Positions 1 through 29,682 of a DNA stretch of 29,682 nt are shown one piece after another (the first letter of the stretch is position 1; the number at the start of each line of letters is the position of its first letter). The translations under genes and the position numbers were made by a program. The stretch is from a virus. The notes below the pieces were generated by a model. It was not told the origin of the DNA and ran no database searches. It saw only the letters and a list, made by a program, of their open reading frames with translations. The stretch is taken from positions 1 to 29,682 of IMG/VR virus record IMGVR_UViG_3300021067_000016. One strand, 5' to 3'.

Positions 1-29
1 TGTGCCGCGAGGAGCGCGAGAAGCGATGA
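1..29 (+). CDS. 3' end of an upstream gene (partial)
   Basis: Only the last few codons of a possible gene entering from the left are present. In the frame starting at base 3 they read C-R-E-E-R-E-K-R followed by TGA at 27-29. That TGA overlaps the ATG of the next gene at 26 in the ATGA arrangement used at many junctions in this region, which is the main reason to believe it. Nothing can be said about function. Confidence 0.4.
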
Positions 30-355
30 ACCTGAACGTAACGCTTGATCCGGCGGAGCGCGAGCTCGTCCTGCTGGCGCTCGCCGTCCTGAGTCTCGAT
101 CGCCCGGGCTGGTACGTGGCGTGTGGCGCGCTCGCGGAGAAGTTCGGCGTGCCGGAGCGGCCGGGCCTCGCGATGCTCGACGAGTATCGCCGGCTGAACG
201 CGGACCGGATGTCGATCACCAGGGAGCTCTCGGCGTCGTCGTGGATCTTCGTCGACGGACGCGGCGATCGGTGGCGGCTGGAGCCGACGGGCAAGCGGAC
301 GATGCCGTTCGTCATCTCGCTCGTGGAGCGCGCGCTCGTGGAGCGCGGCCAATGA
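26..355 (+). CDS. Hypothetical phage protein, 109 aa
   Basis: A 109-residue protein I do not recognise. The start was placed at ATG 26 rather than at the GTG at 2, because GGAG at 11-14 sits upstream of it and the upstream frame closes at 27-29. The N-terminal half is helical and hydrophobic (ELVLLALAVLSLDRPGW), followed by a segment resembling a small helix-turn-helix (ALAEKFGVPERPGLAML). The C-terminal half is mixed. There is no signal peptide, zinc ligand set or catalytic motif. It overlaps the next gene by four bases, so the two are probably translated together. A small DNA-binding role is possible from the helical layout but is only inference. Confidence 0.75.
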   Translation: MNLNVTLDPAERELVLLALAVLSLDRPGWYVACGALAEKFGVPERPGLAMLDEYRRLNADRMSITRELSASSWIFVDGRGDRWRLEPTGKRTMPFVISLVERALVERGQ

Positions 356-564
356 CGGCGCCGGCGGAAGGACGCACGACGCTCGCGCACGCCATCGAGC
401 TCCTGGACCGCGCGGCCGCGGCCGTGACGTCGACGCGGCATGCGGTCGATTACAACCAGGTCAAGACGCGCGCGCAGCGCGAGGCGCTCTCGCGCGAGCT
501 CGCCGGCGCCGTGGGGGCGGTCGAGTCCGTGCGGCTCTGGCTCGACGCGGGAGCGCCGCGATGA
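352..564 (+). CDS. Small helical hypothetical protein, 70 aa
   Basis: A 70-residue, alanine-rich and largely helical protein with no recognisable domain. Its ATG at 352 overlaps the previous stop (ATGA), and its own TGA at 562-564 overlaps the ATG of the next micro-gene at 561. Such coupling and the G/C-rich third positions argue that it is real. The pattern of leucine and alanine spacing (LAHAIELLDRAAAAV and later RELAGAVGAVESVRLWL) would allow a short coiled coil or helical hairpin. The function is unknown. Confidence 0.65.
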   Translation: MTAPAEGRTTLAHAIELLDRAAAAVTSTRHAVDYNQVKTRAQREALSRELAGAVGAVESVRLWLDAGAPR

Positions 565-650
565 GCGAGCAGCTGCTCGGCGTCGTCATCGGCGCGGGGA
601 TCTTCCTGGCCGGATACGTCATGGGGCTGTGGAGGGCCTCGATTCGATGA
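561..650 (+). CDS. 29-aa single-span membrane micro-protein
   Basis: A 29-codon reading frame links its neighbours by ATGA overlaps on both sides: ATG 561 overlaps the stop at 562-564, and its TGA at 648-650 overlaps ATG 647 of the ATPase gene. The product begins MSEQLLGVVIGAGIFLAGYV and ends GLWRASIR, so nearly the whole length is one hydrophobic helix with a positively charged C-terminus. This is the shape of a small inner-membrane peptide. It may serve mainly as a translational relay to the ATPase gene, or may anchor or regulate it. Both roles are inference. Confidence 0.6.
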   Translation: MSEQLLGVVIGAGIFLAGYVMGLWRASIR

Positions 651-2404
651 ACGTGCATCTCGGGTTCGAGGTGGGGACCGGCAAGCACGTCTCGGTGCCG
701 CTCGCGCACACGTTCGTGACCGGGCAGACGCAGCTGTCGGGCAAGACGACGACGCTGCAGGCGCTCGTGGGCCGCGCGGGGAAGCGATCGCTCGCGTTCT
801 CCACCAAACGCGGCGAGTCGCTCGGCGGCCGCCGCATCAAACCGTTCCTACCGCGGGAGAACGAGCCGATTCACTGGCGCCTGGTCGAGACCATCCTCGC
901 GTCCGCGCTCGGGCAGCGCGCGATGAAATACGAGCGGTACTGGCTGATCGAGGCGTCGAAGGGCGCGATGTCGCTCGCCGGCGTCCAGCGCAACGTCGAG
1001 CGGCTGCTGGCGAAGGCGAAGGGCGGCCGCCGACACGAGGCGTTCACGCTGATCCGCGAATACCTGGAGCTCGTCGTCCCGGACATGCTCGCGCTCAACG
1101 CGTCCGCGGAGCTCGACCTGCAGCCGGGGCTCAACGTCATGGACCTAGCGCACGTGGGGCCGCAGCTGCAGGCGCTCGTGATCCGCGCGGCGCTCGAGCG
1201 GATCAACCGCAAGGAGCACGACGTCGTCGTCGTGTTCCCGGAGGCGTGGGAGTTTGCGCCGCGCGGGCGCTCGGCGCCGGCCAAGGACGAGGCGATCGCG
1301 CTCGTCCGAAAGGGCGCCGTCGTCGGGAACTGGCTCCTGTGCGATAGCCAGGACATCGCCGGCGTCGACGAGAACGTCCGTCGGCAGTGTTCGGTCTGGC
1401 TGCTCGGCGTGCAGCGCGAGCTCAACGAGGTCAAGCGGACGCTCGACATGATGCCGGGCGGGATCCGGAAGCCGAAGGCCGACGACGTCGCCGGCCTGGG
1501 CCTCGGCGAGTTCTTCGCGTGTTGGGGGCGGCACGCGGTGAAGGTCTACGTGCAGCCGACGTGGATGTCGCCGGACGATGCGCGCGACGTGGCGCTCGGC
1601 GAGCTCGAGCTCGAGGTGGCGGCGCTGAAGGCGCCGCGACTGCCGAAGCCGGCGGAGCTCGAGGAGGCGGGCGCGGTGCGGTTCCTCGCCGGCGACAAGA
1701 CGATCGACGCGCTCCAGGGCTTCGTGGCGCGCGGGCAGCGGGCACAGGCGGCGGCCGACGCGGCGATCGCCGCGGCCACGGTGGAAGGGGAGGAGGAGTT
1801 CATGAGCGCTGAAGCGGAGAAGAAGCTCGATCGGTTGATTGCGGCGGTCGACCGCCTGGGTCAACGCCTCGAGGGCGTCGTGGCGACGGCGCGGCCGGCG
1901 ACGTCGGCGGTCGGAGCATCGGAGGCGCCTGGAGCCGAGCGCGTGAAGCCGGCCGGCGCCGTCGGCGTGCAGTCGGCCTCTGGCGAGTGGATGACGGTCG
2001 ACGCGCTGTACGAGGAGTTCCGGTCGCGGCTGCTGGCCGAGGCGGCGGACGATCCGGTGCTCCTGCGGGTGCTCGCCGAGCAGCCGTCGATCGAGGTCGC
2101 GGTACGTCGGCACACCATCGAGGTCGACGGCGACACGCTCCGCGGCCGCCTGGCGCGGCTCATCGTCGAGGGCGTATTCGACGACAAGCGGGCGCCGGGG
2201 GATATCCAGGAGGAGCTCCGGCGGCGGGGGTTCAGCGCGCCGGCGCCGAACGTCGGGAAGGAGCTCGCGAAGCTCGCGCAGATGGGGTTCCTCACGCGCT
2301 CCGGGTCGAAGTGGTATCAGGCCGTCGAGGGCATGGAGCGGGCGATCGTCGAGCGGGATGAGCCGGTCCTGCCCAACCAGGCGCGGCGCGCGGGGGGCCG
2401 GTGA
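647..2404 (+). CDS. HerA/FtsK-like P-loop ATPase with C-terminal winged helix
   Basis: A 585-residue ATP-binding protein. The Walker A motif is GQTQLSGKTT at residues 26-35. A hydrophobic strand ending in an acidic residue (VVVVFPEAWEF, E199) fits the Walker B position of the HerA/FtsK/VirB4-type (DUF87-like) ATPases, and a sensor-like strand (GNWLLCDSQDIAG) follows about 35 residues later. The middle is acidic and alanine-rich. The last ~70 residues (GRLARLIVEGVFDDKR to LTRSGSKWY) look like a winged helix, so DNA contact is likely. In the family such proteins pump or move along DNA. It is not the packaging motor, because a separate large terminase lies at 8058. It overlaps the ParA gene (GTGA at 2401), which suggests joint work on DNA movement or segregation. 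Start at ATG 647 is set by overlap with the preceding micro-gene. Confidence 0.75.
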   Translation: MNVHLGFEVGTGKHVSVPLAHTFVTGQTQLSGKTTTLQALVGRAGKRSLAFSTKRGESLGGRRIKPFLPRENEPIHWRLVETILASALGQRAMKYERYWLIEASKGAMSLAGVQRNVERLLAKAKGGRRHEAFTLIREYLELVVPDMLALNASAELDLQPGLNVMDLAHVGPQLQALVIRAALERINRKEHDVVVVFPEAWEFAPRGRSAPAKDEAIALVRKGAVVGNWLLCDSQDIAGVDENVRRQCSVWLLGVQRELNEVKRTLDMMPGGIRKPKADDVAGLGLGEFFACWGRHAVKVYVQPTWMSPDDARDVALGELELEVAALKAPRLPKPAELEEAGAVRFLAGDKTIDALQGFVARGQRAQAAADAAIAAATVEGEEEFMSAEAEKKLDRLIAAVDRLGQRLEGVVATARPATSAVGASEAPGAERVKPAGAVGVQSASGEWMTVDALYEEFRSRLLAEAADDPVLLRVLAEQPSIEVAVRRHTIEVDGDTLRGRLARLIVEGVFDDKRAPGDIQEELRRRGFSAPAPNVGKELAKLAQMGFLTRSGSKWYQAVEGMERAIVERDEPVLPNQARRAGGR

Positions 2405-3315
2405 CCGGGTCCGAGCCGGCCTCAGATGCCGCCGGGAACGCGTTCGAACGCGTTCCTACGGGGGGATCGGCCTCTCCCGCGGGGGTCAGCCCCATCGTCC
2501 TGGCGATCGCCGCACACAAGGGCGGCGTCGGGAAGACGACCACGGCCATCTCCCTGGCCGCCGGCCTGGCGCGGATCCGGGGTGCCTCGGTGCTCCTGGT
2601 CGACCTGGATCCGCAGGGGCATGCGGCGAAGGGCCTCGACCGGGAGGTGCCGTGGTCCCAGCCGGTGTTCAACGCGGAGCACGCGGCCGGCCTCAGCGCG
2701 CGGGACCTGTTCCTCGAGCCGCCGGCGCCGCTTGTCTCCTGCGAGCGGACGACCGACGTCCCGGGCCTGACGATCGTGCCGTCGAACATCGGCCTCGAGC
2801 GCGTCGCGCAGTGGCTGCACGCGCGGCCGCGGCGGGAGGGGCGCCTGGCCGAGCGCATCCAGGATGTGCGCGGGTATCACTGGATCGTCCTGGACTGTCC
2901 GCCGTCGCTCGGGCCGCTCGTCGAGAACGCGCTCTGTGCGGCGCACTTCGTCATCGTGCCGTGTCGGATGGAGGCGCGCGCGGCGGACGGCCTGGTCGAC
3001 CTGGTCGACGTGCTCCACATGCTCCGGCCTGGCTTCGATCGGTGGCGGATCCTCCGGACGCAGCGGGACGCGCGCGCGTCGAAAACCAACGAGGCGATCG
3101 ACGCGGTCCTCGCCGAGTACTCGTCGCGTCTCCTGCAGACCGTGATCCCGAAGTCCGAGGCGCTCAACCAATCGCAGATCGTCCGGCAGGACATCTTCGA
3201 ATACGACAAGCAGTCGGCCGGCGCGGTCGCGTACTCGATGCTGTGTGGGGAGGTCGAAGCATGGGTGAAGATTTCACAGGTGGTCGACGAGGCGGCGGAA
3301 AGCGGCTCAGCCTAG
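2401..3315 (+). CDS. parA: ParA-family partition ATPase
   Basis: A 304-residue ParA/Soj-type ATPase. The deviant Walker A is KGGVGKTT at residues 40-47, the A' motif is LLVDLDPQG (about 65-73) and the Walker B is WIVLDCPPSLG. The family uses ATP-dependent non-specific DNA binding to position plasmids or chromosomes together with a centromere-binding partner. The only usable start is GTG 2401, which gives a ~31-residue N-terminal extension ahead of the fold. This extension carries no helix-turn-helix but is encoded by DNA containing a perfect 22-bp palindrome (2435-2456). No ParB follows. The next gene is a small zinc-ribbon protein whose start lies inside this gene. The gene probably supports stable inheritance of an extrachromosomal prophage, but ParA-like proteins can have other positioning roles. 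Confidence 0.88.
   Translation: MTGSEPASDAAGNAFERVPTGGSASPAGVSPIVLAIAAHKGGVGKTTTAISLAAGLARIRGASVLLVDLDPQGHAAKGLDREVPWSQPVFNAEHAAGLSARDLFLEPPAPLVSCERTTDVPGLTIVPSNIGLERVAQWLHARPRREGRLAERIQDVRGYHWIVLDCPPSLGPLVENALCAAHFVIVPCRMEARAADGLVDLVDVLHMLRPGFDRWRILRTQRDARASKTNEAIDAVLAEYSSRLLQTVIPKSEALNQSQIVRQDIFEYDKQSAGAVAYSMLCGEVEAWVKISQVVDEAAESGSA
2435..2456. repeat. 22-bp perfect palindrome, copy 1 (parS/operator candidate)
   Basis: A perfect palindrome made of two tandem copies of the 10-bp palindrome GAACGCGTTC, with one extra G on the left and C on the right. It lies inside the 5' part of parA, encoding part of the non-conserved N-terminal extension. An identical copy is at 26338-26359. The location beside a partition ATPase suggests a centromere or autoregulatory operator. 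A coding-embedded mobile palindromic repeat is the main alternative. Confidence 0.8.
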
Positions 3316-3518
3316 TCGAGCGCGCGAAGGCGACGGCGCCGCGGGTCAACCCGGAGCGGCTCGCGCGGAATCCGGACCTGTGCAAGCGCCGCGGGTGCGA
3401 GGTGGTCGTCGATCGCTCGCGGCCGCGGGCCAAGCACCAGGAGTACTGCTCGAATCGGTGTCGGAAGCTCGCGTGGGATGATCGGCAGGCGGCCAAGGCG
3501 AAGGAAGCGGCGTCGTGA
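3261..3518 (+). CDS. Small basic zinc-finger protein, 85 aa
   Basis: An 85-residue protein with a C-x4-C pair at residues 41 and 46 (CKRRGC) and a C-x3-C pair at 63 and 67 (YCSNRCRKLAW), spaced like a treble-clef or zinc-ribbon knuckle. The rest is rich in Arg and Lys, so nucleic acid binding is likely. The ATG at 3261 has a strong ribosome binding site (GGGGAGG at 3247-3253, spacing 7) and lies 55 bases inside the end of parA in another frame. That position makes it a candidate centromere-binding partner for ParA, which would otherwise be missing. This is inference. It overlaps the next gene by GTGA at 3515. Confidence 0.7.
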   Translation: MGEDFTGGRRGGGKRLSLVERAKATAPRVNPERLARNPDLCKRRGCEVVVDRSRPRAKHQEYCSNRCRKLAWDDRQAAKAKEAAS

Positions 3519-3721
3519 GCGGCGAGGGCGCGTTCCTCCGGCGGGTGCGGAATCCGAATCCGATGTTGGCGGAGCTCGCGCGGCAGGCGCTCGACGCGCT
3601 CGATGCGCGGGCGGAGGACCGCTCGTTCTTGTCAATCGCGGGCGTCGCGCACGAATTCGGCACACCGATCGAGTATGTCCTCGACGAGCTCGAGCGCCGC
3701 GTGCGGGAGGGTGCGTCGTGA
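3515..3721 (+). CDS. Hypothetical protein, 68 aa
   Basis: A 68-residue protein starting with GTG 3515, which overlaps the preceding stop. A purine-rich AAGGAAG lies upstream. The segment SFLSIAGVAHEFGTPIEYVL followed by DELERRVREG has the spacing of a small helix-turn-helix, with a conserved-looking turn glycine. No family can be named. It is translationally coupled to both neighbours. A small regulator is possible. Confidence 0.6.
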   Translation: MSGEGAFLRRVRNPNPMLAELARQALDALDARAEDRSFLSIAGVAHEFGTPIEYVLDELERRVREGAS

Positions 3722-4017
3722 AGCGCCGGCAATCGCGCGCGCATCCGGCGCCACCGCGCCGCGTGCCGGGCGTGCTCCTGATGTATCGCGACTATACGGT
3801 CGCGGAGTTGGAGATGCTGCGCGCGGCGTTCCTCGGCGACATCCGGTCGGCCGAGGAGCTCGGCGACGCGGGCCTGGCGATAATCGCGTTCTGCAAGCGG
3901 CGCGTTGGGCTCATCGATCAGGTGCTCGGGGAGAAGGGAGGCGACGGTGGCCGACAGCAACGGAACGAAGGAGCCGTGGGACGTCGCGGTCGAACGGCTG
4001 GAACAGGTGACCGGTGA
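3718..4017 (+). CDS. Hypothetical protein, 99 aa
   Basis: A 99-residue protein starting with GTG 3718, overlapping the previous stop, with GGGAGG just upstream. The first ~20 residues are basic and proline-rich. A helical middle follows (YTVAELEMLRAAFLGDIRSA, then ELGDAGLAIIAFCKRRVGLI). The tail from about residue 77 (GGDGGRQQRNEGAVGRRGRT) is low-complexity and lies over the start of the next gene, so the two overlap by 71 bases. I do not recognise the family. Confidence 0.55.
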   Translation: MKRRQSRAHPAPPRRVPGVLLMYRDYTVAELEMLRAAFLGDIRSAEELGDAGLAIIAFCKRRVGLIDQVLGEKGGDGGRQQRNEGAVGRRGRTAGTGDR

Positions 4018-4195
4018 GCCGATGCTGCGGTTCTTCCGCTCCGGGCATCTCCCGTCGCAGCTGAAGGAATCGAGCGAGCGGTTCGCGGCGCTCGCGTGCT
4101 GGCTTGTCGAGAACCATCCACGGAACGCGGAGCGGACGGTGGCGCTCCGGAAGGTGCTCGAGGGGAAGGACGCGGCGGTGAGGTCGCTGCTATGA
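3947..4195 (+). CDS. acb2: Acb2-like anti-CBASS cyclic-nucleotide sponge (candidate)
   Basis: An 82-residue protein that I recognise, without a search, as close to the Acb2/Tad1-type hairpin family. The signature is a predicted helical hairpin: FFRSGHLPSQLKESSERFAA, then LACWLVENHP, then NAERTVALRKVLEGKDAAVR at residues 60-79. In characterised members Acb2 forms hexamers that bind cyclic di- and trinucleotides, removing the signals that activate CBASS effectors in the infected cell. Whether the ligand-binding residues are conserved here I cannot verify. The GTG at 3947 was chosen because GGGAGG (3936-3941) lies five bases upstream. It sits in a run of small coupled early genes, a normal setting for anti-defence genes. 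The function of this copy is inference from family resemblance. Confidence 0.65.
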   Translation: MADSNGTKEPWDVAVERLEQVTGEPMLRFFRSGHLPSQLKESSERFAALACWLVENHPRNAERTVALRKVLEGKDAAVRSLL

Positions 4196-4515
4196 AGGGG
4201 AAGCTCCGCGAGCTCGTCCTCCCGGGTCGGTTCTATCGTCGCGGCGTGCATCGAGTCGAGGACGCGCTCAACGAGGGCGAGGCGCAGTGGCAGGAGATCC
4301 TGCCGACGGCGGAGGTGGACGTCCTGATCTGCCGGCGCCTGATCGATTTCGCCGCCGGCGGCGCGCTCCTGCCTGGCTCGAAGGTGGAGACGTGCGGCGG
4401 CTGCAGCTTTCTCATCGTCGTGTCGCCGAGCTCGCCGGCCGACGTCGAGCGTCGCTGTTTCCAGTGCGAAGGCTTGACGCCGGCAGGCGAGGCGCCACCG
4501 CGGCGGTGGTCGTGA
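4192..4515 (+). CDS. Zinc-ribbon protein, 107 aa
   Basis: A 107-residue protein with two CxxC knuckles, at residues 68-71 (CGGC) and 89-92 (CFQC), separated by a short beta segment (SFLIVVSP). This is the usual layout of a zinc ribbon. The N-terminal ~60 residues are mixed and begin with a basic segment (MKGKLRELVLPGRFYRRGVH). ATG 4192 overlaps the preceding stop. Zinc ribbons of this kind in phages often bind nucleic acid or RNA polymerase, but nothing here fixes the target. Confidence 0.7.
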   Translation: MKGKLRELVLPGRFYRRGVHRVEDALNEGEAQWQEILPTAEVDVLICRRLIDFAAGGALLPGSKVETCGGCSFLIVVSPSSPADVERRCFQCEGLTPAGEAPPRRWS

Positions 4516-4673
4516 CGTGGCGCCAGCACGCGGAGCACTGGCGGCCGCGCGTCTATGCGTTCGACCGAGAGCGCCTCGAGGCGAAGCGTGCGCGGCGGCG
4601 CGTCATCCTGGTGTGGGCGCTCTGGTGGGTGAGCGGGCTCCTGCTCGGGATCGCGCTCGGTCTGCTGCTGTGA
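4512..4673 (+). CDS. Single-span membrane protein, 53 aa
   Basis: A 53-residue protein whose GTG start (4512) overlaps the previous stop. The N-terminal half is strongly basic and aromatic (TWRQHAEHWRPRVYAFDRER). It is followed by RRR and one membrane helix (VILVWALWWVSGLLLGIALG). The charge layout predicts a cytoplasmic N-terminus. It has no lipobox or signal cleavage site. Possible roles include a superinfection-exclusion peptide or a small lysis protein, but there is no lysis cassette around it. I make no firm functional claim. Confidence 0.65.
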   Translation: MTWRQHAEHWRPRVYAFDRERLEAKRARRRVILVWALWWVSGLLLGIALGLLL

Positions 4674-4846
4674 GGTCGGGACCGCAGCCGTACGCGGCCT
4701 CACTCCCGGTTGCCGCGCGACATTGCGCCGTTCCAGGAGAATCCGATCGCAACACGGCCAAACGTCGGATTCGCGGGCTGGTCGGTCCCGGAGATCCTAT
4801 CGGCACGAGGACCTGGGCTGTCCGCCTGGCCGGCGATGATGCCGGC

Positions 4847-5374
4847 GTGGACGCCAGCGTCATCGAGCGCGAGGAGTGGCGGCCGATCGATGAGGCGCCT
4901 GGCTACGCGGTCAGTTCCTGGGGCCGCGTGCGTCGCGGCGCCGAGATCGTCGAGCCGTGGGAGAACGCGAAGGGGTATCACTGCGTCAACCTCGAGCTCG
5001 CGCCGCTCCTGGGCGCCGAGCGGCCGCGCGTCCTCGTCCGCTACGTGCACCGACTCGTCCTGCTCGCGTTCGATCCGCCGCGGCGGAAGCTCCAGGTCAA
5101 CCACGAGAACGGGCGCAAGGCCGAGAACGTTCGGCGTAATCTGTCCTGGACGACGCCGGCCGGGAACCTCACGCACGCGTGGGCGACCGGGCTCATCTCC
5201 CGGATCCGGCGTCGCCGGGACGTCTGCCGCCACGGTCATCCGCTCGACCAGGTCTACCGGCAGCGCGATCGGCACGGCGTCCTCCATACGTGGCGCCGGT
5301 GCTCCCGGTGTCGTCGGGCCCGGGACGATGAGCGGCGGCACGGTGTGCGGAGCCTGCTCGACCTGATCGCCTGA
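4847..5374 (+). CDS. NUMOD4-HNH endonuclease
   Basis: A 175-residue HNH nuclease. Residues 10-30 match the NUMOD4 motif (EWRPIDEAPGYAVSSWGRVR), a DNA-contact element of homing-type endonucleases. The HNH_3-type core runs from YVHRLVLLAFDPP (H68) through VNHENGRKAEN (N85-H86) to NLSWTTPAGNLTHAW. A C-terminal segment has C127, H129, C152 and C155 and may bind a second zinc. The enzyme is expected to nick or cut DNA using one metal ion. The start is uncertain: the same frame is open back to GTG 4670, which overlaps the preceding stop and would add 59 residues, but that part has weaker third-position G/C bias, no ribosome binding site and no NUMOD match. Bases 4674-4846 may instead be untranslated. 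Confidence 0.85.
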   Translation: MDASVIEREEWRPIDEAPGYAVSSWGRVRRGAEIVEPWENAKGYHCVNLELAPLLGAERPRVLVRYVHRLVLLAFDPPRRKLQVNHENGRKAENVRRNLSWTTPAGNLTHAWATGLISRIRRRRDVCRHGHPLDQVYRQRDRHGVLHTWRRCSRCRRARDDERRHGVRSLLDLIA

Positions 5375-5516
5375 TTTCCTCCGGGTCCTCGTCCGATCGC
5401 GGTGCCGTTCGCGCACCGATGCACACCTAAAAAGGGGCCGAGTCCGTTCGTGTCGTCGTGAGCCCGTCTATTAGTGGCGGGGGTACATCTGCAGCCGCTG
5501 CCGATAACCAGGTGGC
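5375..5516 (+). other. 142-bp intergenic gap with a small hairpin
   Basis: The first substantial non-coding gap in the window. It contains a six-base stem (CGGTGC at 5400-5405 with GCACCG at 5413-5418), an A-rich patch (CTAAAAAGGGG) and a weak TATTAG near 5464-5469. There is no U-tract after the hairpin and no convincing -35 element. A promoter for the downstream methylase/terminase genes would be logical here but cannot be demonstrated. Confidence 0.4.
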
Positions 5517-5849
5517 ATGGCTCTCCCATCCGAAGGCCCGCAAGGGCCGCCGACCGACGTCGATCCGGTCGAGCTCGAGATCGTCGAGGTGCGCGGTCCG
5601 CGCCGGCGCGCGACCGATGCGCTGAAGATGGCGTGTCCTTTCTGCGGGCATGCCGAGTCCGCGGTCGTACGATCGAGGGGAGCCATCGTCGGTGACTTCA
5701 TCCGGCGGCGTCGGGAGTGCGCCGGGTGCGGCAAGCGGTTTCCAACCCTGGAGTCGGTGGATCACGAATGCCTCGCACGGGAGCTCAGCGCCGGGACGAC
5801 ACGAACGAGGGTCGCGCTGATCGACGCGTCGGCGCAGACCGCGAGCTAA
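5517..5849 (+). CDS. NrdR-like zinc-ribbon protein lacking an ATP-cone
   Basis: A 110-residue protein. Residues 38-82 closely follow the N-terminal zinc ribbon of NrdR, the bacterial repressor of ribonucleotide reductase genes: MACPFCGHAESAVVRSRG, then FIRRRRECAGCGKRFPTLES. The zinc ligands are C40, C43, C68 and C71. Full NrdR is about 150 residues and continues with an ATP-cone that senses ATP and dATP. Here the ribbon is preceded by ~37 extra residues and followed by only ~28, so the nucleotide sensor is missing. It may bind NrdR boxes without nucleotide control, or it may simply use the same ribbon for other DNA. The ATG at 5517 follows AGGTGG. The gene overlaps the next one by 82 bases in a different frame. 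Confidence 0.75.
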   Translation: MALPSEGPQGPPTDVDPVELEIVEVRGPRRRATDALKMACPFCGHAESAVVRSRGAIVGDFIRRRRECAGCGKRFPTLESVDHECLARELSAGTTRTRVALIDASAQTAS

Positions 5850-5998
5850 CGCTCGAGCAGATCGAGGCGCTCGAGCCGACGCGCCACAACATCGAACGCG
5901 TCTATCACTACCTGTGGGGTCGGGCGCGCTCCGGTGACTACCGAAAGCGCGAGTGGGCGGCCGGGCACGCGCTCCTGCAGCGCGCGCTCGGGGAATGA
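5768..5998 (+). CDS. Hypothetical helical protein, 76 aa
   Basis: A 76-residue protein with a charged, low-complexity first 25 residues and a helical remainder (ELTLEQIEALEPTRHNIERV, then YHYLWGRARSGDYRKREWAA). I do not recognise it. ATG 5768 lies inside the NrdR-like gene in another frame. The part beyond that overlap, 5850-5998, has no competing frame and strong third-position G/C, so at least that part is coding. The N-terminal overlap portion is less certain. It ends in TGATG, touching the next start. Confidence 0.6.
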   Translation: MPRTGAQRRDDTNEGRADRRVGADRELTLEQIEALEPTRHNIERVYHYLWGRARSGDYRKREWAAGHALLQRALGE

Positions 5999-6183
5999 TG
6001 CGGCTCGGCGAGTTCCTTGAACGACGGCGCGTCGAGTTCTGCACGCCGGAAGAGGAGCGCGAGGCGCTGATGGTGCGCGGCCTGGCGTGGCGGCGCTTGG
6101 CGATGATCCTCAATCCGCCGTGGGTCGTCCGCAACGAGCCGTTGGCGCGGCCAGGGGAGACGTTCCCCAATCCCAATGACTAG
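5998..6183 (+). CDS. Hypothetical protein, 61 aa
   Basis: A ~61-residue protein with two adjacent candidate starts, ATG 5995 (overlapping the previous stop) and ATG 5998. It reads RLGEFLERRRVEFCTPEEER followed by EALMVRGLAWRRLAMILNPP. The charged first half and amphipathic second half give no family match. The single cysteine rules out an independent zinc site. It ends just before the 122-bp leader of the methyltransferase gene. Confidence 0.55.
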   Translation: MRLGEFLERRRVEFCTPEEEREALMVRGLAWRRLAMILNPPWVVRNEPLARPGETFPNPND

Positions 6184-6305
6184 CCACTGATAGCCGGGCG
6201 GTCTGCCTGGCGGGCCGATAGGACTCTCAGCGGGGGCGCTCGCCGCGACAGGTGGCGATTGCATGGATTCCCTGGATCCGCTGAGCGGGCGCCTCCCCCC
6301 ATCCC
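6184..6305 (+). promoter_or_regulatory. Methyltransferase leader with an inverted repeat
   Basis: A 122-bp non-coding stretch before the methyltransferase gene. It carries an 8-bp inverted repeat, CTCAGCGG (6226-6233) and CCGCTGAG (6278-6285), 44 bases apart. GC-rich segments adjacent to each arm could lengthen the stem. No clear ribosome binding site precedes ATG 6306. The repeat may be an operator or an RNA structure controlling translation. A promoter is not recognisable by eye. Confidence 0.35.
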
Positions 6306-7580
6306 ATGTCCACATCGGCGAAGGTCCTCTCCGAGCTCACGCTCGATCCGGCGAACGCGCGCACGCATAGCGACCGCAACATCGGCGTCATCGTCGACGC
6401 GCTCGAGGAGGTCGGCGCCGGCCGGTCGATCGTCATCGACGAGGACGGCGTGGTGCTCGCCGGCAATGCGACGACCCAGGCCGCGGCGAAGGCGGGGATC
6501 TCCAAGGTCCGCGTCATCGACACCGACGGCGACGAGATCATCGCGGTCCGCCGCTCGAACCTCTCTCCGCAGCAGAAGGCCAAGCTCGCGCTCGCGGACA
6601 ACCGCGCGGCGGAGCTCGCCGGGTGGGATGCCGAGGTCCTGAAGCAAATGCGCGAGGACGGCGTGGACCTGTCCACGCTCTGGACCGGCGACGAGCTCGA
6701 CGCCATCTTCACCGAGGCGGCCAAGGTCGAAGCGAACGGCGGCGGGCACACGGCGCCGGATGCGCTCCCCGCGGAGCGGCCGTGCGAGGTGCAGCCGGGC
6801 GACATGTTCGAGCTCGGGGGGCACCGGATCCTCTGCGGCGACTCGACGAAGGCCGACGACGTCGCGCGCGTCCTCGCAGGCGCCGTGCCGATCCTCATGG
6901 TCACCGACCCGCCGTACGGGATCGAGTACGACCCGACCTGGCGGAACAAAGCCGGGATCAACAAGAACACGAAGAAGGCGGGCGTGGTCCTCAATGACCA
7001 CGAGGCGGATTGGACCGAGACCTGGCGGCTCTTTCCCGGGCAGGTGGCGTATGTCTACCACGCGGGGCTGAAGTCGTCGATCGTCCAGGCGTCGCTCGAG
7101 CTCGCCGATTTCACGCTCCGCGCGCAGATCATCTGGGCGAAGGACCGCATGGCGCTGTCGCGTGGGGATTACCACTGGCAGCACGAGCCGTGCTGGTACG
7201 GCGTGCGCGACGGCGGCAAGGGCCATCGGACCGCCGATCGCTCGCAGACGACGCTCTGGCGCATCTCCGACGTCGTCGACGTGAATCCAACGCCGGAGCA
7301 GACGACCGTGTGGGAGATTCCCGCGCGCGACGACTCCGGTCACGGCCACGGCACGCAGAAGCCGGTCGAGTGCATGGCTCGGCCGATGCGGAATCACAAG
7401 GCGCCGGAGGTGTTCGAACCGTTCTCCGGCTCGGGGACGACGATCATCGCGGGCCAGATGCTCGGGCGCCGCGTCTACGCGATCGAGCTCAACCCCTCCT
7501 ACGTCCAGATTGCGATCGACCGGTGGGAGGCGTTCACTGGGAAGAAGGCCGTCAAGGTCGCGGAGCAGCTCCGTGGCTAA
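6306..7580 (+). CDS. ParB-like domain + N6-adenine/N4-cytosine DNA methyltransferase
   Basis: A 424-residue protein with two parts. Residues ~8-100 form a ParB/sulfiredoxin-like domain (LTLDPANARTHSD, then GRSIVIDEDGVVLAGN). This is common at the N-terminus of phage methylases and is not evidence for a partition role. The rest is a class-beta amino-methyltransferase, with catalytic DPPYGIEY from residue 201 placed before the AdoMet-binding FSGSGTT at 373-379. The enzyme methylates adenine N6 or cytosine N4 in DNA and most likely protects phage DNA from host restriction. The target sequence is unknown and no cognate endonuclease is present. It overlaps the small terminase gene by eight bases, so it is made with the packaging proteins. 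Confidence 0.9.
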   Translation: MSTSAKVLSELTLDPANARTHSDRNIGVIVDALEEVGAGRSIVIDEDGVVLAGNATTQAAAKAGISKVRVIDTDGDEIIAVRRSNLSPQQKAKLALADNRAAELAGWDAEVLKQMREDGVDLSTLWTGDELDAIFTEAAKVEANGGGHTAPDALPAERPCEVQPGDMFELGGHRILCGDSTKADDVARVLAGAVPILMVTDPPYGIEYDPTWRNKAGINKNTKKAGVVLNDHEADWTETWRLFPGQVAYVYHAGLKSSIVQASLELADFTLRAQIIWAKDRMALSRGDYHWQHEPCWYGVRDGGKGHRTADRSQTTLWRISDVVDVNPTPEQTTVWEIPARDDSGHGHGTQKPVECMARPMRNHKAPEVFEPFSGSGTTIIAGQMLGRRVYAIELNPSYVQIAIDRWEAFTGKKAVKVAEQLRG

Positions 7581-8061
7581 GAAGCGCGCCGAGGAACCGA
7601 AGCCGGCCGGCGACGCGGTCGCGGCTGCGGCGGCCGTCTACCTGCAGGAACAGCAGACCGCCATCAACAAGGCGAAGTTCATCGAAGCGTTCGCCGGCGT
7701 CGGCAATGTCTCGGCCGCGGCGAAGCTCGCCGGCGTCGGCCGACGCACGCACTATCAGTGGCTGAAGGACGACGCGGCGTATGCGGAAGCGTTCGCCGAC
7801 GCGGTCGACGAGGCGGCCGATCGCCTCGAGGTGGAAGCGCGCCGGCGCGCGGTGAACGGCATCGTGGAGCCGGTCTTTCACAAGGGCGTCCAAGTCGGAA
7901 CGATCAAGAAGTACTCCGACACGCTCCTGATCTTCCTGCTCAAGGGCGCGCGTCCCGACAAATACGCGGAACGGCACCAGCACTCGGGTAAGGGCAAGGG
8001 CGGAGCGATCCTGCTCGAGGACATCGTCGGCGGTCCTGCGCCGGCGCCGGAGAAGGCGTGA
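7573..8061 (+). CDS. terS: Terminase small subunit
   Basis: A 162-residue protein matching the helix-turn-helix small terminases seen just before large terminases. The recognition region is FIEAFAGVGNVSAAAKLAGV followed by GRRTHYQWLKDDAAYAEAF. A helical oligomerisation segment comes next (ADRLEVEARRRAVNGIVEPV), then the conserved-looking YSDTLLIFLLKGARPDKYAE. It recognises phage DNA and hands it to the large subunit. GTG 7573 is supported by GGAG at 7562-7565 and lies inside the end of the methylase gene. Its stop overlaps the large terminase start, as expected for subunits of one complex. Confidence 0.85.
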   Translation: MAKKRAEEPKPAGDAVAAAAAVYLQEQQTAINKAKFIEAFAGVGNVSAAAKLAGVGRRTHYQWLKDDAAYAEAFADAVDEAADRLEVEARRRAVNGIVEPVFHKGVQVGTIKKYSDTLLIFLLKGARPDKYAERHQHSGKGKGGAILLEDIVGGPAPAPEKA

Positions 8062-9578
8062 CGTGGCGTCGCATCGTCGCGTCGCTCGTCCTGGTGTCCC
8101 TCGTGGTTAGTCTTGCCGAGGCGCAAGCGACGATCGCTCGCTATCGGGAGCAACCGAACGGGCCGGTCCAGTTCGCGTACGAGCAGCTGCACTTCGATCC
8201 GGATCCCTGGCAGCGCGAGGTCCTCATCGCGTTCGGCGACCCCGCGAAGCCGCGGCTGTCGCTGCAGGCGTGCGCGGGCCCAGGGAAGTCCGCGGTCATG
8301 GCCATCTGCGCGTGGTACTTCCTCTCCTGCTTCGGCGCGAAGCACGAACATCCCAATGCCGTTGCCGTCTCGATCACGTCCTCGAACCTGCGCGACGGGT
8401 TCTGGAAGGAGATGTCGAAGTGGCAGGCGCGCTCGCGGTATCTGACCTCGGCGTTCACCTGGACGTCCTCGCGCATCTTTGCGAACGACCATCCGTCGAC
8501 GTGGTGGCTCGCGGCGCGCTCGTGGCCACGCACCGGCTCGGTTGACGAGCAGGGCGCGACGCTCTCGGGGCTGCACGGTCGGTTCGTGGCGGCGTTCTGC
8601 GACGAGTCCGGCGCGATTCCTCCGACGGTGCTCCGCGCGGCGGAGCAGGCGCTCGCCGATCGGCCCTGGTTCGGCAAGGTCATGCAGTCGGGGAATCCGA
8701 TGTCGCTCGACGGCATGCTCTACGCCGCCGCGACGAAGCTCCGAGATCAGTGGCACGTCGTCCGCGTGACGGGCGATCCCGACGACCCGATGCGCTCGCC
8801 GCGTATCGACATCGAATGGGCGCGGCGGCAGCTGCAGACGTACGGCCGGGATAACGCCTGGGTCCAGTCCTACATCCTCGGCCAGTTCCCGTCGGCGTCC
8901 CTGAACACGCTGTTGACGCTCACGGACGTCGAGCAGGCGATGGAACGCGTGATTCGGCCGGAGGCGTACGCGCACGTGCAGAAGCGCCTCGGCATCGACG
9001 CGGCGCGGTTCGGCGATGACAAGTGGGTGATCTTCCCGCGGCAGGGCCTCCAGGCGTTCAAGCCGGTGGACCTGCGGAATCCGCGGACACACGAGGTCGT
9101 CGCGCGCATTGCCTTGGCGAAGCAGCGGTGGGGCTCCGAGCGCGAGTTCTTCGACGACACCGGCGGGTTCTCCGCCGGCGCGATCGACGGGCTCCTGCTC
9201 GCCGGGCACAGCCCTACGCCGATCAACTTCTCCGGCAAGGCGTCTGACCACCACTTCTTCAACAAGCGGTCGGAGATGTGGTTCCAGATGGCCGAGTGGG
9301 TGAAGCGCGGCGGCGGACTGCCGTCGAACGTCCCGGAGCTCGTCGACGAGCTCGTGACCCCGATGTTCTGGTACGAGAACGCCAAGTTCCGGCTCGAGGA
9401 GAAGGACCAGATCAAGAAGCGGCTCGGCCGTTCGCCGAACTACGGGGACGCGCTCGCGCTCACGTTCGCCGAGGTCGACGCGCCGGCGCAGCTGGCGGAG
9501 GCGCTCGCGGTGTCCTCGGGGCGCCGGACCGCGGTGGCCACGGAATACGACCCATTTTCGCCGGCGCTCCCGTCGTGA
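8058..9578 (+). CDS. terL: Terminase large subunit (packaging ATPase/nuclease)
   Basis: A 506-residue terminase. The ATPase half has a Walker A of ACAGPGKS (residues 71-78, K77) and a Walker B ending AFCDESG (D182, E183). The nuclease half has the RNase H-like acidic residues in GIDAARFGDD (D314), FFDDTGGFSAG (D366/D367) and YGDALALTFA (D464). The protein cuts concatemeric DNA and pumps it into the prohead through the portal. The start at GTG 8058 has GGAGAAGG just upstream and overlaps the small subunit stop. With this start, residues 4-22 (RRIVASLVLVSLVVSLAEA) resemble a signal peptide, which is odd for a cytoplasmic motor. An in-frame GTG at 8103 would remove most of it. Confidence 0.95.
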   Translation: MTWRRIVASLVLVSLVVSLAEAQATIARYREQPNGPVQFAYEQLHFDPDPWQREVLIAFGDPAKPRLSLQACAGPGKSAVMAICAWYFLSCFGAKHEHPNAVAVSITSSNLRDGFWKEMSKWQARSRYLTSAFTWTSSRIFANDHPSTWWLAARSWPRTGSVDEQGATLSGLHGRFVAAFCDESGAIPPTVLRAAEQALADRPWFGKVMQSGNPMSLDGMLYAAATKLRDQWHVVRVTGDPDDPMRSPRIDIEWARRQLQTYGRDNAWVQSYILGQFPSASLNTLLTLTDVEQAMERVIRPEAYAHVQKRLGIDAARFGDDKWVIFPRQGLQAFKPVDLRNPRTHEVVARIALAKQRWGSEREFFDDTGGFSAGAIDGLLLAGHSPTPINFSGKASDHHFFNKRSEMWFQMAEWVKRGGGLPSNVPELVDELVTPMFWYENAKFRLEEKDQIKKRLGRSPNYGDALALTFAEVDAPAQLAEALAVSSGRRTAVATEYDPFSPALPS

Positions 9579-10048
9579 TGGTGGGGCCAAGGGCCGCCGA
9601 TATATCGGTGGTGACGTCATTTTCCGCACGGATTAGTCAGAACGCCGATTCAACGCCCGAGGTGGTCGCCGGTGAGAACAGGCCCGCGGATGCCACGCCT
9701 GGGCAGGCTGAGGTGCCTGCCGTGTCGCCGGAACCGGCGTATGCGGAGGGCGCGGCCTCGCCGCTCGTGACGAAGGGGCAGCGGCTCCTGGCGGCCGACG
9801 GCGTGGTCTACGTGGCCGAGCGGGTGAACCGGGATCCGGTCCCGGTGAAGCTGCCCAACGGGCGCGTGGTGGCCTCGAAGGCGTTTGTAAAGCACTCGCT
9901 CACGCTCCGACGCGAGACACCCAAGGTGCGCGGGAAGGCGGCCGTGAAAGCGGCGAAGCGCGCGCGGCGGTTCGCGTACGGCAGCCGGCGGAAGTTCGGG
10001 CTGAACACCGCGACGGTCGGAATCGATTGGGGAGCGGACCGCTCGTGA
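9578..10048 (+). CDS. Hypothetical protein with basic C-terminus, 156 aa
   Basis: A 156-residue protein of unknown function beginning at ATG 9578, which shares one base with the terminase stop (TGATG). The first ~65 residues are disordered-looking and rich in Ala, Pro and Glu. A small beta region follows (LLAADGVVYVAERVNRDPVP). The tail is strongly basic (RETPKVRGKAAVKAAKRARR). It could bind DNA or the capsid interior, given its place between terminase and portal, but no family is recognised. Confidence 0.65.
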   Translation: MVGPRAADISVVTSFSARISQNADSTPEVVAGENRPADATPGQAEVPAVSPEPAYAEGAASPLVTKGQRLLAADGVVYVAERVNRDPVPVKLPNGRVVASKAFVKHSLTLRRETPKVRGKAAVKAAKRARRFAYGSRRKFGLNTATVGIDWGADRS

Positions 10049-10161
10049 TGGACGTCGTGCTGATCCTCGCGGATTGGGCGATCTGGCGCGCGGAGTACGT
10101 CGCTCCGGTGCTGGCGATCGCCGGCGTCGGGCTGCTCGTCCTGGGGTGGCGCCGGTCGTGA
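10048..10161 (+). CDS. 37-aa membrane micro-protein
   Basis: A 37-codon frame linked to both neighbours: ATG 10048 overlaps the preceding TGA, and its own TGA (10159-10161) overlaps GTG 10158. The product has an N-terminal hydrophobic stretch (MDVVLILADWAIW), a short polar turn and a membrane helix (YVAPVLAIAGVGLLVLGW), ending in RRS. One full membrane span with a positive C-terminus is predicted. Function is unknown. Confidence 0.6.
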   Translation: MDVVLILADWAIWRAEYVAPVLAIAGVGLLVLGWRRS

Positions 10162-10622
10162 CGATTCGCACCGCGCACGTCGGCGACCTGGCGGTGCTCG
10201 TGCGCATGGGCCTCCGGTTCATTGCGACCTCGAGCTACCGCGGCACGATCCCGGCGAGCGCGGAGCAGCTCGGGACGCTCGTCGCCTGGCTGCTCGACCA
10301 GGGCGGGATTTTCGTGGCGGTCGACGACGAGGGCGACGAGCCGATCGGGATGCTCGCGGCCACCGTCATCGTGCATCCGATGTCGGGCGAGCTCGTGGCG
10401 AGTGAGGTTGCCTGGTGGATTGAGCCGGAGTTCCGGGGTGGCTCGGCGGGGCTGCGGCTCCTGGCCGCCGCGGAAGCCTGGGCGCGCGCGCAAGGCGCGA
10501 CGCGGTTCCAGATGATTGCGCCGGCGGGCTCGTCAGTCGGGGCGCTCTATCGGCGCCGCGGCTATGCGGAATTGGAGACGACGTGGCAGCGGCCACTCGA
10601 GGGCGAGTCGGACGCTGAGTAA
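10158..10622 (+). CDS. GNAT-family acetyltransferase
   Basis: A 154-residue protein with the GNAT order of elements. It has an N-terminal TIRTAHVGDLAVLVRMG, a central strand FVAVDDEGDEPIGMLAA, the acetyl-CoA loop region EVAWWIEPEFRGGSAGLRLL (the RGGSAG approximates the family R/Q-x-x-G-x-G/A loop) and the C-terminal GALYRRRGYAELETTWQR helix-strand. The enzyme should transfer an acetyl group from acetyl-CoA to an amine. The substrate cannot be read from sequence. GNAT genes are often found in phages close to terminase and portal genes. The GTG at 10158 overlaps the previous stop. Confidence 0.88.
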   Translation: MTIRTAHVGDLAVLVRMGLRFIATSSYRGTIPASAEQLGTLVAWLLDQGGIFVAVDDEGDEPIGMLAATVIVHPMSGELVASEVAWWIEPEFRGGSAGLRLLAAAEAWARAQGATRFQMIAPAGSSVGALYRRRGYAELETTWQRPLEGESDAE

Positions 10623-10707
10623 ATCGAGGGCGCGCGCTCGGGACCTGGTGGCGGATGGTTACACGCTGCATCGGGCCCGGGCGCCGCTCCCGACTAACGA
10701 GGACGCG

Positions 10708-10980
10708 ATGGGATTCGGAGCGCGGATATTCGGCGCGGGCGGAGGCGGCGGGGAACAGCGGGGTTCCCTGTTCGGCGACATGACCGCGGCGCTTCTGCGG
10801 AAGGCGCGCGCGCGGCAGGCCGAGGCGCGCGGTCCGCAGCCGCCGGCGAACGGCGCCGCGCAGAAGTCGGCGAACCTCGCCGCGGCCAAGGTCGCCGCGG
10901 ATCGCGCGCGTCGTGGGTCGGTCCTCGGGGGCGCGGCACCGGTCGGGAAGCCGGCCGGGCGTTCGATCCTCGGAGTGTAG
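10708..10980 (+). CDS. Gly/Ala-rich small protein, 90 aa
   Basis: A 90-residue protein that begins with a glycine-rich segment (GARIFGAGGGGGEQRGSLFG). A helical, Ala/Arg/Lys-rich body follows (ALLRKARARQAEARG, later KSANLAAAKVAADRARRGS), and it ends GRSILGV. ATG 10708 has GAGG at 10699-10702 upstream. An in-frame GTG at 10648 would add 20 residues. No family can be named. Its place before the portal suggests a minor head or assembly protein, which is inference. Confidence 0.6.
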   Translation: MGFGARIFGAGGGGGEQRGSLFGDMTAALLRKARARQAEARGPQPPANGAAQKSANLAAAKVAADRARRGSVLGGAAPVGKPAGRSILGV

Positions 10981-10982
10981 AT

Positions 10983-11162
10983 ATGGCCAAAGCTCGAGCG
11001 GCCGCGGTGGTCACGATTCGACGGGCGGGGCACATGACGTCCCTGGGCCGTCGCCGTGTCGCCTCCTGGCTGCGGCGCCTGGCCTCGCAGGTCGAGTCCG
11101 AGGGGCATCTCTATTCGGATCGGTTTCAAGCGCGCATCAGCCGCGCGGGGCGGGAGTCCTAG
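10983..11162 (+). CDS. Basic small protein, 59 aa
   Basis: A 59-residue, arginine-rich protein (MAKARAAAVVTIRRAGHMTS, then LGRRRVASWLRRLASQVESE) that fills the space between the preceding stop and the portal start two bases downstream. It has strong third-position G/C. It has no zinc ligands or membrane helix. Nucleic acid binding is plausible from charge only. Confidence 0.55.
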   Translation: MAKARAAAVVTIRRAGHMTSLGRRRVASWLRRLASQVESEGHLYSDRFQARISRAGRES

Positions 11163-11164
11163 TC

Positions 11165-12928
11165 GTGGCGATCGGCACCAGCAACGAATCGACGAAGGCG
11201 GCGAAGTCGCCGTCCCTGCTGAAGCGGGAGCGGCTCACGTCGCTCGCGGCCGCGCTCAAGACCGAGCGGTCCTCGTTCGACGCGCACTGGCGCGAGCTCG
11301 CGGAGTTCTGTCAGCCGCGGCGGACGCGGTTCCAGGTCACCGACCGGAACAAGGGCGACCGGCGCTCGCACAACATCATCAATTCGACGCCGCGGTTCGC
11401 GGTCCGCACGCTGCAGTCGGGGCTCCACGCCGGCCTGACGTCGCCGGCGCGGCCGTGGATGAAGCTGACGACGCCGGATCCGGATCTCGCCGAGTTCGGC
11501 GCGGTCAAGATCTGGCTGCACACCGTCACCCGGCGCCTCCTGGATCTGTTTCAGAAGTCGAACCTCTATAACGCGCTCCCGACGCTGTACGGCGACATGG
11601 GCGTGTTCGGCACCGGCGCGATGGGGGTGATGGACGACCAGCTGGAGGTCCTCCGTTGCTACAACTATCCGATCGGCTCCTATGCGCTCGGCCTGGACGC
11701 GCGCGGGATGCCGACGACGTGGGTGCGCGAGTACTCGCTCACCGTCCGCCAGATCGTCGAGCAGTTCGGCGGCGCCGATCGCCCGGGTGCGCCGATCGAT
11801 TGGTCGAACATCTCCGACTCGGTCAAGACGCTGTGGGACCGCGGCGACTATGAGACCGCGATCGAGGTGACCTGGATCGTGTCGCCGAATCAGGAGCACG
11901 ATCCGCGCAAGCTCGAGGCGCGCTATGCACTGCCGTGGTCGTCCTGCTATTTCGAAGCCGGCGACGATCTCGGCAAGTTCCTCCGCCAGTCGGGCTTCCA
12001 CGAATTTCCGATCCTGGTGCCGCGGTGGGACGTCCTCGCCGAGGACACCTACGGCACGGACTCGCCGGGGATGACCGCGCTCGGTGACATCAAAGGGCTC
12101 CAGGTCATGGAGCGCCGGAAGGCGCAGGCCGTCGACAAGGCGCTCAATCCGCCGCTCGTCGGGCCGGTGTCGCTCCGCAACCAGAAAGTCTCGCTGCTCC
12201 CGGGTGACCTCACGTACTCGAACGATACGAGCCAGGCGACGGGCCTCCGGCCGATCCACGAGGTGCGCCTCGAGGGCGTGAACGCGGTGTCGCAGCTGAT
12301 CATGGAAACGGAGAACCGCATCAATCGCGCGTTCTTCGTCGACCTGTTCCTCATGCTGGCGATGTCGGATCGCCGCGGCGCGCAGCCGGTGACCGCACGC
12401 GAGATCGAAGAGCGCCACGAGGAGAAGCTCCTGGCACTCGGGCCGGTCCTTGAGCGCACCAATGACGAACTCCTGGATCCGCTCGTCGACCGGGCGTTCG
12501 CCATGCTGCTCCGCGCCGGCGGTGTCCCGGAGCCGCCGCAGGAGCTCGCCGGCGTCGATCTGAAAATCGAATACATCTCGCTCATGGCGCAGGCGCAGAA
12601 GCTCGTCGCGGTCGGTGGCCACGATCGGTTCCTGCAGACGACGGTGTCGCTCGTCGAGGCGTTCCCGTCGGTGCGTCACAAGATCGACGCGTTCCAGGTG
12701 GTCGACGAATACGCGGAGATGCTCGGTGTGTCGCCGCGCATCGTGCGGACCGACGAACAGGCCGGCGCGGCGCTCGAGCAGGAGAGCCAGGCCGCAGCCG
12801 CTCAGCAGCAGGCCGAGCAAATGGCGACGGTGGCCAAGGCCGGCCAGGCGCTCGGGAACACGCCACTCGGCGACGGGACCGCGCTCGACGCGATCGCCGG
12901 CGCCGCGGCGGGTGTGCCGGTCCAGTGA
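11165..12928 (+). CDS. Portal (head-to-tail connector) protein, T7-like
   Basis: A 587-residue protein of the T7 gp8-type head-to-tail connector family. Supporting segments include RRSHNIINSTPRFAVRTLQS, LHAGLTSPARPWMKL, LYGDMGVFGTGAMGV, the region around ALNPPLVGPVSLRNQKV, and RINRAFFVDLFLMLAMSD followed by VTAREIEERHEEKLLALGPV. Twelve copies form the ring through which DNA enters the head and to which the tail attaches. The C-terminal ~60 residues are Ala/Gln-rich. GTG 11165 has GGGAG seven bases upstream. The length is slightly above T7 gp8 (~536). It overlaps the next gene by GTGA. Confidence 0.95.
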   Translation: MAIGTSNESTKAAKSPSLLKRERLTSLAAALKTERSSFDAHWRELAEFCQPRRTRFQVTDRNKGDRRSHNIINSTPRFAVRTLQSGLHAGLTSPARPWMKLTTPDPDLAEFGAVKIWLHTVTRRLLDLFQKSNLYNALPTLYGDMGVFGTGAMGVMDDQLEVLRCYNYPIGSYALGLDARGMPTTWVREYSLTVRQIVEQFGGADRPGAPIDWSNISDSVKTLWDRGDYETAIEVTWIVSPNQEHDPRKLEARYALPWSSCYFEAGDDLGKFLRQSGFHEFPILVPRWDVLAEDTYGTDSPGMTALGDIKGLQVMERRKAQAVDKALNPPLVGPVSLRNQKVSLLPGDLTYSNDTSQATGLRPIHEVRLEGVNAVSQLIMETENRINRAFFVDLFLMLAMSDRRGAQPVTAREIEERHEEKLLALGPVLERTNDELLDPLVDRAFAMLLRAGGVPEPPQELAGVDLKIEYISLMAQAQKLVAVGGHDRFLQTTVSLVEAFPSVRHKIDAFQVVDEYAEMLGVSPRIVRTDEQAGAALEQESQAAAAQQQAEQMATVAKAGQALGNTPLGDGTALDAIAGAAAGVPVQ

Positions 12929-13131
12929 AGCCTGAACCGACCGTGACGCGCTTCCAGGAAACCTTCGCCACGATGGCCACGCAGTATCGGCGGACAGTGG
13001 GGAAGCTCCGGGTGGGGCGACCGTGGCGCTCAATGCCATTCGTGCCAACCGAGCCGCGGCAACCGCGCGTGAACGAGCGCGAGGTGCGAGAGCAGATGGA
13101 GGCGGCGCTCGAGCGCCGGTTCGGAAAATGA
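12925..13131 (+). CDS. Hypothetical protein, 68 aa
   Basis: A 68-residue basic protein starting at GTG 12925, which overlaps the portal stop. Its own TGA overlaps the next ATG. It reads QETFATMATQYRRTVGKLRV at the N-terminus and ends in a charged helix (VNEREVREQMEAALERRFGK). It has no known domain. Its position between portal and Bbp19-like gene suggests a minor morphogenesis role. Confidence 0.6.
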   Translation: MKPEPTVTRFQETFATMATQYRRTVGKLRVGRPWRSMPFVPTEPRQPRVNEREVREQMEAALERRFGK

Positions 13132-13532
13132 GCGATCGGGACCTGGTGCGGAACGCCGGCGACGCGGAGCAGGTCGGTCGGGCACGGAACGTCGAGCGCG
13201 ATCGCGCACGGAAGCAGCTCCGGGATCTCCGCGAGGTCCTCGCGCTCCCGAGCGGCGCCGGGCGCCGCGTGCTGATGCGAATCATGTACGAGGCGCGCAC
13301 CGGGCTGGCGCACGCCGTCGACCCTGAGCCGCATCTCTCGGCGTCGGTGTGGGACCCCTCCTCGCGGATTCACTACAACGCGGGGCGGCAGGATATCGGG
13401 CACCTGGTGCAGGGCTGGATCCGCGGCGCGGATCGTCGTGCGCTGGTGCAAATGCTGGAGGAAGCGATCGCGGCGGATGACCGCGCGTCGCAGGAGAACG
13501 CGGCCGCTCGCACGACACCGAACGGCAGCTAG
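13128..13532 (+). CDS. Bbp19-like head-region protein
   Basis: A 134-residue protein resembling the Bbp19 family named after Bordetella phage BPP-1. The recognisable stretch is QLRDLREVLALPSGAGRRVL, then MRIMYEARTGL, then RIHYNAGRQDIGHLVQGW and a terminal helix. Family members lie between portal and scaffold or capsid genes. Their molecular role is not established as far as I know. The start overlaps the preceding stop (ATGA at 13128). A non-coding stretch with hairpins follows, so it may be the last gene of its transcript segment. Confidence 0.75.
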   Translation: MSDRDLVRNAGDAEQVGRARNVERDRARKQLRDLREVLALPSGAGRRVLMRIMYEARTGLAHAVDPEPHLSASVWDPSSRIHYNAGRQDIGHLVQGWIRGADRRALVQMLEEAIAADDRASQENAAARTTPNGS

Positions 13533-13555
13533 AACGCAAACGCGGCGCTGACTCG

Positions 13556-13576
13556 GGCGGGCCTCATGAACCCGCC
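13556..13576 (+). other. Hairpin after the Bbp19-like gene
   Basis: A six-base stem, GGCGGG (13556-13561) and CCCGCC (13571-13576), with a nine-base loop. About ten bases later CGGTTC and GAACCG form another short inverted repeat. No U-tract follows, so these are not terminators on their own. They may stabilise or mark processed RNA ends ahead of the terminator-like structure downstream. Confidence 0.4.
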
Positions 13577-13624
13577 GACAACGGTTCCCGAACCGGTCAG
13601 GCCACAACGGGGCGCAGATGCATC

Positions 13625-13676
13625 GGGCTCTGTCGACGTCGCGGACGCACTTCCGCGCGCTCGGCAGAGCCCTTTT
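13625..13676 (+). terminator. Terminator-like two-tier hairpin upstream of the scaffold gene
   Basis: An outer stem of eight perfect pairs (GGGCTCTG 13625-13632, CAGAGCCC 13665-13672) encloses an inner stem (CGCGGA 13640-13645, TCCGCG 13652-13657). TTTT follows at 13673-13676. This fits a rho-independent terminator, although the U-tract is short. It lies 34 bases before the scaffold start, so readthrough or processing must occur for scaffold expression unless a promoter is hidden nearby. Confidence 0.6.
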
Positions 13677-13710
13677 CGTTTGTGCCTCGGATTTTGGGGA
13701 GCGCGACGAG

Positions 13711-14418
13711 ATGAGCACGACCAAGACCGGCGACGGCGCACAGGGGACACCGAACGCGCTCGAAGCCACTGCTCTTGCGGGAATCGCCGGGACGCCGGCG
13801 GCGGACGCAGGAGATCCGGCAGCTGCAGCTGCTGCTGCGGCTGCGGCCGCGGCCGCGGAAGCGGCGGCCACACCCGACGGCGGGGCTCCCGCGGCCAAGG
13901 CCGGGGAAGAGACGCCAGCGGCCGCGGGGGACGCGAAGCCAGGCGAGGGCACACCGGACGGCGAGCAGCCGCAGGTTCCCGAGACCTATGAGCTCGCGCT
14001 CCCGGAAGGAGGACCGCTCGATGAATCTGACCTCGCGTCGATCGCCGACCTGGCGAAGGCGAAGAAGTGGACCAACGAGCAGGCGCAGGCCGCGCTGACC
14101 GAATACGCGCAAGCGCTGACCGCGCAGAGCGAGCGGTTCCTCACGGAGACGCAGTCACACGCGGAAGTTGGCGGAGCTCACCTGGAGGCGGCGCAGCAGA
14201 ACGCGCGTCGGGTCCTCGATCGATTTCTCCCGGGCGACTCGCCCGAGGGGCAGGCGCTCCGCCTTGGCATGAACAAGTCGGGATACGGCAATTGGGCGCC
14301 TCTGGTCGTCCTCCTGTCCCGCATCGGAAAAGCGATGAGCGAAGACGGACCGATCGCGGCGGACGCCAATCGGGGCGTGACTCCGAAGCGCGCGGCGGAC
14401 GTCCTCTACGGCTCATAG
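13711..14418 (+). CDS. Capsid assembly scaffolding protein
   Basis: A 235-residue acidic protein with the features of T7-like scaffolds. It has a low-complexity N-terminal half (poly-Ala run at residues ~35-48, many Gly/Pro/Glu), a helical centre (LTEYAQALTAQSERFLTETQ), and a C-terminal segment with HLEAAQQNARRVLDRF and NWAPLVVLLSRIGKAMSEDG. Scaffolds guide prohead assembly and leave before packaging. The position directly before the major capsid gene supports the call. ATG 13711 is chosen because GGGGAG lies upstream; an earlier in-frame ATG at 13618 would translate through the terminator-like hairpin. Confidence 0.8.
   Translation: MSTTKTGDGAQGTPNALEATALAGIAGTPAADAGDPAAAAAAAAAAAAAEAAATPDGGAPAAKAGEETPAAAGDAKPGEGTPDGEQPQVPETYELALPEGGPLDESDLASIADLAKAKKWTNEQAQAALTEYAQALTAQSERFLTETQSHAEVGGAHLEAAQQNARRVLDRFLPGDSPEGQALRLGMNKSGYGNWAPLVVLLSRIGKAMSEDGPIAADANRGVTPKRAADVLYGS
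13816..13863 (+). repeat. Alanine-codon tract in the scaffold gene
   Basis: A run of GCN codons encoding thirteen consecutive alanines, flanked by Asp-Pro and Glu. The codons alternate between GCA, GCT, GCG and GCC, so it is not a pure trinucleotide repeat, but it is the lowest-complexity stretch in the window. It lies in the disordered N-terminal half of the scaffold. Confidence 0.7.
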
Positions 14419-14437
14419 CAGTTACGGAGATACGTAC

Positions 14438-15448
14438 ATGGCGACTCTTTCTACCGGCGCGCTCACGCTCGCCGATTGGGCGAAGCGGCTCGAGCCGCAG
14501 GGCGGCAAGGTTTCGACGATCGTCGAGCTCCTGGGGCAGACGAACGAGATCCTGCTCGATATGCAGTTCATCGAAGGCAATCTCCCGACCGGTCATCGGA
14601 CGACCGTTCGTACGGGACTGCCGTCCGTGGCGTGGAGGCTCCTGAATCAGGGCGTCGCGCCGAGCAAGTCGACGACCGCGCAGATCGACGAGCAGGCCGG
14701 GATGCTCGAGGCGTGGTCCGAGGTCGACGTCGACCTGGCGAAGTTGAACGGGGACATCTCGGGTTTCCGGTTGTCGGAAGCGCGCGCGTTCCTCGAGGCG
14801 ATGAACCAGGAGATGGCCGGCACCGTGTTCTACGGGAACGGCGGCCTGGCGGCCGAGGAGTTCACCGGGCTCGCGCCGCGCTACAGCGCGATCAGCGGCG
14901 CCGCGAACGCCTCGAACGTCATCAGCGGCGGCGGCGCGGGTTCGGACAACACGTCGATCTATCTGATCGTGTGGGGCGAGAACACCGTGCACGGCATCTT
15001 CCCGAAGGGAAGCAAGGCCGGCCTGGAGCACCAGGATTTCGGTGAGGTCACGGTCGAAGTGACCGCGGGCGTCGCGGGCAACCGCATGCGCGCGTATCAG
15101 GAGCGGTTCCAGTGGAAGGCCGGGATCGCGCTCAAGGATTGGCGCTACGTCGTTCGCATCGCCAACATCGACGTGAGCAACCTCGTCGCCAACGCGGGCT
15201 CGCAGGCGGACCTGCTGACCCTGATGGCGAAGGCCACGCACCGCATCCCGGCGCTCGGGATGGGTCGCGCGGCGTTCTACGTGAACCGGACGGTCGCGCA
15301 GATGCTCGACATCCAGAACCGCACCGCGGTCAGCGGCGGCGGCGGGCTCACGTTCGAGAACGTCGACGGTCGTCGCGTGACGTCGTTCCGGGGGATCCCG
15401 GTCCGCACGTGCGACGCGATTCTCGAGACGGAGGCGGTGGTCGCGTAG
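14438..15448 (+). CDS. Major capsid protein (HK97 fold, BPP-1/Bbp17-like)
   Basis: A 336-residue protein placed between scaffold and cement genes. It resembles the major capsid proteins of BPP-1-like podoviruses: LTLADWAKRLEPQGG at the start, EILLDMQFIEGNLPTGHRTT, then VDVDLAKLNGDISGFRLSEA, and a C-terminal region with GRAAFYVNRTVAQMLDIQNR and FRGIPVRTCDAILETE. It forms the icosahedral shell. No protease domain is attached and no separate head protease is seen. A good ribosome binding site (GGAG 14426-14429, spacing 8) precedes ATG 14438. A stem-loop follows the gene. Confidence 0.93.
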   Translation: MATLSTGALTLADWAKRLEPQGGKVSTIVELLGQTNEILLDMQFIEGNLPTGHRTTVRTGLPSVAWRLLNQGVAPSKSTTAQIDEQAGMLEAWSEVDVDLAKLNGDISGFRLSEARAFLEAMNQEMAGTVFYGNGGLAAEEFTGLAPRYSAISGAANASNVISGGGAGSDNTSIYLIVWGENTVHGIFPKGSKAGLEHQDFGEVTVEVTAGVAGNRMRAYQERFQWKAGIALKDWRYVVRIANIDVSNLVANAGSQADLLTLMAKATHRIPALGMGRAAFYVNRTVAQMLDIQNRTAVSGGGGLTFENVDGRRVTSFRGIPVRTCDAILETEAVVA

Positions 15449-15469
15449 TCGCTCGGTTCCTGGAGTGAG

Positions 15470-15502
15470 CGAGCGGCTGCCGGTTCGATCGTCGGCCGCT
15501 CG
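15470..15502 (+). other. Hairpin after the major capsid gene
   Basis: An eight-base perfect stem (CGAGCGGC 15470-15477, GCCGCTCG 15495-15502) with a 17-base loop, in the 98-base gap between the capsid and cement genes. No U-tract follows, so it is more likely an mRNA-stabilising or processing element than a terminator. It would allow capsid and cement to be made in different amounts. Confidence 0.5.
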
Positions 15503-15546
15503 TCCTCCCCAACAGCAGATCTGATTTCCAAGGGAGCAAGAAGCTC

Positions 15547-15990
15547 ATGTTCGTAGATGCATTGATGCTGCTGGCCGACGCGCAGGCGTTCACGGCCACG
15601 GCCTATTCCACCAACACGATCGACCTCGGCGCAGCGACGCGCGAGATCGGCGTCGGCGAGGCGCTCGAGCTCGTCGTGACGGTCGACGTCGCGGGCGATC
15701 GGACGACCGGCGACGAAACGTACGAAGTGCAGATCGTTCAGTCGGCGAACGCCAACCTGAGCTCGCACGACGTTCTCGTGTCGCGCGCGATTCCTGTCGC
15801 CGACCTGGCGGCCGGCAAGGTGATCCGGGTGCCGCTCCCGGCTGGCTCCGTGACGAAGCGCTACATCGGCGCGCGTCTGGTGCTCGCCGGCACGACGCCG
15901 ACGATCACGGTCACGGCGTTCATTCAGCCGGCGGCGATGGCGTCGCTCGCGGTGCCGCAGTCGTACGCAAAGGGCTACACGGTCAGCTAG
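15547..15990 (+). CDS. Bbp16-like capsid cement protein
   Basis: A 147-residue beta-rich protein that matches the pattern of the Bbp16 cement family: NTIDLGAATREIGVGEALEL, VVTVDVAGDRTTGDETYEVQ, ADLAAGKVIRVPLPAGSVTK, RYIGARLVLAGTTPTITVTA. In BPP-1 the cement protein binds the outside of the capsid shell and stabilises it. The position directly after the capsid gene supports the call. GGGAG lies ten bases before ATG 15547. A terminator-like hairpin follows the gene. Confidence 0.85.
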   Translation: MFVDALMLLADAQAFTATAYSTNTIDLGAATREIGVGEALELVVTVDVAGDRTTGDETYEVQIVQSANANLSSHDVLVSRAIPVADLAAGKVIRVPLPAGSVTKRYIGARLVLAGTTPTITVTAFIQPAAMASLAVPQSYAKGYTVS

Positions 15991-16006
15991 TCGCTGGCTG
16001 CGTGGC

Positions 16007-16051
16007 GGTCCCGGGGCGCGATTCCTCCTTGAGCGCTCCGGGGCCGTTTTT
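16007..16051 (+). terminator. Rho-independent terminator after the cement gene
   Basis: A 13-pair stem (16007-16019 with 16033-16045, including two G-U pairs) and a 13-base loop, followed by one G and then TTTTT at 16047-16051. It is the best terminator in the window. It separates the scaffold-capsid-cement cassette from the tail genes and lies 23 bases before the next ATG, so tail genes need readthrough or an unseen promoter. Confidence 0.8.
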
Positions 16052-16074
16052 CACAAGGAGTGGGGGAGTTCGCA

Positions 16075-16356
16075 ATGGCAGCAGAGACGAAGCAGGCAGT
16101 CGCCGGTCCGCGGAAGAAGCGGCGGTGCAAGGTGCGCGCGACGGCGGTCGGCTACTACGACCACAAGCGGCGCCGCGAAGGCAACGTGTTTTGGATCGCC
16201 GACGAGGAGACCGAGTTCTCGCCGCGATGGATGGAGAAGGTCGACGCGCGCACGCCCGAGGTCACGACGACCGGCGCGGCGGAGCTCCGTCGGCAGCACG
16301 ACGAGGTCCTGGCGGAACGCGCGGGCGTGTCCACCGGAGACGGCGAAGTCATCTAA
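16075..16356 (+). CDS. Hypothetical protein, 93 aa
   Basis: A 93-residue protein with a basic N-terminal half (GPRKKRRCKVRATAVGYYDH, then KRRREGNVFWIADEETEFSP) and an acidic C-terminal half. The pattern V-G-Y-Y-D-H-K-R-R-x-G-x-x-F-x-I followed by F-S-P-R-W-M-E resembles small phage proteins located after capsid genes. I do not know a function for them. ATG 16075 has GGGGGAG seven bases upstream; GTG 16060 in frame is less likely. A GC-only stem (GCGCGC twice around 16362-16380) follows the stop. Confidence 0.7.
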   Translation: MAAETKQAVAGPRKKRRCKVRATAVGYYDHKRRREGNVFWIADEETEFSPRWMEKVDARTPEVTTTGAAELRRQHDEVLAERAGVSTGDGEVI

Positions 16357-16413
16357 ACCGGCGCGCGCTCCGGCGCGCGTCGCAGGTTCTGAACGGGTAA
16401 CGCGGATCTCCCA

Positions 16414-19400
16414 ATGGCTACGAAGTTCATTTCGTTCTACATCGTTCTGAAGGACGAGTCCCTTTACAACGATTGCACGACCCGCGATTGGTCCAACGGG
16501 AACGATCCCGGTCGGCCGGCCGGGGAGATCCACACGTCGCCATACGGAGCCTGCAGCGAGCTCGGCCTCGAGTATCGGCACACCGACGCGGCGGGCGCGG
16601 CGGTCGCGCCGTTCCCGGGCCCGAGCGCGAACGGGTACGTCTGGACGCCGGTCAACGCGTCGCCGCTCGCGCGGGCGCTCTATCACTTCCAGGATGACGA
16701 CGGGGACCAGGTGTACTGGACCGCGACGTTCGTCCTCGAGCCGGGCGCGACGTCGGCGCAGATTCCGGATCCGGATTTCATCCCGACGCCGGGGAATCCG
16801 ACGCCGCCGCTTGTCCTGCCGCGGCCGCGGATCCCGATGGCGCCGATGGCGCAGCGGCGCTACGTCGACGGCGCCGAGATGCCGGACGGCGCGCACGGCG
16901 GCGCGGGTGGTGAGGGCGGCTCCGGTTCGGCCGTGCCGCTCTACGTGTCGCGCGACGCCTCGCGGCATCTGGGCGGCCTCGGGTGGGCGTTCCGCAACGC
17001 CGGGAATCAGACGCGCACGCACAACCCGGTGGAGCTCACCGGCGAGACGGCGAACACGGTGAAGAAGCACTGGGACCGGTTCTACTTCCGCGTGCGGACG
17101 TTCCCGTCGGTGAGCGATCGCCTGTACTACGCGAGCTCGGCGAAGGGCGCCAACCAGGGACTCTCGCTCGAGGTGACCCCCGACGGGAAGCTCGCGGTCT
17201 ATGACGGCACGTCGACCGCGAAGAGCCTCCTGGCGGTGCTCGACCTGCAGCTGGAGCTCGATGTCTGGTACCGCGTCGACCTGCTCCTGCAGGCGCTCGA
17301 CTATCCACAGGCCGCGCTCGACGCGAGCGAGTCCGCGACCGATGGCAGCGGTGGCGCGAATGCCGCCTTTACGGGCACGTCGATTCGCGTGTTCGGGCCA
17401 GGGGAAGTGTTCGCCGGGTGGGTCGGGCATCCGCTCGGGCTGCAGGCGGCCTCGTTCGCGCCGACCTCCTACATCTCACAGCTGGCGATCGGCGGCCTCA
17501 CGGCGGGCAGCGGGTTCTGCTTCGACGTGGACGATTGGATTGGCTCACAGTGGCCGGCGGCGCCGGCGAGCATCCCGGTCAACGCGAACGGGCTCCGTGC
17601 GTCGTGGGGCGAGCTCGAGCCGTGGTCGGGCCTCGATTGGATCAACGGCTCGCGCGTCCTGCCCCTCCGCGGCACCGGGTTCGGTGCCGGCAACCAGATC
17701 ACCGGCGATTTCCGCGTGCTCCTGCAGAATCCGCAGCAGGCGCCGATCATTCAGGCGCTCGCGTCGAGCGTGGCGAGCACGGTCGTCGAGCTCGACACGG
17801 ACGCGGACGTGGCGATCGACGCGGCGCCGGGGACGTACGGGCTCGCCGCGATGGTCGTCGGTACCAACTGCAGCAACGTCTCGACCGCGGACGGCCAGGT
17901 GGGCTACACCGTCGGTGGCGTCACGGTCGCGCAGACCAAATCGTTCGGCACGTTGGGCTGGCGGCACGCGCTCTATAGCGCGAACACGACGTATCCCTCG
18001 GCGGTGGCGCCGGTCCGGATCCGAGCCATCAAACCGGCGTCGGCCGACGCGTTCTCGATCCGCGCGCTCGGCGCGGTCGCCGAGGTGGTCGGCAAGTTCA
18101 GTGCGGTGGACGAGCGGATCGCCTGGAAGGATCAGGCGCTCGATGCGGACGACGGCATTCCGTCCGCGGAGCTCACCGCGCGGTTGATGGCGACGCGGCC
18201 GCTCGACCTCCCGCACAACCATCCCTATCCCGAGTCGGTGTGGGCGAATCCGGGTGGTGTGCCGCCGATGTCGCCGGTGAAGGTCTTTGGCGGCACGTAT
18301 GCCGGCAACGGCACCGGCCAGGATCTGACGTTCGACGTGCCGATCCATTGGCTGTGGGTGCGGCCGCTCACCGGGGATCTCGGCGGCGGACATTGGTGGT
18401 CCGGCCTCGTCGCGGCGCACCGCCTCCACGCGCTGGCGCCGACGTCGGCCGCGATGGTCCAGGCACGGCAGGACCCGACGGTCGACGGCGGCACGGCCAC
18501 GGAGCCGAGCGGCTCGTATCAGCTGCGGATCGCCGGCAGCGAGGCGCAGAGCAACGCCTCGGGGGTGACCTACCAGTACATTGCGTTCTCTGACCCGGGG
18601 CAGCGGTTCCTGCTGAACGGCGCCGGCCGTGGCGATTCGAGCCTGGCGTCGGTGCTCCGCGCACTCGTCGACACCGGGTTCACGCCGGAGGCGGCGTTCT
18701 TCTTCGTCGAGTCGATCGGTACGACGTCGACCGCAACGCACGCGTTCAAGGGCCCGGGCCATGCGGCGGCGGCCGCGAGCGTCCTCGGTGCGGCGGAAAC
18801 GGCGGATTATGCGACCTTCGGCGCCGGCACGCTGACCACCGCGACGCCGCTGCATGGCGCGAGCAACGGCTACGGGTTCGCGCTCTGGCGGCGCGCGGAT
18901 GGGCACAACGATCCCGGGCAGCCGGCGGTCCTCGCGCTCGGCTCCTACGTCGGCGACGGCACCGCGTCGCGGTCGGTCGGGGTCGCGCCGTCGAGCGGGA
19001 AGCGGCCACTGTTTCTGCTCGTCGTGGGCTCGAACGGCACGACGCTGTTCCGCGACCCAAGCCACACCGGGACGACGAGCTCGACGCACCTGGGGGCCAA
19101 CAACGCCTCGACGGGAATCACCGGCGGGGGCGTCGATTCGTTCTCCGTCGGCTCCACGCTGAATACCAGCGGTGTCACGTACAACTGGTTCCTCCTGCCG
19201 GGCAGCGCGACGGCGGGGAACGGTGGGTGGTCGATCAACGGGGAGTATGAGCCGGTCGATCCGGCGCTCCCGCTCGGGAACCAATGGCCGCAGCCGGAGC
19301 CGGGCGACGAGGACACGTTCGACGAGGGCGAGGTCGGCCCGGCGGATCCCGGTGACCTGACGACCGATATCGCGGCGGACTGCGTCGCGGCGTCCACGCG

Positions 19401-20013
19401 CCTGGTCAACATCGCGCTGTCGTTCCTCGGCATCTCGCAGTCGATCGCGCCGAGCGCGCTCGGGACCGAGCAATCGCGCGAGGCCGCCTCCGCGCGGCTT
19501 CACTTCAAGACGGACGCGGACGAGGTCCTGCGCGCGTTCCCCTGGGCGATGGCCACGGCGTACGCGTCGCCGACGCTCGTCGAGGGCGACATCGCCGATC
19601 CGGCGAACGGCGATTGGACCTACGTCTACCGCGCGCCGGCGGACTGCGTGTTCGTGCGGCGCATCGTCCGCCCGGGCTTCAAGCGCAAATTCGATCCGGA
19701 TCCGCCGGCGTTCCGCGTGAGCTCGGACGACGACGGGGATCTCATCTTCACCGACGAGGAGGATCCGGAGATCGAATACACGCGCCGGGTGCCCTGTCCC
19801 GCAGGCTCGCGCGACGCGATCTTCCGGAAGGCGCTCGCGTATCGGCATGCGTCCTCGCTCGCGCAGGCGCTCGGCCGCGACGAGAAGATCGCCGATCGCA
19901 TGCTGCGGAACTATCTCGGTCAGGTCCGCCTGGCGGAGGTCAAGGCAGCGCAGGAGCAACAGCACCAGGATCCGGATCCCGGCGGCGACGCTGAGTGGAT
20001 TCGGGCGCGGTGA
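16414..20013 (+). CDS. Adhesin-like region fused to tail tubular protein A (T7 gp11-like)
   Basis: A single 1199-residue frame with two distinct parts. Residues 1-~980 are beta-rich and adhesin-like: an N-terminal module, a Gly-rich linker near 155-172, a LamG/concanavalin-like module about 173-380 (ending DVDDWIGSQWP), a further beta module at ~395-560, and two related modules at ~618-730 and ~838-930 that share G-x-Y-x-G-x-G-T and SGVTY. Residues ~981-1199 match the tail tubular protein A or gatekeeper family: LVNIALSFLGISQSIAPSAL, LRAFPWAMATAYASPTLVE, DWTYVYRAPADCVFVRRIV and a terminal AEWIRAR. In T7 this protein is separate, about 196 residues, and forms the ring below the portal. There is no ATG, GTG or TTG in frame between about 19140 and 19354, so a separate gp11-like product cannot easily be started there. 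Confidence 0.85.
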   Translation: MATKFISFYIVLKDESLYNDCTTRDWSNGNDPGRPAGEIHTSPYGACSELGLEYRHTDAAGAAVAPFPGPSANGYVWTPVNASPLARALYHFQDDDGDQVYWTATFVLEPGATSAQIPDPDFIPTPGNPTPPLVLPRPRIPMAPMAQRRYVDGAEMPDGAHGGAGGEGGSGSAVPLYVSRDASRHLGGLGWAFRNAGNQTRTHNPVELTGETANTVKKHWDRFYFRVRTFPSVSDRLYYASSAKGANQGLSLEVTPDGKLAVYDGTSTAKSLLAVLDLQLELDVWYRVDLLLQALDYPQAALDASESATDGSGGANAAFTGTSIRVFGPGEVFAGWVGHPLGLQAASFAPTSYISQLAIGGLTAGSGFCFDVDDWIGSQWPAAPASIPVNANGLRASWGELEPWSGLDWINGSRVLPLRGTGFGAGNQITGDFRVLLQNPQQAPIIQALASSVASTVVELDTDADVAIDAAPGTYGLAAMVVGTNCSNVSTADGQVGYTVGGVTVAQTKSFGTLGWRHALYSANTTYPSAVAPVRIRAIKPASADAFSIRALGAVAEVVGKFSAVDERIAWKDQALDADDGIPSAELTARLMATRPLDLPHNHPYPESVWANPGGVPPMSPVKVFGGTYAGNGTGQDLTFDVPIHWLWVRPLTGDLGGGHWWSGLVAAHRLHALAPTSAAMVQARQDPTVDGGTATEPSGSYQLRIAGSEAQSNASGVTYQYIAFSDPGQRFLLNGAGRGDSSLASVLRALVDTGFTPEAAFFFVESIGTTSTATHAFKGPGHAAAAASVLGAAETADYATFGAGTLTTATPLHGASNGYGFALWRRADGHNDPGQPAVLALGSYVGDGTASRSVGVAPSSGKRPLFLLVVGSNGTTLFRDPSHTGTTSSTHLGANNASTGITGGGVDSFSVGSTLNTSGVTYNWFLLPGSATAGNGGWSINGEYEPVDPALPLGNQWPQPEPGDEDTFDEGEVGPADPGDLTTDIAADCVAASTRLVNIALSFLGISQSIAPSALGTEQSREAASARLHFKTDADEVLRAFPWAMATAYASPTLVEGDIADPANGDWTYVYRAPADCVFVRRIVRPGFKRKFDPDPPAFRVSSDDDGDLIFTDEEDPEIEYTRRVPCPAGSRDAIFRKALAYRHASSLAQALGRDEKIADRMLRNYLGQVRLAEVKAAQEQQHQDPDPGGDAEWIRAR
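18265..19203 (+). repeat. Two related beta modules within the adhesin-like region
   Basis: Module 1 (around 18265-18610) and module 2 (around 18925-19203) share a pattern at protein level: G-[ST]-Y-x-G-[ND]-G-T at the start and N-x-SGVTY-x-[YW]-x-[AF]-x at the end (GTYAGNGTG... with NASGVTYQYIAF; GSYVGDGTA... with NTSGVTYNWFLL). They look like diverged tandem duplicates separated by about 110 residues. DNA identity is low, so the duplication is old. Confidence 0.6.
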
Positions 20014-20021
20014 GGTGACCG

Positions 20022-22211
20022 ATGGCACAGTCCATAGTGCAGCGGTCGTTCGCCGCGGGCGAGCTCGCGCCGAGCCTGGCCGCGCGCGCGGATCTCCGGC
20101 AGTACCTCGCGGGGCTCCGGACCTGTCGTAACTTCATCGTCCAGCGGCAGGGCGGCGTCGGCAATCGGACGGGCACGCAGTACGTCGCCGTCGCCAAGAC
20201 GACGGGCCGCACGTTCCTGCGGCCGTTCATCTTCCCCGCGCTCGATGCGAGTTTTGCGGTCGAGATCGCCGACGGCTATTTCCGTTTCCACAGAAACGGG
20301 CAGCCGGTCACCGTGTCCGGCGTGGTCGCCTGGTCAGCCGCGACGGCGTACGTCGTCGGCGACCTGGTCGCGCACGGCGGGGTGAACTATTACGCGGTCG
20401 CGGCGAGCACCAACCAGGAGCCGCCGGACGCGGACTACTGGCATCCGCTCACCGGGAGCATCTACGAGATCCCGACACCCTACGAGATCGGCGATTTCCT
20501 GCCGCCGGCGCCGGCGGGCTGGTCGCAGGCCGGGACGGTTGTGACGATCACGCACCTGGACCATCCGCCGCGCGAGCTCCGCTACGAGAGCGCGACGCGG
20601 TGGGTGCTCTCGTCCGTCGTGACGGGCCCGTCGATCGCGCCGCCGGTGAACCTGAACGGCACGCCGACCACGGTCGGCACGCGCACGTTCCGCTACGTGG
20701 TCACTGCGGTCATGGCGGAGACCTACGAGGAATCGAATCCGTCCGAGGTCCTCGAGGTGACGAGCGCGGAGCTCGGTACGCCAGATGCGCCGGTCGTCCT
20801 CACCTGGGACCACGTCGATGGCGCGGTCGAGTACCGGGTGTACGGCGACCCGTACGAGAACGGCACCTTTGGTTACCTCGGGACCGCGACCGAGCTCCTG
20901 GGCTTCTACGACGTCGGCACCGATCCGGACTTTGGCGACACGCCTCCGGTGCCGCGCACGCTGTTCGCGGCCGAGAACCTTTATCCGGCGGTGTCGGTCG
21001 TCCACCAGCAGCGGCGAATCTTCGCAGGCACGCACACCGATCGGGAGGACGTTTTCGCCTCGCGCGTCGGGCACCGCTCGAATTTCGGCATCCGCTCGCC
21101 GCTCCAAGACGACGACGCGGTGTCCTGGAACCTCGCGTCCAACCTGGTCCAGCCGGTGCGGCACCTGGTCGGGCTGAAGCAGTTGGTCGTCCTCACCGAC
21201 CAGGGCGAGTGGATCGTCCGCGGCGGCGACGACGGGGTGATCACGCCGACCGCGATCAACCTCGATCAGCATGGCTACGTGGGCGCCTCCGAAGCGGCGC
21301 CGGTCATCATCGGCAATGCGATCGTGTTCGTGCAGGCGCGCGGGACCGTCCTCCGCGAGCTCCGGTTCGACCAGCAGGTCGAAGGGCTCAGCGGCCGAGA
21401 CCTCACGCTCTGGTCAGCGCATCTGTTCAAACGCTACGGGATCACGCAGATCGCGTACGCGCAGGTGCCAGACTCGATCGTCTGGTGCGTGCGGTCCGAC
21501 GGTTCGCTGCTCGGGCTGACCTACATCCCAGATGCGGACGAGTGGGGCTGGCACCGGCACGACACCGACGGCTCGTTCGAGCAGGTCGTCGTGCTGCCCG
21601 AGGGGCAGGAGGACGCGGTGTACGTCGTCGTGCGCCGCGAGCTCGGCGGCGTCGAGCGGCGCTACATCGAGCGGTTCGCCACGCGGGCCTATGCGTCGCT
21701 CGCCGACGCGGTGTTCCTCGACGTGAGCAAAACCTATGACGGCGTGGCCACGACGACGGTCAGCGGCCTCACGCACCTGGCGGGCGCGTCGGTACGCGTC
21801 CTGGCCGACGGCGTGGCGCTCGCAGGCACGTTTCGGGTATCGAACGCCGGCGTCGTGTCGCTCCCGGTGTCCGCGTCGACCATCCAGGTCGGGCTGCCGA
21901 TCACCGCGCAGATCGAAACGTTGGACCTCGACGTCGCGGGCTCGTCGGTCCGCGATAAGCGAAAGCTCGTGAAGGCGATCGCACTCCTGCTCGAGGACTC
22001 CGCGCGCGGGTTCCTCGTGGGACCGAATCTCTCGAACCTCTTACCGCATCGGGGCGAATCCTGGGAGGCGACCGGCGGGCTCGTCTCCGGCCAGGTCGAG
22101 ATGACGCTCACGGCGGGTTTCACCAATCACGGCCGCGTCGTGATCCAGCACACGGATCCGACGCCGCTCACGATTCTCGGCTTAATGCCTCTCGTCGAGG
22201 TGGGTGGGTAA
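20022..22211 (+). CDS. Tail tubular protein B (nozzle) with carbohydrate-binding and FN3-like insertions
   Basis: A 729-residue T7 gp12-like nozzle protein. The N-terminus (SIVQRSFAAGELAPSLAARA, then LRTCRNFIVQRQGGVGNRTG) and the core (YPAVSVVHQQRRIFAGTHTD, WIVRGGDDGVITPTAINLDQ, VGASEAAPVIIGNAIVFVQA) are typical of the family. Two insertions are visible. Residues ~104-145 resemble a chitin/cellulose-binding CBM5/12 module (AWSAATAYVVGDLVAHGGVN, then PDADYWHPL). Residues ~205-300 resemble a fibronectin type III domain. The nozzle closes the tail tip and contacts the cell surface, so sugar-binding insertions there make sense. GAGGTG precedes ATG 20022. Confidence 0.9.
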   Translation: MAQSIVQRSFAAGELAPSLAARADLRQYLAGLRTCRNFIVQRQGGVGNRTGTQYVAVAKTTGRTFLRPFIFPALDASFAVEIADGYFRFHRNGQPVTVSGVVAWSAATAYVVGDLVAHGGVNYYAVAASTNQEPPDADYWHPLTGSIYEIPTPYEIGDFLPPAPAGWSQAGTVVTITHLDHPPRELRYESATRWVLSSVVTGPSIAPPVNLNGTPTTVGTRTFRYVVTAVMAETYEESNPSEVLEVTSAELGTPDAPVVLTWDHVDGAVEYRVYGDPYENGTFGYLGTATELLGFYDVGTDPDFGDTPPVPRTLFAAENLYPAVSVVHQQRRIFAGTHTDREDVFASRVGHRSNFGIRSPLQDDDAVSWNLASNLVQPVRHLVGLKQLVVLTDQGEWIVRGGDDGVITPTAINLDQHGYVGASEAAPVIIGNAIVFVQARGTVLRELRFDQQVEGLSGRDLTLWSAHLFKRYGITQIAYAQVPDSIVWCVRSDGSLLGLTYIPDADEWGWHRHDTDGSFEQVVVLPEGQEDAVYVVVRRELGGVERRYIERFATRAYASLADAVFLDVSKTYDGVATTTVSGLTHLAGASVRVLADGVALAGTFRVSNAGVVSLPVSASTIQVGLPITAQIETLDLDVAGSSVRDKRKLVKAIALLLEDSARGFLVGPNLSNLLPHRGESWEATGGLVSGQVEMTLTAGFTNHGRVVIQHTDPTPLTILGLMPLVEVGG

Positions 22212-22736
22212 ATGGCGGCGCTCACAACGATGACGCTGATCGGCCTCGGCATGGCCGTCGGTGGTCAGGTTATCAACGCGATCGGCAACAAGAAAGCGGG
22301 CGACGCGGCGAAGGCGGCCGGCGAATCCGCCGCGCAGCAGCAGGAGTTCAACGCCCAGGTGGCGGAGCTCCAGGCGGCCGACGCGCTCGCGCGAGGTCAG
22401 GACGAGGAGTCGCGGTTCCGGTCCTCCGTGCGGGGCCTCATCGGCTCACAGCGCGCCGGGTTCGCGGGCCAGGGGGTTGAGGTCGGCGCCGGCTCGGCGG
22501 CCGACGTCCAGGCCGACACGGCGTTCCTGGCGGAGCAGGACGTCCAGAACATCCGCGCCAACGCGGCGCGCGAAGCCTGGGGCTTCCAGGTCGAAGCGCA
22601 GGACCGCCGAATGGCAGCGGACGTGGCGCGCAAAGGCGGCCAGGCGACCGCGTCCGCGGCGAAGTGGAACACGGCGAGCTCCGTCCTCGGCGCGGGGAGC
22701 TCGCTCGTCATGCAGCGCTATGGGTGGTCACGGTAA
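22212..22736 (+). CDS. Internal virion protein, T7 gp14-like (ejection protein)
   Basis: A 174-residue helical protein. It starts with a hydrophobic, glycine-containing segment (TLIGLGMAVGGQVINAIGNK). An Ala/Gln-rich body follows, with RFRSSVRGLIGSQRAGFAGQ, GVEVGAGSAADVQADTAFLA and a block around NIRANAAREAWGF. This layout is common to small core proteins of T7-like and BPP-1-like podoviruses, thought to be ejected first and to form a pore in the outer membrane. It begins directly after the nozzle stop (TAA then ATG) and its own stop overlaps the next ATG, so the three ejection genes are coupled. Confidence 0.8.
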   Translation: MAALTTMTLIGLGMAVGGQVINAIGNKKAGDAAKAAGESAAQQQEFNAQVAELQAADALARGQDEESRFRSSVRGLIGSQRAGFAGQGVEVGAGSAADVQADTAFLAEQDVQNIRANAAREAWGFQVEAQDRRMAADVARKGGQATASAAKWNTASSVLGAGSSLVMQRYGWSR

Positions 22737-24565
22737 TGCCGCGCGTCGAAAAGTTCGGGGAGCGGAAGGTCGGCCTGGCGGCGCTCCCGGGGGCGCGCAA
22801 GCAGGCCCATGAAACGTTCGAATCCCAAGGCGGCCAGGTGGGCCTGGCGCAGGCGGGCGTCGGGCGCACGGTCGGCGCGATCGGCGGGCAGGTCCTCGCC
22901 GACATCACGCGCGTTGAGCGCGAGCGCGCCGACCAGGTGGCGAACCTCACCACGCTCCGGCAGCTCAACGAGCTCGATCAGCAGGTGCTGCACTCCGAGG
23001 ACAAGGGTGTTCTCAATAAGCGGGGCCTCGATGCGATGGCCGCGCGGGACGAGGCGCTCGCCTCCTACGACCAGCAGCTCGGGATGATTGCGTCGAACCT
23101 CAAGACCGACGCGCAGCGGCTGTTCTTCGAGCAGCAGAAGGTCCAGCGGCGCGCGTCGCTCGAGCGGCAGATCGGCGATCACGGCCTCCGCGAGATGCGC
23201 GCGCACGAAGAGCGCGAGTTCAAAGGCTTTCTGGAGTCGTCGCAGCAGCGCGCGGTCGTCAACGCGCTCGACCCGTCGATTGTGAGCTCGGTCCTCACCG
23301 AGCAGGATCTGCGTGTCCGCGAGTATGCAGAGCGGAATCGCATCGGGCCCGAAGCGACCGAGGCGCTCCTGCAGGGCGCACGGTCGAACGTCCACGTCGG
23401 CGTGATCCGGCAGATGCTCGCCCAGGATCAGGATCGCTCGGCCTCGATCTACCTTGAGGAAGTGAAAAAGCAGATCGATCCGGACCTGCTCCCGGAGCTC
23501 CAGGAGCGCGTCGATCGCGCGTCGACCGAAGGCGCAGGCCTCCGCGCGTCCGAGGAGATCTGGACCAAGCACGCGCCGGTCGGCGACAACGATCCGATCA
23601 ACCTCGATCGCATGGAGGCGGACGCGCGCACGCGGTTCGCCGACGACCCGGCGGCGCTGAAGTCGACGATTCAGTTCCTCCGGGAACGGAAGGCCGGGAT
23701 CGACGCGAGCCGCGCGGACCGCAAGGAGGCGGTCGCCGGCGCGCTGTGGGGCGCCGTCGCGCAGGGGCGCGCGCTCGCCGACGTGCGGCGTATGCCGGAG
23801 TACCAGCTGGCGCCGGGGCAGCTGCAGGCGCAGATCTCCGAGCACATCGTCCGCGAGGCGGAGCACCGGGCGGACCGTGCGTACTCGCTCAGCCAGCGGG
23901 GGAAGGAGTCGGCGTCGCGCGCGGAGAACGACAAGGAGCGCGCGGGATGGGCGGCGTATTGGGAGTACTCGGAGCCGTCGCGCCTGGCGTCGATGACCGA
24001 GAACCAGATCCTCGCGCTCACGCCGACGCTCGGCGTCGACCACGTGAATCGGCTCATGGCCGCGAAGCGCTCGGACCCGAAGGCGGCGACCGTCGATGCG
24101 GAGGCGTTCAAGGCGCGCGCGCACGCGGCGGGGCTGCCGGCCTACAAGCCGAGTCCCTCCGAAGAAGAGAAGGCGCTCATGGGAGAGTTGCAGAACGCCG
24201 TCGAGTCGGCGATCGCGGCCGAGGAGGTCGGCGGCCGTCGACTGTCGCGGACGCAGAAGGACGAGCTCACACAGCGGATCATCGATCAGAAGGTCCTGCT
24301 GAATCAGTGGGGTCGCGACCCTGAGGCGATCGCCGCGATCGTCCGTCCAGAGGACCGCGCGAGCGCGTACGTGCCGATCGCGCGCATTCCGCAGCGGTCG
24401 CTCGGGGAATGGGTCAATGTGCTCCGCTCGCTCGAGCCGCGCGCGCAGGGGCTGTCGCGCGAGCAGATCCTCGCCACGTACGGTGACCGAATCGAGCGGG
24501 CGCACGCGGCCGCGATGATGCGCCTCGGCGCGGAGGAGGAGCAGCGGCGCCTCCTGGGGAACTGA
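22736..24565 (+). CDS. Internal virion protein, T7 gp15-like (ejection tube candidate)
   Basis: A 609-residue, almost entirely helical protein with many charged residues and no catalytic motif. Examples are LADITRVERERADQVANLTT, LRQLNELDQQVLHSEDKG, LQERVDRASTEGAGLRASEE and DKERAGWAAYWEYSEPSRLA. The order small core protein, mid-size helical core protein, giant protein corresponds to gp14-gp15-gp16 of T7, where gp15 builds the periplasmic tube. The assignment rests on order and composition more than on sequence identity. ATG 22736 overlaps the previous TAA by one base. The next gene starts two bases after its stop. Confidence 0.65.
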   Translation: MPRVEKFGERKVGLAALPGARKQAHETFESQGGQVGLAQAGVGRTVGAIGGQVLADITRVERERADQVANLTTLRQLNELDQQVLHSEDKGVLNKRGLDAMAARDEALASYDQQLGMIASNLKTDAQRLFFEQQKVQRRASLERQIGDHGLREMRAHEEREFKGFLESSQQRAVVNALDPSIVSSVLTEQDLRVREYAERNRIGPEATEALLQGARSNVHVGVIRQMLAQDQDRSASIYLEEVKKQIDPDLLPELQERVDRASTEGAGLRASEEIWTKHAPVGDNDPINLDRMEADARTRFADDPAALKSTIQFLRERKAGIDASRADRKEAVAGALWGAVAQGRALADVRRMPEYQLAPGQLQAQISEHIVREAEHRADRAYSLSQRGKESASRAENDKERAGWAAYWEYSEPSRLASMTENQILALTPTLGVDHVNRLMAAKRSDPKAATVDAEAFKARAHAAGLPAYKPSPSEEEKALMGELQNAVESAIAAEEVGGRRLSRTQKDELTQRIIDQKVLLNQWGRDPEAIAAIVRPEDRASAYVPIARIPQRSLGEWVNVLRSLEPRAQGLSREQILATYGDRIERAHAAAMMRLGAEEEQRRLLGN

Positions 24566-24567
24566 TC

Positions 24568-27500
24568 GTGGGTGACCGGTCCTCGCTCATTTCGGATCCG
24601 TTCGCCACGACGCCTGGGGAGCAGCCGTTCGAGCTCGGCCAGCCCACGACCAAGCGCGAGTCGCTCATCGGCGAGGTGTCGACGGAAGACGATCGCCTCC
24701 AGAGCGGCCTGCAGCTGGCGCAGCAGAAGTCGCCGGAGCTCGCCGCGCGCATCTTCGCTCTCCAACGGAAGACCGGATTTCCCGCCGAGCTCATCGAGCG
24801 CAATCTCGACGACCTCGAGCGCCAGGCGGCGGTCGCCGATTTCGACGCGGAGGCGTTCCGTGCACGGAGTCCGCTGCTCGCGCAGTGGCTCGCCTCCGAC
24901 GCGTATCACGCGGCGCTCGCCAAGGATGATCTCGACGCGCTCGGCAAGGTCGAACACGCGCTCACGTTCGGCGGGTCGATCCTCCGTGGCGTCGACAGCC
25001 TGCAGGGGATGCTCTACGGATCCACCGAGGCCGTCGGGGAGGCGGTGGGGAGCTCGAGCCTGACCGCGTTCGGGCGCGAGGGCCGTGAGCGGAATCGGAG
25101 CGAGGCGGACGCCTACGGGCAGGCGACGTCGGTGTTTGCGATCCGCGGGCCATGGGACCTGGTGCAGGTCGTCAAGGAGACGGTGGGCGAGCAGCTGCCG
25201 ATCATGGGGCCGCCGCTCGCCGGCGCCGGCCTGGGCTTCGCGGCCGCCGGACCGATCGGCGCCGCGATCGGCGCGTTCCTGCCGTCGCTGGCGATGGGCA
25301 TCGGCGAGGTCCAGGGGTCGATCAAAGACATCGATCCGCACGCGCAGGTCCCGGCGGCCGCGTTCATCGGCGGCTCGGCGATCGCCGCGTTCGACTCGGT
25401 GCTCCCCGGCAAGATCGGCGGTCGCCTGGTGGCCACGTTCGGCCGCGAGACCGCGGAGCAGATTGCGCGGCGCGCGCTCCTGGCGCCGGTCCATCCGAAG
25501 TACCTCCGGCAGGGCGCCGCGTCGATGGCGACCGAGGGCCTCACCGAATCGCTCCAGGAAGCGATCGGCGCCGTCGCGGCCGCGGCCGGGACGGACACCG
25601 CAGTGCCGGACGACCTGTGGCGGCAGATGGTCGAAGCCGGCGCGCGCGGCGCGATCGTCGGCGGCGTCATCGCCGGCGGGGAAGCCGGCGTCACGCGTCG
25701 GCGGGTGAACGCGCAGATCGTCGCAGCCAAGCAGAACCAGGTCGTGTTCGATGCGCTCGCCGAGGGCGTCGCGGAGTCCAAGCTCTTTCAGCGGCTGCCC
25801 GCGAAGGCGCAGGCGTTCGTCGAGGCGGTCACGAAGAACGGGCCGCTCGAGACCGTGTTCGCGCCGCTCGACACCTGGACCACGTACTGGCAATCGAAGG
25901 GCATTGACCCGGCCATCGTGGCGGCCGAAATCACCGGCCGTCCCGACGCGCTCGAGCAGGCGCGCACGACCGGCGAGGACCTGGCGATCCCGACCGGTGT
26001 CTATGCGGCGAAGCTGGCGGCCTCCGAGCACCACGCGTTCTTCGCGCAGGAGCTCCGCCTGGGTGGGCCGGAACGGCTCAACGCTCGGGAAGCCGCGGCG
26101 CTCGAGCAGGAGCTCGACGCGGCGGTCGCGGCGCCGGCGGCCGAGGCGACCGACCCGATCGCCGCCGCGGTCGCCGACCAGGCCACGGCCGTCGGCACGT
26201 CGCCAACGATGGCGACCGCCTGGGGCCGTCTCCACGCGGCCGTGTTCGGCACGATGGGGGCCCGGGCTGGCGTCGACCCGGTGGCGCGGTTCGCCGGCTA
26301 TGGGGTGGAGATATCCCGGGAGGGCTTCGAAGCCACAGGAACGCGTTCGAACGCGTTCCAGGGGGAATCTGGCCGGCCGGCGGACCTGCCGCCGTCGGTC
26401 GCCAGCCCCAAGGAATCCGGCCAGCAGCGAGCGACCCGTCGGCGGGCGCACCGGGCAGCGCTTGAATCCTTCGTCATCACGGACGCGCAGGCGATCGACC
26501 CAACGGTCGATGTCGCCGAGCTCCGGCGCGAGCTCGCGTTCCGCCTGGACATGCACGAGGAGGGGCGTCAGGAGGCGCGGGCCTCGGGGAAGGGCCAGGA
26601 CCTCCTACGCGCGATCGCCGAGCGCGGCGGCCTCTGGATGGCCAAGGATCAGGCCGAGCGCGGCGAATTCGCGCGGTGGCTCGAGCACCGGGACGGTCGC
26701 GTCACGCGCGGCGGCGAGGTGAAATTCGCGCCGGGCCGCGCGACGTGGAACGGGATCGAGGGCGTGTTCCGCGAAGGGGGGCGGACGCTCGACGACATGG
26801 TGCGGTCGCTCGTCCAGGATCCGCGGTTCGCATATCTCGACGGCGGTGAGAACGCGGACACACCGGACAACCTCCGGGGCGACCTCAATCTGCTGATCGA
26901 CGCGATCGAGGACGCGCTCGTCGCGGATCCCGATCCGGAGGACGCGTTCCCGGGGACCGCGGAGCTCCATGAGCTCGGCATCGCACTGGGCTCGCGGTGG
27001 TGGTCGTTCGCCGGCGAGAGCACCGTCGCGGCGCCGGAACGCTTCGGACCGCTCCAGCAGCCGCTCGGCCCGACGAACGCGAACGGCGAAGCGGCGTACT
27101 TCATTGGCGTCCAGGAAGGTATCGACGACATTCCGTCCATGCCACTCTTTAACGTCGTCGGCGGGCCGCACCACGGCACGACGGTAGGTGTCGAAGAGCT
27201 CGAGGCGTGGGGCATCGCGGTCCCGCCGGTACCCGAGGCGTCCGACTCGATCATTCCAGAAGGCGTGGAGCTCGACGACTCGTTCGACTTCGCGCAAGAG
27301 GACGAGCAGTTCAACCAGGCGCCGGCGGATCCCCTCGGGCTGCAGCGCGTGCTGGTCGACCCGGTGGGCGACGTCATCAGCATCAGCTATCCGAAGCCGC
27401 GGGTGGTCGAGGACGTCGACGTGCAGTTGTTCCCGTCAGAGGGGCAGGTCGCCTACCTGGCCGCGGGCCTCGAGGACAAGCTGGCGACGATTCCGACGTC

Positions 27501-29682
27501 GAAAAGGAAGCGCGCGGGCGGCGACGAGGAGATCGAATTCAACCAGGCGGCCGCGCCGGTGGCGACGCTCACCGGCGCCGAATTCGCCGAGGGAATCACC
27601 GACCTCAAGGATCTGCGCCGGGCCGCGATCGAGTACTTCCGCACCGAACTCGAAGGGCGCCTCGGAAGCGTCGAGCGTCCAGGCTTCGGTGTCGTCACGT
27701 TCGGAAAGGTTGGACGCGACAAGGTCAAGGACACCAGCGCCAACCCGGACAAGCTCCGATTGATCCCGGCGATTCCCGCGATCATCACGCGCGGCCGCTA
27801 TGACGGACGGGCGGATGTCGCAGCCGAGGCGCGGCGGGACGGCATTGTCGCGTTCCACTACTTTTCGGCGGACGTGACGCTCGGTGAGCGCACCGTGCAT
27901 GCGGGTGTGAGCGTCGGGGAGGACGCGCACGGAAACAAGTTCTACAACGTCAATCTGGACCCGAGCGCACTGAAGGCAAAAAGAAAGGCCCGGGTGAACC
28001 CTCGAACACAAAAGAGGGGTCCCGAGCCGTCCGAGGGTGACGTCACCCTCGATCAAAGTATCGACCCGGGCCGCGGCGGAGTCAACGTCGAGATCCTGGA
28101 CCAAGAGAACCGCGGTCACATCCGGTTCAACCGGCACGATCGGCAATTCAAGATTCACCTGGGCCGGCGCGCGGACCCGTCCACGTTCCTCCACGAGTCG
28201 GGGCACTTCTTCCTCGAGGTATTCGGCGACCTGGTCGACGAGCTCGCGGCGGCGGATCCGGCGACGCTCACCCAGGCGCAGCGCAAGATGCTCGCCGATT
28301 ACGGCGCCGCGCTTCAGTGGCTCGGCGTCGACCGCCGCGAGGACCTCGGCGTCGATCAGCACGAACAGTGGGCGCGCGGGTTCGAGGCGTATCTCTACGA
28401 GGGCCATGCGCCGAGCGCTGAGCTCCGCTCGCTGTTCGCGCAGTTCCGCGCTTGGCTCGTCGGGGTCTACCGCACGATCCGCGGGCTGCACGTCGAGCTC
28501 TCGCCGGAGATCCGCGCCGTGTTCGATCGCATGCTGGCGACCGACGACGCGATCGCGGCCGCGCGGGAAGAGGCGAAGGTCGCGCCGCTCTTTACCGACG
28601 CGACGTCAGCCGGCATGACCGAGCTCGAGTTCGCCTCCTACCAGGACACCGTGCGCGAGGCCTCGCAGCGCGAACAGGAGGAGCTCCAGGCGCGTGTGCT
28701 GGCCGACCTGCGCCGCGAGCAGCAGGCGTGGTGGCATGAGGAGCGCGCGGCGATCCGCGCCGAGGTGCAGGGCGAAGTCTACGCGCGGCCGGTGTATCAG
28801 GCGATGAGCGTGATCCGGACCGGCGCGCTCCCCGATGGCACCGTTCCCGAGCAGCTGGACGGCGCTCCGGTGAAGCTCTCGCGCGATTCGGTGCGCGCGG
28901 AGTTCGGGCCCGGGATCCTCAAGGAGCTCCCGCGGCCATATCTCTACGCACGCGACACCGGAATCACCGCGGATCACGCGGCGTCGATCTTCGGGTTTTC
29001 GTCGGGCGACGAGCTTCTCAAGGCGATGATTGCGGCGGTGCCGATGCGCCAGGCGATCGAGCAGGAAACCGACGCGCGCATGTTCGCCAAGCACGGCGAC
29101 GTCGCGCGGGACGGCCGCCTGGCGGAGGAGGCGCGGCGGGTGGTGCACGGCGAGCATCGGCAGCGCGTCGTGTTCGCCGAGCTCGCGGCGCTCACCAAGG
29201 GGCTGCAGCGCACGATGGTGCCGTCGGCCGACGTCATCAACGCGGCCGCGCGACAGCGCATCGCCGCCACGCGGATCCGGGACCTCCGGCCGGGCACGTT
29301 CCTCATGGCCGCGCAGCGCGCCTCGCGCCTGGCGTTCGACCTAAAGGAGCGCGATCGCGCTGGCGCCGTCCGGGCGAAGATCCAGGAGGCGATCAACCTC
29401 GCGCTCTACCGCGAAGCGCGGGACGCCAAGGAGCGCGTCGACACGATGCGCCGGCGGCTGCAGGGCTACGGCTCGACCGCGGCGCGCGAGCGGTTCGGGA
29501 AGGCGGGACACGACTATCTCGACCAGATCGACGGGTTCCTCGATCGGTATGAGCTCGCGCGGGTGTCGCAGAAGGCGCTCGATCGCCGGGCCTCGCTCCG
29601 CGCGTTCGTGAAGAAGCTCGAGGCGGAAGGCCTCCCGGTCGAGATCCCGGATGCGGTCCTCGACGACGCGCGGCGCGTGAAC
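24568..29682 (+). CDS. Giant polyvalent ejection protein with BECR-like nuclease and zincin peptidase (partial, 3' end beyond window)
   Basis: At least 1705 residues, open at the right edge. Start GTG 24568, two bases after the previous stop. In order: a helical N-terminus; a glycine-rich hydrophobic region at ~206-255 (EQLPIMGPPLAGAGLGFAAA and onward) suited to membrane insertion; a middle region with LLRAIAERGGLWMAKDQAER and LDDMVRSLVQDPRFAYLDGG, common in phage polyvalent proteins; a BECR-fold nuclease-like (LPD3-type) domain at ~1003-1135 (FGKVGRDKVKDTSANPDKLR, then HAGVSVGEDAHGNKFYNVNL); a zincin metallopeptidase with STFLHESGHFFLE (H1209, E1210, H1213) and HEQWARGFEAYLYEG (E1266 or E1273 as third ligand); and long charged helices. 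In this family the domains are carried into the host with the DNA. It occupies the T7 gp16 position, but no lytic transglycosylase motif is visible so far. Interdomain linkers contain DNA palindromes. Confidence 0.85.
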   Translation, partial: MGDRSSLISDPFATTPGEQPFELGQPTTKRESLIGEVSTEDDRLQSGLQLAQQKSPELAARIFALQRKTGFPAELIERNLDDLERQAAVADFDAEAFRARSPLLAQWLASDAYHAALAKDDLDALGKVEHALTFGGSILRGVDSLQGMLYGSTEAVGEAVGSSSLTAFGREGRERNRSEADAYGQATSVFAIRGPWDLVQVVKETVGEQLPIMGPPLAGAGLGFAAAGPIGAAIGAFLPSLAMGIGEVQGSIKDIDPHAQVPAAAFIGGSAIAAFDSVLPGKIGGRLVATFGRETAEQIARRALLAPVHPKYLRQGAASMATEGLTESLQEAIGAVAAAAGTDTAVPDDLWRQMVEAGARGAIVGGVIAGGEAGVTRRRVNAQIVAAKQNQVVFDALAEGVAESKLFQRLPAKAQAFVEAVTKNGPLETVFAPLDTWTTYWQSKGIDPAIVAAEITGRPDALEQARTTGEDLAIPTGVYAAKLAASEHHAFFAQELRLGGPERLNAREAAALEQELDAAVAAPAAEATDPIAAAVADQATAVGTSPTMATAWGRLHAAVFGTMGARAGVDPVARFAGYGVEISREGFEATGTRSNAFQGESGRPADLPPSVASPKESGQQRATRRRAHRAALESFVITDAQAIDPTVDVAELRRELAFRLDMHEEGRQEARASGKGQDLLRAIAERGGLWMAKDQAERGEFARWLEHRDGRVTRGGEVKFAPGRATWNGIEGVFREGGRTLDDMVRSLVQDPRFAYLDGGENADTPDNLRGDLNLLIDAIEDALVADPDPEDAFPGTAELHELGIALGSRWWSFAGESTVAAPERFGPLQQPLGPTNANGEAAYFIGVQEGIDDIPSMPLFNVVGGPHHGTTVGVEELEAWGIAVPPVPEASDSIIPEGVELDDSFDFAQEDEQFNQAPADPLGLQRVLVDPVGDVISISYPKPRVVEDVDVQLFPSEGQVAYLAAGLEDKLATIPTSKRKRAGGDEEIEFNQAAAPVATLTGAEFAEGITDLKDLRRAAIEYFRTELEGRLGSVERPGFGVVTFGKVGRDKVKDTSANPDKLRLIPAIPAIITRGRYDGRADVAAEARRDGIVAFHYFSADVTLGERTVHAGVSVGEDAHGNKFYNVNLDPSALKAKRKARVNPRTQKRGPEPSEGDVTLDQSIDPGRGGVNVEILDQENRGHIRFNRHDRQFKIHLGRRADPSTFLHESGHFFLEVFGDLVDELAAADPATLTQAQRKMLADYGAALQWLGVDRREDLGVDQHEQWARGFEAYLYEGHAPSAELRSLFAQFRAWLVGVYRTIRGLHVELSPEIRAVFDRMLATDDAIAAAREEAKVAPLFTDATSAGMTELEFASYQDTVREASQREQEELQARVLADLRREQQAWWHEERAAIRAEVQGEVYARPVYQAMSVIRTGALPDGTVPEQLDGAPVKLSRDSVRAEFGPGILKELPRPYLYARDTGITADHAASIFGFSSGDELLKAMIAAVPMRQAIEQETDARMFAKHGDVARDGRLAEEARRVVHGEHRQRVVFAELAALTKGLQRTMVPSADVINAAARQRIAATRIRDLRPGTFLMAAQRASRLAFDLKERDRAGAVRAKIQEAINLALYREARDAKERVDTMRRRLQGYGSTAARERFGKAGHDYLDQIDGFLDRYELARVSQKALDRRASLRAFVKKLEAEGLPVEIPDAVLDDARRVN
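26338..26359. repeat. 22-bp perfect palindrome, copy 2
   Basis: Identical in all 22 positions to the palindrome in parA (2435-2456): two GAACGCGTTC units flanked by G and C. Here it is read in a different frame (T-R-S-N-A-F) and lies in a low-conservation linker of the giant protein at about residues 591-597. The surrounding bases differ from copy 1, apart from a shared CAGCCCCA some 38-58 bases downstream of each copy. It is 23.9 kb from copy 1. Confidence 0.85.
27981..28072 (+). other. Nested inverted-repeat island inside the giant gene
   Basis: Outer arms GGCCCGGGT (27987-27995) and ACCCGGGCC (28064-28072) enclose a smaller stem (CCCTC 27999-28003 with GAGGG 28014-28018) and a perfect 20-bp palindrome at 28032-28051 (CGAGGGTGAC and its complement, centred on TGACGTCA). 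The island begins with an A-rich run and uses codons rare in the window (AAA, AGA, ACA, CAA, AGG). It encodes a basic linker between the nuclease-like and zincin domains. Confidence 0.7.
28032..28051. repeat. 20-bp perfect palindrome
   Basis: CGAGGGTGAC joined to its exact reverse complement, with no spacer. It is inside the coding sequence of the giant protein (S-E-G-D-V-T-L-D). The left arm can also pair with CCCTCG at 27999-28004, so alternative RNA folds are possible. It is unrelated in sequence to the 22-bp palindrome. Confidence 0.75.

Follow-up and report, generated by a model that had tools for sequence, protein, structure and literature searches.

The Locus and Its Fused Gene

The window analysed here, a 29,682-nucleotide stretch from a short-tailed phage (IMG/VR virus record IMGVR_UViG_3300021067_000016), carries portal, head protease, major capsid, cement, and nozzle-type genes (Table 1). 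Between the capsid and cement genes and the nozzle gene—an epsilon15-like gene order—lies one long open reading frame, which begins with ATG, runs uninterrupted for 1199 codons, and joins an adhesin-like arm to a head-to-tail adaptor. No Pfam family matched the fused protein at E 0.05. The nozzle-type protein contains a CBM_5_12-like module at aa 103-130 (E 1.3e-5 with the isolated segment, just under Pfam's cut-off), and CBM_5_12 matches were also found among homologues of the fused protein. In some relatives with a free adaptor, spike- or fibre-like genes lie immediately upstream of it. No other spike was recognised among the window ORFs scanned; the window being a partial genome, a separate fibre gene may still lie outside it.

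Table 1. Coordinates of the fused gene, its parts, and neighbouring genes in the window.
Feature	Position	Strand	Evidence
Portal / head-tail connecting protein	10913..12928	+	PF12236, E 9.1e-150
Head protease, candidate for any cleavage	13618..14418	+	phrog_458, E 2.4e-22
Major capsid protein GP7	14438..15448	+	PF20911, E 1.6e-134
Bbp16-type cement protein	15547..15990	+	PF21190, E 4e-22
Fused gene, adhesin-like arm plus head-to-tail adaptor, 1199 aa	16414..20013	+	Open frame; 62 homologous fused ORFs
Concanavalin/LamG-like lectin fold (predicted), aa 146-381	16849..17556	+	AlphaFold model m5afc4465d6e6, VIA Z up to 15.0; Laminin_G_3 in 3/40 homologues
Further beta domain, aa 405-563, no standalone fold assignment	17626..18102	+	Model secondary structure
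Jelly-roll module 1 of head, aa 617-730	18262..18603	+	Homologous to module 3; model mbbd3bbdff5e7
Jelly-roll module 2 of head, aa 728-835	18595..18918	+	Homologous to module 3
Jelly-roll module 3 of head, aa 836-937	18919..19224	+	Profile-profile comparison with modules 1 and 2
Flexible Pro/Asp/Glu-rich linker, aa 946-989	19249..19380	+	pLDDT < 50 at aa 956-979; P+D+E fraction 0.46
Cys990	19381..19383	+	37/37 single fused adaptor domains, 22/22 first copies
gp11/TTPA-type adaptor domain, aa 992-1199	19387..20010	+	phrog_394, E 8.5e-26; Carin-1 connector 8ck1_E, Z 18.4
Cys1128, proposed partner of Cys990	19795..19797	+	Covariation with Cys990 in later adaptor copies
Nozzle-type tail protein, directly downstream of fused gene	20022..22211	+	phrog_376, E 1.5e-167

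The Adaptor Domain

The C-terminal 208 residues constitute a complete gp11/TTPA-type adaptor, as judged by both profile and connector fold. The phrog_394 (tail protein) profile is matched from position 4 to 188 of its 190 by residues 994-1199, a local adaptor HMM sets the bounds of the domain at 991/992-1199, and the adaptor part of the AlphaFold model matches the Carin-1 connector with an rmsd of 2.9 over 190 residues, and 9efk with a Z of 13.3. Adaptors of this kind are expected to be separate proteins of ~200 residues, a size criterion that fails here; with a chain of 1199 aa, the adaptor is therefore a domain inside a larger protein rather than an ordinary member of the family. Cys990, found in every single fused adaptor domain and every first copy (Table 1), is missing from standalone adaptors, and together with Cys1128 it forms a cysteine pair that marks arm-bearing adaptor domains; that the two residues form a disulfide is inferred, and the pair suggests a mechanical tie immediately after the linker.

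The Adhesin-Like Arm

Residues 146-381 are predicted to adopt a LamG/ConA-type jelly-roll fold, the best ConA-like match of the predicted structure extending over 184 residues; Laminin_G_3 was matched in homologues and not in the window protein itself. Carbohydrate binding by this part is inferred, and there are no binding data. Foldseek also matched this part to sialidases, Cry toxins, and the binding domains of neurotoxins, which we take to reflect shared beta-sandwich/ConA folds rather than relatedness; no toxin match for this part was found in Pfam.

The head contains three homologous jelly-roll modules within one chain: profile-profile comparison joined module 1 to module 3 (93%, E 3e-7) and module 2 to module 3 (78%, E 1.8e-5), with no match for modules 1 and 2 compared directly and none for the reversed controls. 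Such tripling would, by inference, make a homotrimer unnecessary. An arrangement of the three modules about a pseudo-threefold axis, as in C1q/TNF-like single-chain pseudo-trimers, is at most suggested: the best structural match of the head, to single-chain C1q heads, is weak (Z 6.0 across 228 residues, short of a sure assignment). Among PDB sequences, the head had only a partial, weak match (E 0.009) to a binary-toxin-A-like protein, and one to a membrane protein. Neither a T7-type N-terminal tail-binding domain nor a parallel beta-helix was found in the fused protein (Pfam, E 0.05), no fibre family was matched in Pfam among 40 homologues, and no relatives of the arm were found in 50,697 named phage records.

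One rival explanation accepts the covalent arm and gives it a lesser role, that of auxiliary decoration providing only weak, general attachment to glycans or surfaces, while the specific receptor is bound by an unrecognised tail spike. Where phage virions carry lectin, CBM-like, or Ig-like modules, these often serve an auxiliary purpose (936 phages, PMC6669499; Peru-2, PMC13320782), and the window is partial, its ORFs past 25 kb being without assignment. Against this, the arm occupies the slot of the spike- or fibre-like genes of some relatives, the tripled head resembles receptor-binding tips, and the scanned ORFs offer no other spike. The balance tips away from auxiliary decoration, and we retain the reading of a host-adhesion arm.

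Reality of the Joint

The in-frame fusion is genuine and conserved, beyond chance or error, because the same in-frame joint is present in 62 distinct fused ORFs in IMG/VR, many of them only 32-40% identical to the window protein. The rival view that a missed stop or an indel joined two genes during sequencing or assembly can point to frame breaks in some related contigs (L124, L167, L141, and L071); it is all but ruled out by this shared joint, as well as by a codon-position GC that is continuous across it (third-position GC 0.83-0.94 throughout the ORF, joint included).

The last in-frame ATG, GTG, or TTG upstream of the adaptor domain is a GTG at codon 871 (position 19024), ~360 bases before the domain; the first canonical start after it is the ATG of codon 1046, within the domain, and codon 982 is a near-cognate CTG. 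In the window and about 15 relatives, no canonical start falls between 40 codons ahead of the first residue of the adaptor domain and 8 codons past it, and no start codon at the joint is conserved across homologues. These observations bear on the possibility of a mixed ring, in which internal initiation near the joint would also yield free adaptor, leaving part of the twelve-subunit ring without arms. In its favour, an ATG or GTG lies near the domain start in some relatives (e.g., L091, L117, and L132), and the window has its CTG; against it stand the distance of codons 871 and 1046 as the nearest canonical starts in the window, the loss of the first conserved adaptor helix that initiation at codon 1046 would entail, and the lack of a shared start among homologues. 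We consider a mixed ring highly improbable.

A third alternative is a polyprotein, in which the linker would be cut, for example by the head protease, freeing an adaptor and an adhesin that may assemble elsewhere. The protease gene is present, the linker is long and disordered, and unrelated phages encode the arm as a protein of its own. On the other side, neither the length nor the sequence of the linker is constant, the alignment shows no evident common cut motif, the fusion has been retained in 62 ORFs though free adaptors are common within the same phage group, the cysteine pair hints at a mechanical tie just past the linker, and an adaptor fusion of Vibrio phage phiVC8 was reported uncut. 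Cleavage is thus judged unlikely, and the chain is treated below as a single adaptor-arm molecule.

The first-pass annotation, made from sequence alone, had described the last ~210 residues as a gp11-like tail tube protein fused behind a ~980-residue adhesin-like region with lectin-like and repeated beta modules, and had noted no in-frame start for more than 200 bases before the boundary. All of these claims held, the lectin-like module as a predicted structure, and the indel explanation that it had left standing is dropped given the 62 ORFs.

Relatives and Duplication of the Adaptor

Relatives were gathered by scanning with the major capsid protein and with an alignment of fused proteins (A4); another alignment (A2) had excess diversity and was unusable for scanning, and a related-locus search with the full window protein confirmed no locus. 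The A4 scan found no such arm in genome contigs, and the capsid scan returned 47 relatives in bacterial assemblies, only one of which (L205) has a long fused adaptor. In 22 relatives on 40-50 kb contigs, no adaptor of this family was found outside the fused gene; in these phages, the neck ring must therefore come from the fused chain.

Two adaptor domains per chain are present in 22 relatives and three in one relative, with another locus (L017) counted as a single adaptor (one copy plus an insert). The adaptor tree shows a single old duplication, each copy forming its own clade, whereas the capsid tree, taken alone, suggests that the second adaptor was gained and lost many times. Because the adaptor tree supports one duplication despite the capsid tree, the mismatch may be read, informally, as whole-gene exchange between phages; both trees were quick builds with SH-aLRT support only. 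Unrelated arms—PASTA and a SASA carbohydrate esterase—have also been fused independently to adaptors.

Proposed Role of the Fused Protein

The gene likely encodes a head-to-tail adaptor with a covalent host-adhesion arm, with full-length incorporation, ring count, outward display, and glycan or receptor binding all being inferred. The C-terminal 208 residues would assemble as a ring below the portal, for which homology with T7, SU10, and Peru-2 gives twelve subunits, and the N-terminal ~945 residues would form the arm, tethered via the flexible linker. The three-module head could mimic the tip of a trimeric fibre while remaining a single chain, and the arm would attach the virion to receptors or surface glycans. 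In that role it would replace the separate spikes or fibres whose genes, in some related phages, sit directly ahead of a free-adaptor gene. Single-adaptor phages, including that of the window, would display twelve arms per neck, and double-adaptor relatives could place six on a pseudo-12-fold ring. The first-pass proposal of twelve arms per ring unless cleaved, forming a receptor-binding or decoration collar near the neck, is supported in its overall reading and holds only in part as to number, which is inferred and would be six in the double-adaptor relatives; linker cleavage is still possible, and nothing was found that points to it. As to limits, virions of this clade are yet to be observed, neither proteomics nor binding data are available, the phiVC8 precedent is reversed in domain order with an unrelated arm, and the C1q match is weak.

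A bolder reading, to which we give slightly less than even odds, is that the gene itself removes two symmetry mismatches through tandem adaptors and a triplicated head. Six double-adaptor chains would build a pseudo-12-fold ring in which one arm per adaptor pair matches the hexameric nozzle, and the triplicated single-chain head would substitute for a homotrimeric fibre tip; the expected number of arms would then be twelve for single-adaptor members, such as the phage of the window, and four for the three-adaptor chain.

Adaptors are commonly viewed as small structural rings on which fibres dock; here, ring subunit and adhesion arm are one molecule in a large uncultured clade, and the neck ring itself probably carries host-gripping arms, by inference, instead of separate fibres. 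This union, with two ring subunits per chain in some members, would let podovirus tails get round their 12-to-6 and 6-to-3 symmetry mismatches by genetic means. Labels such as "tail tubular protein A" alone or "lectin domain protein" alone hide likely receptor-binding proteins in environmental phages.

Comparison with Known Systems

The gp11 proteins of T7 and epsilon15 (tail tubular protein A, phrog_394) share with the window protein the family of its C-terminal domain, the connector fold, and the slot before the nozzle gene. The known members examined are free proteins of ~200 aa, whereas the window adaptor ends a 1199 aa chain and some of its relatives carry two or three copies per chain; the epsilon15 structure paper searched contained nothing on the epsilon15 adaptor. 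A second function has also been proposed for the adaptor of phiYeO3-12, whose gp11, per its authors an ordinary T7-type TTPA, was reported to have enzymatic activity (PMC7060351).

In SU10 and T7, the adhesion device likewise sits at the dodecameric adaptor ring, where six long tail fibres dock as separate trimers, whereas in the window the arm belongs to the adaptor chain; alternate adaptor subunits of SU10 are non-equivalent (PMC9509320). Structural tail and neck proteins of the 936 lactococcal siphophages have similarly gained carbohydrate-binding modules—the neck passage structure, major tail protein, and evolved Dit with CBMs decorate the virion (PMC6669499)—although the carrier proteins and phage type differ, and Peru-2 has Ig-like vertex proteins (PMC13320782).

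The adaptor-Ig protein of Enhodamvirus (Vibrio phages VP2, VP5, and phiVC8 ORF14, 741 aa) likewise unites an adaptor and adhesin-type domains in one chain of an epsilon15-like phage, and the phiVC8 fusion was reported at full size in virions (74.1 kDa; PMC4802629). Its RefSeq annotation is "tail tubular protein", and the annotation problem extends even to cultured Vibrio phages. In that protein, a single adaptor comes first, followed by Ig-like and Gly-rich parts, so that the order is opposite to that of the window and the arm is unrelated; adaptor-adhesin fusion is thus already known from cultured Vibrio phages (VP2, phiVC8), in reverse domain order.

Architecture and Genomic Context of the Fused Gene

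The product of the fused gene is most likely an adhesin-armed adaptor. Homology shows the ring part and the fold shows the arm part, whereas display and binding are inferred. The gene is a single open frame in which third-position GC lies between 0.83 and 0.94 in all 100-codon blocks, and a phrog_394 match (E 8.5e-26) covers the final ~206 residues of the 1199-aa protein and nearly the whole profile. The full-chain AlphaFold model (alignment of 40 rows, mean pLDDT 76.9) superposed over 190 residues on the Carin-1 connector 8ck1_E (Z 18.4) and also matched the LME-1 portal-tail complex protein 9efk (Z 13.3). The in-frame ATG, GTG or TTG codons nearest to the joint are codon 871 (~360 bases 5' of the adaptor domain) and codon 1046 (inside it). 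The first-pass annotation, made from the sequence alone, was accurate on the open frame, the adaptor match, and the start codons near the joint; the fusion is genuine, and the annotation's interpretation, a neck ring bearing adhesin arms unless cleaved, is supported in outline.

The window carries, in order, portal (PF12236), protease, GP7 capsid, Bbp16-type cement, a small ORF, the fused gene, a phrog_376 nozzle-type gene, and a gp14-like gene, the last overlapping the following listed ORF by ~70 bases. Epsilon15 shares this order, but its gp11 is a free 201-aa adaptor followed by gp12, and in the epsilon15-like and related named phages examined a free adaptor occupies the slot of the fused gene. 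The window genome is probably incomplete, since the record has 29,682 bases whereas relatives reach 40–50 kb. The ORFs scanned 3' of the endolysin-like gene gave no family match, and a separate spike gene could lie undetected there.

Coordinates of the features discussed
Feature	Locus	Coordinates	Remarks
HNH endonuclease; ParB-like domain and DNA methyltransferase fusion	Window	4517-5374; 6306-7580	Both 5' of terminase
Major capsid protein GP7	Window		E 1.6e-134
Fused arm-adaptor ORF	Window	16414-20013 (+)	1199 codons, ATG start
Nozzle gene	Window	20022-22211
CBM_5_12-like module in nozzle protein	Window	20328-20411
Internal virion protein, gp14-like	Window	22212-22736
Endolysin-like virion protein	Window	22664-24565
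ORFs without family match	Window	25085-29682
Triple-adaptor ORF (partial)	L166	2-2491	Adaptors at aa 165-829
Esterase-adaptor ORF	L205	6200-9229	Adaptor at residues 810-991
VP2 fusion	L234	9329-11554	741 aa
phiVC8 ORF14, VP2 homologue	phiVC8; L235	8930-11155; 3001-5226	RefSeq 'tail tubular protein'
Stand-alone arm ORFs	L144, L147, L149, L152, L154, L156, L158, L160-L165, L169, L092		904-1239 aa

Conservation of the Fusion

Scanning with the capsid protein gave 80 related loci, and six fused proteins used as queries added 78 further ones, partly on shared contigs. Together they contain 62 distinct ORFs, a few truncated by contig ends or frame breaks, with the same arm ahead of an adaptor domain, present once in 39 (including L017, which corrects one miscount), twice in 22, and three times in one. 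Single-adaptor members are ~32–40% identical to the window protein. Twenty-two fused contigs of 40–50 kb, each searched whole, contain no adaptor outside the fused frame; in one (G027) the search program extended the last C-terminal adaptor piece through one TGA, and the ORF list puts this piece in frame. Every adaptor match lies in the single fused frame, so these phages have no adaptor of this family other than the fused chain. Start codons around the joint are scattered among relatives, and the window, like some 15 of them, has none from -40 to +8 codons around the adaptor-domain start. The linker spans 42–75 residues in the majority of members and is mostly rich in Pro, Asp, and Glu.

Frame breaks were seen in the arm portion of some otherwise fused genes (L124, L167, L141, L097, and L071/L110). 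Real decay cannot be excluded, but assembly or sequencing errors are the likelier cause, because L142, which is nearly identical to L124, is unbroken.

Tandem Adaptors

The triple-adaptor chain is the sole one found. In the adaptor tree, the first copies group in a clade of their own (SH-aLRT 98) and the later copies in another (SH-aLRT 99) that includes the middle copy of the triple; single fused adaptors fall in two groups, with nearly all standalone adaptors outside. This topology points to a single old duplication, after which the two positions evolved separately. Single- and double-adaptor forms are intermixed in the capsid tree, as would be expected if the whole fused gene were exchanged between phages. 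Phage SU10 has six fibre sites on a dodecameric adaptor whose alternate subunits are structurally different (PMC9509320). By analogy, one arm plus two specialised adaptor domains per chain would fix such an alternation, and double-adaptor chains would give six arms; this reading is inferred, not shown.

Structure of the Arm and the Cysteine Pair

Residues 146–381 of the arm are predicted to adopt a concanavalin/LamG-like jelly-roll fold (Z up to 15.0); among 40 homologues, Pfam reports Laminin_G_3 in three and CBM_5_12 in four. The head, modelled separately as aa 606–955 (37 rows), reached pLDDT 86.9 and pTM 0.90. By profile-profile comparison its modules 1 and 3 are homologous (93%, E 3e-7), as are modules 2 and 3 (78%, E 1.8e-5); modules 1 and 2 gave no direct match, nor did reversed controls. 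In the VIA list, alignments longer than 200 residues were obtained with the single-chain C1q heads 5hzf (Z 6.0, 228 residues) and 5hkj (Z 5.5), the Cbln1 C1q trimer entry 5kca (Z 5.1), and the single-chain adiponectin trimer 4dou (Z 4.3), and tailspike and baseplate proteins cover one module each. Viral-model matches include standalone phage proteins of 306–365 aa, a length compatible with the head, although aligned ranges were not given. Since the C1q-type Z values are under the level of a sure match, a single-chain pseudo-trimer is a supported suggestion, not an established result.

Cys990, nine residues N-terminal of the adaptor's first conserved Asn, and Cys1128 are found as a pair in every one of the 37 single fused adaptor domains and in 22 of the 23 first copies, whereas none of 37 standalone adaptors has both. 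Among 24 later copies, both alignment columns are filled in six and empty in 18 (four of the latter with a nearby cysteine at the second position), a joint 6/18 pattern with p = 1/134,596 under random pairing, relatedness ignored. The simplest reading, inferred from sequence alone, is a disulfide that would staple the arm to the body of the adaptor where the arm joins it. Phylogeny confounds part of the association, since the fusions in L205 and VP2 lack the pair.

Modules at the Neck

The arm region is also a separate ORF, without adaptor domain, in about 14 contigs. Searched whole, 14 such contigs gave no match to the adaptor family and a single weak match to the window's portal family, and the two examined encode a terminase (phrog_979) and major head protein (phrog_14242) unlike the window's types. 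The stand-alone arm belongs to a different, poorly known phage group. In some free-adaptor relatives the slot 5' of the adaptor holds fibre- or spike-like genes, encoding in L011 a right-handed beta-helix protein, in L028 a protein with BppL_N, and in L029 a weak LamG protein. In other fusions the adaptor is preceded by arms unrelated to the window's: PASTA domains in L037, and in L205, a Henriciella sp. metagenome contig, a carbohydrate esterase of the SASA type (PF03629, E 1.6e-9). The latter is an independent fusion that might place a SASA/SGNH-type enzyme on the neck ring.

CBM_5_12-like modules lie within the adaptor domains of L017, L112, L143, L135, and the free adaptor of L011; L155 has one close to where its adaptor begins, and the nozzle protein of the window has another. 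All fall under the Pfam cut-off (E 1e-5 to 0.05), yet they point to one family. These repeated modules and the unrelated arms indicate that sugar-binding modules have often been acquired at the neck in these phages. Separately, an ~85-aa insert, weakly like E1_FCCH beta domains, interrupts the first adaptor copy at its middle in L146 (aa 1130–1220), L148, L151, and L168.

Comparison with Cultured Vibrio Phages

The literature searched, which excluded most subscription journals, held no account of an adaptor itself bearing a receptor-binding arm or of tandem adaptors. The newest aspect, which goes beyond the first-pass annotation, is a combination of three features: relatives with tandem adaptors, a head triplicated within one chain, and a cysteine pair linked to the arm. 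Protein Q6RCF4 of Vibrio phage VP2 emerged from a structure search, and its record notes a likeness to the outer capsid protein Hoc; its adaptor (residues 1–188, 102.9 bits) is followed by Ig-like domains and a Gly-rich C-terminus, and its gene lies immediately 5' of an epsilon15-like tail gene. SDS-PAGE and mass spectrometry reportedly placed the homologous phiVC8 ORF14 product, at 74.1 kDa, among the four main proteins of the virion (PMC4802629), and so an adaptor-adhesin fusion appears to stay uncut in the virion. This reverse-order fusion had gone unremarked; compared with the window protein, the VP2 and phiVC8 proteins have the opposite domain order, adaptor first, and an unrelated arm.

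Follow-up and report, generated by a model that had tools for sequence, protein, structure and literature searches.

Lambda OOP and P22 sar are short, promoter-driven phage antisense RNAs of about 70-80 nt with an intrinsic terminator at the end; OOP is antisense to cII and acts by marking cII mRNA for double-strand cleavage. A different known use of inverted repeats is seen in the Rickettsia palindromic elements, palindromic DNA that lies in frame inside coding genes. The locus analysed here, in IMG/VR virus record IMGVR_UViG_3300021067_000016 (the window, meaning the whole stretch of 29,682 nt), can be compared with both. Its candidate RNA resembles OOP and sar in being short (in the range of ~70-80 nt), antisense to a phage gene and equipped with a promoter-like site and a putative intrinsic terminator; it differs from them in being located far within a giant gene, where two domains meet, and in having no Rfam match. 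Like the Rickettsia elements, the locus has palindromic DNA within a coding gene whose frame is kept; in contrast to them, no copies were found, and the loop of the closest homologue is just as long.

Polyvalent proteins, with modules such as LPD3 and zincin metallopeptidases, are the subject of PMC5512222, in whose main text the word 'linker' does not occur; as far as they are described there, the host gene fits by its LPD22 and LPD3 domains, its HESGH motif and its swapped modules. In Burkholderia phage JC1 (PMC9144972), minus-strand terminators are annotated inside the plus-strand giant gene JC1_69, a DarB-like polyvalent gene with LPD3, and so resemble ours as predicted intrinsic terminators in antisense; unlike in the window, neither JC1 terminator lies at the LPD3 exit, and the JC1 LPD3 loop has no terminator-like structure by the rule used here.

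The polyvalent gene and its LPD3 exit loop

The gene occupies 24568..29682 of the plus strand (1705 codons within the window, continuing past its end) and matches Pfam LPD22 and LPD3 as well as phrog_9880 and phrog_6958. By its domain content (LPD3, E 1.1e-17; LPD22, E 2.5e-16; an HESGH peptidase motif, read directly) it is classed as a podovirus "polyvalent" gene. LPD3 (PF18798) lies at 27601..27945 (+), with 70.7 bits in a second profile search; it is followed by its exit loop with the final segment GGVNVEIL (27943..28104, +), delimited by homologue comparison and AlphaFold2 confidence, by the codons of a stretch with ILDQENRG (28087..28110, +) that holds a hydrophobic-x-Gln motif, and by the HESGH zinc-peptidase-type motif of the next module (28192..28206, +), a family treated in PMC5512222. 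Of 24 related genes, 23 have the hydrophobic-x-Gln motif within the last 30 residues ahead of the peptidase module, a search window that was picked after the sequences had been viewed. The predicted LPD3 model is of low confidence (mean pLDDT 62, with values under 50 once residue 132 of the modelled segment is reached, at ~27967), and a fold search with it gave no matches at E <= 0.001; the name nuclease that the original prediction gave to the domain finds no support, the domain being LPD3.

The module ahead of the peptidase is LPD3 here, and in the preceding 330 residues of 19 relatives the modules present are ART-PolyVal (five), Zeta toxin (one) and LPD13 (one). A profile search found LPD3 in none of 47 related phage records taken from 84 related loci, a search in which no control matched and whose model does match in the window. 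ParA relatives were found neither in viral contigs, by a method sensitive to close relatives only, nor in 48 phage records, in a search in which no control matched.

Within the exit loop lies an island (27981-28072) whose described parts are all present. The nested inverted repeats comprise perfect 9-bp outer arms GGCCCGGGT / ACCCGGGCC (27987-27995 / 28064-28072), an additional near-perfect 10-bp pair (27998-28007 / 28029-28038) and the perfect 20-bp palindrome CGAGGGTGACGTCACCCTCG (28032-28051), and the reading frame of the 1705-codon ORF runs unbroken across them, just as the original prediction had it. The odd composition that it noted against a high-GC gene is borne out as well: GC is 62% in the island and 70% in the gene, and GC3 is 66% versus 88%, a value so low in only 0.9% of windows. 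Comparison of homologues indicates that the island codes for LPD3's native, variable exit loop and is not a foreign insert, because the loop of L126, the LPD3-peptidase homologue nearest to it, is exactly as long (46 residues in both) and contains none of these repeats; no second copy of the island exists in the window. Retention of the peptide with loss of the repeats, the very pattern that had been named as pointing to protein-level selection only, is thus what L126 displays. Its loop contains neither promoter nor terminator; a different 14-bp palindrome nearby is suggestive of a counterpart by position, and was rejected as one with a rank of only 0.32 in its own gene. 'Foreign-looking' hairpin islands, in other words, need not be insertions. 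Neither the window nor the island has a match in Rfam, and a tRNA search found nothing. A programmed -1 frameshift signal would consist of an in-frame slippery heptamer, a spacer of several bases and a hairpin; when the sequences were read by eye, no in-frame heptamer was seen in the window, and the hairpin adjoins the A-tract without a spacer.

A possible promoter-hairpin-T-tract unit on the minus strand

Read on the minus strand, the locus contains, in order, the parts of a putative small transcription unit. A -35-like hexamer TTGACT (28080..28085) and a -10-like hexamer GATACT (28057..28062), with a spacer of 17, form a sigma70-like site (28085-28057) that matches the consensus at 9 of 12 positions. 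It is the sole such site found in the 29.7-kb window by the rule used, and one per window is no excess because shuffles of the two halves give 0.6 + 0.8. The 20-bp palindrome (28032..28051) would make the 5' hairpin of an RNA starting at ~28050, and a bipartite hairpin GGCTCGGG..CCCTC..GAGGG..CCCGGGCC (27987..28028), obtained by folding, is the proposed terminator stem. The T-tract TTTCTTTTTGCC (27975..27986) comes directly after this stem and corresponds on the sense strand to the A-rich codons GCA AAA AGA AAG. The minus strand has the form of an intrinsic terminator: a GC-rich stem ending in CCCGGGCC with TTTCTTTTT immediately after it. A sense-strand terminator was rejected, the window's loop being without a sense T-tract.

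The 79 nt of the minus strand fold into two tandem hairpins plus the T-tract at -39.0 kcal/mol, an energy that none of 200 shuffles reached; the sense strand of this segment is nearly as stable (-37.4; reached by 1 of 200). No promoter-terminator pair occurs in those 41 related phage loci whose GC is at least 62% (420,589 bases), and 8 occur in all 84 loci (933,228 bases), all of them in loci with GC of 53% or less. For the window, 0 of 3000 resamples that keep the peptide and the gene's codon usage produced the pair, and permutation of its own codons gave a pair at -20 or better in 1.9%; given the tract and its own codons, the hairpin has P 0.022, and the T-tract is partly a consequence of Lys/Arg/Asn codons. 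The complement of the proposed RNA has no exact match of 11 or more bases in the remaining window.

We tentatively prefer the reading in which the island serves in the sense direction as LPD3's native, variable exit loop, while on the minus strand the strong hairpin with TTTCTTTTT right behind it would be an intrinsic transcription terminator that ends a promoter-driven antisense RNA of ~75 nt. Transcription would begin near 28050 under the site at 28085-28057 and proceed through the palindrome hairpin to the terminator hairpin, and the product would be perfectly complementary to the part of the polyvalent mRNA that lies between its LPD3 and peptidase segments. By analogy with lambda OOP RNA on cII, such an RNA could mark the mRNA for double-strand cleavage; in a minimal role, the terminator would halt polymerases running antisense into LPD3. 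If this is true, the codons of a mobile protein module contain a transcription signal that faces the other way, the odd codon patch in a GC-rich gene is explained, and phages have a simple means to tune or split very long mRNAs.

Antisense terminator-like structures across LPD3 loops

LPD3 exit loops have an excess of antisense terminator-like structures. A hairpin plus T-tract at -12 or better is present in 16 of 23 loops versus 13 of 289 windows of equal size taken elsewhere in these ORFs, and at -20 or better in 13 of 23 versus 2 of 289. Nulls that keep the peptide and the gene's codon usage predict 3.35 positives among the 23 at -12, and permutation of own codons predicts 5.83; at -20 or better the corresponding values are 1.47 and 2.70. 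Collapsed to 16 lineages, which were grouped by eye, 10 are positive against 2.68 expected (P 1e-7), or 4.10 with own codons (P 5e-5), with null probabilities that were entered by hand, mostly as the highest per lineage, with small positive values replacing zeros and with the window's taken from its own resampling test. A mirror control compared the two flanks of the T-tract: of the 17 loops that have a tract, 16 carry the stronger hairpin on the flank where a terminator would have it, compared with 21 of 45 in the background. The antisense excess holds under other T-tract rules. The A-tract sits 31-83 nt past the end-of-LPD3 anchor, and the hairpin sequences are unlike between those lineages that were compared.

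These counts depend on how loops were sampled and how the rule was set. The 23 loops, drawn from 31 LPD3 loci with the window included, lack independence: five belong to a single family, two to another, and two share a genome. Left out were L123 (below the cut-off, domain not located), L143 (domain not located), L128 (on the 80,993-base element that also holds L115, whose loop is positive and which belongs to plasmid CP048608 of Pseudomonas fluorescens DR133), L132 (identical to L131 as far as the sequence was displayed), L137 (the L136 gene's second LPD3), and L139, L140 and L142, stand-alone genes that end shortly after the domain. The terminator hypothesis arose after inspection of the window, and it was with the window and related phages that the rule was fixed; the first use of the rule on homologues gave 8 of 13 positive. 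The longest allowed hairpin was later raised from 50 to 62 nt, by which L121 was gained, and the nulls, the alternative T-tract rules and the 289-window control all use the 62-nt setting; an earlier background at 50 nt (3 antisense and 1 sense in 46.5 kb) is superseded by that control. Combined P values of 1.7e-5 and 2.0e-4 overstate the case because solely already-positive loci entered them; the fair tests are the codon nulls, the lineage-reduced test and the 289-window control.

The element is missing from 6 of the 16 lineages and from all four Burkholderia phage loci added later (L145-L148). A promoter-like site is present in 3 of 13 homologue loops (L118, L119 and L121), and the promoter-terminator pair only in L119. 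The zero sense-strand cases mean little, because 0.01 were expected, and in the alignment of a Pseudomonas family (A4, five similar sequences) no base pair has changed on both sides. We consider it rather unlikely that exit-loop codons of phage and plasmid polyvalent modules carry a backward-facing intrinsic terminator, acting either as a built-in block to antisense transcription or as the 3' terminus of a cis-antisense RNA, which would recur with unlike sequences at a similar place in the module and which this phage would have made into a complete ~75-nt antisense RNA gene able to cut the giant mRNA between modules.

Competing explanations of the island

Part of the original prediction survives in the reading that we prefer: its terminator is there as a hairpin followed by a T-tract, only on the opposite strand, where the A-rich codons become the T-tract. 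The accompanying idea of a fossil, a bidirectional terminator left from gene fusion and brought along when the LPD3 module was captured, is very improbable; the site is a module border where relatives hold different modules, but a comparable loop occurs in LPD3 homologues of several architectures, the stand-alone LPD3 genes L139, L140 and L142 have no such antisense hairpin, and the hairpins differ in sequence between lineages. As for a recombination point, the position agrees, the modules before the peptidase being variable, and the repeats do not: a search for inverted-repeat enrichment upstream of the peptidase module in 24 genes was null (mean rank fraction 0.58; 3 of 24 at 0.1 or below). 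An in-frame insertion of a mobile palindromic element of the Rickettsia type would account for the terminal 9-bp inverted repeats and the nested palindrome, yet it is hardly credible given that the window holds no second copy, that the palindrome is missing from the viral contigs searched, and that L126 has a loop of the same length where an exact absence would be looked for.

Ribosome slowing is unlikely but has more in its favour. A rare-codon run followed by an mRNA hairpin could slow ribosomes as LPD3 leaves the exit tunnel and so aid folding ahead of peptidase synthesis; of all 15-codon windows of the ORF, the one with the lowest codon adaptation starts at 27976, LPD3 loops are poorly adapted in general (mean percentile 0.13 over 14 loops, several of them close relatives) versus an average 0.45 at 19 non-LPD3 junctions, and in the window, as in several homologues, the sense and antisense hairpins have similar stability. 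Against this, the hairpin directly adjoins the A-tract, at the 16 positive loci the antisense fold exceeds the sense fold of its segment in stability by a mean of 3.6 kcal/mol (background mean 0.6; the window only 1.0), and the sense RNA fold suggested originally proves ordinary, the 111-nt stretch at -47.3 kcal/mol standing at the 48th percentile, i.e. the average, of the window; relative to shuffles of own composition, 7 of 800 windows are equally extreme. The same poor codon adaptation suits an ordinary disordered exit loop with relaxed codon choice, in which a Lys/Arg-rich loop within a GC-rich gene has a palindrome, a promoter-like site and hairpins by coincidence. This is quite possible: the loop is recognisable in other LPD3 proteins and equally long in L126, which lacks the element, junctions show no repeat enrichment, and the single promoter-like site is as expected. 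It is opposed by the antisense excess, seen relative both to the remaining windows of these ORFs and to nulls in which peptide and codons are preserved, and by the position of the hairpin on the side that suits a terminator. The palindrome by itself is weak evidence, because a perfect one of at least 20 bp turns up in 22% of 60 dinucleotide shuffles of the window; the window itself has three, more than any shuffle, of which two are an identical 22-bp pair outside the island. That of the island looks like a common coding coincidence: the same 20-mer occurs in eight bacterial contigs and in seven of them codes EGDVTL within a long open frame.

LPD3, its exit loop and the peptidase module

The window (29,682 bases) is a podovirus record, with a GP7-type major capsid protein and a head-tail connector above Pfam cut-offs and gp14-like and nozzle-like matches below cut-offs only; other IMG/VR contigs encode capsid proteins with up to 79% identity to its own. 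The polyvalent protein gene, on the plus strand from 24568, contains LPD22, LPD3 (27601-27945) and an HESGH motif (28192-28206); polyvalent proteins and the zincin-type peptidases within them are described by Iyer and colleagues (PMC5512222). A GNAT acetyltransferase gene (10074-10622) lies a short distance ahead of the connector gene.

The island (27981-28072) is the native exit loop of LPD3. Conservation among LPD3 homologues extends past the Pfam model, as a variable loop followed by an end segment like DDLNITIL or GGVNVEIL; the loop is 46 residues long in both the window and L126, the closest LPD3-peptidase homologue; and in the modelled piece AlphaFold2 confidence is under 50 from residue 132, i.e. 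from about 27967 onward. The island, foreign-looking in the original prediction, is therefore not an insert. LPD3 followed by the peptidase region also occurs in L121, L122, L125 and L126. The peptidase module is encoded in 19 of 47 related phage records, its match starting at 28027-28108 (window coordinates) in 18 and at about 27955 in L099. LPD3 was found in 0 of the 47 in a search where no positive control matched; the same model matches the window. The 330 residues upstream of the peptidase contain ART-PolyVal in five of the 19 records, Zeta toxin in one and LPD13 in one, with nothing above Pfam's cut-off in 12.

The palindrome (28032-28051), arms and A-rich codons are all present at the site. 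Codon use is the strongest anomaly of the island: the lowest-adaptation 15-codon window of the whole ORF begins at 27976, and 0.9% of the windows compared have a GC3 as low. Poorly adapted codons are common to LPD3 loops (mean percentile 0.13, n = 14, several closely related; 0.45 at other junctions, n = 19), a pattern compatible with a translation pause as well as with relaxed selection. The 20-bp palindrome is weak evidence; of 60 shuffled windows, 22% hold a perfect palindrome of at least 20 bp, and the same 20-mer is found in eight bacterial contigs, in seven within a long frame reading EGDVTL. Sense-strand folding of the 111-nt island stretch does not exceed the average of the window in stability; of 800 windows compared with dinucleotide shuffles, 7 were as extreme.

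A putative minus-strand unit

On the minus strand, from 28052, two tandem hairpins (the palindrome and a stem at 28028-27987) precede a T-tract (27986-27975), with a fold of -39.0 kcal/mol that none of 200 shuffles matches. These 79 nt fold to -37.4 on the sense strand (1 of 200), so the fold alone does not identify the strand; the T-tract is confined to the minus strand. The start predicted from a sigma70-like promoter (28085-28057) falls about 7 bases past the -10 element and at most 2 bases from the palindrome edge. The palindrome, the second repeat, the A-rich codons and, at the -10 element, the rare codons CAA AGT plausibly belong to one unit. OOP and sar RNAs are functional analogues of such an antisense unit. 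By title and abstract start, we found no paper on this element under antisense terminators within genes, antisense RNA in phage late genes, or LPD3.

In a scan of 24500-29682, promoter-like and terminator-like sites numbered one each, against 0.2 and 2.1 expected, and both lie on the island minus strand. The counts are thus not in excess; the whole window has one promoter-like site against 0.6 + 0.8 expected. It is the order of these sites that is notable, not their number. A stricter rule asks for a hairpin of -12 kcal/mol or better, at least 7 T among the 9 bases that adjoin its end, and a promoter lying 30-150 nt upstream; in the window the island alone qualifies. The related phage loci, 84 in number and 933,228 bases in total, hold eight pairs in seven loci, all of GC at most 53%, four of the pairs apparently being one and the same site, and the 41 loci of GC at least 62% (420,589 bases) hold none. 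When the island codons were redrawn from the gene, 2.0% of draws held a promoter, 0.2% a terminator and 0 of 3000 the pair; the pair arose in 2.3% with uniform synonymous codons and in 8.9% when the island's own codons were permuted (1.9% at -20 or better; 17% under a looser rule). Rare codons thus allow such a unit to arise, with its arrangement a modest extra surprise.

Antisense structures across LPD3 loops

The rule was fixed on the window and related phages and then applied to homologues, of which the first 13 loops gave an antisense structure in eight and a sense structure in none; with the maximum hairpin raised afterwards from 50 to 62 nt, 10 of 14 loops are positive, window included. 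A second set, from genome searches, added positives L120, L122, L124, L125, L135 and L136 and negatives L138, L141 and L144. Over all 23 loops there are 16 antisense structures, 13 at -20 or better, and no sense structures, the last uninformative since the sense null expects 0.01; 289 further windows of 210 nt from these ORFs gave 13 antisense (two at -20 or better) and six sense. Peptide-keeping nulls expect 3.35 (gene codons) or 5.83 (own codons permuted) against the 16, and 1.47 or 2.70 against the 13. By lineage, 10 of 16 are positive against 2.68 or 4.10 expected (P 1e-7 or 5e-5), or 10 of 17 with the Burkholderia phages added. Alternative T-tract rules with the hairpin cut-off at -15 found 15, 15 and 5, against nulls of 5.8/8.0, 2.4/4.9 and 0.5/1.4.

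Coding strands are purine-rich in many bacteria, as stated in PMC13323073, so a strand bias of T-tracts is expected; which side the hairpin lies on does not follow from this. The terminator side holds the stronger hairpin in 16 of 17 tract-bearing loops (mean -23.8 vs -10.6), related loops being taken singly, with L124 nearly tied and L116 the exception; among 45 background tracts in ORFs of GC at least 50% it does so in 21 (means -12.8 and -12.1).

On these data an antisense unit of promoter, hairpins and terminator at the island is a serious candidate at somewhat under even odds, and the alternative, that the island is simply an ordinary LPD3 exit loop, has almost equal standing, a shade behind. 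Against the antisense unit stands the absence of the element from L126, the nearest homologue, from L116, L118, L127, L138/L144 and L141, from three stand-alone LPD3 genes, and from all four Burkholderia phages of the last set (JC1, BcepIL02, DC1, CSP3). The Pseudomonas family alignment shows no base pair with changes on both sides, an antisense promoter matched in three of 13 homologue loops (L118, L119, L121) with the promoter-terminator pair in L119 only, and L120, L124 and L125 are not unusual given their peptides (P 0.16, 0.37, 0.33). In background genes of GC 55-65%, 76% of antisense T-tracts are preceded by a hairpin of -12 or better, LPD3 loci included; without LPD3-positive loci (37 tracts), 27% reach -20 and 5% reach -28.

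Beyond LPD3, the 19 other junctions gave two antisense positives (L099, L103) against 0.31 expected, hinting at a wider pattern; these lie before the peptidase at -27.6 and -25.4, with 0.07 expected at -20 or better over the 19. In the record of Burkholderia phage JC1 (phage paper: PMC9144972), two minus-strand terminators are annotated within the plus-strand giant gene, away from LPD3 (L145:9348-9393 and L145:13987-14027); applied there, our rule returns a single further antisense site and none on the sense strand.

Border motif and further elements

Of 24 genes, 23 have a hydrophobic-x-Gln motif in the last 30 residues ahead of the peptidase module, against 35% expected from its rate elsewhere, this span having been picked after the sequences had been viewed. 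It falls at 28040-28110 in the window and recurs in L096-L114, L121, L122, L125 and L126 (LFQ, LYQ, LEQ, LDQ, FNQ and like). The motif, a candidate marker of the module border or processing site, is a protein-level regularity separate from the antisense element.

A perfect 22-bp palindrome, GGAACGCGTTCGAACGCGTTCC, occurs in two identical copies, at 2435-2456 in a ParA-like ORF (2401-3315), close to its 5' end, and at 26338-26359 inside the polyvalent gene in a different reading register; shuffles gave 0 such matches, and none occurred among the viral contigs searched. It may serve a phage-plasmid as a centromere-like site or an operator. A search of 48 related records, in which no positive control matched, gave no hit to the window's ParA. 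A further antisense hairpin with T-tract lies on the minus strand at 22295, within ORF 22212-22736, whose gp14-like match is below Pfam's cut-off. On the plus strand, 13580-13690 has the most extreme fold of the 800 windows scored (z -8.0) and is followed by TTTTCGTTTG (-38.9 kcal/mol), which may be a real terminator where ORF 13618-14418 begins.
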